This document shows, one piece after another, positions 1 through 64,000 of a DNA stretch of 64,000 bases (the stretch's first letter is position 1; each line of letters starts with the position of its first letter). The notes beneath the pieces were generated by a model, which was not told where the DNA came from, made no database searches, and saw only the letters and a list, made by a program, of their open reading frames with translations. Both the position numbers and the translations under genes were made by a program. This stretch comes from Archangium violaceum. GTDB taxonomy: Bacteria; Myxococcota; Myxococcia; Myxococcales; Myxococcaceae. Location of the stretch: assembly GCF_016859125.1 (NCBI RefSeq), contig NZ_CP069338.1, forward strand, positions 12,217,501-12,281,500, in the 5' to 3' direction.

Positions 1-1200
1 CGGATGACGGGATCGTACTTCCTCGACTCCAGACGCTGCGCGTAGTGCGCGAGCTGCTCCACCTCCTCGGCGATGTCATAGGAGGCCTTGTCCAGGTGGG
101 TGGAGAGCTCGGCGATGACCTGCCGCAGCCGCTGCGAGGCCATGGTGAAGTCTCCCTTGTCGGCGAGCTCGACGGCCTGGTCCTTGACGCGCGCGATGCG
201 CAGGCGGTTCGTCTGGGCCAGCACGTTCTTGTCCGCCGACACCGCCGCCGACTCCGAGGCCGCCGCCAGGGTGGCGACGATGGGAACCTCACCTGAAATC
301 TCCCGGATGGCCCCGTCCACCACCGTCTGCGCCCGGTACACCAGAGTGGCCAGCGTTACAGCACCGCCCTCCGCCCCCGCGTCCACGGACAGCTCCGCCG
401 CGAGCTGCCGCTCCTCCGTGGAGTACACATCGCCCAGCCCCACCTCCACCTCCTGGCCGCGGGACTCGAAGCGGTAGCGATTGAGCACGCTCGCCACCTT
501 CACCGTGGGCGCCGGCTTGAGCGTCACCTCCAGGTTCTGCGCGACGATGGAGCCCAGGCCCTCCATCTCGATGCCGAACACGCCCCCGGCGTCCTCCGGA
601 GTCTGGATGTAATAGAAATGCCCCTCGCCGGCGTTGGCCATGCCGATGAGCAGGTCCTCGTTGAAGTTGGCGCCAAAGCCAAGCGTGGTGGTGATGACGC
701 CAGCGGCGGACTTCTCCCGGGCCGTGGAGACGAGCGTCTTCGGGTCGGTGATACCCATGTTGGCCTGGCCGTCCGTGAGCAGCAGCACGCGGTTGATGCG
801 CTCGCTGGCCTTGTTGGCGCTCACGTGCTCCACCCCCTTCAACCAACCACCGCTGAGGTTGGTGCACCCGCCAGCGCGAACCTGGGAGAGCACCGAGCCG
901 ATGGCGGCCTTGTCCGTGACGCGCGTGGGCATGAGGACCGAGTGCACCGCGTCGTCATAGGTGACGATGGAGAGCCAGTCCTCGGGACCCATCCGCTCCA
1001 CGAGCTGCCGCGAGGCCTGCAGGGCGTGCTTCAGCGGGACGCCCGCCATGGAACCCGAGCGATCGATGACGAGGCTGAGATTGAGCGAGCGCTTCGCGGA
1101 TGCCTCCGAAGCCTCCGCCTTGAACGTCACCAGCAGGTCGACCTTGGACGAGGTACCGACGGGAAGCACGGGACGGCTGAGCGTATAGGAAGCCTTCATG
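1..1200 (-). CDS. VWA domain protein (partial at 3' end)
   Basis: The frame opens with ATG at 1200 and is still open after 400 codons at the left window edge, so the C-terminus is missing. Residues about 40-215 look like a von Willebrand factor A domain: the metal-binding DxSxS signature (DRSGS) is at residues 46-50, the conserved Thr lies in GGCTNLSGG near residue 113, and LLTDGQAN follows near 140-147. No signal peptide or membrane segment is visible, so a cytoplasmic location is likely. A purine-rich AAAGGG sits 7 nt before the ATG. VWA proteins bind metal and scaffold protein complexes; the partner here is unknown. The remaining ~185 residues resemble the beta-rich tail common in this family. 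Confidence 0.85.
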
Positions 1201-1346
1201 GACAGGCCCTTTCGAGAAGTACGCCAGAGAGCCTAATGTCACCCTCTGTCACGCGTCATCAGGGGGGCACCTGCCCTGTCAGGTTGACAAGAGTGTCGTG
1301 AGAAGCTCCCGAGGCGGTTACGCCCTGGCCATCGGCGGAGACCCCG

Positions 1347-1973
1347 TCAGTAGACGATGCAGTCGAACTTCTCGATGACGGCCCGGATCTCTTCGGGTGT
1401 GGTCTCGACCAGCTTGGCGGCCGAGGGGGCGTAATAGGTCAAGGCCCTGGTATTGGGTGGGTGCTTGGGAAGCATATCCCTAATGAGTTCACCCAAAGGA
1501 CCTGGCCACGTGAGGTCGCGGAGCTCGGGGGCTCGGCCGATGGGGTCCAGGATGGTGAAGCAGGGCCACTTGGGAAAGCGAATGGTAGCTGGGTCAGAGC
1601 CCATGATGCGGCAGGCGCCCAGACGGGCCTCGGAGAAGTCGCAGTCCTCAATGGACCCATGCTCCGCGCCCTTGGAGTAATTGGGCCAATGCCCGAAGTC
1701 GCACCCCGTCAGGCGCCCCTTGAATCGGCACCCCTTGAGGGAGGCGAACACCCATTGCTGATGGTTCTTCAACTCCTGCTTCACCTCGAAGGTACAGTCG
1801 ACGAACCGGGTTCCCTGGTCGAAGATCAGGTTCCTGCCGGAGACCTTCAGGACGAGGGTGCAATTCCTGAACGTCACATTGGAGCCAAAGAAGTAGAGCG
1901 AGCCCTTATCTGTCAGCTCCAGCCGCTCGTTTTCGATTTCCCGGTCCTCGTAGAAGACCTTTTTGTAGAGCAT
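1347..1973 (-). CDS. Putative immunity protein for the adjacent Sit-type toxin
   Basis: A 208-residue protein with no signal peptide. Residues about 20-115 are a run of short strands with spaced Cys/Phe positions (FRNCTL, FVDCTF, LKGCRFKG, LTGCDFG, IEDCDFSEARLGACRI), suggestive of a right-handed beta-helix or pentapeptide-like fold. It sits 11 nt downstream of the toxin gene in the same direction. In myxobacterial SitAI loci the small gene directly after the lipoprotein toxin encodes the immunity protein SitI, so the role is inferred from position plus my recollection of similar proteins in that position. It is intact although the toxin gene is interrupted. Another function for an orphan beta-helix protein cannot be excluded. 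Confidence 0.65.
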   Translation of the reverse strand: MLYKKVFYEDREIENERLELTDKGSLYFFGSNVTFRNCTLVLKVSGRNLIFDQGTRFVDCTFEVKQELKNHQQWVFASLKGCRFKGRLTGCDFGHWPNYSKGAEHGSIEDCDFSEARLGACRIMGSDPATIRFPKWPCFTILDPIGRAPELRDLTWPGPLGELIRDMLPKHPPNTRALTYYAPSAAKLVETTPEEIRAVIEKFDCIVY

Positions 1974-1984
1974 CCGCCGCCCTC

Positions 1985-3130
1985 TCAGAAGGTGAGCATC
2001 CGGAAGAATTCGCTCGCCATGCGCCGGCCATGCCGCGCCAGGTTCGACTCCGTACCCGAGAGAATCTCGTACTTATAGCCTCCAGGGACTTCCACATCGA
2101 CGCCCTTGCTCCGACTGAAGTTGTAAAGGTGCTTGAACTGGCGGGACACCCGACCTTCGACCCAGCGACCCCGGGCTTCGCGTTCCAACAGCCGTGCCAG
2201 CCAGTATTCGCCCTGGTTCTCGGCTCTTTGGATGGCGGCGAATTCCTCAGCCGAGAGCTTATCGGGCCCCCACTCCTTCGCGGCCTGGGTGACGGCCTCC
2301 TGGAGCATGTCCCCTACCTTGTCCTCGGCGGGAATGTCCGCGGCCGACTTGCCACGTGGCAAGTGCCAGCGCTGGCCATCGCTGAGTTCCACCTGCCGGT
2401 TGCCGCCCCGATGCCGGATGAGCATTTGCGCGGAGCGGCCTCCAGAAGCCCTGCCTGCCCCAGAGCCCTGCCCCTTCTTGAGCATGACCACGGCCATGGG
2501 GCCCTGTGGTGAGGTGGCCACCATCTCCACCGTCGCCACGGCCTTGGCCAGGGCCCCGTCCGTCGCGAGCGCCGTCTCCACGACCTCCACGCGCGCCATG
2601 ATGGCGGCGCCACCCTGAGCCTCGAACCGTGCTCCCGCGAGGTTGAAGCCCGGAAGCGACTTCACCCGAGGCAGTACCTGCCCGAGCGTGTGCCCGCTGA
2701 GCGTTGCCACCGCGAGAATCAGGGCCCGTGCCGCATCCTCGCCCAGCACCTTGCCGAATTCCTCACCCGCCGCGCGCAGTTCCCCGAAGGTGGTGGCGTG
2801 GTGCGCCGTGTCGGCCATACGGGCCCACCCGTCCATCAGCCCGTACACCGTCTCGAGGCCCAGGTAGCCCATCAGAAGGAGGGTCACGCCGGCGGCCAGG
2901 GCCTTGGTCGTCGGCTCGGGCACCGCCCACATCATGCAGTAGAGGGCCACCGTCCAGACGACCAGGGACACGAGTGCCCGCACGTCCAACAACTCGCCCA
3001 CGAGGGCCGCGCGCGTCTCGTCGAGCACGGTGCCGAAGGCCAGGGCCAGAGCCAGCGTGCGACGATCATCGGTGCGCAGGTAGGGCCCATCATCCAGCAG
3101 GCCCAGGCAGTCGCCGCCGCCCCGGTGCAC
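1985..3130 (-). CDS. SitA-like polymorphic toxin, C-terminal part (after in-frame TGA)
   Basis: This stretch continues, in the same frame, the lipoprotein that stops at the TGA 3131-3133; GTG 3128-3130 is the first possible restart. It begins HRGGGDCLGLLDDGP, then has two hydrophobic segments (about residues 50-70 and 78-98), a variable middle, and the C-terminal ending YEILSGTESNLARHGRR followed by FFRMLTF. From memory these are hallmarks of SitA5-type lipoprotein toxins that myxobacteria pass between kin by outer-membrane exchange. The toxic activity itself is unknown. Read through the TGA, the whole protein would be about 559 residues, usual for the family. A separate gene starting at the GTG is possible but there is no good ribosome binding site or signal sequence, so an interrupted gene is the better reading. 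Confidence 0.7.
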   Translation of the reverse strand: MHRGGGDCLGLLDDGPYLRTDDRRTLALALAFGTVLDETRAALVGELLDVRALVSLVVWTVALYCMMWAVPEPTTKALAAGVTLLLMGYLGLETVYGLMDGWARMADTAHHATTFGELRAAGEEFGKVLGEDAARALILAVATLSGHTLGQVLPRVKSLPGFNLAGARFEAQGGAAIMARVEVVETALATDGALAKAVATVEMVATSPQGPMAVVMLKKGQGSGAGRASGGRSAQMLIRHRGGNRQVELSDGQRWHLPRGKSAADIPAEDKVGDMLQEAVTQAAKEWGPDKLSAEEFAAIQRAENQGEYWLARLLEREARGRWVEGRVSRQFKHLYNFSRSKGVDVEVPGGYKYEILSGTESNLARHGRRMASEFFRMLTF

Positions 3131-3661
3131 TCACCACCGGAGGTACTTCTCCTCCAGGGCTGCTTCGGCCTCGGGGGTGAGGACAACCGGGCCCTCCTGT
3201 CGCTCGGGAATGAAGGTGAGGCCCTCGCCGCGATACTGCTCCAGCTTCCAGTCGCCTGTCGCCGCCACCCGGAGGGCGTCTGGTTGCGTCTCCAGCAGGC
3301 TCAGCAACTCGTGAGCGGCCTCCCGTGGCGTCTCCTGCTTCAGCCGCACGTCTCGGGAGAGGTGCAGGAAGGACTGCTGGAACTCGGCCCTGGAAATGGG
3401 CACCGGCCGGATGGCGACGGCGCCGGGCTCCATGAAGTCCACGACGTACGCGGTGGAGAATTCGAGACCGGACGCCCATGTAACGGCCGCACGCTCTTTC
3501 GCCGCCGACGGTGGCGCGCGCGAGTGATGGCTCGGGAGGAAGCTGCCCCGTGGGGCGCCCGTGGCACACGCAAATTGGAAGAGGACAATCAGGCTCCAGA
3601 CACCAAAGCAGGGGCCCAGCCGTGCGCATGTCGTGCGAGCGCCAGGAAGATGGGTGGACAC
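3131..3661 (-). CDS. SitA-like polymorphic toxin lipoprotein, N-terminal part (ends at in-frame TGA)
   Basis: A 176-residue product starting with a lipoprotein signal: hydrophobic residues 19-28 followed by QFAC (29-32), giving a lipidated Cys32. Outer-membrane lipidation is what allows Sit toxins to be transferred between kin. The segment ends ALEEKYLRW followed by TGA; the next codons continue in the same frame into a recognisable SitA-type core (GDCLGLLDDGP). As I remember homologues, a Cys codon (TGC/TGT) follows the YLxW motif, so one base change to TGA would explain the break. As it stands the protein would lack its transmembrane hairpin and toxic C-terminus. The immunity-like gene downstream remains intact. 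Confidence 0.65.
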   Translation of the reverse strand: MSTHLPGARTTCARLGPCFGVWSLIVLFQFACATGAPRGSFLPSHHSRAPPSAAKERAAVTWASGLEFSTAYVVDFMEPGAVAIRPVPISRAEFQQSFLHLSRDVRLKQETPREAAHELLSLLETQPDALRVAATGDWKLEQYRGEGLTFIPERQEGPVVLTPEAEAALEEKYLRW

Positions 3662-3887
3662 GTCGCACCTCGGGAAGTGACGCGGCCTGAAAGCCGTCGC
3701 TCCGAATCACACGTAAATCCGGATACGTCCGTCAAGATACCGGGTGGACCAGGGAACGAGGGCTCGCCTCAGCGGCGGCGAGGAAGAGAGCTGGGTCAAC
3801 ATGACGCGTGCGATGTGATGCCTGACGCACCAGCCGGGGGACCTCAGCGGGCGGCCCCTTTCGGGCAATGGTTAGTCTTCCGGGACC

Positions 3888-5042
3888 ATGTTTCCCGAGC
3901 GCTACATCCACACAGAAGAGACCCACCGCCTGTTCGGAAGCCGGGTAGGCCGCCTTGGTGCCATGCTCGACGAGGGAGATCCGCTCGCCGACGAGGCCGC
4001 GGCGGCCCTCTCCACACTCTCGCCCCGGCGGAGGGAGGAGCTGATTCGCCGGATGACAGCGGGCGACAGGCCCTCCTCGGCACCCGAGGCGGTGACCCGC
4101 TTCTTCGCTCACGTCCACCACGTTCCCTTCTGGGTGGATGACGAGCGCTGCGACCGGGGGGGAGCGGCCTTCCTGCGCACGGGCCTCTTCGGTGGCTTCG
4201 TGCTCGCGTTCCGGTCTCTCGTGATGGGCTACTGCTCTCCCGCGGGCAACAAACCCCTCACCTTCTCGGGCCGGCTCACGACGTCCGCGCCGCGCCGGCT
4301 CTCCGAAACGGGCCGCTTCGTGGAGGCGGTGTGCCTGCCAGGAGGGATGCGACCGGGCGCGCCCGGCTTCGCGTCGACCGTACGGGTGCGGCTGATGCAC
4401 GCACAGGTCCGACGCCTCCTCTCGGGCTCGCCGCGGTGGAATGCTCGAGCATGGGGCACCCCCATCAACCAGCTCGACATGGCGGGCACGATGCTCCTCT
4501 TCAGCCTCGTGGCGGTGGATGGGCTGCGGCGTCTCGGGGTGCAGCTCTCACCGGACGAATCGGAAGACCTGATGCACCTGTGGCGCTACAACGGGTACGT
4601 GATGGGCGTGCGCGAGGAGCTGCTCTCCGCCACCGAACACGAGGCACGCGCCCTCTGGGAGCTGATCACGACCACGCAGGCCCCACCGGACGAGGACTCG
4701 GCGGCACTGGCCGAGGCGCTCATCCAGAGCCCTCGACTCCAGGCACACACACCCGAGGAGGTCTTCAGGGCGGAGCGGGCCATCGAGTTCGGTTACGGCA
4801 TCTCCCGCTACCTCATCGGTGACGAGGCCGCGGACGCGCTGGGCTACCCCCAGAGTGCCTGGCGTTTCGTGGCACCGCTGCTGCGGGTGCTGCTGTCGGG
4901 CACCAGCCAGCTGATACGGCGGGTACCGGGTGTGGACATGCTGGCGCTGAGCGCGGGGATGACCTACTGGCGGCGAGCCGTCTCGATGGGGCTGGGTGGG
5001 AACGACGCCACCTTCGAGATGCCCCAGTCCCTATCCGTGTGA
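3888..5042 (+). CDS. MpaB-family oxygenase (DUF2236)
   Basis: A 384-residue protein of the DUF2236 family, which includes latex-clearing protein Lcp and the fungal oxygenase MpaB; these bind a b-type haem and attack unsaturated hydrocarbons or terpenoid chains. Family features seen are FVEAVCLPGG..G followed by RVRLMHAQVRR (~residues 160-175), GTPINQLDMAGTMLLFS (~185-202) and LWRYNGYVMGV (~230-240). There is no cleavable signal peptide. The substrate is unknown. It stands alone on the plus strand, divergent from the toxin gene, and its last 12 nt overlap the end of the convergent gene downstream. Family assignment is fairly secure from motif order; function is inferred. Confidence 0.75.
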   Translation: MFPERYIHTEETHRLFGSRVGRLGAMLDEGDPLADEAAAALSTLSPRRREELIRRMTAGDRPSSAPEAVTRFFAHVHHVPFWVDDERCDRGGAAFLRTGLFGGFVLAFRSLVMGYCSPAGNKPLTFSGRLTTSAPRRLSETGRFVEAVCLPGGMRPGAPGFASTVRVRLMHAQVRRLLSGSPRWNARAWGTPINQLDMAGTMLLFSLVAVDGLRRLGVQLSPDESEDLMHLWRYNGYVMGVREELLSATEHEARALWELITTTQAPPDEDSAALAEALIQSPRLQAHTPEEVFRAERAIEFGYGISRYLIGDEAADALGYPQSAWRFVAPLLRVLLSGTSQLIRRVPGVDMLALSAGMTYWRRAVSMGLGGNDATFEMPQSLSV

Positions 5043-5504
5043 GCCAGCGTCAGGAGAGCGGGAGAAGTCCCCGAGGACGACGCGGGACCGGCCCTCCATG
5101 GGCAGCTCATGCTCCTCCACGGAGGGGAAACCGAGCTCGCGCGCCAGGTCCGCCAGGTACCGCCGCCACGGGTTGTACGGCATGCTGTTGTCCGAGCAGC
5201 AGGGCACCACGGCGAAGGGCAGCCGGTGCTTCGCCGCGTACTCGATGATGATCCGCGTCGCCCCGTCCGGGTGCATGCCCACGAGCAGGTCGCACTCGCA
5301 CGGCTCCTCCAGCGTGAACATGCGCTGGGCGTAGCGCACGGGCAGGTGCTTGTGACGCAGGTCGAAGGTGGTGACCGTGCGCCCCAGCCGGGACAGGGCC
5401 TCGTTCAGCCGGCCCTGCCCTCCGGCGATGTCGTAGATGCGCGGAGCGGGGAACCGCTCGGTGATGAACTGGGCGAAGAGCTCGAAGCGCCGCTTGTCGG
5501 CCAT
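5031..5504 (-). CDS. Small SAM-dependent methyltransferase-like protein
   Basis: A 157-residue protein with a nucleotide-binding motif I-like segment YDIAGGQGRLNEAL (~residues 24-37), an acidic end to the next strand (VTTFDLR, ~45-51) and a motif IV-like region CDLLVGMHPDGATR (~70-83). It contains a CC pair in VVPCCSDN, which resembles the PC-C segment of METTL25/RRNAD1-like methyltransferases. It is shorter than typical class I enzymes, so it may be a minimal or degenerate domain. ATG at 5504 follows GAGAGAC. The gene overlaps the convergent MpaB-family gene by 12 nt. The substrate cannot be predicted. Confidence 0.6.
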   Translation of the reverse strand: MADKRRFELFAQFITERFPAPRIYDIAGGQGRLNEALSRLGRTVTTFDLRHKHLPVRYAQRMFTLEEPCECDLLVGMHPDGATRIIIEYAAKHRLPFAVVPCCSDNSMPYNPWRRYLADLARELGFPSVEEHELPMEGRSRVVLGDFSRSPDAGSHG

Positions 5505-5668
5505 GCCGTCTCTCTACACCAGGTCCGGTGTCCGCGATTCCCAAGGATGGCCCTGGCCCATCCGAACGAGGGTGGAAGCGGAGAATAAGGCGGGCGTATG
5601 AGCACTCCGCCACGCATCACATCCGCTGCGGGTCCACTCCATCCCCCTGACAGCTCGAGGACCTGCTC

Positions 5669-7074
5669 ATGCTTCCGCCACGCATCCCCCGTCCCGCCCT
5701 CTTCCAACTCTTCCAGTGGACCGCCCACCCCATCGGGTTCATGAAAAAGGCAACCGAGCGCCATGGCGACTGCTTCCTGGCACGCTTTCCCAAGAGTCCA
5801 CCGGTCGTCTTCACCAGCGACCCGGAGATGATCCGCCAGCTCTTCACGGGCAAACCGGAGGATCTCCACGCTGGAGAGGCGAACCGGTTGGCGGAGTTCG
5901 TGGTGGGGAAGAACTCGCTGCTGCTGCTCGATGGGAAGGAGCACATCCACGAGCGGCGAATGATGACGCCCTCCTTCCACGGAGAGCGGATGCTCTCCTA
6001 TGGATTGTCCATGAGGGAATCAGCCGACCGTGTCATCGATCGCTGGCCGGTGGGGAGGCCGTTCTCCCTCCACGCGCAGTTCCAGGACATCACCCTGGAC
6101 GTCATCCTCAAGACGGTCCTCGGCCTGTCCGAGGTCGAGTCACTCGAGCGCTTTCGGAAGTTGCTCGTGCGGATGCTGAAGCTGAGCACGCACCCATCCT
6201 TGCTGTTCCTGAGCGCCCTGCTCCCAGCGGAGAGGATGCACAAGCTGTTGTCGCTGGGAAGCAAACCCCTCCGGTTGGGTCCGTTGAAGGCCGATATGAG
6301 CCAAGCCATGCCGTGGACCCGGCTGAGCCGTCTCACCCAGGAGGTGAACACTTCCCTCTTCGCCGAAATGGCCTGGCGCCGGGCCGTGGGAGTCGAGGGC
6401 CGAGAGGACATCCTGTCGATGCTCATGCAGGCACGTGACGAGGACGGCCGGCCCATGTCCGACCAGACCAGGAGTTGCGCGACGAGGTGATGACCCTCCT
6501 GATCGCCGGGCACGAGACCTCCGCGGCCACGCTCGCCTGGACGTTCCACCAGGTCCTCCAGCGGCCGGACGTGGAGGAGAAGCTCCGGGCGGAAATCAAC
6601 GAGGTCGCCGGAACGGAGCCTCTGGCACCCGGGCAGGTGAACCGGCTGGAGTACGTGGACGCGACCCTGAAGGAGACGATGCGCCTGCTGCCCGTCGCCC
6701 CTGTCGTGGGGCGGGTCCTTCAACGGCCCATGAAGATAGGGCGGTGGGAGTTGCCGGCGGGTGTCGTCGTGCTCCCGAGCATCTATCTCACCCAGCACCG
6801 TTCGGACCTGTGGCCGGAGCCCGGACGATTCAATCCGGAGCGCTTCGTGGGCAGGCGGGTCAGCCCCTACGAATACTTCCCCTTCGGAGGTGGGGCGCGG
6901 CGCTGCCTGGGCATGGCCTTCGCCACCTACGAGATGAAGATCGTCTTCGCCGAGGTGCTGAGGCGGGTGAGGCTCCGGGCAACCACGAACCATATGCCCG
7001 ACGTGGCGCGCCGAGGCGTCACCCTGGCCCCCGCCTGCGGGGTGCCAGTGCGCGTTGACGCCTTCCTCTCCTGA
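5669..7074 (+). pseudogene. Cytochrome P450, frameshifted by a 5-bp tandem duplication
   Basis: Two reading frames together make one complete P450 of about 467 residues. The first (5669-6490) carries the N-terminal half to the sequence GRPMSDQ; the second frame continues with LRDEVMTLLIAGHETSA, the I-helix oxygen-binding motif, then ETMR of the K-helix and FPFGGGARRCLG with the haem-ligating Cys. At the junction the bases ACCAG occur twice in tandem (6462-6466 and 6467-6471). Removing one copy restores MSDQELRDEVMT as a continuous frame. The gene is therefore inactive as sequenced, by recent mutation or sequencing error, since both halves are otherwise well preserved. There is no ferredoxin gene next to it. 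Substrate unknown. Confidence 0.85.
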
Positions 7075-7081
7075 ACGGGCC

Positions 7082-7444
7082 TCAGCGGCCCTGGATGCAG
7101 CGCTGCAGCTCGGTGATGAGCGTCTCGTAGCGCAGCGGCTTGCCCAGCACGCGGTACGCGCCCAGCGACCGCGCGGCCTCGGACGCCAGCGAGTTCACCT
7201 GCCCCGTCACCACCAGCACCGGCGCGTCCGGCCGCTCGCTCCGGGCGGTGCGAATCACGTCCAACCCATGCCCTCCGGGCAGCTCCACGTCCGTGATGAC
7301 CGCGTCGAAATACTCGCTCCGCAGGCGCTGCACGGCCGCTTCCGTCTCGCACGAGCCCACCGCGGAGTAGCCATCCATCAACAGCAGATCGCACAGCGCG
7401 CCCATCGCCGCCGGCTCACCATCCACCACCAGGATGCGCTTCAT
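7082..7444 (-). CDS. Single-domain response regulator
   Basis: A CheY-like receiver domain of 120 residues with no output domain. The phospho-acceptor is Asp52 in VITDVELPGG; VLGKPL near residue 102 provides the conserved Lys; the N-terminal acidic cluster is D8-G-E10 rather than the common adjacent pair. I place the start at ATG 7444 because GAGGTGAGCGCC precedes it; a GTG at 7453 is possible but lies inside the upstream gene's end. It is the last gene of the hemN-hemerythrin-regulator operon, 5 nt after the hemerythrin stop. No kinase gene is adjacent, so it probably acts by protein contact with an unlinked partner. Confidence 0.85.
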   Translation of the reverse strand: MKRILVVDGEPAAMGALCDLLLMDGYSAVGSCETEAAVQRLRSEYFDAVITDVELPGGHGLDVIRTARSERPDAPVLVVTGQVNSLASEAARSLGAYRVLGKPLRYETLITELQRCIQGR

Positions 7445-7449
7445 GGCGC

Positions 7450-8043
7450 TCACCTCGCGACCCAGGGTTGAGGACGCATGCCTCCCGCGCGACGCACGGG
7501 GGCCGCCGGCAGGGGAAAGGCCAGCTCCAGCGCATCCGCCGCCTCGGCCAGCGAGCCGTGCGCCGCCTCGATGCGCGCGAACTTCGCCCGTACCCGCTCC
7601 ATCACGTCCACCGGGAGCAGCCGCCGCACCATGGGGAAGAAACGCCCCTCCTCCGCCTCTGTATGGCCCCGGTGCAGGCGCACGTAGCGCTCCGCGAGCG
7701 CGTAGAGCTCCTCGGGTTCCCTCTCCCTCCGTGTCACCCCGCGCGCCACCTCGAGCAACTCCCCCGCCAGCTCGCGCCCCACCTCATGCTGCGCGGAGAG
7801 CCCCGCCAACATGCCCGCGCCCGACGGCAGCCCCCGTGCGATGAGGGCCTGGAAGACCTCGCCCTCCTTCGCGTCGTGGCTCCCATCCACGAACTTGAGC
7901 AGGAAGTGCGCGGCGCGCTCGAAGAGCACCGGGGACACGGCCCCGCCTCCGCGCCCATGTGCCACGGCCCGATCGAGTACGTCCATGACGCGCTCGATGT
8001 GGCGATGCTCGTTCACCAGGATGTCGATGGCGTCCATGTTCAC
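7450..8043 (-). CDS. Hemerythrin-domain protein
   Basis: A 197-residue soluble protein with a hemerythrin HHE fold. Iron-ligand candidates include His in NEHRHIERVM (~12-16), HDAKEGEVF (~56-64), the HEVGREL helix (~86) and HRGHTEAEEGRFFP (~124-137). Such proteins bind oxygen or related small molecules at a di-iron site. Its ATG overlaps the hemN stop by 4 nt, and the response regulator follows, so the three are co-transcribed and translationally coupled. Together with HemN and the nearby cbb3 oxidase this points to a role in oxygen sensing or buffering under low oxygen (inference). The last ~45 residues (proline/arginine-rich) are not part of the domain. Confidence 0.85.
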   Translation of the reverse strand: MNMDAIDILVNEHRHIERVMDVLDRAVAHGRGGGAVSPVLFERAAHFLLKFVDGSHDAKEGEVFQALIARGLPSGAGMLAGLSAQHEVGRELAGELLEVARGVTRREREPEELYALAERYVRLHRGHTEAEEGRFFPMVRRLLPVDVMERVRAKFARIEAAHGSLAEAADALELAFPLPAAPVRRAGGMRPQPWVAR

Positions 8044-9410
8044 ACCGTCCGAGAGAAGCGGGACCGCTCGGCCCGGCGCAGGTAGGCGTCGAACACCATC
8101 GCCACGTTGCGCACGAACAACCGCCCCAGGGGAGTCACCTCAAGCTGGCTGCCTTCCCGGCGCACCAACCCGTCATCTTCCAGCGGCGCGAGCCGCTCCA
8201 ATTCCAGCGCGAAGTCGCGCGTGCCGTCCTCGCCCAGGTCCACCCAGAAGTTGCACATGAGCTGGGTGATGAGGGCGCGGCGGCGCCGGTCGTCCTCGGT
8301 GAGCTGGATGCCCCGCTCGGTGGCGAAGCGGCCCTTGCGGACCCGCTCGTAGTAGTACGGCAGGGCGCGGACGTTCTGCGCGTACGCGCCGCCCACGTCA
8401 CTGATGCCGGTGGCCCCGAGCGCCACCACGTCCGAGGCCGCCTTCACCGTGTAGCCCTGGAAGTTGCGCCCCAGCGAGCGCCGCTCCTGGGCTCGGGACA
8501 GCTCGTCCTCGGGGACGGCGAAGTGGTCCATGCCGATGGGCCGGTAGCCCGCGTCCACGAAGGCGGCCCAGGCGGAGCGGAACAGCCCCAGCTTGGTGCG
8601 CGCGTCCGGCAGGGCCTCGGCCGGCATGCGCTTCTGGTGCTTCAGCACGTCCGGGATGAAGGCGAAGGAGTACACCGCCAGCCGGTCCGGCCGCAGCGAC
8701 AGCACCTGCCGCAGCGTGTGCGCCCAGCTCTCCGGGGTCTGGTACGGCAGCCCGTAGATGAGATCGAAGTTCACCCCGGAGAAGCCCAGCTCGCGGGCGT
8801 GCTCCAGCAGGCCCCGGGTCTGCTCGAAGGGCTGGTGGCGGTTGGTCACCTCCTGCACCTTCGGGTTGAAGTCCTGCAACCCCATGGAGACGCGGTTGAA
8901 GCCGAGGTCCCTCAGCAGGGAGAGTTGATCTTTCGAGGTGACGGCCGGGTGCACCTCGATGGCCACCTCCGCGTCCGGCAGCAGGGAGAGGTGCCGGTTG
9001 AGCCCGCTCCACAGACGCTCGAGCTGCGCCTCGGAGAGGAACGTGGGCGTGCCGCCGCCCCAGTGGACCTGGGACAGCTTGCGCCGGTGGCCCAGCCGCT
9101 CCACCACCTGGTCCAGCTCCCGGAGGACGTGGTCGATGTAGACGTCCGCGGCGCTCCGGTCCTGGGAGATGACCACGTTGCACCCGCAGTACCAGCAGAG
9201 GCTGCGGCAGAACGGCAGGTGGACGTACAGGGAGAGGGGCTCTTCGGCGCCAGCGGCGCCCGCCACGTCGAGCCGCTCGGCGTAGTGCTCGGTGCCGAAG
9301 TCGTGCTTCCACTCGGGGGCGGTGGGGTAGCTGGTGTAACGCGGACCGGCGACGTCATACCGGCGCATCAACTCTTCGGAGGGAGTAGGGATTTGCAGGG
9401 GCGCGACCAT
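8040..9410 (-). CDS. hemN: Oxygen-independent coproporphyrinogen III oxidase
   Basis: A radical-SAM enzyme that converts coproporphyrinogen III to protoporphyrinogen IX without oxygen in haem synthesis. The iron-sulphur motif CRSLCWYC (CxxxCxxC, residues 68-75 from this start) is followed by GC as in true HemN, and the N-terminal GPRYTSYPTAPEW is also characteristic of HemN rather than HemW. The C-terminal winged region (LEDDGLVRREG...LTPLGRLFVRNVAMVFD) is complete. I chose ATG 9410 because it gives a HemN-like N-terminus; ATG 9434 and ATG 9368 are alternatives, the last fitting better if the upstream -24/-12-like promoter is real. It leads the operon hemN-hemerythrin-response regulator, consistent with low-oxygen expression. 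Confidence 0.93.
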   Translation of the reverse strand: MVAPLQIPTPSEELMRRYDVAGPRYTSYPTAPEWKHDFGTEHYAERLDVAGAAGAEEPLSLYVHLPFCRSLCWYCGCNVVISQDRSAADVYIDHVLRELDQVVERLGHRRKLSQVHWGGGTPTFLSEAQLERLWSGLNRHLSLLPDAEVAIEVHPAVTSKDQLSLLRDLGFNRVSMGLQDFNPKVQEVTNRHQPFEQTRGLLEHARELGFSGVNFDLIYGLPYQTPESWAHTLRQVLSLRPDRLAVYSFAFIPDVLKHQKRMPAEALPDARTKLGLFRSAWAAFVDAGYRPIGMDHFAVPEDELSRAQERRSLGRNFQGYTVKAASDVVALGATGISDVGGAYAQNVRALPYYYERVRKGRFATERGIQLTEDDRRRRALITQLMCNFWVDLGEDGTRDFALELERLAPLEDDGLVRREGSQLEVTPLGRLFVRNVAMVFDAYLRRAERSRFSRTV

Positions 9411-9425
9411 CGAGCACCCTGCCAT

Positions 9426-9441
9426 TCCAAGCACCGTGCCA
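9426..9441 (-). promoter_or_regulatory. Sigma-54-like -24/-12 element upstream of hemN
   Basis: On the minus strand the sequence reads TGGCACGGTGCTTGGA. Against the sigma-54 consensus TGGCACG-N4-TTGCA it matches at every position except the -12 C, which is G. The predicted start of transcription near 9415 leaves almost no leader before ATG 9410 but about 47 nt before ATG 9368. The missing -12 C lowers confidence. Confidence 0.35.
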
Positions 9442-9479
9442 GCGCCGAGCCCTCGGCCCCCCCCATTCCGACTGCGTTT

Positions 9480-9502
9480 CCGGGCGCAAGGGCTGCGCCC
9501 GG
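9480..9502 (-). terminator. Hairpin after ccoG
   Basis: A perfect 9-bp stem (CCGGGCGCA with TGCGCCCGG) and 5-nt loop lies between ccoG and hemN. No T-run follows on the minus strand, so it could end ccoG transcription only with help or act as an mRNA 3' stabiliser. Confidence 0.35.
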
Positions 9503-9538
9503 ACGCAAGCGTTGCGCTTCAAACAACCATTCGCCCGG

Positions 9539-10951
9539 CTACCGGCCCGGAGTGGGAGGCCCCAGGAAGCGGGCTTCCAGCTGCTTCACCTGCCCGGACG
9601 CCTGGTCTGTGACCTGGATCTGGAAGGTGAAGGGGAAGCGCAGCCCCCGCTCCACGGTGACGAAGAGGGGCAGCCGGAAGCTCTCCAGGGAGCCGAGCTT
9701 CACCTCCTGCTGTGCCACCACCACGGAGGCCGGTACCGGGCTGTCGACCCGCACCGTGAAGGTGGACTCGAGGGGATTCTTGTTCACCAGGTGCAGCTCG
9801 AACTGATTGCGCACCGTGGTGCCCTCCAGGAAGTAGGGCAGGCCCTGGAAACGCAGCAGGTTGGCCTCGAAGGGCGTGCGGCCCACCAGGCCCACAGTGA
9901 GCGCGATGGCGGAGACCAACAGCAGGCCCCCGTAGAGGAGCAGACGCGGGCGGATGACCCGCCGCTGCTGCCCCGCCAGCCCGTTGAGCGAGTCGTAGCG
10001 AACGAGGCCCTTGGGACGACCCAGCTTCTCCATCACCTCGTCACAGGCGTCCACGCACTGCGCACAGGCGATGCAGTCCATCTGCAGGCCATTGCGGATG
10101 TCGATGCCGGTGGGACAGGCGGTGACGCACTTGCGACAGTCCACGCAGTCGCCCTGGCGCGGGGCCTCCGGAGCCCCGAGCTTCGCCTTCACCAGCCGGC
10201 CACGGGGCTCACCGCGGGCAATGTCGTAGCCGATGATGAGCGAGTCCCTGTCCTGCATGGCCGACTGCAGGCGCCCGTAGGGGCAGAGCACCACGCACAG
10301 TTGCTCGCGGAACCAGGCGAAGTTGAAGTACAGCGCGCCCGTGACGGCCATGGCCCAGGCGAAGGGGACGCCATGCCCGCCCGGCCCCTCGCGCACCATG
10401 GTATCCAGGTCCTTCACGGAGACGAAGAGCGCCAGCGCCACGTGCGCCAACAGCCACGACACGAGGAGGAAGGCCCCGTGCTTCGCCACCGCGCGTATCA
10501 CCCACTCCGGCGTCCACGGCCCGGCGGCCATCCGCAGCCGGCGCTCGCGGGGCCCGTCGATCCACCGTTCTACCCGTCGGTAGACGCCCTCGAGGAACAC
10601 CGTCTGGGGACAGGCCCAGCCGCACCACACCCGGCCGAGCCACGCCGTGGCGAAGAGCAGGGAGAAGCCGGCGGTGGTGAGCAGGAAGAGGACGATCCAG
10701 AAGTCCTGCGCGTTGAAGGTGCCCCCGAAGAGGTAGAAGCGGCGCGCGGCCACGTCCAGGTGCACGGCGGGATGGCCGCCCACCCGGATGAACGGCAGCA
10801 CGACATAGATGGCGATCAGCACCGCATAGACGATGCGCCGCCAGTGGACGAAGCGGCCTCGCACATCCGAGGGGTGGATGGCCACGCGCGAGCCATCCGA
10901 CCGGATGGAGGAGAGGTGCCCGGTATCCGGCCCTGGAGCTCGAGGTTGCAT
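9539..10951 (-). CDS. ccoG: Cytochrome c oxidase accessory protein CcoG
   Basis: A 470-residue membrane iron-sulphur protein needed for copper handling during cbb3 oxidase assembly. Several transmembrane helices are visible from about residue 38 (IVYAVLIAIYVVLPFIRV), with the conserved WCGWACPQTVF (~108-118) and LCVVLCPYGRLQ (~228-239). Two ferredoxin clusters follow: CVDCRKCVTACPTG (~271) and CIACAQCVDACD (~296). The C-terminal ~115 residues form the IG-like FixG domain. The start follows GGGGAGGGCGT. It is the last gene of the cco operon, 10 nt after ccoP. Confidence 0.93.
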   Translation of the reverse strand: MQPRAPGPDTGHLSSIRSDGSRVAIHPSDVRGRFVHWRRIVYAVLIAIYVVLPFIRVGGHPAVHLDVAARRFYLFGGTFNAQDFWIVLFLLTTAGFSLLFATAWLGRVWCGWACPQTVFLEGVYRRVERWIDGPRERRLRMAAGPWTPEWVIRAVAKHGAFLLVSWLLAHVALALFVSVKDLDTMVREGPGGHGVPFAWAMAVTGALYFNFAWFREQLCVVLCPYGRLQSAMQDRDSLIIGYDIARGEPRGRLVKAKLGAPEAPRQGDCVDCRKCVTACPTGIDIRNGLQMDCIACAQCVDACDEVMEKLGRPKGLVRYDSLNGLAGQQRRVIRPRLLLYGGLLLVSAIALTVGLVGRTPFEANLLRFQGLPYFLEGTTVRNQFELHLVNKNPLESTFTVRVDSPVPASVVVAQQEVKLGSLESFRLPLFVTVERGLRFPFTFQIQVTDQASGQVKQLEARFLGPPTPGR

Positions 10952-10961
10952 ACGCCCTCCC

Positions 10962-11510
10962 CTACTGCTCCGGCTCGCCCTGGGGAGCCTTGCCGGGCAC
11001 GCGGGTGTTCTTGAGTGTCAGCACGTAGGCGACGATGGAGCGCACGCGCTCGGCGCCCAGCGTCCGCTCCCAGGCGGGCATGCCCTTGGCCACCACGCCC
11101 TCGGCCACCGTCCTGTGGATGTCCATCGGCTTGCCGCCGTGCAGCCAGAACTCGTCCGTGAGGTTGGGGCCGATGAGCCCCTCGCCCTTCTGGCCATGGC
11201 AGGCCGCGCACTGCTGCGTGAACTGCGTCTTGCCCTGGTCCACCGCCAGGGGATCCTGCATCAGCGCGAGCAGCGTCTCGTCGGACGTGGGCTTGCCGGA
11301 GGCGGCCTTGCGCGCGGCCTCGGCGGCTTCGGCCTTGTACACCTCGAGGGAGCCGGGGCCCGTGCCGCTCACGTGGTAGTAGAACCAGTAGCCGAAGGCG
11401 AAGACGATGGTGGTCCAGAGGATGAACAACCACCACCGGGGCAGGTGGTTGTCCATCTCCTCGATGCCGTCATAGATGTGGAGAACGCCCGGCTTGTCAC
11501 TCGAGCTCAT
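10962..11510 (-). CDS. ccoP: cbb3 oxidase subunit CcoP, single-haem form
   Basis: A 182-residue membrane-anchored cytochrome c. The N-terminal FixP_N part has the IYDGIEEMDNHLPRWW motif (~12-27) and one transmembrane helix (LFILWTTIVFAFGYWFYYH). Only one haem-binding site is present, CAACH (~100), with GMPAW supplying the Met ligand. Typical proteobacterial CcoP is ~300 residues with two haems, so this is a short form. The start follows GGGAGGAGCC and overlaps the end of ccoQ by 14 nt. It passes electrons from soluble cytochrome c to CcoO/CcoN. Confidence 0.9.
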   Translation of the reverse strand: MSSSDKPGVLHIYDGIEEMDNHLPRWWLFILWTTIVFAFGYWFYYHVSGTGPGSLEVYKAEAAEAARKAASGKPTSDETLLALMQDPLAVDQGKTQFTQQCAACHGQKGEGLIGPNLTDEFWLHGGKPMDIHRTVAEGVVAKGMPAWERTLGAERVRSIVAYVLTLKNTRVPGKAPQGEPEQ

Positions 11511-11709
11511 GGTGGCTCCTCCCGCCGCGAGAGTCGGAAGTCACCGCGCCCGGCTCGGCCAGCGGCAGCCGCGCGAGCGCGTCGTAGTCCTGCCCTCGAC
11601 GCGCGAGCATCACCCACGCCGTCACGCCGAGGAAAACAGCGAAGAAGAGAAGAAGGGTGAAGAGCGGGAGATGGACCAGGTCCATGCCCTCGTAGAATTG
11701 GCGCCACAT
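11497..11709 (-). CDS. ccoQ: cbb3 oxidase subunit CcoQ
   Basis: A 70-residue protein with one transmembrane helix (LPLFTLLLFFAVFLGVTAWVML, ~14-35) followed by the ARRGQDYDALARLPL segment typical of the small CcoQ/FixQ subunit. The ATG at 11709 shares its A with the stop of ccoNO (TGATG), and the end overlaps ccoP by 14 nt, so the three are translationally coupled. CcoQ stabilises the oxidase complex. Confidence 0.85.
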   Translation of the reverse strand: MWRQFYEGMDLVHLPLFTLLLFFAVFLGVTAWVMLARRGQDYDALARLPLAEPGAVTSDSRGGRSHHELE

Positions 11710-14072
11710 CAGGGAGTCCCTCCCACCGTCGAGGCCGTCTTGATACCGCCCGGAGCCTGCTGGATGTCCTGGGGCCCGCGTCCGAGCCGCTGCAGGTAGG
11801 AGATGATGGCCACCATCTCCGAGTCCCACGTCACCTCGATGCCCTGGCTGGCCAGGTCCGCGACGATGGTCTCCGCCTGGGCCTTCTGACGCGCCTCGGC
11901 CCCATCGACGTCGGTGTTGGTGTACGGCACACCGAGCTTCTGCATCAGCGCCAGCTTCTTGGGCGCCAGCTTCACGTCGATCCTGTTGTCCGCGAGCCAC
12001 GCGTACGACGGCATGTTGGAGCCGGGGCTGGTGGCGCGCGGATCCATCAGGTGCGTGTAGTGCCAGAGGTTGGGGTACTTGCCGCCCACGCGGTGCAGAT
12101 CCGGACCGGTGCGCTTGCTGCCCCACTGGAACGGGTGATCGAAGATGAACTCCTCCGCCCGGGACACGTCGCCATAGCGCTGCGACTCGGCGAGGAAGGG
12201 ACGGATCATCTGCGAGTGGCAGACGTAGCAGCCCTCGCGCACGTACAGGTCACGCCCCTGCAGTTCCAGCGGGGAGTACGGCTGCTGCGCCTCGCCGTGA
12301 GCCGGGACCGCCTGCTTGACGAGGATGGTGGGCAGCAACTCCGCCACACCGCCGATGAGGATGGCGAGCAGGGTGAGCACGGTGAAGGCCAGCGGCCGGC
12401 CCTCGATGAGGGCGAACCAGGAGGGCCCACCGGACTCGCGGTTGCGGCGGGCGATGATCCACGCGAACTCACCCAGCGCCACGATGGCGCCCATGATGGC
12501 GATGGAGCGCACCGGGCCGGACCAGCCCAGGAAGACGCTGATGCCGATGATGGCCAGCGCGAACAGGAGCGGCCAACCGGTGACCACGGCCACCCAGGCG
12601 GGCTTGCCCGCGACCACGGACTCGGGAGCCTTCTCCTCCACCACCACCGTGGTCTCACCGTCCACGGCCTGGCCGGAGTGGGCCGTCTTCCAGAGGTTCC
12701 ACACCATCAGGAAGAAGCCGAGCAGGTAGAGCGAGCCACCGAGGAAGCGGACGATGTACATGGGCCGGATGGCGATCAGCGTCTCCACGAAGCTCGGGTA
12801 GAGCAGCGTCCCGTCCGGGTTGGTGGCGCGCCACATGAGGCCCTGGTTGATGCCCGAGGCCCACATCGCGACCATGTAGAGCAGGATGCCCACCGTGGCC
12901 GTCCAGAAGTGCAGGTCCGCGGCCTTCACCGAGTGCAGCTTCGTGCCGTACAGCCTGGGCACCAGCCAGTAGAACATGCCGGCCGCCATGAGGCCGTTCC
13001 AGCCCAGGGCGCCACCGTGCACGTGGCCGATGATCCAATCCGTGTAGTGGCCGAGCGCGCTCACCGACTTGATGGAGAGCAGCGGGCCCTCGAAGGTGGC
13101 CATGCCGTAGAAGGTGACACCGGCGATGAGGAACTTGATGACGGGCTCCTCACGCAGCTTGTGCCACGCGCCGCGCAGGGTGAGCAGGCCGTTGAGCATG
13201 CCGCCCCAGGAGGGGGCCCATAGCATGACGCTGAAGATCATCCCCAGCGACTGCGCCCAGTCGGGCAGCGCGGTGTACAGCAGGTGGTGCGGACCGGCCC
13301 AGATGTAGATGAAGACCAGGGCCCAGAAGTGGATGATGGAGAGCCGGTACGAGTAGACCGGGCGCTCGGCCGCCTTGGGCAGGAAGTAATACATGATGCC
13401 CAGGATGGGCGTGGTCAGGAAGAAGGCGACGGCGTTGTGGCCGTACCACCACTGCACCAGCGCGTCCTGCACACCGGCGAAGACGGAGTAGCTCTTCAGC
13501 GGGCTGAGTGGCAGCGCCAGGCTGTTGACGATGTGCAGCACCGCCACGGTGATGATGGTGGCGATGTAGAACCAGATGGCGACGTAGAGGTTCTTCTCGT
13601 TGCGCTTCGCCAGCGTCCAGAAGAAGTTGATGGCGAACACCACCCAGATGAGCGCGATGGCGATGTCGATGGGCCACTCGAGCTCGGCGTACTCCTTCGA
13701 GGTGGAGATACCCAGAGGCAGCGTCACGGCCGCCGCGACGATGATGGCCTGCCACCCCCAGAAGTGGATCTTCGAGAGGAGATCGGACGCCATCCGCGTC
13801 TTCAGCAGGCGCTGGGTGGAGTAGTAGACGCCGGCGAACATCATGTTGCCCACGAACGCGAAGATGACCGCGTTGGTGTGCAGCGGGCGCAGGCGAGAGA
13901 AGGTCAGGTAGGGAACGCCGAAGTTGAGCTGCCACCAGGCCAGCTGGGCGGCGACGATACAGCCCACCAGCATGCCCACCACGCCGAACAGGATCGACGC
14001 GGTGATGAACCGCCGGGTGGTGGTGTCGTCGTAGACGATGCGTTGCTGTTGCACGAGATCACCTCGGGACAT
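11709..14072 (-). CDS. ccoN: cbb3 oxidase, fused CcoN-CcoO
   Basis: A 787-residue fusion of the catalytic subunit I and the monohaem subunit II of cbb3-type terminal oxidase. Residues ~25-470 are the 12-helix CcoN with haem/Cu ligands: H in RPLHTNA, the WWYGHNAV His-Tyr region, HH in GPHHLLYT, and HVHGGALGW. Residues ~540-787 are CcoO: a transmembrane anchor, then CYVCHSQ (~614-619) and the Met in GSNMPSYAWL. In most proteobacteria these are two genes. It starts directly after the ccoS stop and has no leader of its own. High oxygen affinity makes the enzyme suited to microaerobic conditions. Confidence 0.95.
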   Translation of the reverse strand: MSRGDLVQQQRIVYDDTTTRRFITASILFGVVGMLVGCIVAAQLAWWQLNFGVPYLTFSRLRPLHTNAVIFAFVGNMMFAGVYYSTQRLLKTRMASDLLSKIHFWGWQAIIVAAAVTLPLGISTSKEYAELEWPIDIAIALIWVVFAINFFWTLAKRNEKNLYVAIWFYIATIITVAVLHIVNSLALPLSPLKSYSVFAGVQDALVQWWYGHNAVAFFLTTPILGIMYYFLPKAAERPVYSYRLSIIHFWALVFIYIWAGPHHLLYTALPDWAQSLGMIFSVMLWAPSWGGMLNGLLTLRGAWHKLREEPVIKFLIAGVTFYGMATFEGPLLSIKSVSALGHYTDWIIGHVHGGALGWNGLMAAGMFYWLVPRLYGTKLHSVKAADLHFWTATVGILLYMVAMWASGINQGLMWRATNPDGTLLYPSFVETLIAIRPMYIVRFLGGSLYLLGFFLMVWNLWKTAHSGQAVDGETTVVVEEKAPESVVAGKPAWVAVVTGWPLLFALAIIGISVFLGWSGPVRSIAIMGAIVALGEFAWIIARRNRESGGPSWFALIEGRPLAFTVLTLLAILIGGVAELLPTILVKQAVPAHGEAQQPYSPLELQGRDLYVREGCYVCHSQMIRPFLAESQRYGDVSRAEEFIFDHPFQWGSKRTGPDLHRVGGKYPNLWHYTHLMDPRATSPGSNMPSYAWLADNRIDVKLAPKKLALMQKLGVPYTNTDVDGAEARQKAQAETIVADLASQGIEVTWDSEMVAIISYLQRLGRGPQDIQQAPGGIKTASTVGGTP

Positions 14073-14258
14073 TCATTGCTGCGGCGTGGAGTCGGAGGAC
14101 TCCGCCCGGGAGGGGCGGGCGGTGTCGTCCTCGAGCGGGAAGAGGGCCAGGCGGTCGGAGTGCTCGTAGTCCCGGTGCCGCACGCTGAAGGCGTAGAGCA
14201 GCACCGAGCCCACCACGAGCATCAGGCTGACGAAGACCTGCAAGACGATGACATTCAT
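14073..14258 (-). CDS. ccoS: cbb3 oxidase maturation protein CcoS
   Basis: A 61-residue protein with a single N-terminal membrane helix (VIVLQVFVSLMLVVGSVLLYAFSV) and the following RHRDYEHSDRLALFPLEDD, the usual CcoS pattern. CcoS is required for insertion of redox centres in CcoN. Its ATG overlaps the ccoI stop by 4 nt and is preceded by AAGGAGGTG; its stop abuts the ccoNO start. Confidence 0.88.
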   Translation of the reverse strand: MNVIVLQVFVSLMLVVGSVLLYAFSVRHRDYEHSDRLALFPLEDDTARPSRAESSDSTPQQ

Positions 14259-16669
14259 GCGGGCACCTCCTTCAGCGCCCGCGGCTTCTCGCTGGCCGCG
14301 TGCTGGCGGCTGGCGGAGAGGCTCGCGAGGGTGAAGAGGATGAGGGAGAGGGAGCTGAGCGGCATGACCACCGCCGCGCGCAGGGGAGTCATCAGACCCG
14401 CGAGACTCACCGACACCGTCACCACGTTGTAGACCAGGGAGACGCCGATGATCCGGCGCACCACCTGGCGCAGCCGGCCCGAGAGCTCCAACGCCTCGCG
14501 GATGGACGAGAGCCCCTCGCCCATGAGGAAGAAGTCGGACTTGCCCGGCAGCACCGGCCGGTCGATGGCGGGCGTACCCGCGCAGAAGGCGCGCTCGAAG
14601 GCGAGGCTGTCATTGACGCCATCGCCCAGGTAGAGCGTGTCCGCCTGCTCGATTCGCGCCACCGCCTCGGCCTTGTCCTCGGGACGCTGGCCACCGAGCG
14701 CGTGCTCCACCGGTACGCCCAGCGCCCCGGCCATGGCACGCACCCGCTCGGGCGCGTCGCCGGAGATGAGCCACACCTCCTGGCCCGCCTCGCTCAGCGC
14801 TTGAATCTCCCGGCGCGCATCGGCACGCACGGACTCGCGCAGGGCGAAGGTGGCCAGCGGCTGGCCCTCGCGAGCAAGGACGGTCCCCTCCAACCCCGTG
14901 GCCCCAGGTGCCGCCCACGCGGGAGCACCCAACCGCCACGTCCCATCCTCCCGGAGCAACTCCAGGCCCTGCCCGGGGTGCTCCGTCACCTGAGCGCCGG
15001 CGGAGAAGCGCGCGCCCGTGCGGGAGAGGGCCGCGGCGAGACAACGGCTCACCGGGTGGTTGCTGCGCGCGGCCATGTCGAAGGCCACGTCGCGAGTCCC
15101 GGGCGCGAGCGCGTTCACGGCCTCGCGGTCCACCAGCTCGAGCCGGCCGAGCGTCAACGTCCCCGTCTTGTCGAAGAGCACCTTGCGCACGCGGGGAAGC
15201 CGGTCCAGTAGATCCTGGCTGCGCACGAAGAGGCCGAGCCGGCGCAGGCGCGTCTGGGTGAGCTCGTAGGCGAGCGGCACGGCGATGCCGATGGCGCAGG
15301 GGCACGTCACCACGAGGAGGGCCACCGCCACCTGCAGCGCCTTGTCCTGACCCTGGGGCAGCCAGAGCGCGAGCCCCAGCCCGGAGACGAGCAACACGGA
15401 GAGCACCCAGCGGCGGGACACCGCGTTCCAGAAGCGCGCATGCGCGGGCACCCGGCCGGGCGCGGCGGGCGTCTGGCGAAGCAGGGCCACCAGCGGAGAG
15501 TCCTGGAAGTCCGTTCGGGCACGCAGGTGGGCGGCGGCACGGGCCGCGTTGAAGGCCCCGGCGGGCACCTCCCCTCCCCTCTCCACCGCGCGCACATCGG
15601 GCTCACCCGTCACCCAGTCGGTGGAGAAGCTGGCGCGTGCGTCGAGCAGCTCGGCGTCCACGGGCACCAGCTCGCCCGGGGCGATGACGAGCACATCCCC
15701 CGCGCGCAGCTCGGCGGCGCGCACGGTGACGAGCCTGTCCCCCTCCTGCCTGCGGGTGAAGAGGCCGTCCGCGCCATCATCCTCCAGGAGGAAGCGGCGG
15801 TTGCGCTCGAGGACGCGCTGTTGAAGCCAGCGGCCCACCAACATCAGGGTGACGAAGGTGTTGAGCGTGTCGAAGTAGGCGAGGTCCCCCCGGCCATCCC
15901 GCGCCTTCAGCAGCGAGGTGGCGAAGACGAGCAGGATGCCCAGGGCGATGGGCAGGTCCAGGTGGAGCACGCCGCTGCGCAGCCCGCGCCAGGCCGAACG
16001 GAAGAAGGGCCAGCCGCCCACCAGCACCACGCCGGTGGAGAGCCACACGCTGAGCTGGCTGAAGAGGGAGAAGACCTCGCCGTCGGCGGGCGTGAGCCCC
16101 ACGTAGAAGCTCACCGAGAAGAGCATCACGTTCATCGTGATGGCGGCGCAGATGCCGAGCCGGATGGGCAGGTCGTGCGAGGCGGACTCGGAGCGCTTGC
16201 GGCTGGGGCCGAAGAGGTAGCCGAAGCCCTCGACGGAGCGGAGGAAGGCGGCCACGTCGAGGGCGCCCTTGCGCCACGCGAGCCGCACCTTGCCGAGCGC
16301 CGGATTCACGGTGAGCGAGGCCCCACCGGGCTGACGGCGGAACAGCTCGTTCATCAGCCAGACACATGCGGCGCAGTGGATGCCCTGCACATCCAGCTCG
16401 AGCGCACAGACGGAGCCGGTGGAGGACTCGGCGCGGGCCACGAGCGGCTCCAGCCAGGCGAAACCCCGGTCCTGCTTGGGTTCGGGCGCCGGGGCCGCCT
16501 TGCCATCGGCCAGCGAGTAGTACCGGGTCAGACCCTGGTCCACGAGGAGACGGTGGACGGCCTCGCAGCCCGCGCAGCAGAAGTCCTTCAGCGACGCGCC
16601 CTCGGGGACGGGGCTGCCGCAGTGACGGCACGAGGCCGAGGGCTGCTCTGCTGGCTGGGAGGCCGGCAT
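14255..16669 (-). CDS. ccoI: Copper-transporting P-type ATPase CcoI
   Basis: A heavy-metal P1B-ATPase of 804 residues that supplies copper for the cbb3 oxidase. The N-terminus has a Cys-rich motif (CRHCGSP, CCAGC) typical of CcoI/FixI, then a metal-binding domain with GIHCAACVW. The membrane CPC motif is in TCPCAIGIAVPL, the phosphorylated Asp in FDKTGTLTLG and the hinge in GDGVNDS. ATG 16669 gives the normal N-terminus; upstream in-frame ATGs would run into the divergent gene's start region. It is the first gene of the cco operon, so the promoter must lie at about 16670-16720 or inside the divergent gene. Confidence 0.9.
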   Translation of the reverse strand: MPASQPAEQPSASCRHCGSPVPEGASLKDFCCAGCEAVHRLLVDQGLTRYYSLADGKAAPAPEPKQDRGFAWLEPLVARAESSTGSVCALELDVQGIHCAACVWLMNELFRRQPGGASLTVNPALGKVRLAWRKGALDVAAFLRSVEGFGYLFGPSRKRSESASHDLPIRLGICAAITMNVMLFSVSFYVGLTPADGEVFSLFSQLSVWLSTGVVLVGGWPFFRSAWRGLRSGVLHLDLPIALGILLVFATSLLKARDGRGDLAYFDTLNTFVTLMLVGRWLQQRVLERNRRFLLEDDGADGLFTRRQEGDRLVTVRAAELRAGDVLVIAPGELVPVDAELLDARASFSTDWVTGEPDVRAVERGGEVPAGAFNAARAAAHLRARTDFQDSPLVALLRQTPAAPGRVPAHARFWNAVSRRWVLSVLLVSGLGLALWLPQGQDKALQVAVALLVVTCPCAIGIAVPLAYELTQTRLRRLGLFVRSQDLLDRLPRVRKVLFDKTGTLTLGRLELVDREAVNALAPGTRDVAFDMAARSNHPVSRCLAAALSRTGARFSAGAQVTEHPGQGLELLREDGTWRLGAPAWAAPGATGLEGTVLAREGQPLATFALRESVRADARREIQALSEAGQEVWLISGDAPERVRAMAGALGVPVEHALGGQRPEDKAEAVARIEQADTLYLGDGVNDSLAFERAFCAGTPAIDRPVLPGKSDFFLMGEGLSSIREALELSGRLRQVVRRIIGVSLVYNVVTVSVSLAGLMTPLRAAVVMPLSSLSLILFTLASLSASRQHAASEKPRALKEVPA

Positions 16670-16717
16670 CGGACCGGGCCCCTTGCGAACGGCATGCCCA
16701 TTGCCATGCACCGGGGC

Positions 16718-17407
16718 ATGACCCCGGCATTTCCCTTTCTCGAAAGCGTATGGACGGGCGCGGTGGGAGCCCTGGTGGTGGGCATCACCGGCAGCGTGCA
16801 CTGCCTTCTGATGTGCGGGCCGCTGGCGTGCGCGGGACTGCCGGGGGTGAAGGGCCCGGAGCGGTGGCGCGCGGTGCTCGCCTACCAGAGCGCCCGAGTG
16901 GGCTCGTACGCACTGGTGGGCGGGCTGCTGGGGGCGTTGGGAGGAGGGGTGACCCAGGCCCTCGCGGTCTCGACGCGGCCCTATCTGCCGTGGGTGATGG
17001 CGGCGGCGCTGGTGGCCTCGGCGCTGGAATTGGGCAAGCGGCTGCGCCCCCTCCCGGGGCTGTCCTACCTGGCCGGTGCCGTCACCCGGGCGAGCGCAAA
17101 GTTTTCGCTTTTGAGCAAATCGGGCGCAATGGGTGCGGTAACCCCGCTCCTGCCGTGCGGCCTGCTCTACGGCGTGTACGCGGCGGCCTTGGCGAGCGGC
17201 TCCTTTGGAGGCGGAGCCCTGTTGATGGGAGCGTTCGCGCTGGGCGGGCTCCCGGCGCTGCTGGGGGCCCAGCTCCAGACGGGCTTATGGCAACGGAAAC
17301 CGCGCATGGCGGAGTTCGCGCTGAAACGCGCGGTGCCTCTGCTGGCCGCGGCGGTGCTCATCTATCGGGCGGTGGGCGTCAGCGCGGGCCACCCAAGCTG
17401 CCACTGA
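16718..17407 (+). CDS. TauE/SafE-like sulfite exporter family membrane protein (CcoH-like)
   Basis: A ~229-residue polytopic membrane protein of the family annotated as 'sulfite exporter TauE/SafE', often found beside cco genes as the ORF called CcoH2/YccA-like. Seen here are ITGSVHCLLMCGPLACA near the N-terminus, AVTPLLPCGLLYGVYAAA (~125-142) and a C-terminal helix. The Cys/His-containing MCGP and PCGLLY motifs suggest metal (copper) handling, an inference. The start is uncertain: ATGs at 16694, 16706 and 16718 are in frame. It is divergent from ccoI with at most 48 nt between them, which implies shared control. Confidence 0.8.
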   Translation: MTPAFPFLESVWTGAVGALVVGITGSVHCLLMCGPLACAGLPGVKGPERWRAVLAYQSARVGSYALVGGLLGALGGGVTQALAVSTRPYLPWVMAAALVASALELGKRLRPLPGLSYLAGAVTRASAKFSLLSKSGAMGAVTPLLPCGLLYGVYAAALASGSFGGGALLMGAFALGGLPALLGAQLQTGLWQRKPRMAEFALKRAVPLLAAAVLIYRAVGVSAGHPSCH

Positions 17408-17507
17408 GCCTCCCAGGGCAGCCCGTCGAGCAGGCGGCCATCCTGGCACCAGGTGCCCTTCGTCCGGGGCACCCTCATGTTGAGGGGACATCCTTGGGAG
17501 AGAAAAC

Positions 17508-17723
17508 ATGAGCGAGAAAGACGTGTTGAAGGTCCCCTTGGCTCCCACTCCCCCCGAGCGTGAGAGGGAGGCGGGGTCGGAGGAGGACGAGCAGCCCACG
17601 CGCTCCGTACCCGTGATGAACCCCGACGCCGGACCGGCCGGGACACCCTCCCTGGGCGACAAGCGGCGCATCATCGAGCCCGCCAACCCACCGGGCCGGT
17701 ACCCCGGCGTCAGTGTGACCTGA
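17508..17723 (+). CDS. Small hypothetical hydrophilic protein
   Basis: A 71-residue, Pro/Glu/Arg-rich protein without hydrophobic stretches, predicted to be disordered. The ATG is well placed after GGGAGAGAAAAC. It starts MSEKDVLKVPLAPTPPERERE and ends PPGRYPGVSVT. I do not recognise a family. Codon positions keep the expected high GC at third positions, so a real gene is likely but unproven. Confidence 0.5.
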   Translation: MSEKDVLKVPLAPTPPEREREAGSEEDEQPTRSVPVMNPDAGPAGTPSLGDKRRIIEPANPPGRYPGVSVT

Positions 17724-17744
17724 GCCGGGGCCATCACCGAGCGC

Positions 17745-19277
17745 CTACAACCCGTACCGGGCCTTGTACTCGGCGCTGTTGATGAGGGACTCCACCACGT
17801 CGCCGCGAGTCGCTCCCGACTGCAGCGCGTCGACATAGGTGGCGAGCCCGGAGGCATCGGGATCCCGCCCCAACAAGACGGCGTACGCATAGGACACGAA
17901 GTACGTGTTGGACATCGCGTTCATCGTCGAGGCGGGAGCATAGTTGCCCGTGGCGAGCCTGTTGACCTTGTACTCATTGGACTCGAGGAAGGCGATCTGC
18001 AGCTCGATACGGGTCATCGAGCCATTCAGGAGCGCGTTGGTCCAGGTCGTCAGCCCGCCTGAATCGCCCACCCGGCCCAGCAGGATCTCATAGAGGTACT
18101 TCACATAGTCGGCATGCGTCATCGAGTCGTGGACCTCGGGAGGCTCCTCATCCGAGGGAGGAGGCTCACCGCCCCCACCCGCCGCGTCTCGATACGCGTC
18201 GATCTGCGCATTGGTCAGCAACCCGCGGCTCGTGATCGCGGTCCTTTCCGCCGTGCTGAGGTCTCCCCCGGCGAAAGCGGAGACCAGGAAGAGGTGGATC
18301 TTCGGAGTGTTGATGTCATACATCAACCCGAAGCGGCTCTCGGACAGAGAATCGAGCTCGGGCTGATCCAGAAGCTCGTAGAAATGCATCGACTCGACGT
18401 TGACCTTCGTCTGGGACAAGATGATCTTCAGATGCCTCGTGATGCCCCTGAAACAGGCCTCGGTCATCGGCTTTCCGGCGAGGTTCTCATACAGGGTCCT
18501 ATCACCGTAAGGGGTGTTGGGATCTCCCGCGTAGATCTCCGCGCAGTTGAACTCGTTGATCTTAACGGGCCTGTTGAAGCGAGCCATATTGGCGAAAAGC
18601 CCACCGGAACCAAACCAGGGATCCGTATCCGGGTTCGCCTGCTCCTCCCAAGGGTAGATATGATAACCCAGGACATCGAACTCCACGCCTTGGGAGATCA
18701 TGAAGTCGATGAATCCATAGGCCCGGCCGATGAACCCCAGAACGATTCGCAGGGGAATCCCGGAGCTCGCCCTGACATCCTTGATGGCCCGGGCCATGCC
18801 GCGGTTGACGGCGGCCTCACGCCGGCCACAATCATTGTTGTAGGGAGAGGCATCCATGGCGGACGAGCCGGGCGCGATCTTCAGCTGCCGCTCGTTCTGG
18901 AGCTCCCAAACCGTAATCAGATGCTTCATCTGATTGACGATGTTCTTCGTGGCATCATAGGCCTGCTGTTCCGTGGCCTGGGTCCCACAGGTATAATTGT
19001 TGTTCTTCGGATCATACAGCATGGCTTCCACTTCGACGTTCCGCTCCTTGAAAGCGGTAACGACCTGCGTGAGCCAGGTGATGTTCGAATTGGGAGAGAT
19101 GTCCAACCGGACGGAACGAACGTTCCTCTGGCTCAGGACAAGTGCCATCTGCCTGGCTTTATCCACCGTGCTGACGTGCGGCGGGTGGATGTTCACTCCA
19201 TAGACCAGGGCGTGGGCCGCCGATGACCACACCAGGGTCATCAGGCCGACGATGGACAGCAATTTGAGTCGGTTCAT
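17745..19277 (-). CDS. Secreted TIM-barrel glycosidase-like protein with DUF4214 repeats
   Basis: A 510-residue exported protein. The signal peptide is residues 1-23 (MNRLKLLSIVGLMTLVWSSA then AHA). Residues ~25-350 resemble a clan-A glycoside hydrolase barrel: VYGVNIHPPHV at the start, Glu in VWELQNERQ (~130) as possible acid/base and Glu in VKINEFNCAEIY (~247) as possible nucleophile. After a Gly/Pro/Glu-rich linker, two DUF4214-type repeats follow (LYEILLGRVGDSGGLTTWT and YAVLLGRDPDASGLATYVD). ATG 19277 is chosen because GGAGTGAC precedes it. The substrate is unknown; a polysaccharide-active enzyme or binding protein is the inference. Confidence 0.75.
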   Translation of the reverse strand: MNRLKLLSIVGLMTLVWSSAAHALVYGVNIHPPHVSTVDKARQMALVLSQRNVRSVRLDISPNSNITWLTQVVTAFKERNVEVEAMLYDPKNNNYTCGTQATEQQAYDATKNIVNQMKHLITVWELQNERQLKIAPGSSAMDASPYNNDCGRREAAVNRGMARAIKDVRASSGIPLRIVLGFIGRAYGFIDFMISQGVEFDVLGYHIYPWEEQANPDTDPWFGSGGLFANMARFNRPVKINEFNCAEIYAGDPNTPYGDRTLYENLAGKPMTEACFRGITRHLKIILSQTKVNVESMHFYELLDQPELDSLSESRFGLMYDINTPKIHLFLVSAFAGGDLSTAERTAITSRGLLTNAQIDAYRDAAGGGGEPPPSDEEPPEVHDSMTHADYVKYLYEILLGRVGDSGGLTTWTNALLNGSMTRIELQIAFLESNEYKVNRLATGNYAPASTMNAMSNTYFVSYAYAVLLGRDPDASGLATYVDALQSGATRGDVVESLINSAEYKARYGL

Positions 19278-19293
19278 GTCACTCCAAGCTGGT

Positions 19294-19331
19294 TTTAAGC
19301 GTATTTTTACACATCCCTGCTTTAAGCGCAT
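19294..19331 (+). promoter_or_regulatory. Paired TTTAAGCG direct repeats upstream of a sigma-54 promoter
   Basis: TTTAAGCGTAT (19294-19304) and TTTAAGCGCAT (19321-19331) differ at one base and start 27 nt apart. They lie about 80-115 nt upstream of the -24/-12 element at 19408 and just upstream of the divergent glycosidase gene. They may be activator binding sites for either gene. Confidence 0.35.
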
Positions 19332-19407
19332 CACTTGTTTCGCTCGAATCACATCTTTCTCCTACCTCAAGAAATCGAGCAGTGTGGACCGGGTCGTCAT
19401 GGATCCG

Positions 19408-19423
19408 TGGCATCCCCGTTGCT
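19408..19423 (+). promoter_or_regulatory. Sigma-54-type -24/-12 promoter for the Cys-rich lipoprotein
   Basis: TGGCATCCCCGTTGCT fits the sigma-54 pattern: TGGCA, the essential GG and GC separated by 10 nt, and TTGCT at -12. The predicted start of transcription near 19434 gives a leader of about 56 nt before ATG 19490. Confidence 0.6.
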
Positions 19424-19489
19424 CACGCCTCTCATGATTTGATAGGCATGGACGGACCCCCCCAACCTCGATTGAGGAGTGAGCGAATC

Positions 19490-19891
19490 ATGAAGATGCA
19501 TCTGATGGTGGTGGCCCTGGTCTCCCTGGTGGCGGCATGCGGTAGCCCGGTACAGCAGGGGCAGGAGCAGGCCCCCGCGAGCGTGGAAGAAGCGCTGGCG
19601 ATCGGCGGCACGCAGTGCGGCGAGAACGTGTGCGGTGCGGGCACCTATTGCTGCAACCCGAGCTGTGGCATCTGCGCCCCCAAGGGTGGCGCATGTCCCG
19701 ACGTGATGTGTGAGGAGCCCACGGTGAAGGCCGAGCCGAAGCAGGAGGAGCCCGCCGCGGACATCTCCATCGGAATCGGAGGCCCCTGCGGCTCGAACTA
19801 CTGCGGCAAGGGCTACTTCTGCTGCAACGCGAGCTGTGGTACCTGCGCCCCGGCGGGTGGCGGCTGCCCGCAGGTGGTGTGCGAAAACTGA
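19490..19891 (+). CDS. Cysteine-rich repeat lipoprotein
   Basis: A 133-residue lipoprotein: hydrophobic signal then LVAAC, giving lipidated Cys17 or thereabouts. The mature part contains two similar modules of about 35 residues (GTQCGENVCGAGTYCCNPSC then GICAPKGGACP..C; and GPCGSNYCGKGYFCCNASC then GTCAPAGGGCP..C), each with eight cysteines, joined by a Glu/Lys/Pro linker. The spacing suggests four disulphides per module, as in small secreted knottin-like domains. I do not recognise a named family. The ATG follows GAGGAGTGAGCGAATC. A sigma-54-type promoter precedes it and a strong hairpin follows. Confidence 0.75.
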   Translation: MKMHLMVVALVSLVAACGSPVQQGQEQAPASVEEALAIGGTQCGENVCGAGTYCCNPSCGICAPKGGACPDVMCEEPTVKAEPKQEEPAADISIGIGGPCGSNYCGKGYFCCNASCGTCAPAGGGCPQVVCEN

Positions 19892-19928
19892 GCAGGTAGA
19901 CGCGGGCGATCAGCCCATTCATCCATGA

Positions 19929-19962
19929 ACGGGCCGTGTCTGGAATACCAGACACGGCCCGT
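19929..19962 (+). terminator. Strong hairpin after the Cys-rich lipoprotein
   Basis: A 15-bp perfect stem (ACGGGCCGTGTCTGG with its complement) and AATA loop, about 40 nt after the stop codon. There is no T-run after it, so it may act as a terminator in this high-GC genome or protect the 3' end of the mRNA. Confidence 0.55.
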
Positions 19963-20126
19963 GGCGCTTCAAGAGCCCGAGAGGCTCAGCAACCACACCG
20001 CGAAGCGAGGTGACTGTCATGAAGCGCCGCAGCCCCCACAGCGCGGCTCCAATCTCTCACAACAAACACTCTCAGTAATGGACGTCTGTACTGCGCGCCA
20101 TGACGAGCCCAGGAGTCGTGTTTCAC

Positions 20127-21137
20127 TCATGAGACGGCGATGACCACCTTTCCGAACTGAGCCCCGCTGGCGAGGTACTCGAACGCGGCTCTCGTCTCGC
20201 TGAACGGAAAGATACGGTCCACCACCGGCCGCGCCCCGTGCTCGGCGAGCGCCCGCCCTAGCGACTCCAGATCCTCGCGGCTTCCCGCCGATATCGCCTG
20301 GAGCCGCACCACCTTCTGCAAAGCGCGCCGCAGGTCGAACCGCACCGCGGGGCTCTCCAGGAAGCCCACCAGGCTCACCGTCCCGCCCATGCGCGTGGCC
20401 TCGATGGAACGCTCGACGCCCTCCCCTCCCACCACATCCAGCACATGGTCCGCCCCGCGCCCCCCCGTGAGCAGCAGGACGCGCACCGCCCAGTCCGGGT
20501 GTTCCCGCGTGTGGATGCCATGCGCCGCGCCCAGTCCCACCGCGCGATCCAGCTTGTCCCCACCGCGGGAGGTGACGATGACCCGCGCCCCCGCCAGCCG
20601 TGCGAGTTGAAGCGCGTACAGCGACACCCCACCCGTGCCCTGCACCACCACCGTGTCTCCCGGACCCACGCGCCCCTGGGTGAAGAGCGAGTGCCATGCG
20701 GTGACCCCGGCGATGGGCAGCGTCGCAGCCTCCGCGTCCGTCAGGTGCGCGGGCGCTGCGATGGCCGCATCCTCGTGCACGCAGGCGTACTCGCGCAGCA
20801 ATCCGTCCAGCGGACCACCCAGCCGCCGACGTGAGGTTTCCGCGGTGGGACCGCCGCGAACCCAGTCCGGCACATACGCCGGAATCACGCGGTCCCCCAC
20901 CTTGAAGCGGCGCACCTCCGGCCCCACCGCCACGACTTCACCCACCCCGTCCGAGACGGGCACCAGCGGACGAGGGAAATTCCCATAGGTGCCCCTCAGG
21001 ATGGCGAGGTCTCGGTAGTTCAGCGACACGGCGCGCAGCCGCAGCAGCACTTCATGCGGGCCCGGCTCCGGGTCCGGCCTCTGGGAGGGTTGGAGGGCGT
21101 CGAAACCGCTTCCGCTTTCCAGTGTGTAGATCTTCAT
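20127..21137 (-). CDS. MDR-family NAD(P)H-dependent oxidoreductase
   Basis: A 336-residue medium-chain dehydrogenase/reductase. The N-terminal GroES-like domain has VSLNYRDLAILRG and GVGEVVAVGPEV; the Rossmann fold begins VVVQGTGGVSLYALQLARLAG (~152-172). The catalytic and structural zinc cysteines of alcohol dehydrogenases are absent, so it belongs to the zinc-independent quinone-oxidoreductase side of the family. Start ATG 21137 fits the usual MKIYTLE opening. It is divergent from a LysR-type regulator, which probably controls it. Substrate unknown. Confidence 0.85.
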   Translation of the reverse strand: MKIYTLESGSGFDALQPSQRPDPEPGPHEVLLRLRAVSLNYRDLAILRGTYGNFPRPLVPVSDGVGEVVAVGPEVRRFKVGDRVIPAYVPDWVRGGPTAETSRRRLGGPLDGLLREYACVHEDAAIAAPAHLTDAEAATLPIAGVTAWHSLFTQGRVGPGDTVVVQGTGGVSLYALQLARLAGARVIVTSRGGDKLDRAVGLGAAHGIHTREHPDWAVRVLLLTGGRGADHVLDVVGGEGVERSIEATRMGGTVSLVGFLESPAVRFDLRRALQKVVRLQAISAGSREDLESLGRALAEHGARPVVDRIFPFSETRAAFEYLASGAQFGKVVIAVS

Positions 21138-21173
21138 GCCCCTCAAGGATGCATGGGGATGGGGGCTGCGGAA

Positions 21174-21185
21174 ACGAACGTTCGT
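21174..21185. promoter_or_regulatory. Perfect 12-bp palindrome between the MDR and LysR genes
   Basis: ACGAACGTTCGT is a perfect palindrome located 37 nt from the MDR start and 20 nt from the LysR start, in the only region that can hold the two divergent promoters. It is a candidate operator; it lacks the T-N11-A form usual for LysR proteins. Confidence 0.4.
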
Positions 21186-21204
21186 GCAGGCTGGACGTGC
21201 GAGA

Positions 21205-22092
21205 ATGCACGGCATGTTGGCCTGGGATGATCTGCGTTACTTCCTCGCCGTTTACCGCCATGGCACCCATGCGGCGGCCGGGCGAGCGCTGCGTGTCGCC
21301 GCTACCACCATCGGCCGGCGGCTCGGGGCACTCGAAACGGAGCTCGGAGTGAAGCTGCTACGGCGCACGCCGGGCGGACTGGTTCCCACGGAGGCCGGAG
21401 AGCGGCTGCGTGCCCATGCCGAGCGCGTGGAGGCCGAGGTGCTCGCCTCCGAGCGGGAGCTGACCGGCGAGGACCAACGCGTGGCGGGTCCGGTGCGCCT
21501 CACGTCGGGGGACGGCCTGGCCGTGTACGTGCTCACGCCCCGGCTGCTGGAGCTACGGGCGAAGCACCCGGACCTGGAGGTGGAGCTGCGCGCCGATCCT
21601 CGCGTGTTGGATCTATCGCGCCGGGAGGCGGACGTGGCGGTCCGCGCGTTCCGACCCCGAGAGCCATCGCTGCTGGCGCGGCGGCTCGTCCCCTTTCCCT
21701 TCCGCGTGTACGGCAGCGAGCCCTACTTCGCGCGGCGCGGGCGGCCCTCGAGCCTACGCGACCTGTCCCAACACGACTGGGTGGTGCCCGACGCCGCGCA
21801 GGAGTCCTCGCCCCACGAGGTATGGCGGCGCCGGAATGCCTCCGGAGGCCGGATCGTGGTGCGCACCAGTGCCACCACCCTCCTCATGACCGCCTGTGCC
21901 GAGGGACATGGGCTGGCCATGGTACCGGAGCTGCTCGCCGCCCGTGAGCCACGCCTGGTGCCCGTCCTTCCACGCGCCACCGGGCTCCCCACCGGAGAGC
22001 TGTGGGCAGTCACCCATCCGGACCTGCGCCACAGCGCTCGCGTCAACGCGGTGCTCGAATGGCTGGTGCGGGTGCTCGCGCCCTCCCGCTGA
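21205..22092 (+). CDS. LysR-family transcriptional regulator
   Basis: A 295-residue LysR-type regulator. The N-terminal helix-turn-helix is WDDLRYFLAVYRHGTHAAAGRALRVAATTIGRRLGALE, followed by the linker helix and an effector domain from about residue 90. The start is either ATG 21205 or ATG 21214; neither has a strong ribosome binding site. The divergent MDR oxidoreductase gene with a palindromic intergenic sequence is the likely target. The effector is unknown. Confidence 0.9.
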   Translation: MHGMLAWDDLRYFLAVYRHGTHAAAGRALRVAATTIGRRLGALETELGVKLLRRTPGGLVPTEAGERLRAHAERVEAEVLASERELTGEDQRVAGPVRLTSGDGLAVYVLTPRLLELRAKHPDLEVELRADPRVLDLSRREADVAVRAFRPREPSLLARRLVPFPFRVYGSEPYFARRGRPSSLRDLSQHDWVVPDAAQESSPHEVWRRRNASGGRIVVRTSATTLLMTACAEGHGLAMVPELLAAREPRLVPVLPRATGLPTGELWAVTHPDLRHSARVNAVLEWLVRVLAPSR

Positions 22093-22095
22093 TCC

Positions 22096-22863
22096 TCACC
22101 ACGAAAGCGCGGAAAGCAACTCGAAGCGCTCTCCGCACGAGGGACAGCAAGCCGAGCCCTCCAGCTGCCGCAACCATTCCGCCACCTGGAGGTGCCCCAC
22201 ATGCGTGGCCAAGGCCCGCAGGGAGGCCACGTCGACGTGATTCAGCAGGGAGGGTGTCCAGGGTGGGGCGCTCGATGACGAGGGCGCCACGGTCGTCTTC
22301 TTCGCGTGCGGAGGGAGGTTGGGCTCCTCGGTGGTCACCCGGAAGGCCGGCGTTTCCACGAGGATCAAGAGGTGCGCCTCGCAACGCGGGCAGAGACACT
22401 CGAGCTCTCCATCATCCAACCGGGACAACTGCCGCCCCAGCTTGCGTAATCCATGCAGTGCCGCGAACGCCTCGAGCAGGTAGATGAACGCCGACTGCTC
22501 ATACCGATGGAGCAGGAGGGCTTCGCCCGCGAGCGCTCGGAACGACTCCACGGCACGGGCGACGTCGGCCCGATAGGGCGCGGGCACCGCCTCCTCCTCC
22601 GTCCACGCGGCGACGACACCGGCGAAGTTCAGGAATCGCTCCCGGGCCGAGGGCGGTTGCGAGCGTGCGATGTCCGCGAGGTGAGGCAGCGCGGCGTAGG
22701 TGGCGCTGTACGTCGTGTACTGGTGGCAGAGACAGCACCAGAGCTCATCCCAGAGCTCGTCGTCGGGTTGCACCCGGAGCCGCGTGAGCAGCTCCGGGAT
22801 GTCACTCGCGGCTCCGTAGGCGTGCTGCAACATCGACCACTCAGGAGAATCCAGGGAGAGCAT
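22096..22863 (-). CDS. Hypothetical protein with C-terminal zinc-ribbon-like cysteines
   Basis: A 255-residue cytoplasmic protein of a type seen in myxobacteria but without assigned function. The N-terminal two thirds are helical (LQHAYGAASDIPELLTRL, LCHQYTTYSATYAALPHLADIA). Near the C-terminus are a CLCPRC motif (~residue 160) and CCPSC (~240), which together could bind zinc. It ends 3 nt from the convergent LysR gene. Start ATG 22863 follows GGCGGACGT. I cannot name a role. Confidence 0.65.
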   Translation of the reverse strand: MLSLDSPEWSMLQHAYGAASDIPELLTRLRVQPDDELWDELWCCLCHQYTTYSATYAALPHLADIARSQPPSARERFLNFAGVVAAWTEEEAVPAPYRADVARAVESFRALAGEALLLHRYEQSAFIYLLEAFAALHGLRKLGRQLSRLDDGELECLCPRCEAHLLILVETPAFRVTTEEPNLPPHAKKTTVAPSSSSAPPWTPSLLNHVDVASLRALATHVGHLQVAEWLRQLEGSACCPSCGERFELLSALSW

Positions 22864-22969
22864 ACGTCCGCCGATGATAACAGGACCCCTCGCACCGCCC
22901 AGCTCAGACAAGCGGCTCGGTCGATGGCTCCACGGCACGCACCACGCTCAAGCGTCCACTCCCACCTGC

Positions 22970-23260
22970 TCAGGAGCCATGATGGACGTAGGGCAGCAGC
23001 CCGAGCATTCGCGCGCGCTTCACCGCCCGGGCCACCTGGCGCTGCTGCTGGGCCGTCACTCCGGTGATCCGGCGAGGAATGAGCTTCCCACGCTCCGTCA
23101 CGAAGTACTTGAGGAGCTGCACGTCCTTGAAGTCCACGCTCCGGGCCGCCCCGAGTGGATTGGGTTTGCGGCGTCCCGGTCCGCCACGCGAGGAGCGGCG
23201 CTCATCGTCGTCTCTCCTGAGGGGTTCCCGGAACCGGCTCCCCCGCTCCTCTTTCCTCAT
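22970..23260 (-). CDS. rpsR: Ribosomal protein bS18, zinc-free paralogue
   Basis: A 96-residue bS18. The family core [50 protein letters not shown] is complete. The N-terminal extension is basic and contains no cysteine. Start ATG 23260 follows GGACGAG. It lies downstream of rpmB on the same strand without the usual rpsF/rplI neighbours, so it is probably a second copy separate from the main rpsF-rpsR-rplI operon. Cysteine-free paralogues of this sort typically replace zinc-binding forms under zinc limitation. Confidence 0.92.
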
Positions 23261-23339
23261 CGTCTCGTCCACCACGTGTGAACCCTCCTCTCGAGTCCAT
23301 GAGCTGGCGTGCCCGCCCTGTCGGCGGCACGCCGGGGAG

Positions 23340-23576
23340 TCAGAAGCGCTCGCCCCTCGCGAGCAGCTCCGCCACCACCCGGTCGATGCCGCGCTTGTTG
23401 ATGATGCGGATACCGTGAGTGCTGACACGCAGCCGGACGAAGCGGTTCAGGCTCGGCACCCAGTACCGGTGGTACTGCAGATTCGGCAGTGAGCGGGTCT
23501 TCGTCTTGTTGTTCGCGTGACTGACATTGTTGCCCACCAGTGGGCGCTTTCCCGAGACCTGACACACCTTGGACAT
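23340..23576 (-). CDS. rpmB: Ribosomal protein bL28, zinc-free paralogue
   Basis: A 78-residue bL28 beginning [24 protein letters not shown] and ending [16 protein letters not shown]. The single Cys at position 5 shows it is the 'C-minus' form, lacking the four-cysteine zinc site found in other bL28 proteins. AAGGAGGAT sits 5 nt before the ATG. It is first in the rpmB-rpsR pair, and palindromic DNA lies just upstream. Its association with a second bS18 is the arrangement known for Zur-regulated alternative ribosomal proteins. Confidence 0.95.
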
Positions 23577-23607
23577 CGTCCATCCTCCTTCGATGGCTCC
23601 CAGTTAT

Positions 23608-23631
23608 CGCAACACAGTTGCGTTTGCAAAC
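23608..23631 (-). promoter_or_regulatory. Overlapping palindromes upstream of rpmB (possible Zur operator)
   Basis: CGCAACACAGTTGCG (23608-23622, 6-bp perfect arms) is directly followed by GTTTGCAAAC (23622-23631, perfect 10-bp palindrome). They are 31-55 nt upstream of the rpmB start and overlap a weak promoter read on the minus strand (TTGCAA ... GATAAC). The setting fits a repressor site; assignment to Zur is an inference from the genes. Confidence 0.45.
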
Positions 23632-23804
23632 CCGTTCGAGCCGTTCGACTCGCCGCGTCAGAGTCCAGCCCCGGCGATCAGGACCGTCGAGCACCCAACA
23701 AACCATCACCTCGACTAACACGACGTCCCAGTTTTTCTTCACTATCCGTCCAGGCCTGCACGGCCGGATCGAGCAGTGTTCCATAAGGAAACCCAAAGCC
23801 CCCC

Positions 23805-26069
23805 ATGCTCAACAAGACAACCGGAATGGCAGTCACATTACTGGTCGCCAGCCTGATGGCAGGTGATGCCCTTGCCGCCACCTACGGTGTGCAGCCGTCA
23901 GGTTCATCCGCCATCTTCTACGTCGACACCACCTCCTGGGCGGACATTCATTACCGCCTCAACAACGGGGGGCAGCTCAACGTCAGGATGACCGTCACCA
24001 ATGGAAGAAATCAGTACACGGTGAGCAACCTGACCAGTGGGAGCATCATCGATTACAACTTCACCTACTGGGACGTGTCTTGTAACTGTGCTCGCGATAC
24101 GCCCGCGGCCAGGTACACCCACGGCACCGTTGTCGATGGAGGAACGGGCGATGCCGGTACGGACGGCGGCACGACCGACGCCGGTACGGACGGCGGCACG
24201 ACCGATGCCGGTACGGACGGCGGTGGCATCGCCAACATCGTGCCCCTCTTCAACAGCGGCACGCCCCTGGAACCAGCCCTGGTGGAGGACACGCCTCAGG
24301 CCCTGATCACTCGCGTCGGTGAGCGGGTACGCGACCGTCATGCACGTGAATCGGAATTCCAGGCGTACGACCACTTCCTGCCGCTGTACTTCGTGAACCG
24401 GACGTTCTACGTCGAGATCGTGGACCAGGTCGCCAAGGGAGGAAACCAGATCACGGTCAACCTGCATACGACCCATCCCCATGATGGCACGAACTTCCGG
24501 GCCTTCTTCCGGGGCATCAACACGGTGGCGGAGTACTGGCACAACGGGACCTTCTCCCGCGTGAATGACCATCTCTATACGGCCAGCGTCAGCTACAACG
24601 CCAAGGAAGGCCGGGCGATCCGGGTTGGCGATCGCATGGAGATGGAAGTGGGCGTCTTCCTGCAACGGCCGGTGGAAGGGCGCTTCAACTACTACGCGCG
24701 TGCATGGCTCTACATCGTGGGCAGCGGCGGCATCGTCCCCTTCGAGGGCGTTGGCGCCACCCTGGACTCGTATCCGATGCCGGAGGCCGCATGGAGCGGC
24801 GGCCGGACCACGCTGAACCAGCCGTACTCGAACGAGCCCGCCGAGCGCTTCATGCAGATGGCGTTGAACATTGCGCCGGTGAACACGCAGACGTTCGTCG
24901 AGGGGCGGCGCATCCATCACACCGACTTCGGGGATGGCAGCCATTCCGAGTCGGGCAACCCCGTCTTCACGGAGCAGCAGAACAAGCTGGGGCCGAACTA
25001 CATCGCGCGCTCCTGCGTCGCCTGTCACAAGAACAACGGACGGGGCCTGCCTCCCGCCATCAACACCACGTTGAACAACATGGTGGTCAAGGTGGGGCAG
25101 AGCAATGGCGCCGCGGATCCGCAGCTGGGCGCGAAGCTGCAACCGTTCAGCACCAGTGGCACTCGCGAGGCGGATGCCCGCATCACCCGGTGGGATGAGA
25201 GCAGCGGTCAGTTCAGCGACGGCACGACCTATCGGCTGCGCAAGCCGGCCTACAGCTTCCTCAATGTCATTCCCACCCACTACTCGGCGCGTGCCACCCC
25301 GCAGCTGGTCGGCCTGGGCCTGCTGGAAGCCGTGCCCGAGAGCGCCATCGCCGCCCTGGCCGATCCGAATGACGGCAACGGTGACGGCATCTCCGGCCGC
25401 ATGAGGACCGTGGCGGATCCCCAGACGGGTGAGACCCGCCTGGGCCGCTTCGGCTGGAAGGCGGGCCTGGCGCGCCTGCGGCATCAGGTCGCCGATGCCT
25501 TCAACGGAGACATGGGGGTCACGAGCTCCGTCTACAAGACCCTGGATTGTGGCTCGGCGCAGACCGGCTGCTCGGGCTCCAGCACGGAGCTGAGCGATCA
25601 GGACCTCGACAAGATCGTCAGGTACATCGCCCTGCTGGGTGTCCCGGCCCGCCGCAACCTGAACGACGCGCAGGCCGTGCGGGGTGAGTCCCTCTTCCAG
25701 AGCGCGGGGTGTGCCAACTGCCACAGAGCCACGCTGACCACGAGCCCCTATCACCCGCACGCGGAGCTGCGCGGCCAGACGATCCACCCCTACACGGACC
25801 TGCTGCTGCATGACATGGGCCCTGGACTGGCCGACAACCTGCCGGAGGGCAACGCCTCGGGTTCGGAGTGGCGTACACCGCCGCTGTGGGGCATTGGCCT
25901 GACGGCCGGTGTCAGCGGTGGCGAGGCCTACCTGCACGATGGCCGGGCGCGCAACCTGTCGGAGGCCATTCTCTGGCATGGGGGTGAGGCGGAGTCGTCC
26001 AAGAAGGCCTTCGTCAACATGTCCAGCACCGACAGGGCCGCCCTGATCCGCTTCTTGCAGTCCCTCTGA
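23805..26069 (+). CDS. Secreted di-haem oxidoreductase with carbohydrate-binding domain
   Basis: A 754-residue exported protein. Signal peptide ~1-24 (ending GDALA). Residues ~25-107 form a small beta domain (ATYGVQPSGSSAIFYVDTTS...), which resembles a CBM56-type glucan-binding module. A low-complexity linker of DAGTDGGTT repeats (~115-140) follows. Residues ~145-754 match the di-haem oxidoreductase (DHOR) family, with haem sites SCVACHKN (~403) and GCANCHRA (~634) and the typical ending GGEAYLHDGRARNLSEAILWHGGEAE. It would act outside the cell or in the periplasm on an unknown substrate. ATG 23805 has a modest site (AAGGAAACCC). A clear terminator follows. Confidence 0.85.
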   Translation: MLNKTTGMAVTLLVASLMAGDALAATYGVQPSGSSAIFYVDTTSWADIHYRLNNGGQLNVRMTVTNGRNQYTVSNLTSGSIIDYNFTYWDVSCNCARDTPAARYTHGTVVDGGTGDAGTDGGTTDAGTDGGTTDAGTDGGGIANIVPLFNSGTPLEPALVEDTPQALITRVGERVRDRHARESEFQAYDHFLPLYFVNRTFYVEIVDQVAKGGNQITVNLHTTHPHDGTNFRAFFRGINTVAEYWHNGTFSRVNDHLYTASVSYNAKEGRAIRVGDRMEMEVGVFLQRPVEGRFNYYARAWLYIVGSGGIVPFEGVGATLDSYPMPEAAWSGGRTTLNQPYSNEPAERFMQMALNIAPVNTQTFVEGRRIHHTDFGDGSHSESGNPVFTEQQNKLGPNYIARSCVACHKNNGRGLPPAINTTLNNMVVKVGQSNGAADPQLGAKLQPFSTSGTREADARITRWDESSGQFSDGTTYRLRKPAYSFLNVIPTHYSARATPQLVGLGLLEAVPESAIAALADPNDGNGDGISGRMRTVADPQTGETRLGRFGWKAGLARLRHQVADAFNGDMGVTSSVYKTLDCGSAQTGCSGSSTELSDQDLDKIVRYIALLGVPARRNLNDAQAVRGESLFQSAGCANCHRATLTTSPYHPHAELRGQTIHPYTDLLLHDMGPGLADNLPEGNASGSEWRTPPLWGIGLTAGVSGGEAYLHDGRARNLSEAILWHGGEAESSKKAFVNMSSTDRAALIRFLQSL
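24150..24224 (+). repeat. 27-bp tandem repeat coding for DAGTDGGTT
   Basis: Nearly three copies of a 27-nt unit (GATGCCGGTACGGACGGCGG plus CACGACC) with few base differences. It encodes the flexible linker between the binding domain and the di-haem oxidoreductase domain. Confidence 0.8.
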
Positions 26070-26090
26070 TCCGGACTCGAGTACATCTCG

Positions 26091-26121
26091 GGGGGCCGCG
26101 CTGTGTCGCGGCCCCCTTTTT
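26091..26121 (+). terminator. Intrinsic terminator after the di-haem oxidoreductase
   Basis: A perfect 10-bp stem GGGGGCCGCG / CGCGGCCCCC with loop CTGTGT, followed directly by five T. It begins 21 nt after the stop codon. Confidence 0.9.
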
Positions 26122-26156
26122 ACTTCTCACCCCTCCGAGGGAGGAGCCCGCGACAT

Positions 26157-26202
26157 CCTACGATTTTGTAGGAACTCGCCCCTCTGGAGACAAAAATGTA
26201 GG
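26157..26202 (+). promoter_or_regulatory. Dyad pair A upstream of amtB
   Basis: CCTACGATTTTGTAGG (26157-26172) is a dyad with 5-bp perfect arms. GAGACAAAAATGTAGG (26187-26202) keeps the right arm and is a degenerate second copy. The two start 30 nt apart, about three helical turns. See also pair B; together they lie about 100-240 nt upstream of a -24/-12 promoter. Confidence 0.6.
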
Positions 26203-26252
26203 ACCGCGTGGCTCCAGGCACCTCCCGCTGGCCGTACCCCGCCCATCCTGTG

Positions 26253-26298
26253 CCTACGAAATTGTCGGTTTCCAGGAGCGAACCTACAAATTCGTAGG
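26253..26298 (+). promoter_or_regulatory. Dyad pair B upstream of amtB
   Basis: CCTACGAAATTGTCGG (26253-26268, one arm mismatch) and CCTACAAATTCGTAGG (26283-26298, perfect arms) again start 30 nt apart with a 14-nt linker, exactly as in pair A. Pair B read on the other strand aligns with pair A, so the whole is a large inverted arrangement. Confidence 0.6.
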
Positions 26299-26397
26299 CC
26301 TGGAGACGGCCTGCGCCTGCCTGCCTGGCAGGCCGCTTCCAGCCAGAATCCCTCGTGATTTCAAGAAGATGCATCCCCCCTCGGTGGATGGAGGTGC

Positions 26398-26413
26398 TGG
26401 CCCCCCAGTTGCA
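26398..26413 (+). promoter_or_regulatory. Sigma-54-type -24/-12 promoter of amtB
   Basis: TGGCCCCCCAGTTGCA has GG and GC separated by 10 nt, TGGC at -24 and TTGCA at -12. The predicted start of transcription near 26424 leaves a ~40-nt leader before ATG 26464. Control of ammonium transporters by sigma-54 is common in other bacteria. Confidence 0.65.
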
Positions 26414-26463
26414 CTGGCTCCAACGAGAGCGGGCCCATGCGGCCCATTGCGTGAGAGGTGATG

Positions 26464-27783
26464 ATGTCGGCAGGAATCGTCGGAGCCGATGTGGCGTGGG
26501 TGCTGGTCTCGTGCGCCCTGGTGATGCTGATGGTCCCGGGACTGGCGCTCTTCTATGGGGGCATGGTGCAGGGCAAGAACGTGCTCTCCACCCTCATGCA
26601 CAGCTTCGGCGCCCTGGCGGTGGTGACGGTGGTGTGGGCGCTCTGGGGCTACTCACTTGCCTTCGGGGAGACGCAGGGAGGCCTCCTCGGAGGCACCACG
26701 CACCTGTTCATGAAGGGAGTGGGACTGGAGGCCAAGGGCACGCTGCCGCACACCCTCTTCTTCCTCTTCCAGGGTACCTTCGCCGCCATCACGCCCGCGC
26801 TCATCAGCGGTGCGTACGCCGAGCGGCTCAAGTTCTCCGCCTTCCTCCTCTTCACGGTGCTGTGGGCGACGTTCGTGTACGCGCCCGTGGCGCACTGGGT
26901 GTGGGCTCCGGAGGGCTGGCTGCTGAAGCTGGGCGCGCTCGACTTCGCCGGTGGTGCCGTGGTGCACCTCACCAGTGGTGTCTCGGCGCTCGTGGTGGCG
27001 CTCGTGGTGGGTCGCCGCAAGGGCGCGCGTCAGCCTCCGCACAACCTCACCTTCACCCTGCTGGGCGCGGGGCTCCTCTGGTTCGGCTGGTTCGGCTTCA
27101 ACGCGGGCAGTGCGCTGGCGGCCAATGAGCTGGCCGCGCTCGCCGCGACCAACACCCACCTGGCGGCCGCGTCCGGCGCGGTGGCCTGGGGCATCGTGGA
27201 CCTGGTGCGCCTGAAGAAGGTGACCGCGCTGGGCGCCGCCAGCGGACTCGTGGCGGGTCTGGTGGGCATCACCCCGGCGGCCGGCTTCGTCTCGCCCATG
27301 GGCGCGTTGGCCATCGGCCTCCTGGCCGGCGCGGTGTGCTACGGCGGCGTCCTCCTCAAGGAGCACCTGAACTACGACGATGCCCTGGATGTCGTCGGTG
27401 TGCATGGCGTGGGCGGCGCGCTCGGGGCGCTGCTCACCGGAGTGTTCGCCACCGTGGCCGTCAACCCGGCCGGAGCCGATGGTGTCCTCGCGGCCGGCAA
27501 CTGGGCCCTGCTCGGCAAGCAGGCGCTCAGCATCGTGGCGGTGGCGGCCTTCTCCGGGCTCCTCACCTTCGTCATCCTCAAGGTGGTGCAGGCGGTGATG
27601 GGCCTCCGCGTGGATGCCGAGGCCGAGTTCGAGGGGTTGGATCTCCACGTCCACGGCGAGCGCGCCTACCACTCCGGTATCGCCATGGGCAGCCCCAGCC
27701 TGCCGTCTCGCGAGGCGGCTCCCACGGAGGCCAGCGCCCCCGCGCAGGCCCCGCTCAGCGCCGAGCCCGCGATGGAGGGTTGA
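26464..27783 (+). CDS. amtB: Ammonium transporter
   Basis: A 439-residue Amt/MEP/Rh channel protein with 11 predicted helices. Recognisable are LALFYGGMVQGKN (~23-35), GAYAERLKFSAFLLF (~118-132), DFAGGAVVHLTSG with the first pore His (~161-173), WFGWFGFNAGSA (~203-214) and DALDVVGVHGVGGALG with the second His (~307-322). The C-terminal tail is long and Ala/Pro-rich. Start ATG 26464 follows AGAGGTG; 26461 is equally possible. No glnK-type PII gene is adjacent, unusual for amtB. A sigma-54-type promoter and four dyads lie upstream. Confidence 0.93.
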   Translation: MSAGIVGADVAWVLVSCALVMLMVPGLALFYGGMVQGKNVLSTLMHSFGALAVVTVVWALWGYSLAFGETQGGLLGGTTHLFMKGVGLEAKGTLPHTLFFLFQGTFAAITPALISGAYAERLKFSAFLLFTVLWATFVYAPVAHWVWAPEGWLLKLGALDFAGGAVVHLTSGVSALVVALVVGRRKGARQPPHNLTFTLLGAGLLWFGWFGFNAGSALAANELAALAATNTHLAAASGAVAWGIVDLVRLKKVTALGAASGLVAGLVGITPAAGFVSPMGALAIGLLAGAVCYGGVLLKEHLNYDDALDVVGVHGVGGALGALLTGVFATVAVNPAGADGVLAAGNWALLGKQALSIVAVAAFSGLLTFVILKVVQAVMGLRVDAEAEFEGLDLHVHGERAYHSGIAMGSPSLPSREAAPTEASAPAQAPLSAEPAMEG

Positions 27784-27900
27784 GCTCCGCGCGCGCCGGT
27801 TCCACGGGCAACCGCAGGACGAAGCGGGCACCTCCCTCGGAGCGGTTCTCCGCGTGGAGCGTGCCCCCGGCGCGCGAGAGCCTGGCGGTGAAGCTGAGAG
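27755..27900 (-). pseudogene. Histidine kinase C-terminal remnant
   Basis: On the minus strand the translation LSFTARLSRAGGTLHAENRS then EGGARFVLRLPVEP matches the end of the HATPase domain of histidine kinases (usual form GLGL...GG.L.AEN..GGARF...LP). Upstream of about 27897 the similarity stops abruptly; no GLG motif, N-box or DHp domain is found. It overlaps the last 29 nt of amtB. It looks like the end of a kinase gene that was deleted when the neighbouring DNA changed. Confidence 0.6.
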
Positions 27901-28034
27901 GAAATGAAGCATCCGGTCCATCCCGGTTCGAGTCGGCTGCCTGGCAGGCGACCGAGCCCCCGGAACATGGATTGACCCGGAAAAAAGCGCCCAGGCCTCT
28001 CCACGGGTATCGCCGTACCCAAAGGAAGGCCTGA

Positions 28035-29984
28035 ATGCATACCCCATATCGAAGTGCCACGAGCTGGACAGGACTCCTGTCCCTCGTTTTCGTGATGTCC
28101 ACAGCCTGCCAGCCGGGGACGTCCTCCGACGAGAGCGGCGAGCCGATTGCCTCGGACATTTCCGGAGCGGCCCGCTCGGAGCTGGTGAGCTGCATCGGAG
28201 TCCCCGAGTGGAACGCCAGCACCATCTACAACCCGGGCGATCGAGTCGTCTACAAGAGCAACCTGTACGAGGCCCTGGTGGCCATCTGGACGGCCGACCC
28301 CGTCCTGGGCACCGCCAGCGGCTGGTACAAGCTCATTGGCTCCTGCGGCGACGGCGGTACCGGGGGTGACACCACCGCGCCCTCTCAGGTGACGGGCCTG
28401 CGCTCCACCGGCGTCACCAGCACCCAGGTATCCCTGGCGTGGAACGCGGCAACGGACAACGTCGGCGTCACCGGCTATCTCGTGTTCCGCAATGGCACAC
28501 AGGTCGGCACGACGACGGGGACCACCTTCACGGACAGTGGTCTCTCTCCTTCGGCCCAGTACGGCTATGTCATCAAGGCGCGCGATGCCGCGGGCAACGT
28601 GTCGGTGGCGAGCAGCACTGTGTCGGTGACCACGAATCCCGATGGGACGGGAGGCAACCCCGACGGCTCGTGGCATCCGAGCTACCTCGCGCTCGGTACC
28701 GTCTACGAGCCCTTCACGGGCACCGACGCGTTCTTCTCCAAGGTCAACCCGCTCTTCCCCGCGGGCAAGCGGCTCGACTACGGCTATCTGTACCTCAATG
28801 GAGGCTCGCAGATCAGCGAGTGGCATTCGCGTGCCGTGCGGCTGGCCACGAAGAGCAAGGAACAGGGCATGACGCCCATCTTCGTGGTGTATGGGATTGG
28901 AGGCAACACCGACAGCCACTCGGCCGTATGGAACAACCTGCAGAGCGCCAGCTTCCTCTCGCAGTACTTCCAGGCCCTGGCCGACGTGGGCCGGACCGCG
29001 TCGGAGATCATGGGAACGGGCCGGATCGGCTACATCATCGAGCCCGACACCCTGGGCTACATCCAGCAGCAATACGCATCGCAGTATGGCAATGATCCCT
29101 CGAAGATCCCCGCCGCCACCCATGCCGTCTACGACTCGGGAGTGCTCCAGCGTGATAGGGATCCGCTCTTCCCCAATACGCTGACCGGGCTCGTCCAGAG
29201 CATCAACTACACGCTGCGCAAGTACACCTCGAGGGCCTTCCTCGGCTGGCAGCTCAACCTCTGGGCGGCGCCGGGGGCGCCCAGCACCGGCATCGTTCAC
29301 GCGACCGAGGTGTATGGTTTCGAGGCTGGCAAGCTCCGCATCCAGGAGAACGCACGCGCCAACGCGAGCTTCGCCCAGAAGGCTGGGGTTCAGTATGGCG
29401 GTGCCGAGTTCATCTCCATCGACAAGTACGGTCTGGACGGCGCCATCGCGACCGGCGCGAACCCGAACGATCCAGCGAGCTCGCTGTGGTTCTGGAACGC
29501 GGACCTCTGGAACAACTACCTGCTGTTCGTCCGGACACTGAAGGAGACGCTCGGGTTGCCCGTGGTGCTCTGGCAGATCCCCACCGGGCACATCAACGGC
29601 ACCACGCGCCGCAGCCCCACGGCGTACAACGCCTCCGGCACCTTCCCGGACCTGCCCAATACCGTACAGCGCTACGAGGACTCGGCGTCCCCGTACCTCT
29701 TTGGCGATACCTTGACGCTCTCGGGTAACCGGCTGGCCTACTTCTCGAAGAACGTGTGGAATGATCCCAAGGTCTCGGTGAACGGCAACACGGTCACGTG
29801 GGGCTCGCACCTGTCGGAGGCCGCCAACGCGGGTGTCGTCGCCATCCTCATGGGCGCGGGTGTCGGCATCAGCACCCGAGGCATTCCCCAGCCAGGGAGC
29901 TATCCCGAGGATCAGCCGACCGATAACTACTATTGGATCACTCGCATCCAGGAGTACTACGCCAACCCGGTGCAGCTCCCCTGA
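28035..29984 (+). CDS. Lipoprotein with chitin-binding, FnIII and glycosidase-like domains
   Basis: A 649-residue lipoprotein (lipobox around STAC, Cys25). Residues ~52-103 resemble a CBM5/12 chitin-binding module (WNASTIYNPGDRVVYKSNLY, ending GWYKLIG). Residues ~112-200 are a fibronectin type III repeat (TAPSQVTGLRSTGVTSTQVS). The C-terminal ~430 residues form an unassigned domain with YIIEPDTLGYI (~335-345), which recalls the EPDxL region of GH6 enzymes, and LGWQLNLWAAPG. AAGGAAGGCCTGA precedes the ATG. It lies 108 nt before a GH18 chitinase gene and probably acts with it on chitin or another polysaccharide. The enzyme class is a guess. Confidence 0.7.
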   Translation: MHTPYRSATSWTGLLSLVFVMSTACQPGTSSDESGEPIASDISGAARSELVSCIGVPEWNASTIYNPGDRVVYKSNLYEALVAIWTADPVLGTASGWYKLIGSCGDGGTGGDTTAPSQVTGLRSTGVTSTQVSLAWNAATDNVGVTGYLVFRNGTQVGTTTGTTFTDSGLSPSAQYGYVIKARDAAGNVSVASSTVSVTTNPDGTGGNPDGSWHPSYLALGTVYEPFTGTDAFFSKVNPLFPAGKRLDYGYLYLNGGSQISEWHSRAVRLATKSKEQGMTPIFVVYGIGGNTDSHSAVWNNLQSASFLSQYFQALADVGRTASEIMGTGRIGYIIEPDTLGYIQQQYASQYGNDPSKIPAATHAVYDSGVLQRDRDPLFPNTLTGLVQSINYTLRKYTSRAFLGWQLNLWAAPGAPSTGIVHATEVYGFEAGKLRIQENARANASFAQKAGVQYGGAEFISIDKYGLDGAIATGANPNDPASSLWFWNADLWNNYLLFVRTLKETLGLPVVLWQIPTGHINGTTRRSPTAYNASGTFPDLPNTVQRYEDSASPYLFGDTLTLSGNRLAYFSKNVWNDPKVSVNGNTVTWGSHLSEAANAGVVAILMGAGVGISTRGIPQPGSYPEDQPTDNYYWITRIQEYYANPVQLP

Positions 29985-30037
29985 CGCACTGCGTTCCGCC
30001 CTCCGGCAAGGACGGCATGACCCGAAGTTCCGGGCCT

Positions 30038-30061
30038 GACGCTCTATCCAGACAGAGCGTC
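30038..30061 (+). terminator. Hairpin between the two polysaccharide-active genes
   Basis: An 8-bp perfect stem GACGCTCT / AGAGCGTC with an 8-nt loop, 54 nt after the upstream stop. A short TTTT occurs 15 nt further on. It may terminate or attenuate before the chitinase gene. Confidence 0.4.
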
Positions 30062-30092
30062 TCGATTCCCAGTCCTTTTGCCCGGAGGAAGC

Positions 30093-31934
30093 ATGCGTCA
30101 GTCGAGGAAGTTCTTTGTCAGTGCCCTGTTGGGCTCTCTGGTCGCCTGTGGCGGCCAGGAGCCGCAGACGTCGAGCAATACCCAGAGCCAGGAGCTCGCG
30201 GCCTCCGCCGCCGGATTGACGGCCACCCTCAACGCCAGCTCCAGCTGGGAGGGTGGCTTCAATGGGGTGGTGACGATCAAGAACACCACCAGCAGTCCGA
30301 TTACGGACTGGGCCGTCACCCTCAAGTTCAACGGCAACGCCGCGATCAGTGGCTCCCCCTGGGGCGCTGGCGGCTCCGCCACCCGGGGGAGCGACGGCTC
30401 ATGGACCCTCCTCCCCAACACCTGGGGCGGCAATGTCGTGCCCGCCAACGGCAGCGTGACCGTGACCTTCTCGGGGACGGGGACCTACACGGGGGTGAGC
30501 AGCTGCACCATCAACGGGTATGCCTGTGATGGAAGCCAGCCTCATCCCGGCGACGACACCACGCCTCCCACGGTCGGTCTCTCGGCCAGCCCGACCAACC
30601 TCACGAGCGCGGGCAGCGTGAGCCTTTCGGCTCCGGCGAGCGACAACGTGGGCGTGGCCAAGGTCGAGTTCTACAGGAATGGCACCCTGCTGAGCACGGA
30701 TACCTCCAGCCCCTTCAGCGCCTCGGACGCGTTCAACTCCAGCACCCAGAATGGCACCTATGGCTATACGGCCAGGGCCTATGACGCCGCGGGGAACACC
30801 ACCACCTCCAGCGTGGCGAACGTCACCGTCAACATCACCGGCGAGCCGCCTCCTCCCGGAGGGAGGATGTACATCGGGTATGCCAGCAGCTGGAACACGA
30901 GCATCAACGATCTGACGACCGCGAACATCCCCAGCTACTACACGCACCTGAACCTCTCCTTCGTGCGGCCGAACACGGCCTACCAGAGGGGCTCGTACGA
31001 GTTCGATCAGGCCGTGGCGGGTCTCGAGTTCTTCGAGGGCGCCACGACGAACACCGGGCAGAAGAAGTTCACCCCGGAGCAGGCGCGGACGCTCATCAAC
31101 AACATCCGGGCGCTGCGCGCACGTGGAACGCAGGTGTGGCTCTCGGTTGGAGGATGGAGCTACAGCCAGGGCAGCCAGTGGGCGGAGTTCAGCGCGCCGC
31201 ACGTCGTCGACCTGGCGCAGGACCTCGAGGTCGATGGAATCGACATCGATTGGGAGTCGAGCGGGAGCAGCTGCAACAAGCTCCCGGCGGCTCAGTTCAG
31301 CTGCAGCAAGGATGGGGAGATCGCCAACATCATCACGAGCCTGGACAGCACCATCCGGGCCCGGGGCCTGAAGCTGGGAATCTCGATCGCGGGCTGGTCG
31401 ACGGGCGCCTACTACGTGGCGGGGACGCCGTTCGAGGAGGGCAAGGTGCAGTGGGGCTCGCCCTTCGGCGGAACGATGTACAACGTGGTGAAGAACCACG
31501 GGAACAAGCTCCACCACATCAACCTCATGTCCTACGACGGCGGCGACTACTACGACCCCCGTGAAGGCTATGAGTCCTACCGGGCCATCTACAGCGGGCC
31601 CATCGCCATGGGACTGGAGATCGCCCCGGAGGGCGCGGGTGGCGCGACGTTGAAGCTCAACGCGGAGCCCGGCACCGTCTACGACGCCGAGATGCTCACG
31701 GGGCAGAACAACATGGCGACGAAGTATTACAACGTCGAGACGCTCGCCACGTACATCAAGAACAAGGGCAAGCCCACCGACGGAATGATGGTGTGGCAGA
31801 TCTGGAAGGAGCGCGTCCACGCCACTCCGCCCGCGGGCGCGGCCACGGTGAACGCCACCGGCCAGAAGGTCTGCCAGATCCTCGGCATCACCAGCAACTG
31901 CAACCAGAGCCTGCCCGAGCTGCCGAAGTACTAG
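30093..31934 (+). CDS. GH18 chitinase lipoprotein with CBM2-like and Ig-like domains
   Basis: A 613-residue lipoprotein (LVACGG, lipidated Cys20). Residues ~35-140 are a CBM2-like module (LNASSSWEGGFNGVVTIKNT ... TWGGNVVPANGSVTVTFSGT). Residues ~150-250 are an Ig-like domain (PTVGLSASPTNLTSAGSVSL). Residues ~258-613 are a family 18 glycosidase: SVGGWSYS (~349) and the catalytic DGIDIDWES (DxxDxDxE, ~381-389), with MSYDGGDYY (~478). It should cleave beta-1,4 GlcNAc bonds in chitin by substrate-assisted catalysis at or outside the cell surface. Start ATG 30093 follows CGGAGGAAGC. Confidence 0.92.
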   Translation: MRQSRKFFVSALLGSLVACGGQEPQTSSNTQSQELAASAAGLTATLNASSSWEGGFNGVVTIKNTTSSPITDWAVTLKFNGNAAISGSPWGAGGSATRGSDGSWTLLPNTWGGNVVPANGSVTVTFSGTGTYTGVSSCTINGYACDGSQPHPGDDTTPPTVGLSASPTNLTSAGSVSLSAPASDNVGVAKVEFYRNGTLLSTDTSSPFSASDAFNSSTQNGTYGYTARAYDAAGNTTTSSVANVTVNITGEPPPPGGRMYIGYASSWNTSINDLTTANIPSYYTHLNLSFVRPNTAYQRGSYEFDQAVAGLEFFEGATTNTGQKKFTPEQARTLINNIRALRARGTQVWLSVGGWSYSQGSQWAEFSAPHVVDLAQDLEVDGIDIDWESSGSSCNKLPAAQFSCSKDGEIANIITSLDSTIRARGLKLGISIAGWSTGAYYVAGTPFEEGKVQWGSPFGGTMYNVVKNHGNKLHHINLMSYDGGDYYDPREGYESYRAIYSGPIAMGLEIAPEGAGGATLKLNAEPGTVYDAEMLTGQNNMATKYYNVETLATYIKNKGKPTDGMMVWQIWKERVHATPPAGAATVNATGQKVCQILGITSNCNQSLPELPKY

Positions 31935-31944
31935 GCGCAGGCCT

Positions 31945-31975
31945 CGCGCCCGGCGGGAGAGAACCGCCGGGCGCG
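31945..31975. terminator. Bidirectional hairpin between chitinase and sugar permease genes
   Basis: A perfect 12-bp stem CGCGCCCGGCGG / CCGCCGGGCGCG with a 7-nt loop, located between two convergent genes (10 nt from each). No T-run on either side, but placement suggests a shared terminator. Confidence 0.6.
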
Positions 31976-31984
31976 GAAGTACGA

Positions 31985-33220
31985 CTACGCCCGACCCGAC
32001 GCCTGCCGTCCCTTGCGGGAGAGCGCGTCGATGGACGCGGCCACCAGCAGCACGCCGCCCGTCACCATGAACTTCACGGAGGACGAGAGCGCGAGCAGAT
32101 CCATTCCGTTGGAAATGGAGCCGATGACCAGCGCGCCCAGCAGGGCCGACCACGCCGAGCCGCGCCCGCCGAAGAGGCTGGTTCCGCCGATGACCGCCGC
32201 CGCGATGGCGTTCAGCAGGACGTCTCCGCTGCCCGAGGACTGGTTGACCGCCATGAGGCGGGAGGCCGCCAGGATGCCTCCACAAGCGGCCAGGCTCGAG
32301 GCCAGCATGAAGATGGTCGTCCGGATGCCCGGCACCGAGATGCCCGCCCGGCGCGCGGCCTCCGCGTTACCACCCACCGCGAAGGTGTGACGCCCGAAGC
32401 GCGTGTTCCGCAGCATCAGCTCCAGCATCAGCACCAGTCCCACGAAGATGACCACGGCCAGCGGCAGCCCGCGGTCCATCGTGAACACCGTCATCGCCGC
32501 CACCAGCACCGCGGAGGGGGCCCCCACGGCGACCAGCGTGGAACGCCAGGGAGCAAGGGGCAGCCCCGCCTTCGCCCGGCGCCGCCGGCCGTTCAGCATC
32601 ACCGCAGCCAGGACACCGATGGCCAGGACCGTCAGCGCCCAGGCGATGCCCGGCGAGAAGAAGGTCCCCGTCAGGGAGACGATCAGATCGTCATTGAGGT
32701 TGACCGTGCCCGTGTCCCCCAGCACGTACAGCAGCGCGCCCTGCCATCCGAGCTGGCCCGCCAGGGTGACCACGAAGGTGGGCACGCGCATCCGCGTGAA
32801 CCACAGGCCGTGGAACAAGCCCACCGCCGCTCCCGCGCCGAGCCCCACCAGCAGCGAGGGCACGCCCGGCAGCTGGTGCTTGACGCTGAGCATGGCCATC
32901 ACCGCCGCCGCCAGCCCGCTCACCGCGCCGGCCGACAGGTCGATCTCCCCCAGCAGCAGCACCAGCACCAGGCCCACCGAGATGGTGCCCATGGCGGAGA
33001 TCTGCAGCATCAGGTTGGTGAGGTTGACCGGAGAGAGGAACCGCTCGTTGGACAGGTAGAAGATGAGCCAGATGACGACCAGGCCCACCATGACGGGCAG
33101 GCTGCCCAGCTCACCCTGCGACAACCGGCGCCGGTAGGAATCCACGACCCCCTTGAGACCAGGGGCATCGGCGATGAGCCGAGGATCCCTGGCGTACTGA
33201 CCGACCGTGTTGGTGCTCAT
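31985..33220 (-). CDS. xylH: Xylose-type ABC transporter permease
   Basis: A 411-residue inner-membrane permease of the BPD_transp_2 (ribose/xylose) family with about ten helices. Conserved features are LLLGEIDLSAGAVSGLAAAV (~89-108), RMRVPTFVVTLA (~143-154), AVGGNAEAARRAGI (~288-301) and AVIGGTSLFGGRGSAW (~348-363). It overlaps the ATP-binding gene by 4 nt at its GTG/ATG start. Last gene of a three-gene operon with binding protein and ATPase. Confidence 0.88.
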   Translation of the reverse strand: MSTNTVGQYARDPRLIADAPGLKGVVDSYRRRLSQGELGSLPVMVGLVVIWLIFYLSNERFLSPVNLTNLMLQISAMGTISVGLVLVLLLGEIDLSAGAVSGLAAAVMAMLSVKHQLPGVPSLLVGLGAGAAVGLFHGLWFTRMRVPTFVVTLAGQLGWQGALLYVLGDTGTVNLNDDLIVSLTGTFFSPGIAWALTVLAIGVLAAVMLNGRRRRAKAGLPLAPWRSTLVAVGAPSAVLVAAMTVFTMDRGLPLAVVIFVGLVLMLELMLRNTRFGRHTFAVGGNAEAARRAGISVPGIRTTIFMLASSLAACGGILAASRLMAVNQSSGSGDVLLNAIAAAVIGGTSLFGGRGSAWSALLGALVIGSISNGMDLLALSSSVKFMVTGGVLLVAASIDALSRKGRQASGRA

Positions 33221-34005
33221 CGCGCCTCCTTTGCCACGGAATGGGACACCTCGGCCGCACGCAGGCCGGTGATCGCCGAGACGACTTCCACTTCCTTCGC
33301 GCTCTTCACATCGAACGTCGCCACCCGACGGCCGAGCCGCATCACGATGATGCGGTCGGCCACCGAGAACACATCCGCCAGGTTGTGGCTGATGACCACC
33401 ACGCCGAGCCCCTGCTCGCGGAGCCGGCGGATGAGATCCAGCACCTGACGGGTCTGCGCCACACCGAGTGCGGCGGTGGGCTCGTCCAACAACACCATCT
33501 TGGGCGAGCCCATCATCGAGCGAGCCACCGCGATGGACTGCCGCTGTCCACCGGACAGCGCCGCCACCTGGGTCCGCACGCTGGGGATGCTCACCGCCAG
33601 CTTCTGGAGCAGCTCCGTCGCCTCCTGCTCCATGGCCGTCTCATCCAACCAGCCCAGCATCCCTCCCAGACCCCTGGACTTGAGCTCGCGGCCCAGGAAC
33701 AGGTTGCCCACCACGTCCAGGTTGTCGCAAAGCGCGAGGTCCTGGTACACGGTCGCGATCCCGAGCCCCGAGGCGCTCTTCGGTCCGTCCAGTGTCACGG
33801 GCTTGCCCTCGAAGAAGGCCTGCCCCTCGTCAATGGGGAGGATGCCGGAGATGATCTTGATGAGGGTCGACTTCCCGGCCCCGTTGTCTCCGACCAGGGC
33901 GACGACCTCCCCCGGATAGGTCTCGAAGTCCACCTGGCTGAGCGCCTGGACGGCTCCGAAACGCTTGGAAATCCCCTTCAGCTCCAGCAGTGCGGTCGAT
34001 GGCAT
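33217..34005 (-). CDS. xylG: Sugar ABC transporter ATP-binding protein, single-cassette
   Basis: A 262-residue ABC ATPase. Walker A GDNGAGKS (~38-45), Q-loop YQDLALCDNL (~87-96), signature LSGGQRQSIAVARS (~147-160), Walker B MVLLDEPTAALG (~167-178) and switch His in VVISHNLAD. Standard xylose/ribose ATPases (XylG, RbsA) are ~500 residues with two cassettes; here only one is present, so the protein must act as a homodimer. ATG 34005 is chosen from family alignment; GGGGAG lies upstream. It sits between the binding protein (17-nt gap) and permease (4-nt overlap). Confidence 0.85.
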   Translation of the reverse strand: MPSTALLELKGISKRFGAVQALSQVDFETYPGEVVALVGDNGAGKSTLIKIISGILPIDEGQAFFEGKPVTLDGPKSASGLGIATVYQDLALCDNLDVVGNLFLGRELKSRGLGGMLGWLDETAMEQEATELLQKLAVSIPSVRTQVAALSGGQRQSIAVARSMMGSPKMVLLDEPTAALGVAQTRQVLDLIRRLREQGLGVVVISHNLADVFSVADRIIVMRLGRRVATFDVKSAKEVEVVSAITGLRAAEVSHSVAKEAR

Positions 34006-34022
34006 CGCATCTACTCCCCAGG

Positions 34023-35147
34023 TCACTGCAGCTGCGCGGTCGCGCAGGCCTGCTGGTAGGAGCCCGAGCACACCTGCTCGCTCGTCCAGAAGCCGTCAGC
34101 CATCACGGTGCTCTTCACGTTCTCCCGGTTCACCGCCACCGGGGAGAGCAGGATGGAGGGCACGTCCTTCTTGTTGTTGTTGACCTGGCCGTTGATCTTC
34201 GACGCGTCGGGCTTCTGGCCACGCACCAGCGTGACGGCGAGCTCGGCGGCGGTCTCCGCCTCGGGCTTGATGGCCTTGTACACGGTCATGAACTGCTCAC
34301 CGGCGACGATGCGCTGGATGGCCGCCAGCTCCGCGTCCTGGCCCGTCACGGGCGGGAGCGGGTTGACGCCAGCCGCCTTCATCGCGGCGATGGCACCACC
34401 GGCCGTGCCGTCGTTGGCCGCGTAGACGCCGATGATCTCCGACTTGCCGAGCCGGGTGATGGCCTGCTCCATCTGCTGCTGGGCCTTGTCCGGGCTCCAG
34501 TCCGGCGTGTCGTACTCCGCCCCGATCGTGAAGCCGCTCCCGTCGATGACCGAGTGCGCACCGGCCTTGAAGAGCTTCGCGTTGTTGTCGGTGGGCGAGC
34601 CGTTGATCATCACCAGCGTCCCGCTGGTCTTGCCGTCCGCCTTGAGCTTGTCCACCAGCGCCTGGGCCTGGAGCTGGCCGACCTTCTGGTTATCGAACGA
34701 AATGTAGTAGTCGACGTCCGAGTTGACGACCAGACGGTCATAGCTGATGACCTGCACCTTGGACTGCTTCGCGCGCGCCACGATGGCCGACGCCGAAGCC
34801 GAGTCCACGGGATCCAGCACCAGCACGCTGGCGCCGTTGGTCAGGGCCGCCTCGGCCTGGTTCTGCTGCTTGGAGGCATCCTGATCCGCGTTGCTATAGA
34901 TGACCTCACACTCGGAGCAGAGCTCCTTCACCTTGCGCTCGAAGATCGGCCGGTCGTGGGACTCGTACCGGGAGGTCTTCGACTCGGGCAGCAGCAGGGC
35001 GATCTTCTTCGCCGCCGGGGCCGAGGGAGCGCCCGCCTCTCCTTCGGGCTTCTTGTCGCTCTTGCAGGCGGAGGACAGCAGGGCCGTCGCCAGGGCAACC
35101 ACCGTCACACGGTTGTGGAGGAGGTGTTTCGCGAAACGCGTATTCAT
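34023..35147 (-). CDS. xylF: Xylose-type ABC transporter binding lipoprotein
   Basis: A 374-residue periplasmic binding protein anchored as a lipoprotein (lipobox LSSAC, Cys~28). The mature chain resembles XylF: VISYDRLVVNSDVDYYISFD then NQKVGQLQAQALVD (~133-166), NGSPTDNNAKLFKAGA and VYAANDGTAGGAIAAMKAAG. Start ATG 35147 follows AGGAAGTTCCCAG. It is first in the xylF-xylG-xylH operon. Substrate could be xylose or another pentose/hexose. Confidence 0.88.
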   Translation of the reverse strand: MNTRFAKHLLHNRVTVVALATALLSSACKSDKKPEGEAGAPSAPAAKKIALLLPESKTSRYESHDRPIFERKVKELCSECEVIYSNADQDASKQQNQAEAALTNGASVLVLDPVDSASASAIVARAKQSKVQVISYDRLVVNSDVDYYISFDNQKVGQLQAQALVDKLKADGKTSGTLVMINGSPTDNNAKLFKAGAHSVIDGSGFTIGAEYDTPDWSPDKAQQQMEQAITRLGKSEIIGVYAANDGTAGGAIAAMKAAGVNPLPPVTGQDAELAAIQRIVAGEQFMTVYKAIKPEAETAAELAVTLVRGQKPDASKINGQVNNNKKDVPSILLSPVAVNRENVKSTVMADGFWTSEQVCSGSYQQACATAQLQ

Positions 35148-35169
35148 CTGGGAACTTCCTTTCGGTATC

Positions 35170-35194
35170 GGGGGTCGAAAACCGGGGGTCGAAA
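35170..35194. repeat. 14-nt-spaced direct repeat GGGGGTCGAAA upstream of xylF
   Basis: Two exact copies (35170-35180 and 35184-35194) lie 23-47 nt upstream of the xylF start, where an operator controlling the sugar operon would be placed. No regulator gene is adjacent. Confidence 0.35.
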
Positions 35195-35296
35195 GCGCCG
35201 CGAGAATAGTCGCCATCCACGCAGATGGATCGCTCTCTCGCGGTCGGGGGCATGGAGGTTCAAACTCCAACGCTTCTCACTATTTGGGATTCTGGG

Positions 35297-35327
35297 AAAA
35301 ATCCCGCCAGCACAAGGTGCCGGCGGG
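35297..35327 (-). terminator. Intrinsic terminator after the LamB-like porin gene
   Basis: Read on the minus strand: a 10-bp stem CCCGCCGGCA / TGCTGGCGGG (one G-T pair), 5-nt loop, then five T after one A. It starts 6 nt after the porin stop codon. Confidence 0.85.
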
Positions 35328-35332
35328 GCGTA

Positions 35333-36754
35333 TCAGAACCACCACTCCGCACGAGCGCCCACGTAGTGGCCGATGGAGCTACCGCCCCCCATGGTCTGCA
35401 GGTAGGGCGAGACGAGCCCCGCCACCGCGTCCTCGTCGTAGAAGGCGATGGTGTAGAAGAGCCGCAGGTGGGGGCGGGCCCAGACGCTGCGCTGCCCCGT
35501 GGGGACGATGGTGGGCACGATCGAGAGCTTCAGCGCATTGGACATGGGACCGTTGCCCACGCGCAGACCCTGGTAGGTCGCCTCGTTGACGAGGTGGAAG
35601 TAGTCGGACAGGTACAGGGTGCTGCGGGCGCCCACCGAGTAATCGAACCAGCGATCCGTCACGGTCGACGCGGGAGCGCCGGGCACCTCGAGGGTCCGCT
35701 CCGTGCCCTGGTTCCAGTGGAGGATGCCGTAGGCATTGAGGCTGAGGAGGGGGCTGACGTTGTAGAGGAAGTGGTCCACCACCTCCAGGCCCGCGGCATC
35801 CGCGTACAGGCGGTTGTCGCCCGGGGGCCCCAGCACGTCCCACGTCTGCGAGCCAGCGCGGCTGCCCGAGGCGATGCGGCTGCCGTAGCGCACCGACACG
35901 TCATTGAAGTTGTCGGCGCCCAGGCTGAAGTGACCCTTGATGCCCGCCACCCAGCCGAAGTCCGCCGGCAGGTCGCGCTGCGTACCGTCCGCCAGGCGCG
36001 CCCCCTGGAGCTCCGGCAGCAGGTGGAACTCGCCCAGCAGGTGGAACGAGTGCCCGGCCTCCAGCTTGTGCACGTACTGTCCCACCAGCATGGTGCGCTG
36101 GCGGCGCAGGTCCGCCCTCCCGTCCCCGTCCGAGTCGAAGTTGTACACATCGCCCGTGGTGGACGCGGACGTATGCAGCAGCACGGCCACATCGAGCGGA
36201 CCGTACGCCACGCCCACGCCCTGCCCGGTCAGGTTGTTGAAGTAGAAGTAGTCCGCGATGTGCACGTCCGTGCCGCGGTAGAAGCGGGCGCCGGCCCACA
36301 GCTTCAGCCCCGGCGCGAGGATGTTGCCCGCCTCGGCGTAGGCCTGGAACAGCTCGATCTGCAGCGTCTGGGCGTTCCTGTTGCCGAAGGTGCCGATGAA
36401 CAGGCCGTTGTTGGCGAACATGGCCGGCGTCAGCACCACATCCGCGTAGGCCGCCGTCGGATCATCCTTCACGGGCTCCATGAGGTGGAAGCGGATGGTG
36501 GGCTCCAGGTAGTCGCCCTCCTCCAAACGTCCGCCCTGCGCGCTCCCCGTGAGGTTCATCGTCCTGCCCTGGATGAACTTTCCCGTCACGGGCGACCACG
36601 CCAGACCGACGCGGCCGTACATGGAGATCTCCAACCGGTCCGCGAACAGGCTCGCCCGGGCGGAGGCGGGAGCAGCCAGGAGCACGAGGGCACACAACGT
36701 CAGGCACGTGCGCCAGGCCGCGCGCACGGGAAGAAGGGGACTACCAGATGTCAC
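35333..36754 (-). CDS. lamB: LamB-like maltoporin / carbohydrate porin
   Basis: A 473-residue outer-membrane beta-barrel protein. Signal peptide ends near APASARA. The mature start LFADRLEISMYGRVGLAWSP and GGRLEEGDYLEPTIRFHLM follow the LamB pattern (YGRxG...GGRLGNE.D.YxE); the last residues GARAEWWF end in an aromatic residue as barrels do. GTG 36754 is chosen because GGAGG lies 8 nt upstream. It is divergent from a maltose-type binding protein gene and would admit sugars to that transporter. The exact sugar is unknown. Confidence 0.78.
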   Translation of the reverse strand: MTSGSPLLPVRAAWRTCLTLCALVLLAAPASARASLFADRLEISMYGRVGLAWSPVTGKFIQGRTMNLTGSAQGGRLEEGDYLEPTIRFHLMEPVKDDPTAAYADVVLTPAMFANNGLFIGTFGNRNAQTLQIELFQAYAEAGNILAPGLKLWAGARFYRGTDVHIADYFYFNNLTGQGVGVAYGPLDVAVLLHTSASTTGDVYNFDSDGDGRADLRRQRTMLVGQYVHKLEAGHSFHLLGEFHLLPELQGARLADGTQRDLPADFGWVAGIKGHFSLGADNFNDVSVRYGSRIASGSRAGSQTWDVLGPPGDNRLYADAAGLEVVDHFLYNVSPLLSLNAYGILHWNQGTERTLEVPGAPASTVTDRWFDYSVGARSTLYLSDYFHLVNEATYQGLRVGNGPMSNALKLSIVPTIVPTGQRSVWARPHLRLFYTIAFYDEDAVAGLVSPYLQTMGGGSSIGHYVGARAEWWF

Positions 36755-36801
36755 CAAGTGAACCTCCAAACGGGTAAGTGACTGGGGAGTCAACACGACG
36801 T

Positions 36802-36839
36802 TATATTTTGTCCTCGCCCTTGTCTGCTTTGACGAGCAG
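36802..36839 (+). promoter_or_regulatory. Promoter/operator region between porin and sugar binding protein genes
   Basis: A TATATT hexamer (36802-36807) with GTGACT 18 nt upstream could be a sigma-70-type promoter for the binding protein operon. CTGCTTTGACGAGCAG (36824-36839) is a dyad with 5-bp arms just downstream, where a repressor would block both. Weak evidence only. Confidence 0.3.
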
Positions 36840-36888
36840 TTCTGGGAATGAAGCCATGTCCGGAAACCAACACGCATTGGAGGAATGA

Positions 36889-39163
<2,275 letters not shown>

Positions 39164-39167
<4 letters not shown>

Positions 39168-40000
39168 GGAAGCTCTACCACGTCTTGGGGAAGATCGGCT
39201 TCTGGCTGCTGGTGGCCCTCATCACCGTCTACACCCTCTTCCCGTTCTACTGGGCGGTGGTGTCCTCGCTGAAGAAGGGCAGCGCTCTCTTCGAGGTGGA
39301 GGCGTGGCCCGCGCAACCGGCGTGGGAGAACTACCGGCTGGTGTTCAGCGAGCAGCCCTTCGGGGAGAACCTGCTCAACTCGGTGCTGGTGGCCGGGTCG
39401 GTGGTGCTGGTGTCGCTCTTCCTGGCGGTCACGGCATCCTTCGCGCTGGCGCGCATCCGCTTCCGGGGACGTACCCCGCTGATGCTGATGATCCTCGGCG
39501 TGTCGATGTTCCCGCAGATCGCCGTGCTCTCGGGCATGTTCGAGCTCATCCGCTGGCTGGGGCTCTACAACCAGCTGCCGGGGCTGACGCTCTCGTACCT
39601 CCTGCTCACCCTGCCCTTCACGGTGTGGGTGCTGACGACGTTCATGCGGGAGCTGCCCAAGGAGCTGGAGGAGGCCGCGGTGATGGACGGGGCCTCGCCG
39701 TGGGTCATCTGCACGAAGGTGTTCCTGCCGCTGCTCAAGCCCGCGCTGGTGACGACGGGACTCCTGGCCTTCATCTCGGCGTGGAACGAGTTCATCTTCG
39801 CGCTGACCTTCACGCTGGGTCAGGACAAGCGGACGGTGCCCGTGGCCATCGCGCTGCTGAGTGGAGCGAGCCAGTACGAGCTGCCGTGGGGCCTCATCAT
39901 GGCGGCCTCGGTGATCGTCACCGTGCCGCTCATCATCCTGGTGCTCATCTTCCAGCGCCGGATCGTCTCGGGTCTCACCGCGGGAGCGGTGAAGGGCTGA
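39164..40000 (+). CDS. Maltose-type ABC transporter permease (MalG-like)
   Basis: A 278-residue permease with six helices. It begins [20 protein letters not shown] with the typical [15 protein letters not shown], and the EAA loop is [21 protein letters not shown] (~167-187). ATG 39164 overlaps the preceding stop by 4 nt. It completes the membrane part of the sugar importer; a hairpin follows the stop. Confidence 0.92.
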
Positions 40001-40005
40001 GCCGT

Positions 40006-40030
40006 GGGGAGCGGGTCCACCCCGCTCCCC
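40006..40030. terminator. Hairpin between convergent sugar transport genes
   Basis: A perfect 10-bp stem GGGGAGCGGG / CCCGCTCCCC with loop TCCAC, 5 nt after the permease stop and 20 nt from the end of the convergent binding protein gene. No T-run. Probably serves both directions. Confidence 0.55.
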
Positions 40031-40050
40031 GCCCACCACCGAGGCCCCTC

Positions 40051-41313
40051 CTACGGGCTCTTCGCTGGAGCAGCGGAGGCGGGCCTGGCCCCCCGCCGCA
40101 GGCCGGCCACGTCCTTCTGGACCGCCTTCTGGGCCTCGCTCAACGCGGCCTTGGGCGTGGCGAGCCGGTGGAGGACGGCATTCATGGCCGAGGTCGCTGG
40201 AGACCAGACCATGGTCATCTCCGGAAGGTTGGGCATGGGAAGGGCCACCTCGGCCTGCTCGCGGATCGCCGACAGCACCGGGTCCGAGGCGATGGCCGGC
40301 TCTTCGTAGATCTGGGCGAGCGCGGGGTTCTGCCGTCCCTGCAGCGCCATGACGCGAGCCCCCTCGGGGCCGGTGAGGTAGCGCACGAAGTCGTAGGCGG
40401 CGTCCTTGTGCTTGGAGTGCGCGGAGATGCCCACGCCCTCCACCGTCATCCACGGCTTCAGGGGTTTGCCGCCCGCCTCGTCCACCGTGGGCAGCGGGGC
40501 CAATCCATAATCGATGCCCGGGGCGATCTCCCCGATGAACCAGGGGCCGGAGAAGACCATCGCCGCCTTGCCTTCGTTGAACAACGACGTGACGAGCGCC
40601 GTGGACGGCTCGGCGGGCATCAATCCCTCCTGGCCCACCCACCGCAACAACTGCTCCAGGGACTTGACGTTCTCCGGCGCGTCCAACCGCACCCGGGGAC
40701 CTGGATCGAACACGCGGCCACCGAAGGCGTGCATCAACGCCGCGTGGTAGTAGAAGTCCGTGTAGGGATAGGCGAGGCAGACCCGGTCCTTCTCCGCCGT
40801 CCTGGCGCGCAGTGCCTTGCACATGGCCAGCATCTCGCCCGTGGTCCGAGGCGGCTTCTCCATCAGCTTCTTGTTGTAGATGAGCGTGATGGCCTTGAAG
40901 TTCAGGGGCAGCGCATAGACGGAGCCCCGATAGGTCATCGCCTCCAGCGTCCCCGGCACGTAGCGTTGCCGCACGGAGGGCTCGAGGAAGAAGTCGAGCG
41001 GCTCGAGCAGCCCTCCCCCCTCCACCCAGCCCCCGAGCCGATCCTGCGGGAAGACGAAGACATCGGGACCCACCCCGCGCGATAGCGTCGCGGAGATCTT
41101 GTCCGTGAAGGCATCCGAGGGAATGGCCAGCAGCCTCACCTGCACGCCGGACTGTGGATGGGCCGCGTTGTAGGCGGCGACGATTTTCTCCAGTGCGGTG
41201 CGCTCGGAGGCACGGTAGCCGTGCCACACCACCACCTCGGAGGCTCGGGCCAGCCCGGCCCAGGACACCAGGATCAGCAGGAACAGGAGCGGAAACGATC
41301 GACAGCGCTTCAT
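40051..41313 (-). CDS. Second, orphan maltose-type binding protein
   Basis: A 420-residue family 1 solute-binding protein. Signal peptide ~1-24 (ending GLARA). Features include VVVWHGYRASERTALEKIV at the mature start, PDVFVFPQDRLGGWVE, YALPLNFKAITLIYNKKLM (~131-149) and NEGKAAMVFSGPWFIGEI (~250-267), the last two as in MalE. Start ATG 41313 has AAAGGA upstream. It converges on the sugar permease genes but is transcribed separately and has no permease of its own, so it may feed the same transporter with a different sugar. Confidence 0.87.
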   Translation of the reverse strand: MKRCRSFPLLFLLILVSWAGLARASEVVVWHGYRASERTALEKIVAAYNAAHPQSGVQVRLLAIPSDAFTDKISATLSRGVGPDVFVFPQDRLGGWVEGGGLLEPLDFFLEPSVRQRYVPGTLEAMTYRGSVYALPLNFKAITLIYNKKLMEKPPRTTGEMLAMCKALRARTAEKDRVCLAYPYTDFYYHAALMHAFGGRVFDPGPRVRLDAPENVKSLEQLLRWVGQEGLMPAEPSTALVTSLFNEGKAAMVFSGPWFIGEIAPGIDYGLAPLPTVDEAGGKPLKPWMTVEGVGISAHSKHKDAAYDFVRYLTGPEGARVMALQGRQNPALAQIYEEPAIASDPVLSAIREQAEVALPMPNLPEMTMVWSPATSAMNAVLHRLATPKAALSEAQKAVQKDVAGLRRGARPASAAPAKSP

Positions 41314-41412
41314 GCGAGTGAGTCCTTTCACGTCACGTCTACCACCTCACCGCGCGGGAACGGAGCGGGCAGCGGGCCATGGGTCGTGGCGTTGAAAGGA
41401 GCTCGAGAACGA

Positions 41413-41446
41413 CCCCGGGCGCGGCGAACGGTGCACCGGCCCGGGG
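41413..41446 (-). terminator. Hairpin after the FG-GAP/kelch gene
   Basis: An 8-bp stem CCCCGGGC / GCCCGGGG encloses a smaller palindrome (CGGTGCACCG). It begins 24 nt after the stop of the gene on the minus strand. No T-run, so only a candidate. Confidence 0.35.
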
Positions 41447-41469
41447 CCTCGACTCTCGCGAGACCGCGA

Positions 41470-44040
41470 CTACTTGTCGCCGTCGATGCTGAACAGCTCG
41501 GCGGAGGACGTATCGGTGTTGCTGACGCCAGCGGTCGCCAGCACCCGGCCGTCATCGAGCAGCGTGGCCGTCTGACCGTAGCGGTCCACGTTCAGGTTGC
41601 CCGCGGGGCACCAGGTCCCGGTGGCCGGATCGTACAGCTCCGCGGCCTTCAGGATGCCGGTGGCCTCGTGGTAGCCGGCGGTGGCCAGCACCCGGCCATT
41701 GGGCAGCAGCGTGGCCGTGTGGTAACGGCGCGGCGTGCTCATGCTGCCGGTGGCCTTCCAGCTCTTCGTGGCCGGGTCATACAGCTCGGCCGAGGTGCTG
41801 CTGGCCACGTCCCAGCTCCCACCACCCGCCACCAGCACCTTGCCATTCGCCAGCAGCGACATCGTGTGGAAGCGGCGCGCCGTGCCCATGCTGCCCACCG
41901 GAGTCCAGGTGCCACTCTCCGGGTCGTACAGCTCCGCCGAATTCAGGGTGGCGCTGGCGTCATTGCCACCACCCGCCACCAGCACCTTGCCGTCGGGCAG
42001 CAGCGTGGCCGTGTGGTCGCGGCGGGCCGTGCCCATGTTGCCCGCGAGCGAGAAGGTGCCGCTCTCCGGGTCGTACAGTTCGATCGAGGACAGCGCGACA
42101 CCCGAGGTGTCCTCGCCGCCCGTGATCAGCACCTTGCCATTGGGCAGCAGCGTGGCCGTGTGGTGCGTGCGGAATACCACCAGGCTCCCGGTGGCCCGCC
42201 ACCGGCCGAAGGACGGGTAGTACAGCTCGGCGGTGGCGAGCGTGAGGGGGCACTGCCCGCCGCCAGCGATCAGCACGCGCCCGTCGAGCAGCCGCGTCAT
42301 CGTGTGGTAGTGGTGCGTGGCCAGCGTGTCACCGGTGCGCGTCCAGGTGCCCGTGGCCGCGTCATACAGCTCCGAGGTGGTGTTGAAGCCGCCCGCCACC
42401 AGCACGCGCCCGTCCTGCAGCAGCGCGGCCGTGTGCAGCATGCGCGGCAGCGCCAGGCTGCCGGTGTTCTCCCAGGTGCCCTTCACGCGGCAGACGCCGA
42501 CGCGGGTGCCCGGAGCATTGGAGCGGAAGTTGTTGAGGCCCGGGGTGAGCCAGTTGGCCGCCGGGTGCGCGGGGATGGTGCCGTCGTCATTGATGTTGGT
42601 GATGGAGTAGGCGTGCTGGTTCCAGATGCCGCGCGTCCCCACCCACTCGTCGGCACGATCGCGGAACACGCGGATGCCGTTGAAGCCAACGCCGCCCACG
42701 TGGTTGTTCTCCACCACGATGATCTCCGCGCTGCCGTCCGCGTCCACGTCCACGACGAGCGGGAGCTCGTGCGTGGTGCCCGAGCTGTGACGGGTCTGCC
42801 AGCGCACCTCGCCCGTGACACCATCGAGCACGCGCAGCGAGATCTCGTCGGCGTAGATGACCTCGGCCCTGCCATCGCCCTCGAAGTCGAAGGTGGTGGA
42901 GGTCGTCTTGCCGGAGCTGTACTCCTGGATGGAGGTGGTCCACTTCACGGAGCCATCGGCCCCGTAGACGGTGTAGTTCCAATCACCTGCCAGGCCGATC
43001 TCCACCTGCCCGTCACCATCGAAGTCCGCGATGTTGGGCGCACCACCGTGGCCACGCCAGGTGGGGAAGGGCTGTCCCGGGTCGGTGTAGTGGACCTCGC
43101 GGGTCCACAGGAGATCGCAGTTGTCGTCGAGCAGGCTCACCGAGCCATGGCCCGCGACGGCGATCTCCGCGGCCGGGTCCTCATCGAAGTTGGCCACGCC
43201 CGCGAAGCCGTGCGGAATCTCCGTGTTCGCGCACTTGAGGCTGCCGTCGGCATTGTAGACGGAGCGGCCGTTGATGACCTCCTGCGTGCCGTCCTGGTCG
43301 ATGTCCGCCGCGAAGGAGATGGGGCCGGTGTAGAGGGCGCCGCCCATGCCGTCGGAGCCCACCCACTTCAGCGCGCCCGTGTTGCTGTAGACGCGGTTGC
43401 CGTCGAGGATCTCCACGGTGCCGTCGCCCTCCAGGTCCGCCAGGGAGGGGCCACCCCACTCGTTGAAGTCGTACGCGTCCGGGGCCGAGCGGAACTTGAA
43501 GGTGCCGTCGTTCTCGAAGCAGATGATGCCGCGGCCGTTCTCCGGAATGCCGCAGATCTCCACCTTGCCGTCGCCATCGATGTCACCGGCGGCGATGCTG
43601 GCCGCGGGCTTCACCCGGGCCGATGGATCCGTCGCGGCCCACAACTCGCGTCCATCGTCGCCACTGACGGCCCGGAGCACGCCATTGCTGTTGCCGTTAC
43701 CGCCCTCTTCGTTGGTGCGGTTGAAGTACTCACCGTCGAAGGTGCTGAAGACGATGTCCGGAGTGCCGTCCCCGTTCACGTCCACCACCACGGGCGTCAT
43801 CATCACCTGCTTGTGCGCAGGCAACACCGAGCTGCCCGTCCATGCCCACTGAAGCTCCGGCGTGAGACTGGCGGCCATGGACGTCAGGGACTGGTTCGGC
43901 GTACCGCGGATGAGCGCCTCGGCGCTCGGTGTTGGAGCCTGCTGCTCCTCGTTCCGCACCTGGCTGCAGGCGGCCAGCACCATCAGCGACAGCGACATCC
44001 CCGCGCGCCGTGAGCTCCAGCCCTTCACTCTCGTCTTCAT
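41470..44040 (-). CDS. Secreted lipoprotein with FG-GAP (VCBS) and kelch propellers
   Basis: An 856-residue lipoprotein: signal followed by VLAACS (Cys~25). Residues ~70-480 contain about eight FG-GAP/VCBS repeats with calcium-binding D-x-D-G-D loops (DVNGDGTPDIV, DIDGDGKVEIC, DFDGDGQVEIG, DVDADGSAEII). Residues ~535-856 contain about seven kelch repeats of the form HTATLLPNGKVLVAGG...SAELYDPxTGTW. Both halves should fold as beta-propellers, as in surface adhesins and sugar-binding proteins. Start ATG 44040 follows GGGAGATTTCTCG. No enzymatic site is visible; a surface or matrix role is inferred. Confidence 0.82.
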   Translation of the reverse strand: MKTRVKGWSSRRAGMSLSLMVLAACSQVRNEEQQAPTPSAEALIRGTPNQSLTSMAASLTPELQWAWTGSSVLPAHKQVMMTPVVVDVNGDGTPDIVFSTFDGEYFNRTNEEGGNGNSNGVLRAVSGDDGRELWAATDPSARVKPAASIAAGDIDGDGKVEICGIPENGRGIICFENDGTFKFRSAPDAYDFNEWGGPSLADLEGDGTVEILDGNRVYSNTGALKWVGSDGMGGALYTGPISFAADIDQDGTQEVINGRSVYNADGSLKCANTEIPHGFAGVANFDEDPAAEIAVAGHGSVSLLDDNCDLLWTREVHYTDPGQPFPTWRGHGGAPNIADFDGDGQVEIGLAGDWNYTVYGADGSVKWTTSIQEYSSGKTTSTTFDFEGDGRAEVIYADEISLRVLDGVTGEVRWQTRHSSGTTHELPLVVDVDADGSAEIIVVENNHVGGVGFNGIRVFRDRADEWVGTRGIWNQHAYSITNINDDGTIPAHPAANWLTPGLNNFRSNAPGTRVGVCRVKGTWENTGSLALPRMLHTAALLQDGRVLVAGGFNTTSELYDAATGTWTRTGDTLATHHYHTMTRLLDGRVLIAGGGQCPLTLATAELYYPSFGRWRATGSLVVFRTHHTATLLPNGKVLITGGEDTSGVALSSIELYDPESGTFSLAGNMGTARRDHTATLLPDGKVLVAGGGNDASATLNSAELYDPESGTWTPVGSMGTARRFHTMSLLANGKVLVAGGGSWDVASSTSAELYDPATKSWKATGSMSTPRRYHTATLLPNGRVLATAGYHEATGILKAAELYDPATGTWCPAGNLNVDRYGQTATLLDDGRVLATAGVSNTDTSSAELFSIDGDK

Positions 44041-44282
44041 CGAGAAATCTCCCTCGCCGGCCATTGCCCACCCCTCGCTGGACAGGAAGGCCGACTAATT
44101 CATCTAAAAGGAAAGTTACGCTGTTCCCCAAGCGAAAATATTGAAACAGCCCTCGAATTATTCGAGCGCTCTGAACCCTGAGAACCTGTGAGCCGCTTCA
44201 CAGCCACGCGCGAAGTGGCGCCGTATAACCATGAGGCGCAGCTGGATGTGTGTGCTGTTGTCATTGCTTGTGGGGGGACGTC

Positions 44283-44900
44283 ATGGAGAGCCAGGCTTCG
44301 ACGTGGAACGCGGAGTCGTATGACTGGAAGCACGACTGCGAGATGAGGTTGGTGCATGTGGGTGCCCAGGACACCGTTCGAGGGACGTTCTTGAACGGAA
44401 CGCTGCAGGCCATCCGCACGCTCGGAGGCGACTCGCTGGCGGCGGACTGCCTCGCGGCCTGCGGGCACGAGCGGTTCGTGGATGGCTTCAGCTACTCCAT
44501 CAGCATCCAGCTGCGGATGATGTCCATGGCCATGCCGGAGCTGCTGACGCGGTGCGGCAGCTCCGAGCGGGTCCTCCGGTACTTCGGCCGGCGCGCGGCC
44601 ATGGACTTCCTGGCGTCCCCGGCGGGCAGGATGATGCTGACGCTGGCGAAGAGGGACCCGAAGCGACTGCTGAGCAGCCTGCCCTCGGCCTACAAGGCGT
44701 CGGTGAGCTACGGGGCGCAGAGCATCGAATGGACCGGGCCGAAGAGCGGCCGCGTCGTCCTCAAGCGCGAGTTCCTGCCGCATGCGTTCCATGCGGGCAT
44801 GGTGGAGCTGCTGCTCGAGGTGGTGGGCGCGAGCAGGGCGAAGGTGAGCGGCCGGCAGACGGGCCGGCTCGACAGCCTGTGCGAGTTCTCCTGGGAGTGA
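44283..44900 (+). CDS. DUF2378 (TIGR02265) family protein
   Basis: A 205-residue cytoplasmic protein of the Myxococcales paralogous family TIGR02265/DUF2378. Typical features are VRGTFLNGTLQAIRTLGG near the N-terminus, YSISIQLRMMSMAMPELL (~70-88), and the C-terminal SGRVVLKREFLPHAFHAGMVELLLE. ATG 44283 is preceded by GGGGGGAC. Function is unknown, though the family is greatly expanded in myxobacteria. It lies alone, convergent with the actF gene 9 nt away. Confidence 0.8.
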   Translation: MESQASTWNAESYDWKHDCEMRLVHVGAQDTVRGTFLNGTLQAIRTLGGDSLAADCLAACGHERFVDGFSYSISIQLRMMSMAMPELLTRCGSSERVLRYFGRRAAMDFLASPAGRMMLTLAKRDPKRLLSSLPSAYKASVSYGAQSIEWTGPKSGRVVLKREFLPHAFHAGMVELLLEVVGASRAKVSGRQTGRLDSLCEFSWE

Positions 44901-44909
44901 GCCCCGCGG

Positions 44910-46076
44910 CTACGTGTGGTGGTGCAGGCTCTCCACGAGGTACGGATCGTTGCGCGGAATCAGCGGCACCGCGCCCACCGTCCTCGTCACCGTCAGCACG
45001 AACAGCGCCCCCAGGCCCAGCAGGCCCGCCACGTCCCACACGCCGATGCCGGCGTATTCGGGCATGTTGGCCGGGGCGATCATCAGGTGCAGGTCCAACC
45101 ACCGCCCCGTCAGCATGACGCCGGCGACGAAGCACAGGTGGGCCGGGTTGCGCTTGGCGGGCTTCGGTAGCAGCAGCACGAACGGCAGGGCCCAGTTGAG
45201 CACGACGTTCATGAAGAACGGCGCCCCCCAGCCATGGTTCATCCGCTGGATGAAGTAGACGGTCTCCTCCGGGATGTTCGCGTACCAGATGAGCAGGAAT
45301 TGGGAGAACCACAGGTACGCCCACAACGTGGCGAAGCCGAACATCAGCTTGCCCAGGTCGTGCAGGTGGCTGGTGTTGACCTCCTTCATCAGCCCCGCGC
45401 GCTTCAGCAGGATGACGGCCACGGCGATGGCCGCCACGCTCGACTCCAACATCCCCGCGATGTTGTAGAGCCCGTAGATGGTGCTGAACCAGTGCGGCTC
45501 CAGGCTCATCAGCCAGTCGAAGCTGGCCAGGCAGAAGGTGAGCGCGAACAGCACCAGGAAGAGCGCTGACGTGGCGACGTTGCGCCGCGTGGGCTCGGCC
45601 GAGGACTCCGCGTCCTGGGCCAGTGAGTTCTTCCGCAGCCGCCAGGTGAAGAAGGCCCAGAGGGCCAACATCACCGCCATGCGGATGGCGAAGCCCGGTG
45701 CGTTGAGGAAGGCGGCCTTCTTGTGTAGCAGGTGGTCCGCCTCCATCACCCCGGGGCGAGCCCACAGGTACAGCGAGGGCAGGCCCGCGAGCACCACCAG
45801 CAGGCTCGCCGCACCCACCGGGACGTAGGAGGAGAAGGCCTCGGGGACGCGCTTGAGGACGGTGTACCAGCCCGCGTTGGCCACGGCGTTGAGCGCGAGG
45901 AACACCGCGCCGCCCAGCGCGAGCGTGAGGAAGAAGAAGCCGTTGGTCAGCAGGCTGGAGAAGCCGCGGGTGGGTTCCAGCGCCAGGCCCGCGCCCAGCC
46001 CGAGCAGGCCGAGCGCCGCCACGACAAGGCTGGCCCGGCGGAGGTTGGGGCCGACGTCGATTCCCGAGGAGCTCAT
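44910..46076 (-). CDS. actF: Alternative complex III subunit ActF
   Basis: A 388-residue polytopic membrane subunit (about ten helices) of alternative complex III, the quinol:electron acceptor oxidoreductase that replaces cytochrome bc1. It resembles the NrfD-like fold: SLLTNGFFFLTLALGGAVFLAL (~40-61), RRNVATSALFLVLFALTFCLASFDWLMSLEPHW (~175-207) and GRWLDLHLMIAPANMP (~336-351). Its ATG overlaps the actE stop by 4 nt. Last gene of the act operon. Confidence 0.88.
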   Translation of the reverse strand: MSSSGIDVGPNLRRASLVVAALGLLGLGAGLALEPTRGFSSLLTNGFFFLTLALGGAVFLALNAVANAGWYTVLKRVPEAFSSYVPVGAASLLVVLAGLPSLYLWARPGVMEADHLLHKKAAFLNAPGFAIRMAVMLALWAFFTWRLRKNSLAQDAESSAEPTRRNVATSALFLVLFALTFCLASFDWLMSLEPHWFSTIYGLYNIAGMLESSVAAIAVAVILLKRAGLMKEVNTSHLHDLGKLMFGFATLWAYLWFSQFLLIWYANIPEETVYFIQRMNHGWGAPFFMNVVLNWALPFVLLLPKPAKRNPAHLCFVAGVMLTGRWLDLHLMIAPANMPEYAGIGVWDVAGLLGLGALFVLTVTRTVGAVPLIPRNDPYLVESLHHHT

Positions 46077-46645
46077 GGAATGTCCTTCCGCGCGGTCTGA
46101 GCCGGAGACTGCAACGACCGGATGTAGTGGACGATCTTCCAGCGATCCTCCTGCGCCACCTGAGAACCGTGGGCCGGCATCAACCCCTGTCCCTGGGTGA
46201 TGATGTGGAAGAGCTGCCCGTCGGCGAGGCCACGGGCGTGCTCGGCCAACAGCGATGGAGGCCGGGGGAAGCGCGCGGCCACCAGGCCGTCCCCGAGTCC
46301 GCCCCCGCCATGGCAGTGCGAACAGTAGCGATTGAAGGCCACCTTGCCGCGCGTCAGCACGGGCTCCGAGGCCTCGAAAGGATTCTTCAGCTCCGCGGCG
46401 GCGCGGGTGGCCTCCTCGGGACCCGGGCCGTAGCGCAGGGGCGAGTAGCCTCGGGGAATGCTGCCCGGCGCGGGCGCCATCAGCGTCTTGCCGTCACGGG
46501 TGTTGGGGTTGGGTGCGTAGCTGTCATACGGCACGGAGCTGTACATGTCCGGCGCGTACTCGAGGTTGGGCTGGGACACGTCCCGCTCGCAGCCCCACTG
46601 AAGGGCCGCGGCGAGCACACCGGTACCGACGAGGAGCCGCTTCAC
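46073..46645 (-). CDS. actE: Alternative complex III cytochrome c subunit ActE
   Basis: A 190-residue monohaem cytochrome c lipoprotein. The signal ends LQWGC (Cys19), then a Tyr/Pro-rich stretch, and the haem site is CSHCHGGGGLGDG (~108-120); Met in GQGLMPAHG is the probable sixth ligand. It carries electrons from the ActA/ActB haems and clusters to the oxidase. Its start and stop overlap neighbours by 4 nt each. Confidence 0.9.
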   Translation of the reverse strand: MKRLLVGTGVLAAALQWGCERDVSQPNLEYAPDMYSSVPYDSYAPNPNTRDGKTLMAPAPGSIPRGYSPLRYGPGPEEATRAAAELKNPFEASEPVLTRGKVAFNRYCSHCHGGGGLGDGLVAARFPRPPSLLAEHARGLADGQLFHIITQGQGLMPAHGSQVAQEDRWKIVHYIRSLQSPAQTARKDIP

Positions 46646-47154
46646 GACGCCACCTCCATCTGCTCCACCTCCAGCGCTCCATGGCGCTGGAGCAGGTCCT
46701 TCACCTTCGCGTCCGTTTCGTCCGCGCGCAGTGCCAGGACGAAACGGTCATCCGTCACCCGGGGCAGCGCCTCCCGCGTGCTGCCAGGGAAGCTCTTCGT
46801 GCGCAGCAGGAAGGCCGCCACGGTGAACAGGCCCGCGAACAGCACGGTGAGCTCGAAGGCCACGGGGATGAACGCCGGGAAGGAGTTGAAGGGCTTGCCA
46901 CCCACGTTGAGCGGCCAGCTCACCACCGACGTGTAGTACTGCAGCGACAGCGCCGACGTGGTCCCCAGCAGCCCCGCCCCGAAGCACACCCAGGTGAGAC
47001 GCGAGGACTTCAACCCCATGGCCTCGTCCATGCCGTGAATCGCGTACGGCGTGTAGACATCGTGCACCGCGTACCCGGCCTCGCGAGCGGCCCGGGTGGC
47101 GTCGAGGATGTGCTCCTCGCTGTCGAAGTAGCTGAGAAGGACGGACTGGTTCAT
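46642..47154 (-). CDS. actD: Alternative complex III subunit ActD
   Basis: A 170-residue protein with two membrane helices ([20 protein letters not shown] and [19 protein letters not shown]) and soluble ends. The N-terminal [20 protein letters not shown] and [16 protein letters not shown] are the DUF3341 signature of ActD. ATG 47154 overlaps actC by 4 nt. Confidence 0.9.
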
Positions 47155-48638
47155 ACCGGCATGTCCTTTCGCACCGCCACCGCCGCCAGGGCCGGCGCGG
47201 GCATCTGCACCGGCTCCTCGGCCGGGTGCTCGTGCGGAGTCTCGGAGCCATGGGCCGCCTGTCCGGCCTGCGCCGGGGCATGGCCCCCGCGGGCGAAGGC
47301 CGCCACGCTCTTCACCTCTCCGATGGAGATGATGGGCAACACGCGGGTGAACAGCAGGAACAGCGTGAAGAAGAGGCCGAACGTGCCCACGAAGGTACCC
47401 ACCTCGACGACCGTGGGCGTGTACATGGACCAGCTCGAGGGCAGGAAGTCCCGGTGCAGCGACGTCACGATGATGACGAAGCGCTCGAACCACATGCCCA
47501 CGTTGATGACCAGCGACAGCACGAAGATGGCCGCCGGCGACGTGCGCACCTTCTTGAACCAGAACAGGTGCGGCGACACCACGTTGCACGTCACCATCGT
47601 CCAGTACGCCCATGCGTACGGTCCGAAGGCCCGGTTCATGAACGTGAACTTCTCGTACGGGTTGCCCGAGTACCAGGCGATGAAGAACTCCGTCCCGTAG
47701 GCCAGCGACACGATGCCACCCGTGACGATGATGACCTTCGTCATGTTCTCGAGGTGGCGAATGGTGATGAGGTGCTGGAAGCCGAGGACCTCGCGGGTGA
47801 TGATCATCAGCGTCAACACCATCGCGAAGCCGCTGAACACCGCGCCGGCGACGAAGTAGGGCGGGAAGATGGTGGTGTGCCAACCCGGGATGACCGACGT
47901 CGCGAAGTCGAACGACACGATGGTGTGCACGCTGAGCACCAACGGCGTCGCCAGACCCGCCAGCAGCAGGTACACCGTCTCGTAGCGGTGCCAGGTGCGC
48001 GACGAGCCGTTCCACCCGAACGACAGCGCCTTGAAGATGCGCTTCTTCAGCCCCTTCGCCCTGTCACGCACGGTGGCCAGGTCGGGGATGAGGCCGAAGT
48101 ACCAGAACACCGCCGAGATGGTGAAGTACGTGCTGATGGCGAACACGTCCCACAGCAGCGGCGAGCGGAAGTTCACCCACAGGGTGCCTCGGCTGTTGGG
48201 GTACGGCAGCACCCAGAACGCGTTCCACGGCCGCCCCATGTGGATGACCGGGAAGAGCGCCGCGCACATGACGGCGAAGAGCGTCATCGCCTCCGCGGCG
48301 CGGTTGATGCTCGTTCGCCACTTCTGCCGGAAGAGGAAGAGGATGGCGGAGATGAGCGTGCCCGCGTGGCCGATGCCCACCCAGAACACGAAGTTGGTGA
48401 TGTCGAAGGCCCAGCCGATGGTCTTGTTCAGACCCCACACACCGATACCGGTGGCGACCTCGTAGGAGACCATCCCCACGCCCACCGCGAGCGTGACGAC
48501 CGCCAGGGCGAAGGCCACCCACCATTTCGTGGTGGGCTTGCGCTCCATGGGGGCGCAGATCTCCTCGGTGAGCTGTCCGAGGGTGCGCTCCTCGCTGACG
48601 AGCGGCACCCGCAGGGGGGAAGTGTGCTGGTTGCTCAT
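47151..48638 (-). CDS. actC: Alternative complex III quinol-binding subunit ActC (NrfD-like)
   Basis: A 495-residue NrfD/PsrC-type membrane protein with about ten helices. Recognised segments: [26 protein letters not shown] (~103-128), [17 protein letters not shown] (~151-167), [30 protein letters not shown] (~250-279). It holds the quinol site next to the ActB 3Fe-4S/4Fe-4S clusters. The C-terminal tail is Pro/Ala/His-rich. ATG 48638 overlaps the actB stop by 4 nt. Confidence 0.93.
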
Positions 48639-51613
48639 GTCGCGCTCCCGTTCCCGGTGTTGCGCACCTTCGTGAGGTACGTCACGGCCGGTCCGATGTT
48701 CAGTTCCTCCAGCAGCCGGTAGGCGCGCCCGCTCTTCGCCAGCTTCGCCACATCGCTGTTCGGGTCGTTGATGTCGCCGAAGTGGATGGCCCGGGCCGGG
48801 CAGCTCTGCTGACACGCGGTGCGGATGTCTCCGTCACGCAGCTCCCGCCCCTCGCGCTTCGCCAGGGCCTTGCCCTCCTGCACGCGCTGCACGCACAGCG
48901 AGCACTTCTCCATCACGCCACGCGTGCGCACCACCACGTCCGGGTTGAGCACCATGCGCTCGATGGGCTCGTCGTGCTTGTAGTCGAACCAATTGAAGCG
49001 GCGGACCTTCGTGGGGCAGTTGTTGGCGCAGTACCGCGTGCCCACGCACCGGTTGTAGACCTGCTGGTTGAGGCCCTCGCTCGAGTGCACCGTCGCGAGC
49101 ACCGGGCACACCGTCTCGCACGGGGCGTTCTCGCAGTGCTGGCACATCATCGGCTGGTGCACCACCCGCGGCGCGTCCGGCTCGCCCTCGTAGTACCGGT
49201 CGATGCGCATCCAGTGCATCTCGCGCTGCCGCCGCGCCTCGTCCTCTCCCACGATGGGGATGTTGTTCTCCGCCTGGCAGGACACCACGCACGCCGAGCA
49301 GCCCGTGCACGCGCTCAGGTCCACCGCCAGCGCCCACTTGTGCCCCTTGTACTCGTGGCCGGACCAGATGGAGAGCGGGTGGCCGCCTCCGTGGCCCTCC
49401 TCCTTCTCATTGCCCGCGCTCGGGTTGGCGAGGAACTCCGCCAGCTCCGCCTCGCGCACGAGCCCGCGCCCCTCCATGGACGCGTGTATCTGGGACAGGG
49501 CCAGCGGCTTGTGCTCGGGCGTCACCCGCAGCCGCACCCCGCCGAGCGCCGCGCGGCGCACCTTCCCGTTCGTCAAAGAGGCCAGGCCGAAGGCGTTCTC
49601 CCCCACATCGTTCCCGATACGTCCCACCTTCGTCCGGCCGTAACCCATGGCGAGGCCCAGCGCCCGCGGATGCGTGCCCGGCTGAACCAGCGCCGGCACC
49701 GCGAGCGTCCTCCCTCCAATGCCCACCTCCACCACCTGCCCGTCGCTGATGCCCAGCTTCGAGGCCGTGGAGGGCGCCACACAGAGGTAGTTGCCCCAGG
49801 TGGCCTTGGAGATCGGATCCGGCATCTCGTGCAGCCAGCCGTTGTTGGCCAGCGCGCCGTCCCTCAAGCCCACCTTTTGATACAGAACCAACTCGAGCTC
49901 CCCCGCCGTCACGGCCGAGCCCCTCAGCGCCGCCGCCACGCTCTCGGGGCGGAACGCGGGCGCCTCGGTCGTCGTCCGCGGCAACACCACCACCACGCCC
50001 TGACGCACCGACTCGTCCCAGAAGGACTGGAAGCCCGTCGCCACGTTCGCGCGCGGGAAGACCTCGGCCTCCCAGCGTGCACGCAGGAAGTCGTCATACG
50101 GCTGCTCCACCCCCGCCCACCTCAGCAGGGACTCCATCGCGCCACGCGTCTCGTACAGCGGAGACACCACCGGCTGGCGCAGGCCCAGCACACCGCGCCG
50201 GGGCTCGGCATCGCCCCAGGACTCCAGCGGCGTGTGATCCGGCGCGTGGAAGCCCACCAGCGAGGCCGTCTCGTCGAGCCGATCATTCGTGGCCACCGTC
50301 ACCGCCACGTCCTTCAGCAGGCCCGCCAGCGCCTCGCCCTTCGGGTGCGCATAGGCCGGGTTGACGCCGTGGAAGAGGACGGCGCCCACCTGCTTCGCCT
50401 CCAGCTCGCCGAGCAGCTCGCCAAAGGACATCGCCCCCTCGTCCAGGGTGAGTCCCCCGGAGATGGAGACCGTGGTGCCGGCGTTGCCCAGCAGCTCGTT
50501 GGCCACGTTGGCCAGCACGTAGGCGGCGGGCTCGTCTCCTCCGCACACCACCAGCGCCTTCTCCTTCGCGGCCCACAGCTCGCCGGCCAGCATGTCCAGC
50601 ACGTCGGTGGATACCCGCGCCTCGGGCACTCCCGTGAGGCCGGCCACGTCACGGCCCGCCTTCTCCGCCAGCCGCTTCACCAGCCCCGCCAGCGCGGGCA
50701 CCAGGTCCGAAGGGGCCACCGGGACACGCCGGTCGGCGCTCGCGCCCGTCAGCGACATCAGCGGCTCGAGCTGCCAGTGCCGCGCCATCTCCCGCTTGCC
50801 CGCCGCGTCCCGGGCCGAGGTGTACTGGCGGGTGAAGGCCACCGGAGACACCCAGGTGCCCAGGAAGTCGGCGCCGAAGCTGGCGATGACCTTCGCCTGG
50901 TCGAAGCGGTAGTCCGGCACCAGCCGGGTGCCGTGCGTGAGGCGGTATGCCTCGGCGATGGCCTCCAGCTCCCCCGTGGCGTCGAAGCGCACCGTGCGCG
51001 CGGTGGGGAAGGCGGACAGGAAACGCGCCACGGCGGCCTCGGCGGTGGGCCCCATCACCCAGGGCAGGACGAGCCGGATCGCCCTCCCCTCCCCCGCCAG
51101 CTTCCGCAGCCCCTCCGTCACGGCCTTGTCCAGGTCCGCCCACGCGGCCCGGCTGCCCCCCACGGACGGCCAGCGGGAGCGGTTGGCGTCATACAGGGAC
51201 AGCACCGACGCCTGGCCCACGGCGCACACGCCGCCACGGGACACCGGGTGCTCCTCGTTGCCCTCCACCTTGATGGGGCGCCCATCGCGCGTCTTCAGCA
51301 ACACGCCGCATTGGGCGCTGCACGCACCGCAGGTGGACGCGTACCAGAGGGCCAGGCCCGGGGTGAGCTCGTCCGGCTTCGCGATGAAGGGCACCGCCTT
51401 CTGCACCGGGGCGCGCTGGCAGGCCACCATGGCCGCCGCGGCGCTCAGGCCCATCACCTTGAAGAAGTCACGGCGCGAGCTCTGGTCCGGCGCCTGGGCC
51501 GCCACGCCCACGGGGAGCTCCTCGGCGAACTCATCGCGGGACCGTTCGAGCAGCGCCGGCTCTCCCGCCCGCGCGGCCAGGCTCTGCCAATACTTGGGTG
51601 TCGTCTCGGACAT
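48635..51613 (-). CDS. actB: Alternative complex III iron-sulphur subunit ActB
   Basis: A 992-residue protein. A twin-arginine motif [11 protein letters not shown] (46-56) and following hydrophobic stretch ending VAC indicate Tat export. The N-terminal ~730 residues are related to molybdopterin oxidoreductases ([19 protein letters not shown]), a domain that in this complex lacks the cofactor. The C-terminal ~250 residues are a four-cluster ferredoxin unit: [38 protein letters not shown] and CSLCVQ. It links ActC quinol oxidation to the ActA/ActE haems. 12 nt separate it from actA. Confidence 0.95.
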
Positions 51614-51625
51614 GGTGCGCGTTCC

Positions 51626-52252
51626 TCAGCGGTGGCAGGCGGAGCAATCGGTGGGAGGATTCAGGGAGCGAGGCGCCGGAGTGACGGGCGCGGTCGCCCT
51701 GGCCACTCCCGACGCGGAGGCCATCAGCACACCGGATGCCAACGGCGGCACCGGCGCCTGGGCCTGCGACTCCTGTGTCTGGCGGTGGCAGTCCAGGCAC
51801 CAGCCCATCGTCATGGGCTCCACCTGCTCCAGCCGCACCATCTCCTGCACCGGGCCGTGGCACTTCTGGCACTCCAGCCCGGCCGTCACGTGGTTCGCGT
51901 GGTTGAAATACGCGTGGTCCGGCAGCCGGTGCACCCGCACCCACTCGATGGGCTTGTTCTCCTTCACCGCCCGGGTGAGCTTCTGGATCTCCGGCGAGTC
52001 CGTCTTCACCTGGGTGTGGCAGTTCATGCACACGCCCGCGTGGGGAATGCCGGCATGCCGGCTCTTCTCCGCGCCCACGTGGCAGTACTGACAGTCGATC
52101 TCATAGTGGCCGGCGTGCACCGCGTGCGAGAACGCGATGGGCTGCGCGGGCATGTAGTTCTGGTTGTTGTTCACCGGCGTGGTGTCACAACCGCCCATCG
52201 CGAGCGCGGCCAGCACACCGGAAAGCAGCGAGGCTCGAGTCGAGTCGATCAT
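51626..52252 (-). CDS. actA: Alternative complex III pentahaem cytochrome ActA
   Basis: A 208-residue cytochrome c with five CxxCH sites: CQYCH (~54), CMNCH (~75), CQKCH (~128), CLDCH (~152) and CSACH near the C-terminus (~203). The N-terminus is a signal ending AMGGC, so it is probably a lipoprotein here. Extra His ligands occur in FSHAVHAGHY and YFNHANHV. It overlaps the NarI-like gene by 4 nt. It is the electron-exit side of the complex. Confidence 0.93.
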   Translation of the reverse strand: MIDSTRASLLSGVLAALAMGGCDTTPVNNNQNYMPAQPIAFSHAVHAGHYEIDCQYCHVGAEKSRHAGIPHAGVCMNCHTQVKTDSPEIQKLTRAVKENKPIEWVRVHRLPDHAYFNHANHVTAGLECQKCHGPVQEMVRLEQVEPMTMGWCLDCHRQTQESQAQAPVPPLASGVLMASASGVARATAPVTPAPRSLNPPTDCSACHR

Positions 52253-52905
52253 GGGGTGACAATCCCGCCCTGGGCGGCGGTCTCCCGCCGGTTGGACACG
52301 AGGGGGTGCGCGGGCGTCGAAGCCAGCCAGCGGGTGATGGGCCAGGCGAGCAGCAGCGCCAACACACCGAAGAGGTGCATCCGCACGGTCAGCGGCAGCT
52401 GGGCCACGAGCGTCGCGTCCGGCTGCAGCGTCACCAGCGAGCGCAGGTACGGCACCACCACGCTCACGTACCAGGCCGAGGCCCAACGGTACGCCACGGC
52501 GATGTAGAGGCCGTTGATCACCTCGGCCAGCAGCAGCACCTGGAAGGGCAACCAGGCGCGGGAGCCGGGCTCGCGGCTGGAGAGCCGATGGGTGATGCTC
52601 GCCACCAGGCCCCAGGCCAGCATCATCCCGCCGATGAGCCCCACCACCTCCAGGAGGAAGAGGCGCATGGGCGAGCGGATGAAGAGCTGCACCGGGTGCG
52701 GCAGGAGGAAACAGGCCGCGTGCCACAGCAGCATGATCAGGGCGCCCACCAGCAGGGACACCGCGGCCGAGCCGGTCCCCTCTCGCTCCACCCACCGCCT
52801 CATCCAGACGGAGAGTCGCTCTCGGTTGCGCAGCCAGGCCGGCACGCCCACGGCGAGCGCCAGCACCACGTAGGGAAGGGAATCGTAGAGGAACGTGTCG
52901 CTCAC
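52249..52905 (-). CDS. NarI-like membrane protein at the head of the act operon
   Basis: A 218-residue protein with five predicted helices, starting at GTG 52905 (GAGG 7 nt upstream). The first helix LYDSLPYVVLALAVGVPAWLRNRERLS and the order of later segments (LLWHAACFLLP, FLLEVVGLIGGMMLAWGLV, HLFGVLALLLAWPITRW) follow the gamma subunit of respiratory nitrate reductase, a dihaem cytochrome b. No narGHJ genes are near. Its 4-nt overlap with actA suggests an added b-type haem subunit delivering electrons to or from alternative complex III (inference). Confidence 0.65.
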   Translation of the reverse strand: MSDTFLYDSLPYVVLALAVGVPAWLRNRERLSVWMRRWVEREGTGSAAVSLLVGALIMLLWHAACFLLPHPVQLFIRSPMRLFLLEVVGLIGGMMLAWGLVASITHRLSSREPGSRAWLPFQVLLLAEVINGLYIAVAYRWASAWYVSVVVPYLRSLVTLQPDATLVAQLPLTVRMHLFGVLALLLAWPITRWLASTPAHPLVSNRRETAAQGGIVTP

Positions 52906-52921
52906 GTGTCGCCTCGCTCTC

Positions 52922-53755
52922 TCAGTCCTTCGCGCGGCCATGGCCGCCCAGGACGATGCCAATGAAACCCAGGGCGACGCCCAACCCCACGAAGCCCAGG
53001 TAGAAGAAGTCCCGGTCCTTGCGCGGCGGCGTGCCGTCCCGCGAGACCTGCGCCAGATAGGCCTTGAGCTCGTACTGCTCCGCGTCCGTCAGCGGCGCCT
53101 TCCCGTAGAGTTCCTTCATCAGAGGGAAATCCATCTCCTTCAGAGCGGGCGTCATCTTCCGCTCGCCCAGCCGGGCGAAGGAGAAGGTCAGGTCTCGCGC
53201 CAGCGTCCCTCCGCCCACCACGCCGATGTCACGCACGTTGTGGCAGCCGATGCAGGGCGGGCCCCCATTGGCCAACGCCACCCGCCCCTCGAAGAGCTGC
53301 CGCCCGTGTTCGATCTCCTCGGGCGAGGCATCCGAGGCCAGCTTCGGCCCGGAGGCTCCCGGCTGGCAGCTGCCCTTGTCGGCACAGTCCCGGAGGAACG
53401 CGAACAGCCCCTTGCGCTCATCGTCGGAGAGCTGCTGGTCCGGCATCCGGATGCCGTTGAACTTCGTCAGGAGCTCGTTGGCGACCGGATCGCCGCCGTC
53501 GATCATCGCTCCCGGGCTCTCGAGGAACGTGGTGACCCAGGACTCCTCGCGGCGCGTCAGCACGCCCATCAGATCCGGACCAACCCTGTCCCCCTGGCCC
53601 ACGGTGTGGCAGCTCGCACAGCGCTGGGAGAAGAGCTGAGAGCCCTCGGGAACCCCCTGCGCCGCAGCGAGCGGAGAAACGAGCAACACCAGCATCGGCA
53701 AGGCGGCAATGGCCAGTGCTCGCAGCTGGCGTCGGCCAGGGACGTGTGTACGCAT
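52922..53755 (-). CDS. Membrane-anchored dihaem cytochrome c
   Basis: A 277-residue protein: signal peptide ~1-32 (ending LAAAQG), first haem CASCHTVGQGD (~47-57), second haem CIGCHNV (~166-172), and a C-terminal transmembrane helix (FFYLGFVGLGVALGFIGIVLGG). The arrangement suggests two fused c-type domains held at the periplasmic face. It is the first gene of the operon with the NarI-like protein and actA-F, 16 nt upstream of the former. A sigma-54-type promoter precedes it. It may shuttle electrons between the b-type subunit and alternative complex III. Confidence 0.85.
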   Translation of the reverse strand: MRTHVPGRRQLRALAIAALPMLVLLVSPLAAAQGVPEGSQLFSQRCASCHTVGQGDRVGPDLMGVLTRREESWVTTFLESPGAMIDGGDPVANELLTKFNGIRMPDQQLSDDERKGLFAFLRDCADKGSCQPGASGPKLASDASPEEIEHGRQLFEGRVALANGGPPCIGCHNVRDIGVVGGGTLARDLTFSFARLGERKMTPALKEMDFPLMKELYGKAPLTDAEQYELKAYLAQVSRDGTPPRKDRDFFYLGFVGLGVALGFIGIVLGGHGRAKD

Positions 53756-53814
53756 CGCGGCGTGCCCCTCCTCTCGGAGACCCCGAGCCCCTCGCTCGGT
53801 TCAGCGCGCCGCAG

Positions 53815-53830
53815 TGCAACCAGGGGGCCA
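53815..53830 (-). promoter_or_regulatory. Sigma-54-type -24/-12 promoter of the alternative complex III operon
   Basis: On the minus strand TGGCCCCCTGGTTGCA has GG and GC 10 nt apart with TGGC and TTGCA intact. The predicted transcript start is near 53804, leaving a ~49-nt leader before ATG 53755. Confidence 0.6.
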
Positions 53831-53886
53831 GCCAGCCGATCGGGTTCTGCTCCGAGGGGAAGCCCGCTCCACACGAAGTGTCAGGT

Positions 53887-53933
53887 GCGCAGCATTTGCG
53901 CCTCGCGCATTCCCGACGCGCAGCATTTTCCGC
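53887..53933 (-). promoter_or_regulatory. Paired repeats upstream of the act operon promoter
   Basis: GCGCAGCATTTGCGC (53887-53901) is a dyad with 5-bp perfect arms. GCGCAGCATTTTCCGC (53918-53933) shares its first 11 bases. They start 31 nt apart and lie about 57-105 nt upstream of the -24 element, a usual position for activator sites of sigma-54 promoters. Confidence 0.45.
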
Positions 53934-54041
53934 GCGCTCGGGAAAGGGGCCTGACCTGGAGGAAGGGAACGGAGGGCGGCTTCTCGATTCAAGAAGCGGA
54001 GAAGCACGCCTCCGTCATTTCACAACCGGAAGGGTACGTCC

Positions 54042-54446
54042 TCACCCGCCGAGGGAGGTGGTGGCGAACGGGCTCCGGCCGATGGCCATGATGCCACCGA
54101 GGATGAGCAGCAACGCCCCGCCCACCCCGATGAGCGGCAGCAGGTAGCCGGGGTTCGGGCGCTTGCGGTTCATCACCAGCATCACGTGCGCCAGCACCGC
54201 CGCGGCCACCATCATGACGATGTGGCCCCAAAGCGCCGGGTAGAAGGGCCAACCCGCCCCCAGCAGGATGACCCCCAGGAGGACCTGCGTGTCGAGCAGG
54301 CCCGCGAAGCTGGAGCCGATGATGCGGACCGACTTGTCCACGGGCCGCTTCGTGGCGAGTCCGAAGGCGAAGTACGCGACGGCGATCAGCCCCATCAGGA
54401 GGACGAGGTAACGCAGCCCGGAGTGGGCATAGAAGAGTGGTCTCAT
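54042..54446 (-). CDS. Small four-helix membrane protein
   Basis: A 134-residue protein with four predicted transmembrane helices, beginning MRPLFYAHSGLRYLVLLMGL. His8 in HSGLRY and another His in LWGHIVMM could bind haem as in small cytochrome b561-like proteins, but this is speculative. It begins 12 nt after the stop of the large NRPS gene and in the same direction, so it may be read from the biosynthetic operon. Its 3' end is 286 nt from the act operon start. No named family is recognised. Confidence 0.65.
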   Translation of the reverse strand: MRPLFYAHSGLRYLVLLMGLIAVAYFAFGLATKRPVDKSVRIIGSSFAGLLDTQVLLGVILLGAGWPFYPALWGHIVMMVAAAVLAHVMLVMNRKRPNPGYLLPLIGVGGALLLILGGIMAIGRSPFATTSLGG

Positions 54447-54458
54447 GGGAGTGCTGTC

Positions 54459-63258
<8,800 letters not shown>

Positions 63259-63262
<4 letters not shown>

Positions 63263-64000
63263 AGGACAACCTCTTCCATCTCTTCAGGAGACCCGTTCGC
63301 ATCGACGGCCGGGCTCAGCTCCGGGAGCACGTCGATGACCAACCGGGAGATGCTGGGACCCTGCAGCAGGGTCACCATGGGAATGACCACGCCGAGATCG
63401 GCCTCGAGCCGGTTCCTCAAATCAATGGACATCAGCGAGTCCAGGCCCAGGTTCAGCAGGGACTGGTGGACGTCCATCGAGGCCTCGGGCAGCGCGAGCA
63501 CCCGGCCCACCTGCTGGCGCAGGTAGTCCTCCAGCAACCGGGGGCGCGCCGAGGGTTCCGCCTCCAGGAGGGTGGCACGCACCCGGCCCGCCTCCGCGCC
63601 CTGCCCACCGGACGCCGCCGAGGCCTGCTCGCGGGCGAGCTCCGAGAGCATCGGAGAGGACACCGCCTGGGGGAAGGCCAGGAAGAAGCGCCGCCAGTCG
63701 AGCGAGGCCACCGCGAGCTGGGACAGGCCGCCGGAGAGGATGGCCTCCAGCGCCTCCACGCCCTGCTCCGGCGTCATGCTGCCGATGCCCTGCCGGCCGA
63801 GCTGCTCCAGGCCTCCCTCGCGGACGGCGAGGCCGATCTGGTTCCAGGGTCCATAGTTGATGCTGACCACCGGCCGCCCCTGCCGCCGCAGGGAGTGGGC
63901 CAGCGTGTCCAGGAAGGCATTGGCCGCCGAGTAGTTCGCCGCGCCCGAGCCAATCCACCCCACCAATGCCGGGATGGCCGAGAAGAGCGCGAAGAAGTCC
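63259..64000 (-). CDS. Polyketide synthase, C-terminal KR-ACP part (partial)
   Basis: The frame enters from the right window edge, so only the last ~247 residues are seen. FFALFSAIPALVGWIGSGAANYSAANAFLDTLAHSLRRQG is the end of a ketoreductase Rossmann fold with the catalytic Tyr in NYSAAN. An acyl carrier protein follows with the phosphopantetheine Ser in LGLDSLMSIDLRNRLE. The product is a modular type I PKS that hands its chain to the proline NRPS downstream, the ACP-to-condensation transfer being aided by the TubC-type docking domain. Its stop overlaps the NRPS start by 4 nt. Confidence 0.9.

Follow-up and report, generated by a model that had tools for sequence, protein, structure and literature searches.

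A predicted NmpR-type sigma-54 promoter on one of three alternative complex III operons in Archangium violaceum

The window analysed here, a stretch of 64,000 nucleotides (G000:C1:12217501-12281500) from the 12.68-Mb, single-contig genome of Archangium violaceum, carries an alternative complex III (act) operon that is very likely under sigma-54 control. We read its upstream region, with good confidence, as a sigma-54 promoter at which the activator NmpR would bind two enhancer sites, so that the operon would most likely encode a low-oxygen isoform of complex III, newly placed in a known hypoxia regulon. What we observed is the anatomy of the promoter, its conservation, its restriction to one isoform, the presence and co-distribution of nmpR, and a dyad identical to the published consensus; from these we infer the action of NmpR on the act promoter.

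The operon starts at 53755 on the minus strand and is complete by profile and homology matches, in the order diheme cytochrome c, ActA, ActB, ActC, ActD, ActE and ActF. The original prediction had named it an act operon, and the ActA-ActF gene set is indeed present, ActD included, with ActE and ActF named by position and resemblance:

52922..53755, minus strand: first gene, diheme cytochrome c (two CxxCH), ATG start
51626..52795, minus strand: ActA pentaheme cytochrome, open reading frame as listed, with homology from about codon 187
48635..51613, minus strand: ActB, molybdopterin-like plus 4Fe-4S
47151..48815, minus strand: ActC, NrfD family
46642..48015, minus strand: ActD, PF11821 in the C-terminal part of the open reading frame
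46073..46645, minus strand: ActE-like monoheme cytochrome c (one CxxCH), named by position and resemblance
44910..46076, minus strand: ActF-like membrane subunit, named by position, without an NCBIfam match

Since homology begins that far into the ActA frame, its true start probably lies near 52.24 kb. The ActA-ActF order and a PF11821 ActD are common to alternative complex III; the window operon differs in being one of three copies, in its extra leading diheme cytochrome c and in its sigma-54 promoter. The nearest named loci of the first act protein belong to Archangium violaceum (87%), followed by Pyxidicoccus, Hyalangium and Myxococcus.

The -24/-12 consensus of sigma-54 promoters is of the TGGC-N7-TTGCA type. 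A sigma-54-type promoter had been predicted here, and a consensus box, TGGCCCCCTGGTTGCA at 53830-53815, fits this type with the correct -24/-12 spacing; it starts 75 nt ahead of the first act gene and would place the transcription start near 53804. In the direction of transcription, the elements that precede the ATG are:

53918..53932, minus strand: distal activator site CGGAA-AATGC-TGCGC (predicted), three mismatches to GCGCA-N5-TGCGC
53887..53901, minus strand: proximal activator site GCGCA-AATGC-TGCGC (predicted), perfect match to the published NmpR consensus
53815..53830, minus strand: sigma-54 promoter TGGCCCCCTGGTTGCA, consensus match with -24 GG / -12 GC spacing
53783..53799, minus strand: 5' UTR hairpin CCGAGC-GAGGG-GCTCGG, conserved
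53760..53773, minus strand: ribosome-binding region GAGGAGGGGCACGC, strongly conserved, downstream of the hairpin

The two dyads are 16 nt apart, and the proximal one lies 56 nt from the box. Paired repeats had also been proposed, and GCGCAGCATTT (in operon direction, AAATGCTGCGC) is found exactly at 53887-53897 and 53918-53928, 31 nt from start to start. While the pair itself stood, its unit had been drawn too short: what is conserved is a 15-nt dyad, GCGCA-N5-TGCGC, and both repeats are parts of two such dyads, one perfect and one degenerate. This inverted repeat was derived from the sequence alone, before the published consensus was met. The 5' UTR hairpin is kept in 21 loci with a small covariation term (-0.77); an A-U replaces a G-C at one pair in four loci, and a U-A replaces a C-G at another in one locus.

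A chance resemblance of box and repeats appears practically negligible. The sigma-54 pattern with one mismatch allowed is, by itself, common in the window (eight matches against 4.2 expected, with eight reached by seven of 100 shuffles), but the pattern of paired GCGCAGCATTT repeats occurs there once and in none of 100 dinucleotide shuffles, and the conservation of the promoter between genera, in our judgement, refutes chance. A genome-wide motif search, proposed earlier as a check, located the exact 11-mer GCGCAGCATTT three times in 12.68 Mb: two copies are the window pair, and the third lies inside an open frame that by eye resembles a helix-turn-helix regulator. Perfect sigma-54 matches number only two in the window, the act box and one at 26398 ahead of the gene originally called amtB. 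Upstream of this second box (26398-26413) there are two palindromes, CCTACGATTTTGTAGG at 26157 and CCTACAAATTCGTAGG at 26283, besides a degenerate copy at 26253; a different activator may bind there.

Conservation was assessed at 34 distinct loci, 21 with a first protein at least 57% identical to that of the window and 13 more distant. Duplicates were dropped (L034 = G037, L042 = G035, L043 = G042, L048 = L017, L047 = L015), and L018, L021, L046, L047 and L058-L086 were left out. The 21 closer loci are all distinct act loci of Myxococcaceae, that of M. xanthus among them, and each has a perfect proximal dyad, a gap of 15-16 nt between dyads and an intact TGGCC..TTGCA box at -73 to -79, 52-56 nt past the proximal dyad. 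The half-sites of the proximal dyad are constant around a variable spacer (AATGC, AATCG, AAAGC, AAGGC), and the distal dyad has two or three mismatches across the set (three in the window, two in M. xanthus). At each of these loci, the score of the pair was reached by at most one of 200 shuffles. The 13 distant loci, not all of them confirmed act operons, showed no dyad pair beating shuffles at 5%; a sigma-54-like string precedes the matched stretch by 26-144 nt in five of them (L015, L016, L017, L019, L050). Because the promoter is conserved, sigma-54 control with an upstream-binding activator is strongly supported. The dyads might instead bind a repressor or architectural protein, with act transcribed mainly from another promoter; we consider this very improbable given the nearly constant distance between proximal dyad and box in 21 of 21 loci and the similar layout before unrelated genes.

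Which of these genes share the layout bears on the activator. The dyad-pair pattern matched 12 of 58 family genomes, and a related pattern 23 of 195 phylum genomes; the matches L088/L091 and L092 gave no convincing promoter. Further conserved promoters with dyad pair and sigma-54 box precede a second, short hibernation factor gene, hpf (L090, L103, L104), and a D-2-hydroxyacid dehydrogenase (D-lactate dehydrogenase-like) gene (L102, L135, L140, L141, L148), the latter identified by Pfam on L102 only. In genus g23, the dehydrogenase promoters have near-perfect dyads and a TGGAGC/TGGTGC..TTGCA box. The short second hpf paralogue of A. violaceum (G000:C1:4463709-4464193; L090, L187) has a sigma-54 box and NmpR-type dyads, and the hpf promoter shows pair and box in six of six genomes of this genus. 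Outside the genus the hpf pair varies from clear to absent: among 27 hpf loci, the pair was reached by at most 2.5% of shuffles in 14, was weaker in five and was not found in eight. Many family genomes retain the hpf box even with weak dyads or none. The original prediction had suggested a dedicated activator, but the same type of dyad pair is found ahead of published NmpR targets as well as of short hpf and the D-lactate dehydrogenase-like gene, and most likely act is not the only target of the activator.

The short hpf and the window act type are both missing in four of four g11 genomes and in all of g15 except G053, which has both. From such patterns the distribution of the activator was predicted beforehand: present in G000, G053, g23 and G014, and not in the g15 and g11 genomes G015, G030, G038, G046, G011, G029, G045 and G052. 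A weight-matrix scan for dyads near the activator genes of the window's own genome (60 loci) brought out no regulator. Scanning the fetched loci for activator genes yielded two close mutual relatives, one in G008 (L205), directly upstream of hpf, and one in G022 (L181), some 10 kb from a cytochrome c / multicopper oxidase target. (This target was considered as the nitrite reductase NirK and ruled out, since the protein matches multicopper-oxidase families in Pfam.) Their best match in the A. violaceum genome is G000:C1:10632310-10633656, 74-79% identical, all others among the 60 activator loci being at most 53% identical. The distribution observed for this activator agrees with the prediction in all listed genomes at an E cut-off of 1e-130.

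Judged by identity and gene order, this NtrC-type activator is the orthologue of M. xanthus NmpR: the M. xanthus AM003 protein is 86% identical (next best 50%), and the gene order nmpU-nmpT-nmpS-...-nmpR is as published. In A. violaceum, CBS and Usp genes stand beside the activator gene, and the opposite strand encodes a receiver-kinase hybrid, a double receiver and a Protoglobin histidine kinase; with NmpR-, NmpS-, NmpT- and NmpU-like domain orders at the locus, NmpRSTU is encoded in the genome. An orthologue (at least 66% identity) is present in 43 of 58 family genomes; G005 (50% identity, E 2e-131) is counted as lacking NmpR, and the E 1e-130 tally of 44 includes it. The first act protein of the window occurs in 18 of 58 family genomes (E below 1e-37), 13 genomes with weak first-cytochrome matches (E above 1e-13) being counted as lacking the window act type. 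All 18 have an NmpR orthologue and none of the 15 NmpR-less genomes has this act type (Fisher p 0.0014), while 24 of 27 short-hpf genomes have the orthologue (Fisher p 0.017), both p values being optimistic because related genomes are counted as independent. NmpR is also missing from G017 and G033, with hpf promoters lacking both dyads and box, and from G055, whose hpf lacks dyads.

According to the text of PMC11841059, NmpR is the M. xanthus low-oxygen activator that binds GCGCA-N5-TGCGC, depends on a sigma-54 site and, under hypoxia, activates mxan_4236, and it ends an oxygen-sensing relay, NmpRSTU, as its NtrC-type response regulator. NmpR binding, sigma-54 dependence and hypoxia induction are thus published for other promoters, and the regulon members named there are pilR, mxan_4236, mxan_4246, mxan_3966, mxan_5543 (the cbb3 cluster), mxan_5532 (hemN) and mxan_1578 (PMC11841059). 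Act shares with this regulon the same dyad, two sites near a sigma-54 box, an orthologous regulator and relay, and respiratory company (cbb3, hemN); it differs in a weaker distal site and in a gap of 15-16 rather than 14-15 nt (PMC11841059). Act is absent among the targets named in that text, as are the short hpf and D-lactate dehydrogenase-like genes, and its main text makes no mention of an alternative complex, complex III, quinol, hibernation, ribosomes or a dehydrogenase. The alternative complex is likewise unmentioned in the text seen of PMC6211767 and PMC12753109, and in the open-licence literature we found no paper tying it to a sigma-54 promoter or RpoN.

The published search rule asks for two GCGCA-N5-TGCGC sites with at most two deviations each, and the bound sites described are all perfect at GCA-N5-TGC, with gaps mostly of 14-15 nt and exceptions of 5 and 24 (PMC11841059). 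The proximal act site has no deviation and carries the core; the distal site has three deviations in the window and two or three in relatives (two in M. xanthus), and its core reads GAA-N5-TGC in the window, GTA-N5-TGC in M. xanthus and GCA-N5-TGC in several relatives. This departure of the distal site from the GCA core is the main sequence argument against NmpR, and it is why we only propose act as a member of the NmpR regulon. The window box lies downstream in the same orientation, within 400 nt of the start codon, as in the published search. The M. xanthus act promoter seems to satisfy the published rules, yet act is not among the named targets. Five promoters were found unbound by NmpR, all mismatched in each site (PMC11841059); as the proximal site of M. 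xanthus act is perfect, act is probably not among them.

Our scan was also applied to the nmpU promoter, reported as NmpR-bound (PMC11841059). With two mismatches allowed per site, this positive control gave no convincing pair with box in the 1.7 kb upstream of nmpU in M. xanthus AM003, so that our scan and the published one are not in full agreement, and we lowered our confidence in NmpR slightly on this account. In A. violaceum, the nmp locus holds one dyad pair with a gap of 14 and the box TGGCGTGCTTCTTGCC, though some 1 kb ahead of the nmpU-like gene. A looser pattern, GCGCAN5TGCGCN{12,18}GCAN5TGC, matched 37 of 58 genomes, and in 12 of these a match lay no more than 10 kb from nmpR; with matches in 29 of 43 genomes that have NmpR and eight of 15 that lack it, this pattern is not specific alone. 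It gave no match in the A. violaceum genome, as the distal act site carries GAA, and its reversed control gave four.

One alternative is a sigma-54 promoter driven by a different member of the NtrC family with a similar dyad as its target. The genome has 69 PF00158 matches (some partial or weak), so motifs close to this one could occur, and a different NtrC-type regulator is found near the act-type cytochrome gene in five more distant loci, L045, L047, L050, L053 and L054; we nevertheless regard this alternative as unlikely, since the proximal dyad is exactly identical to the published NmpR consensus and the distribution of the NmpR gene matches. The L047-type regulator was considered as the window activator and has no clear orthologue in the genome, its best match being 46% among many similar ones. 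In the same five loci, this regulator of another subfamily lies within a few kb of the cytochrome gene, a hint that complex III may have come under NtrC-type regulation repeatedly.

NmpR remains our preferred activator, and the promoter attributed to it marks a single isoform. ActD occurs three times in the genome, indicating three act operons; it also occurs three times in five of six genus members, while 44 of 52 other family genomes have one or two copies. The other two operons, near 848 kb and 3.49 Mb, give ActA-ActF matches that are distant (ActB 35-36% identical). The leading diheme cytochrome had no match in the stretches fetched around them, and the dyad pair was not found upstream of these two operons or of five act operons fetched from relatives; sigma-54-like strings occur upstream of or at some other act operons, without dyads. 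The original view of a central respiratory complex therefore has to be revised: with three act operons in the genome, that of the window is an accessory complex III isoform, and the NmpR-type promoter is on that isoform only. In G003 (L183 near 9648-9890; genome 86% complete) the act-type dyad pair is kept and the first act protein was not found; about 140 nt past the pair, tblastn over a 19-kb stretch shows only a 22-residue ActB-like remnant, and the operon has probably decayed. A hemN gene with its own dyad pair lies 11 kb from this act-type pair.

The window itself also holds a cbb3 cluster, 28 kb from the act operon. At 7450-16801 on the minus strand lie hemerythrin, hemN, ccoG, ccoP, fused ccoNO and ccoI-like genes (the names ccoG, ccoP and hemerythrin were assigned by eye), likely the counterpart of the published M. 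xanthus NmpR targets. Upstream of hemN there is a dyad pair at 9484-9517, its two sites 4 nt apart, and the sigma-54-like box at 9441-9426, TGGCACGGTGCTTGGA, is imperfect.

Mechanistically, following the published relay model, a fall in oxygen would switch off the protoglobin kinase NmpU, and NmpS would then phosphorylate NmpR. NmpR would oligomerise on the two dyads and drive RNA polymerase-sigma-54 at the box 56 nt past the proximal dyad, switching on the accessory alternative complex III together with the diheme cytochrome c that leads its operon. This complex would probably feed electrons to the high-affinity cbb3 oxidase, another NmpR target; its low-oxygen role and this pairing are both inferred.

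Under FixLJ and FNR, low oxygen switches on high-affinity cbb3 respiration. The scheme proposed here has the same outcome as those systems (named in PMC11841059 for cbb3 oxidases); by contrast, a sigma-54 enhancer-binding protein and a globin kinase would act, and a complex III isoform would be included. Whether the NmpR hypoxia programme is wider than published, taking in this isoform, the second short hpf and the D-lactate dehydrogenase-like enzyme, is for us an evenly balanced question. If so, oxygen sensing through sigma-54 would be tied to respiration, translation shutdown and fermentation in supposed obligate aerobes. The proposed control of act would also explain in concrete terms why myxobacteria have several copies of complex III, at least one of which looks reserved for low oxygen, and with a regulator and a sensor named, the hypoxia response of a strict aerobe becomes testable.
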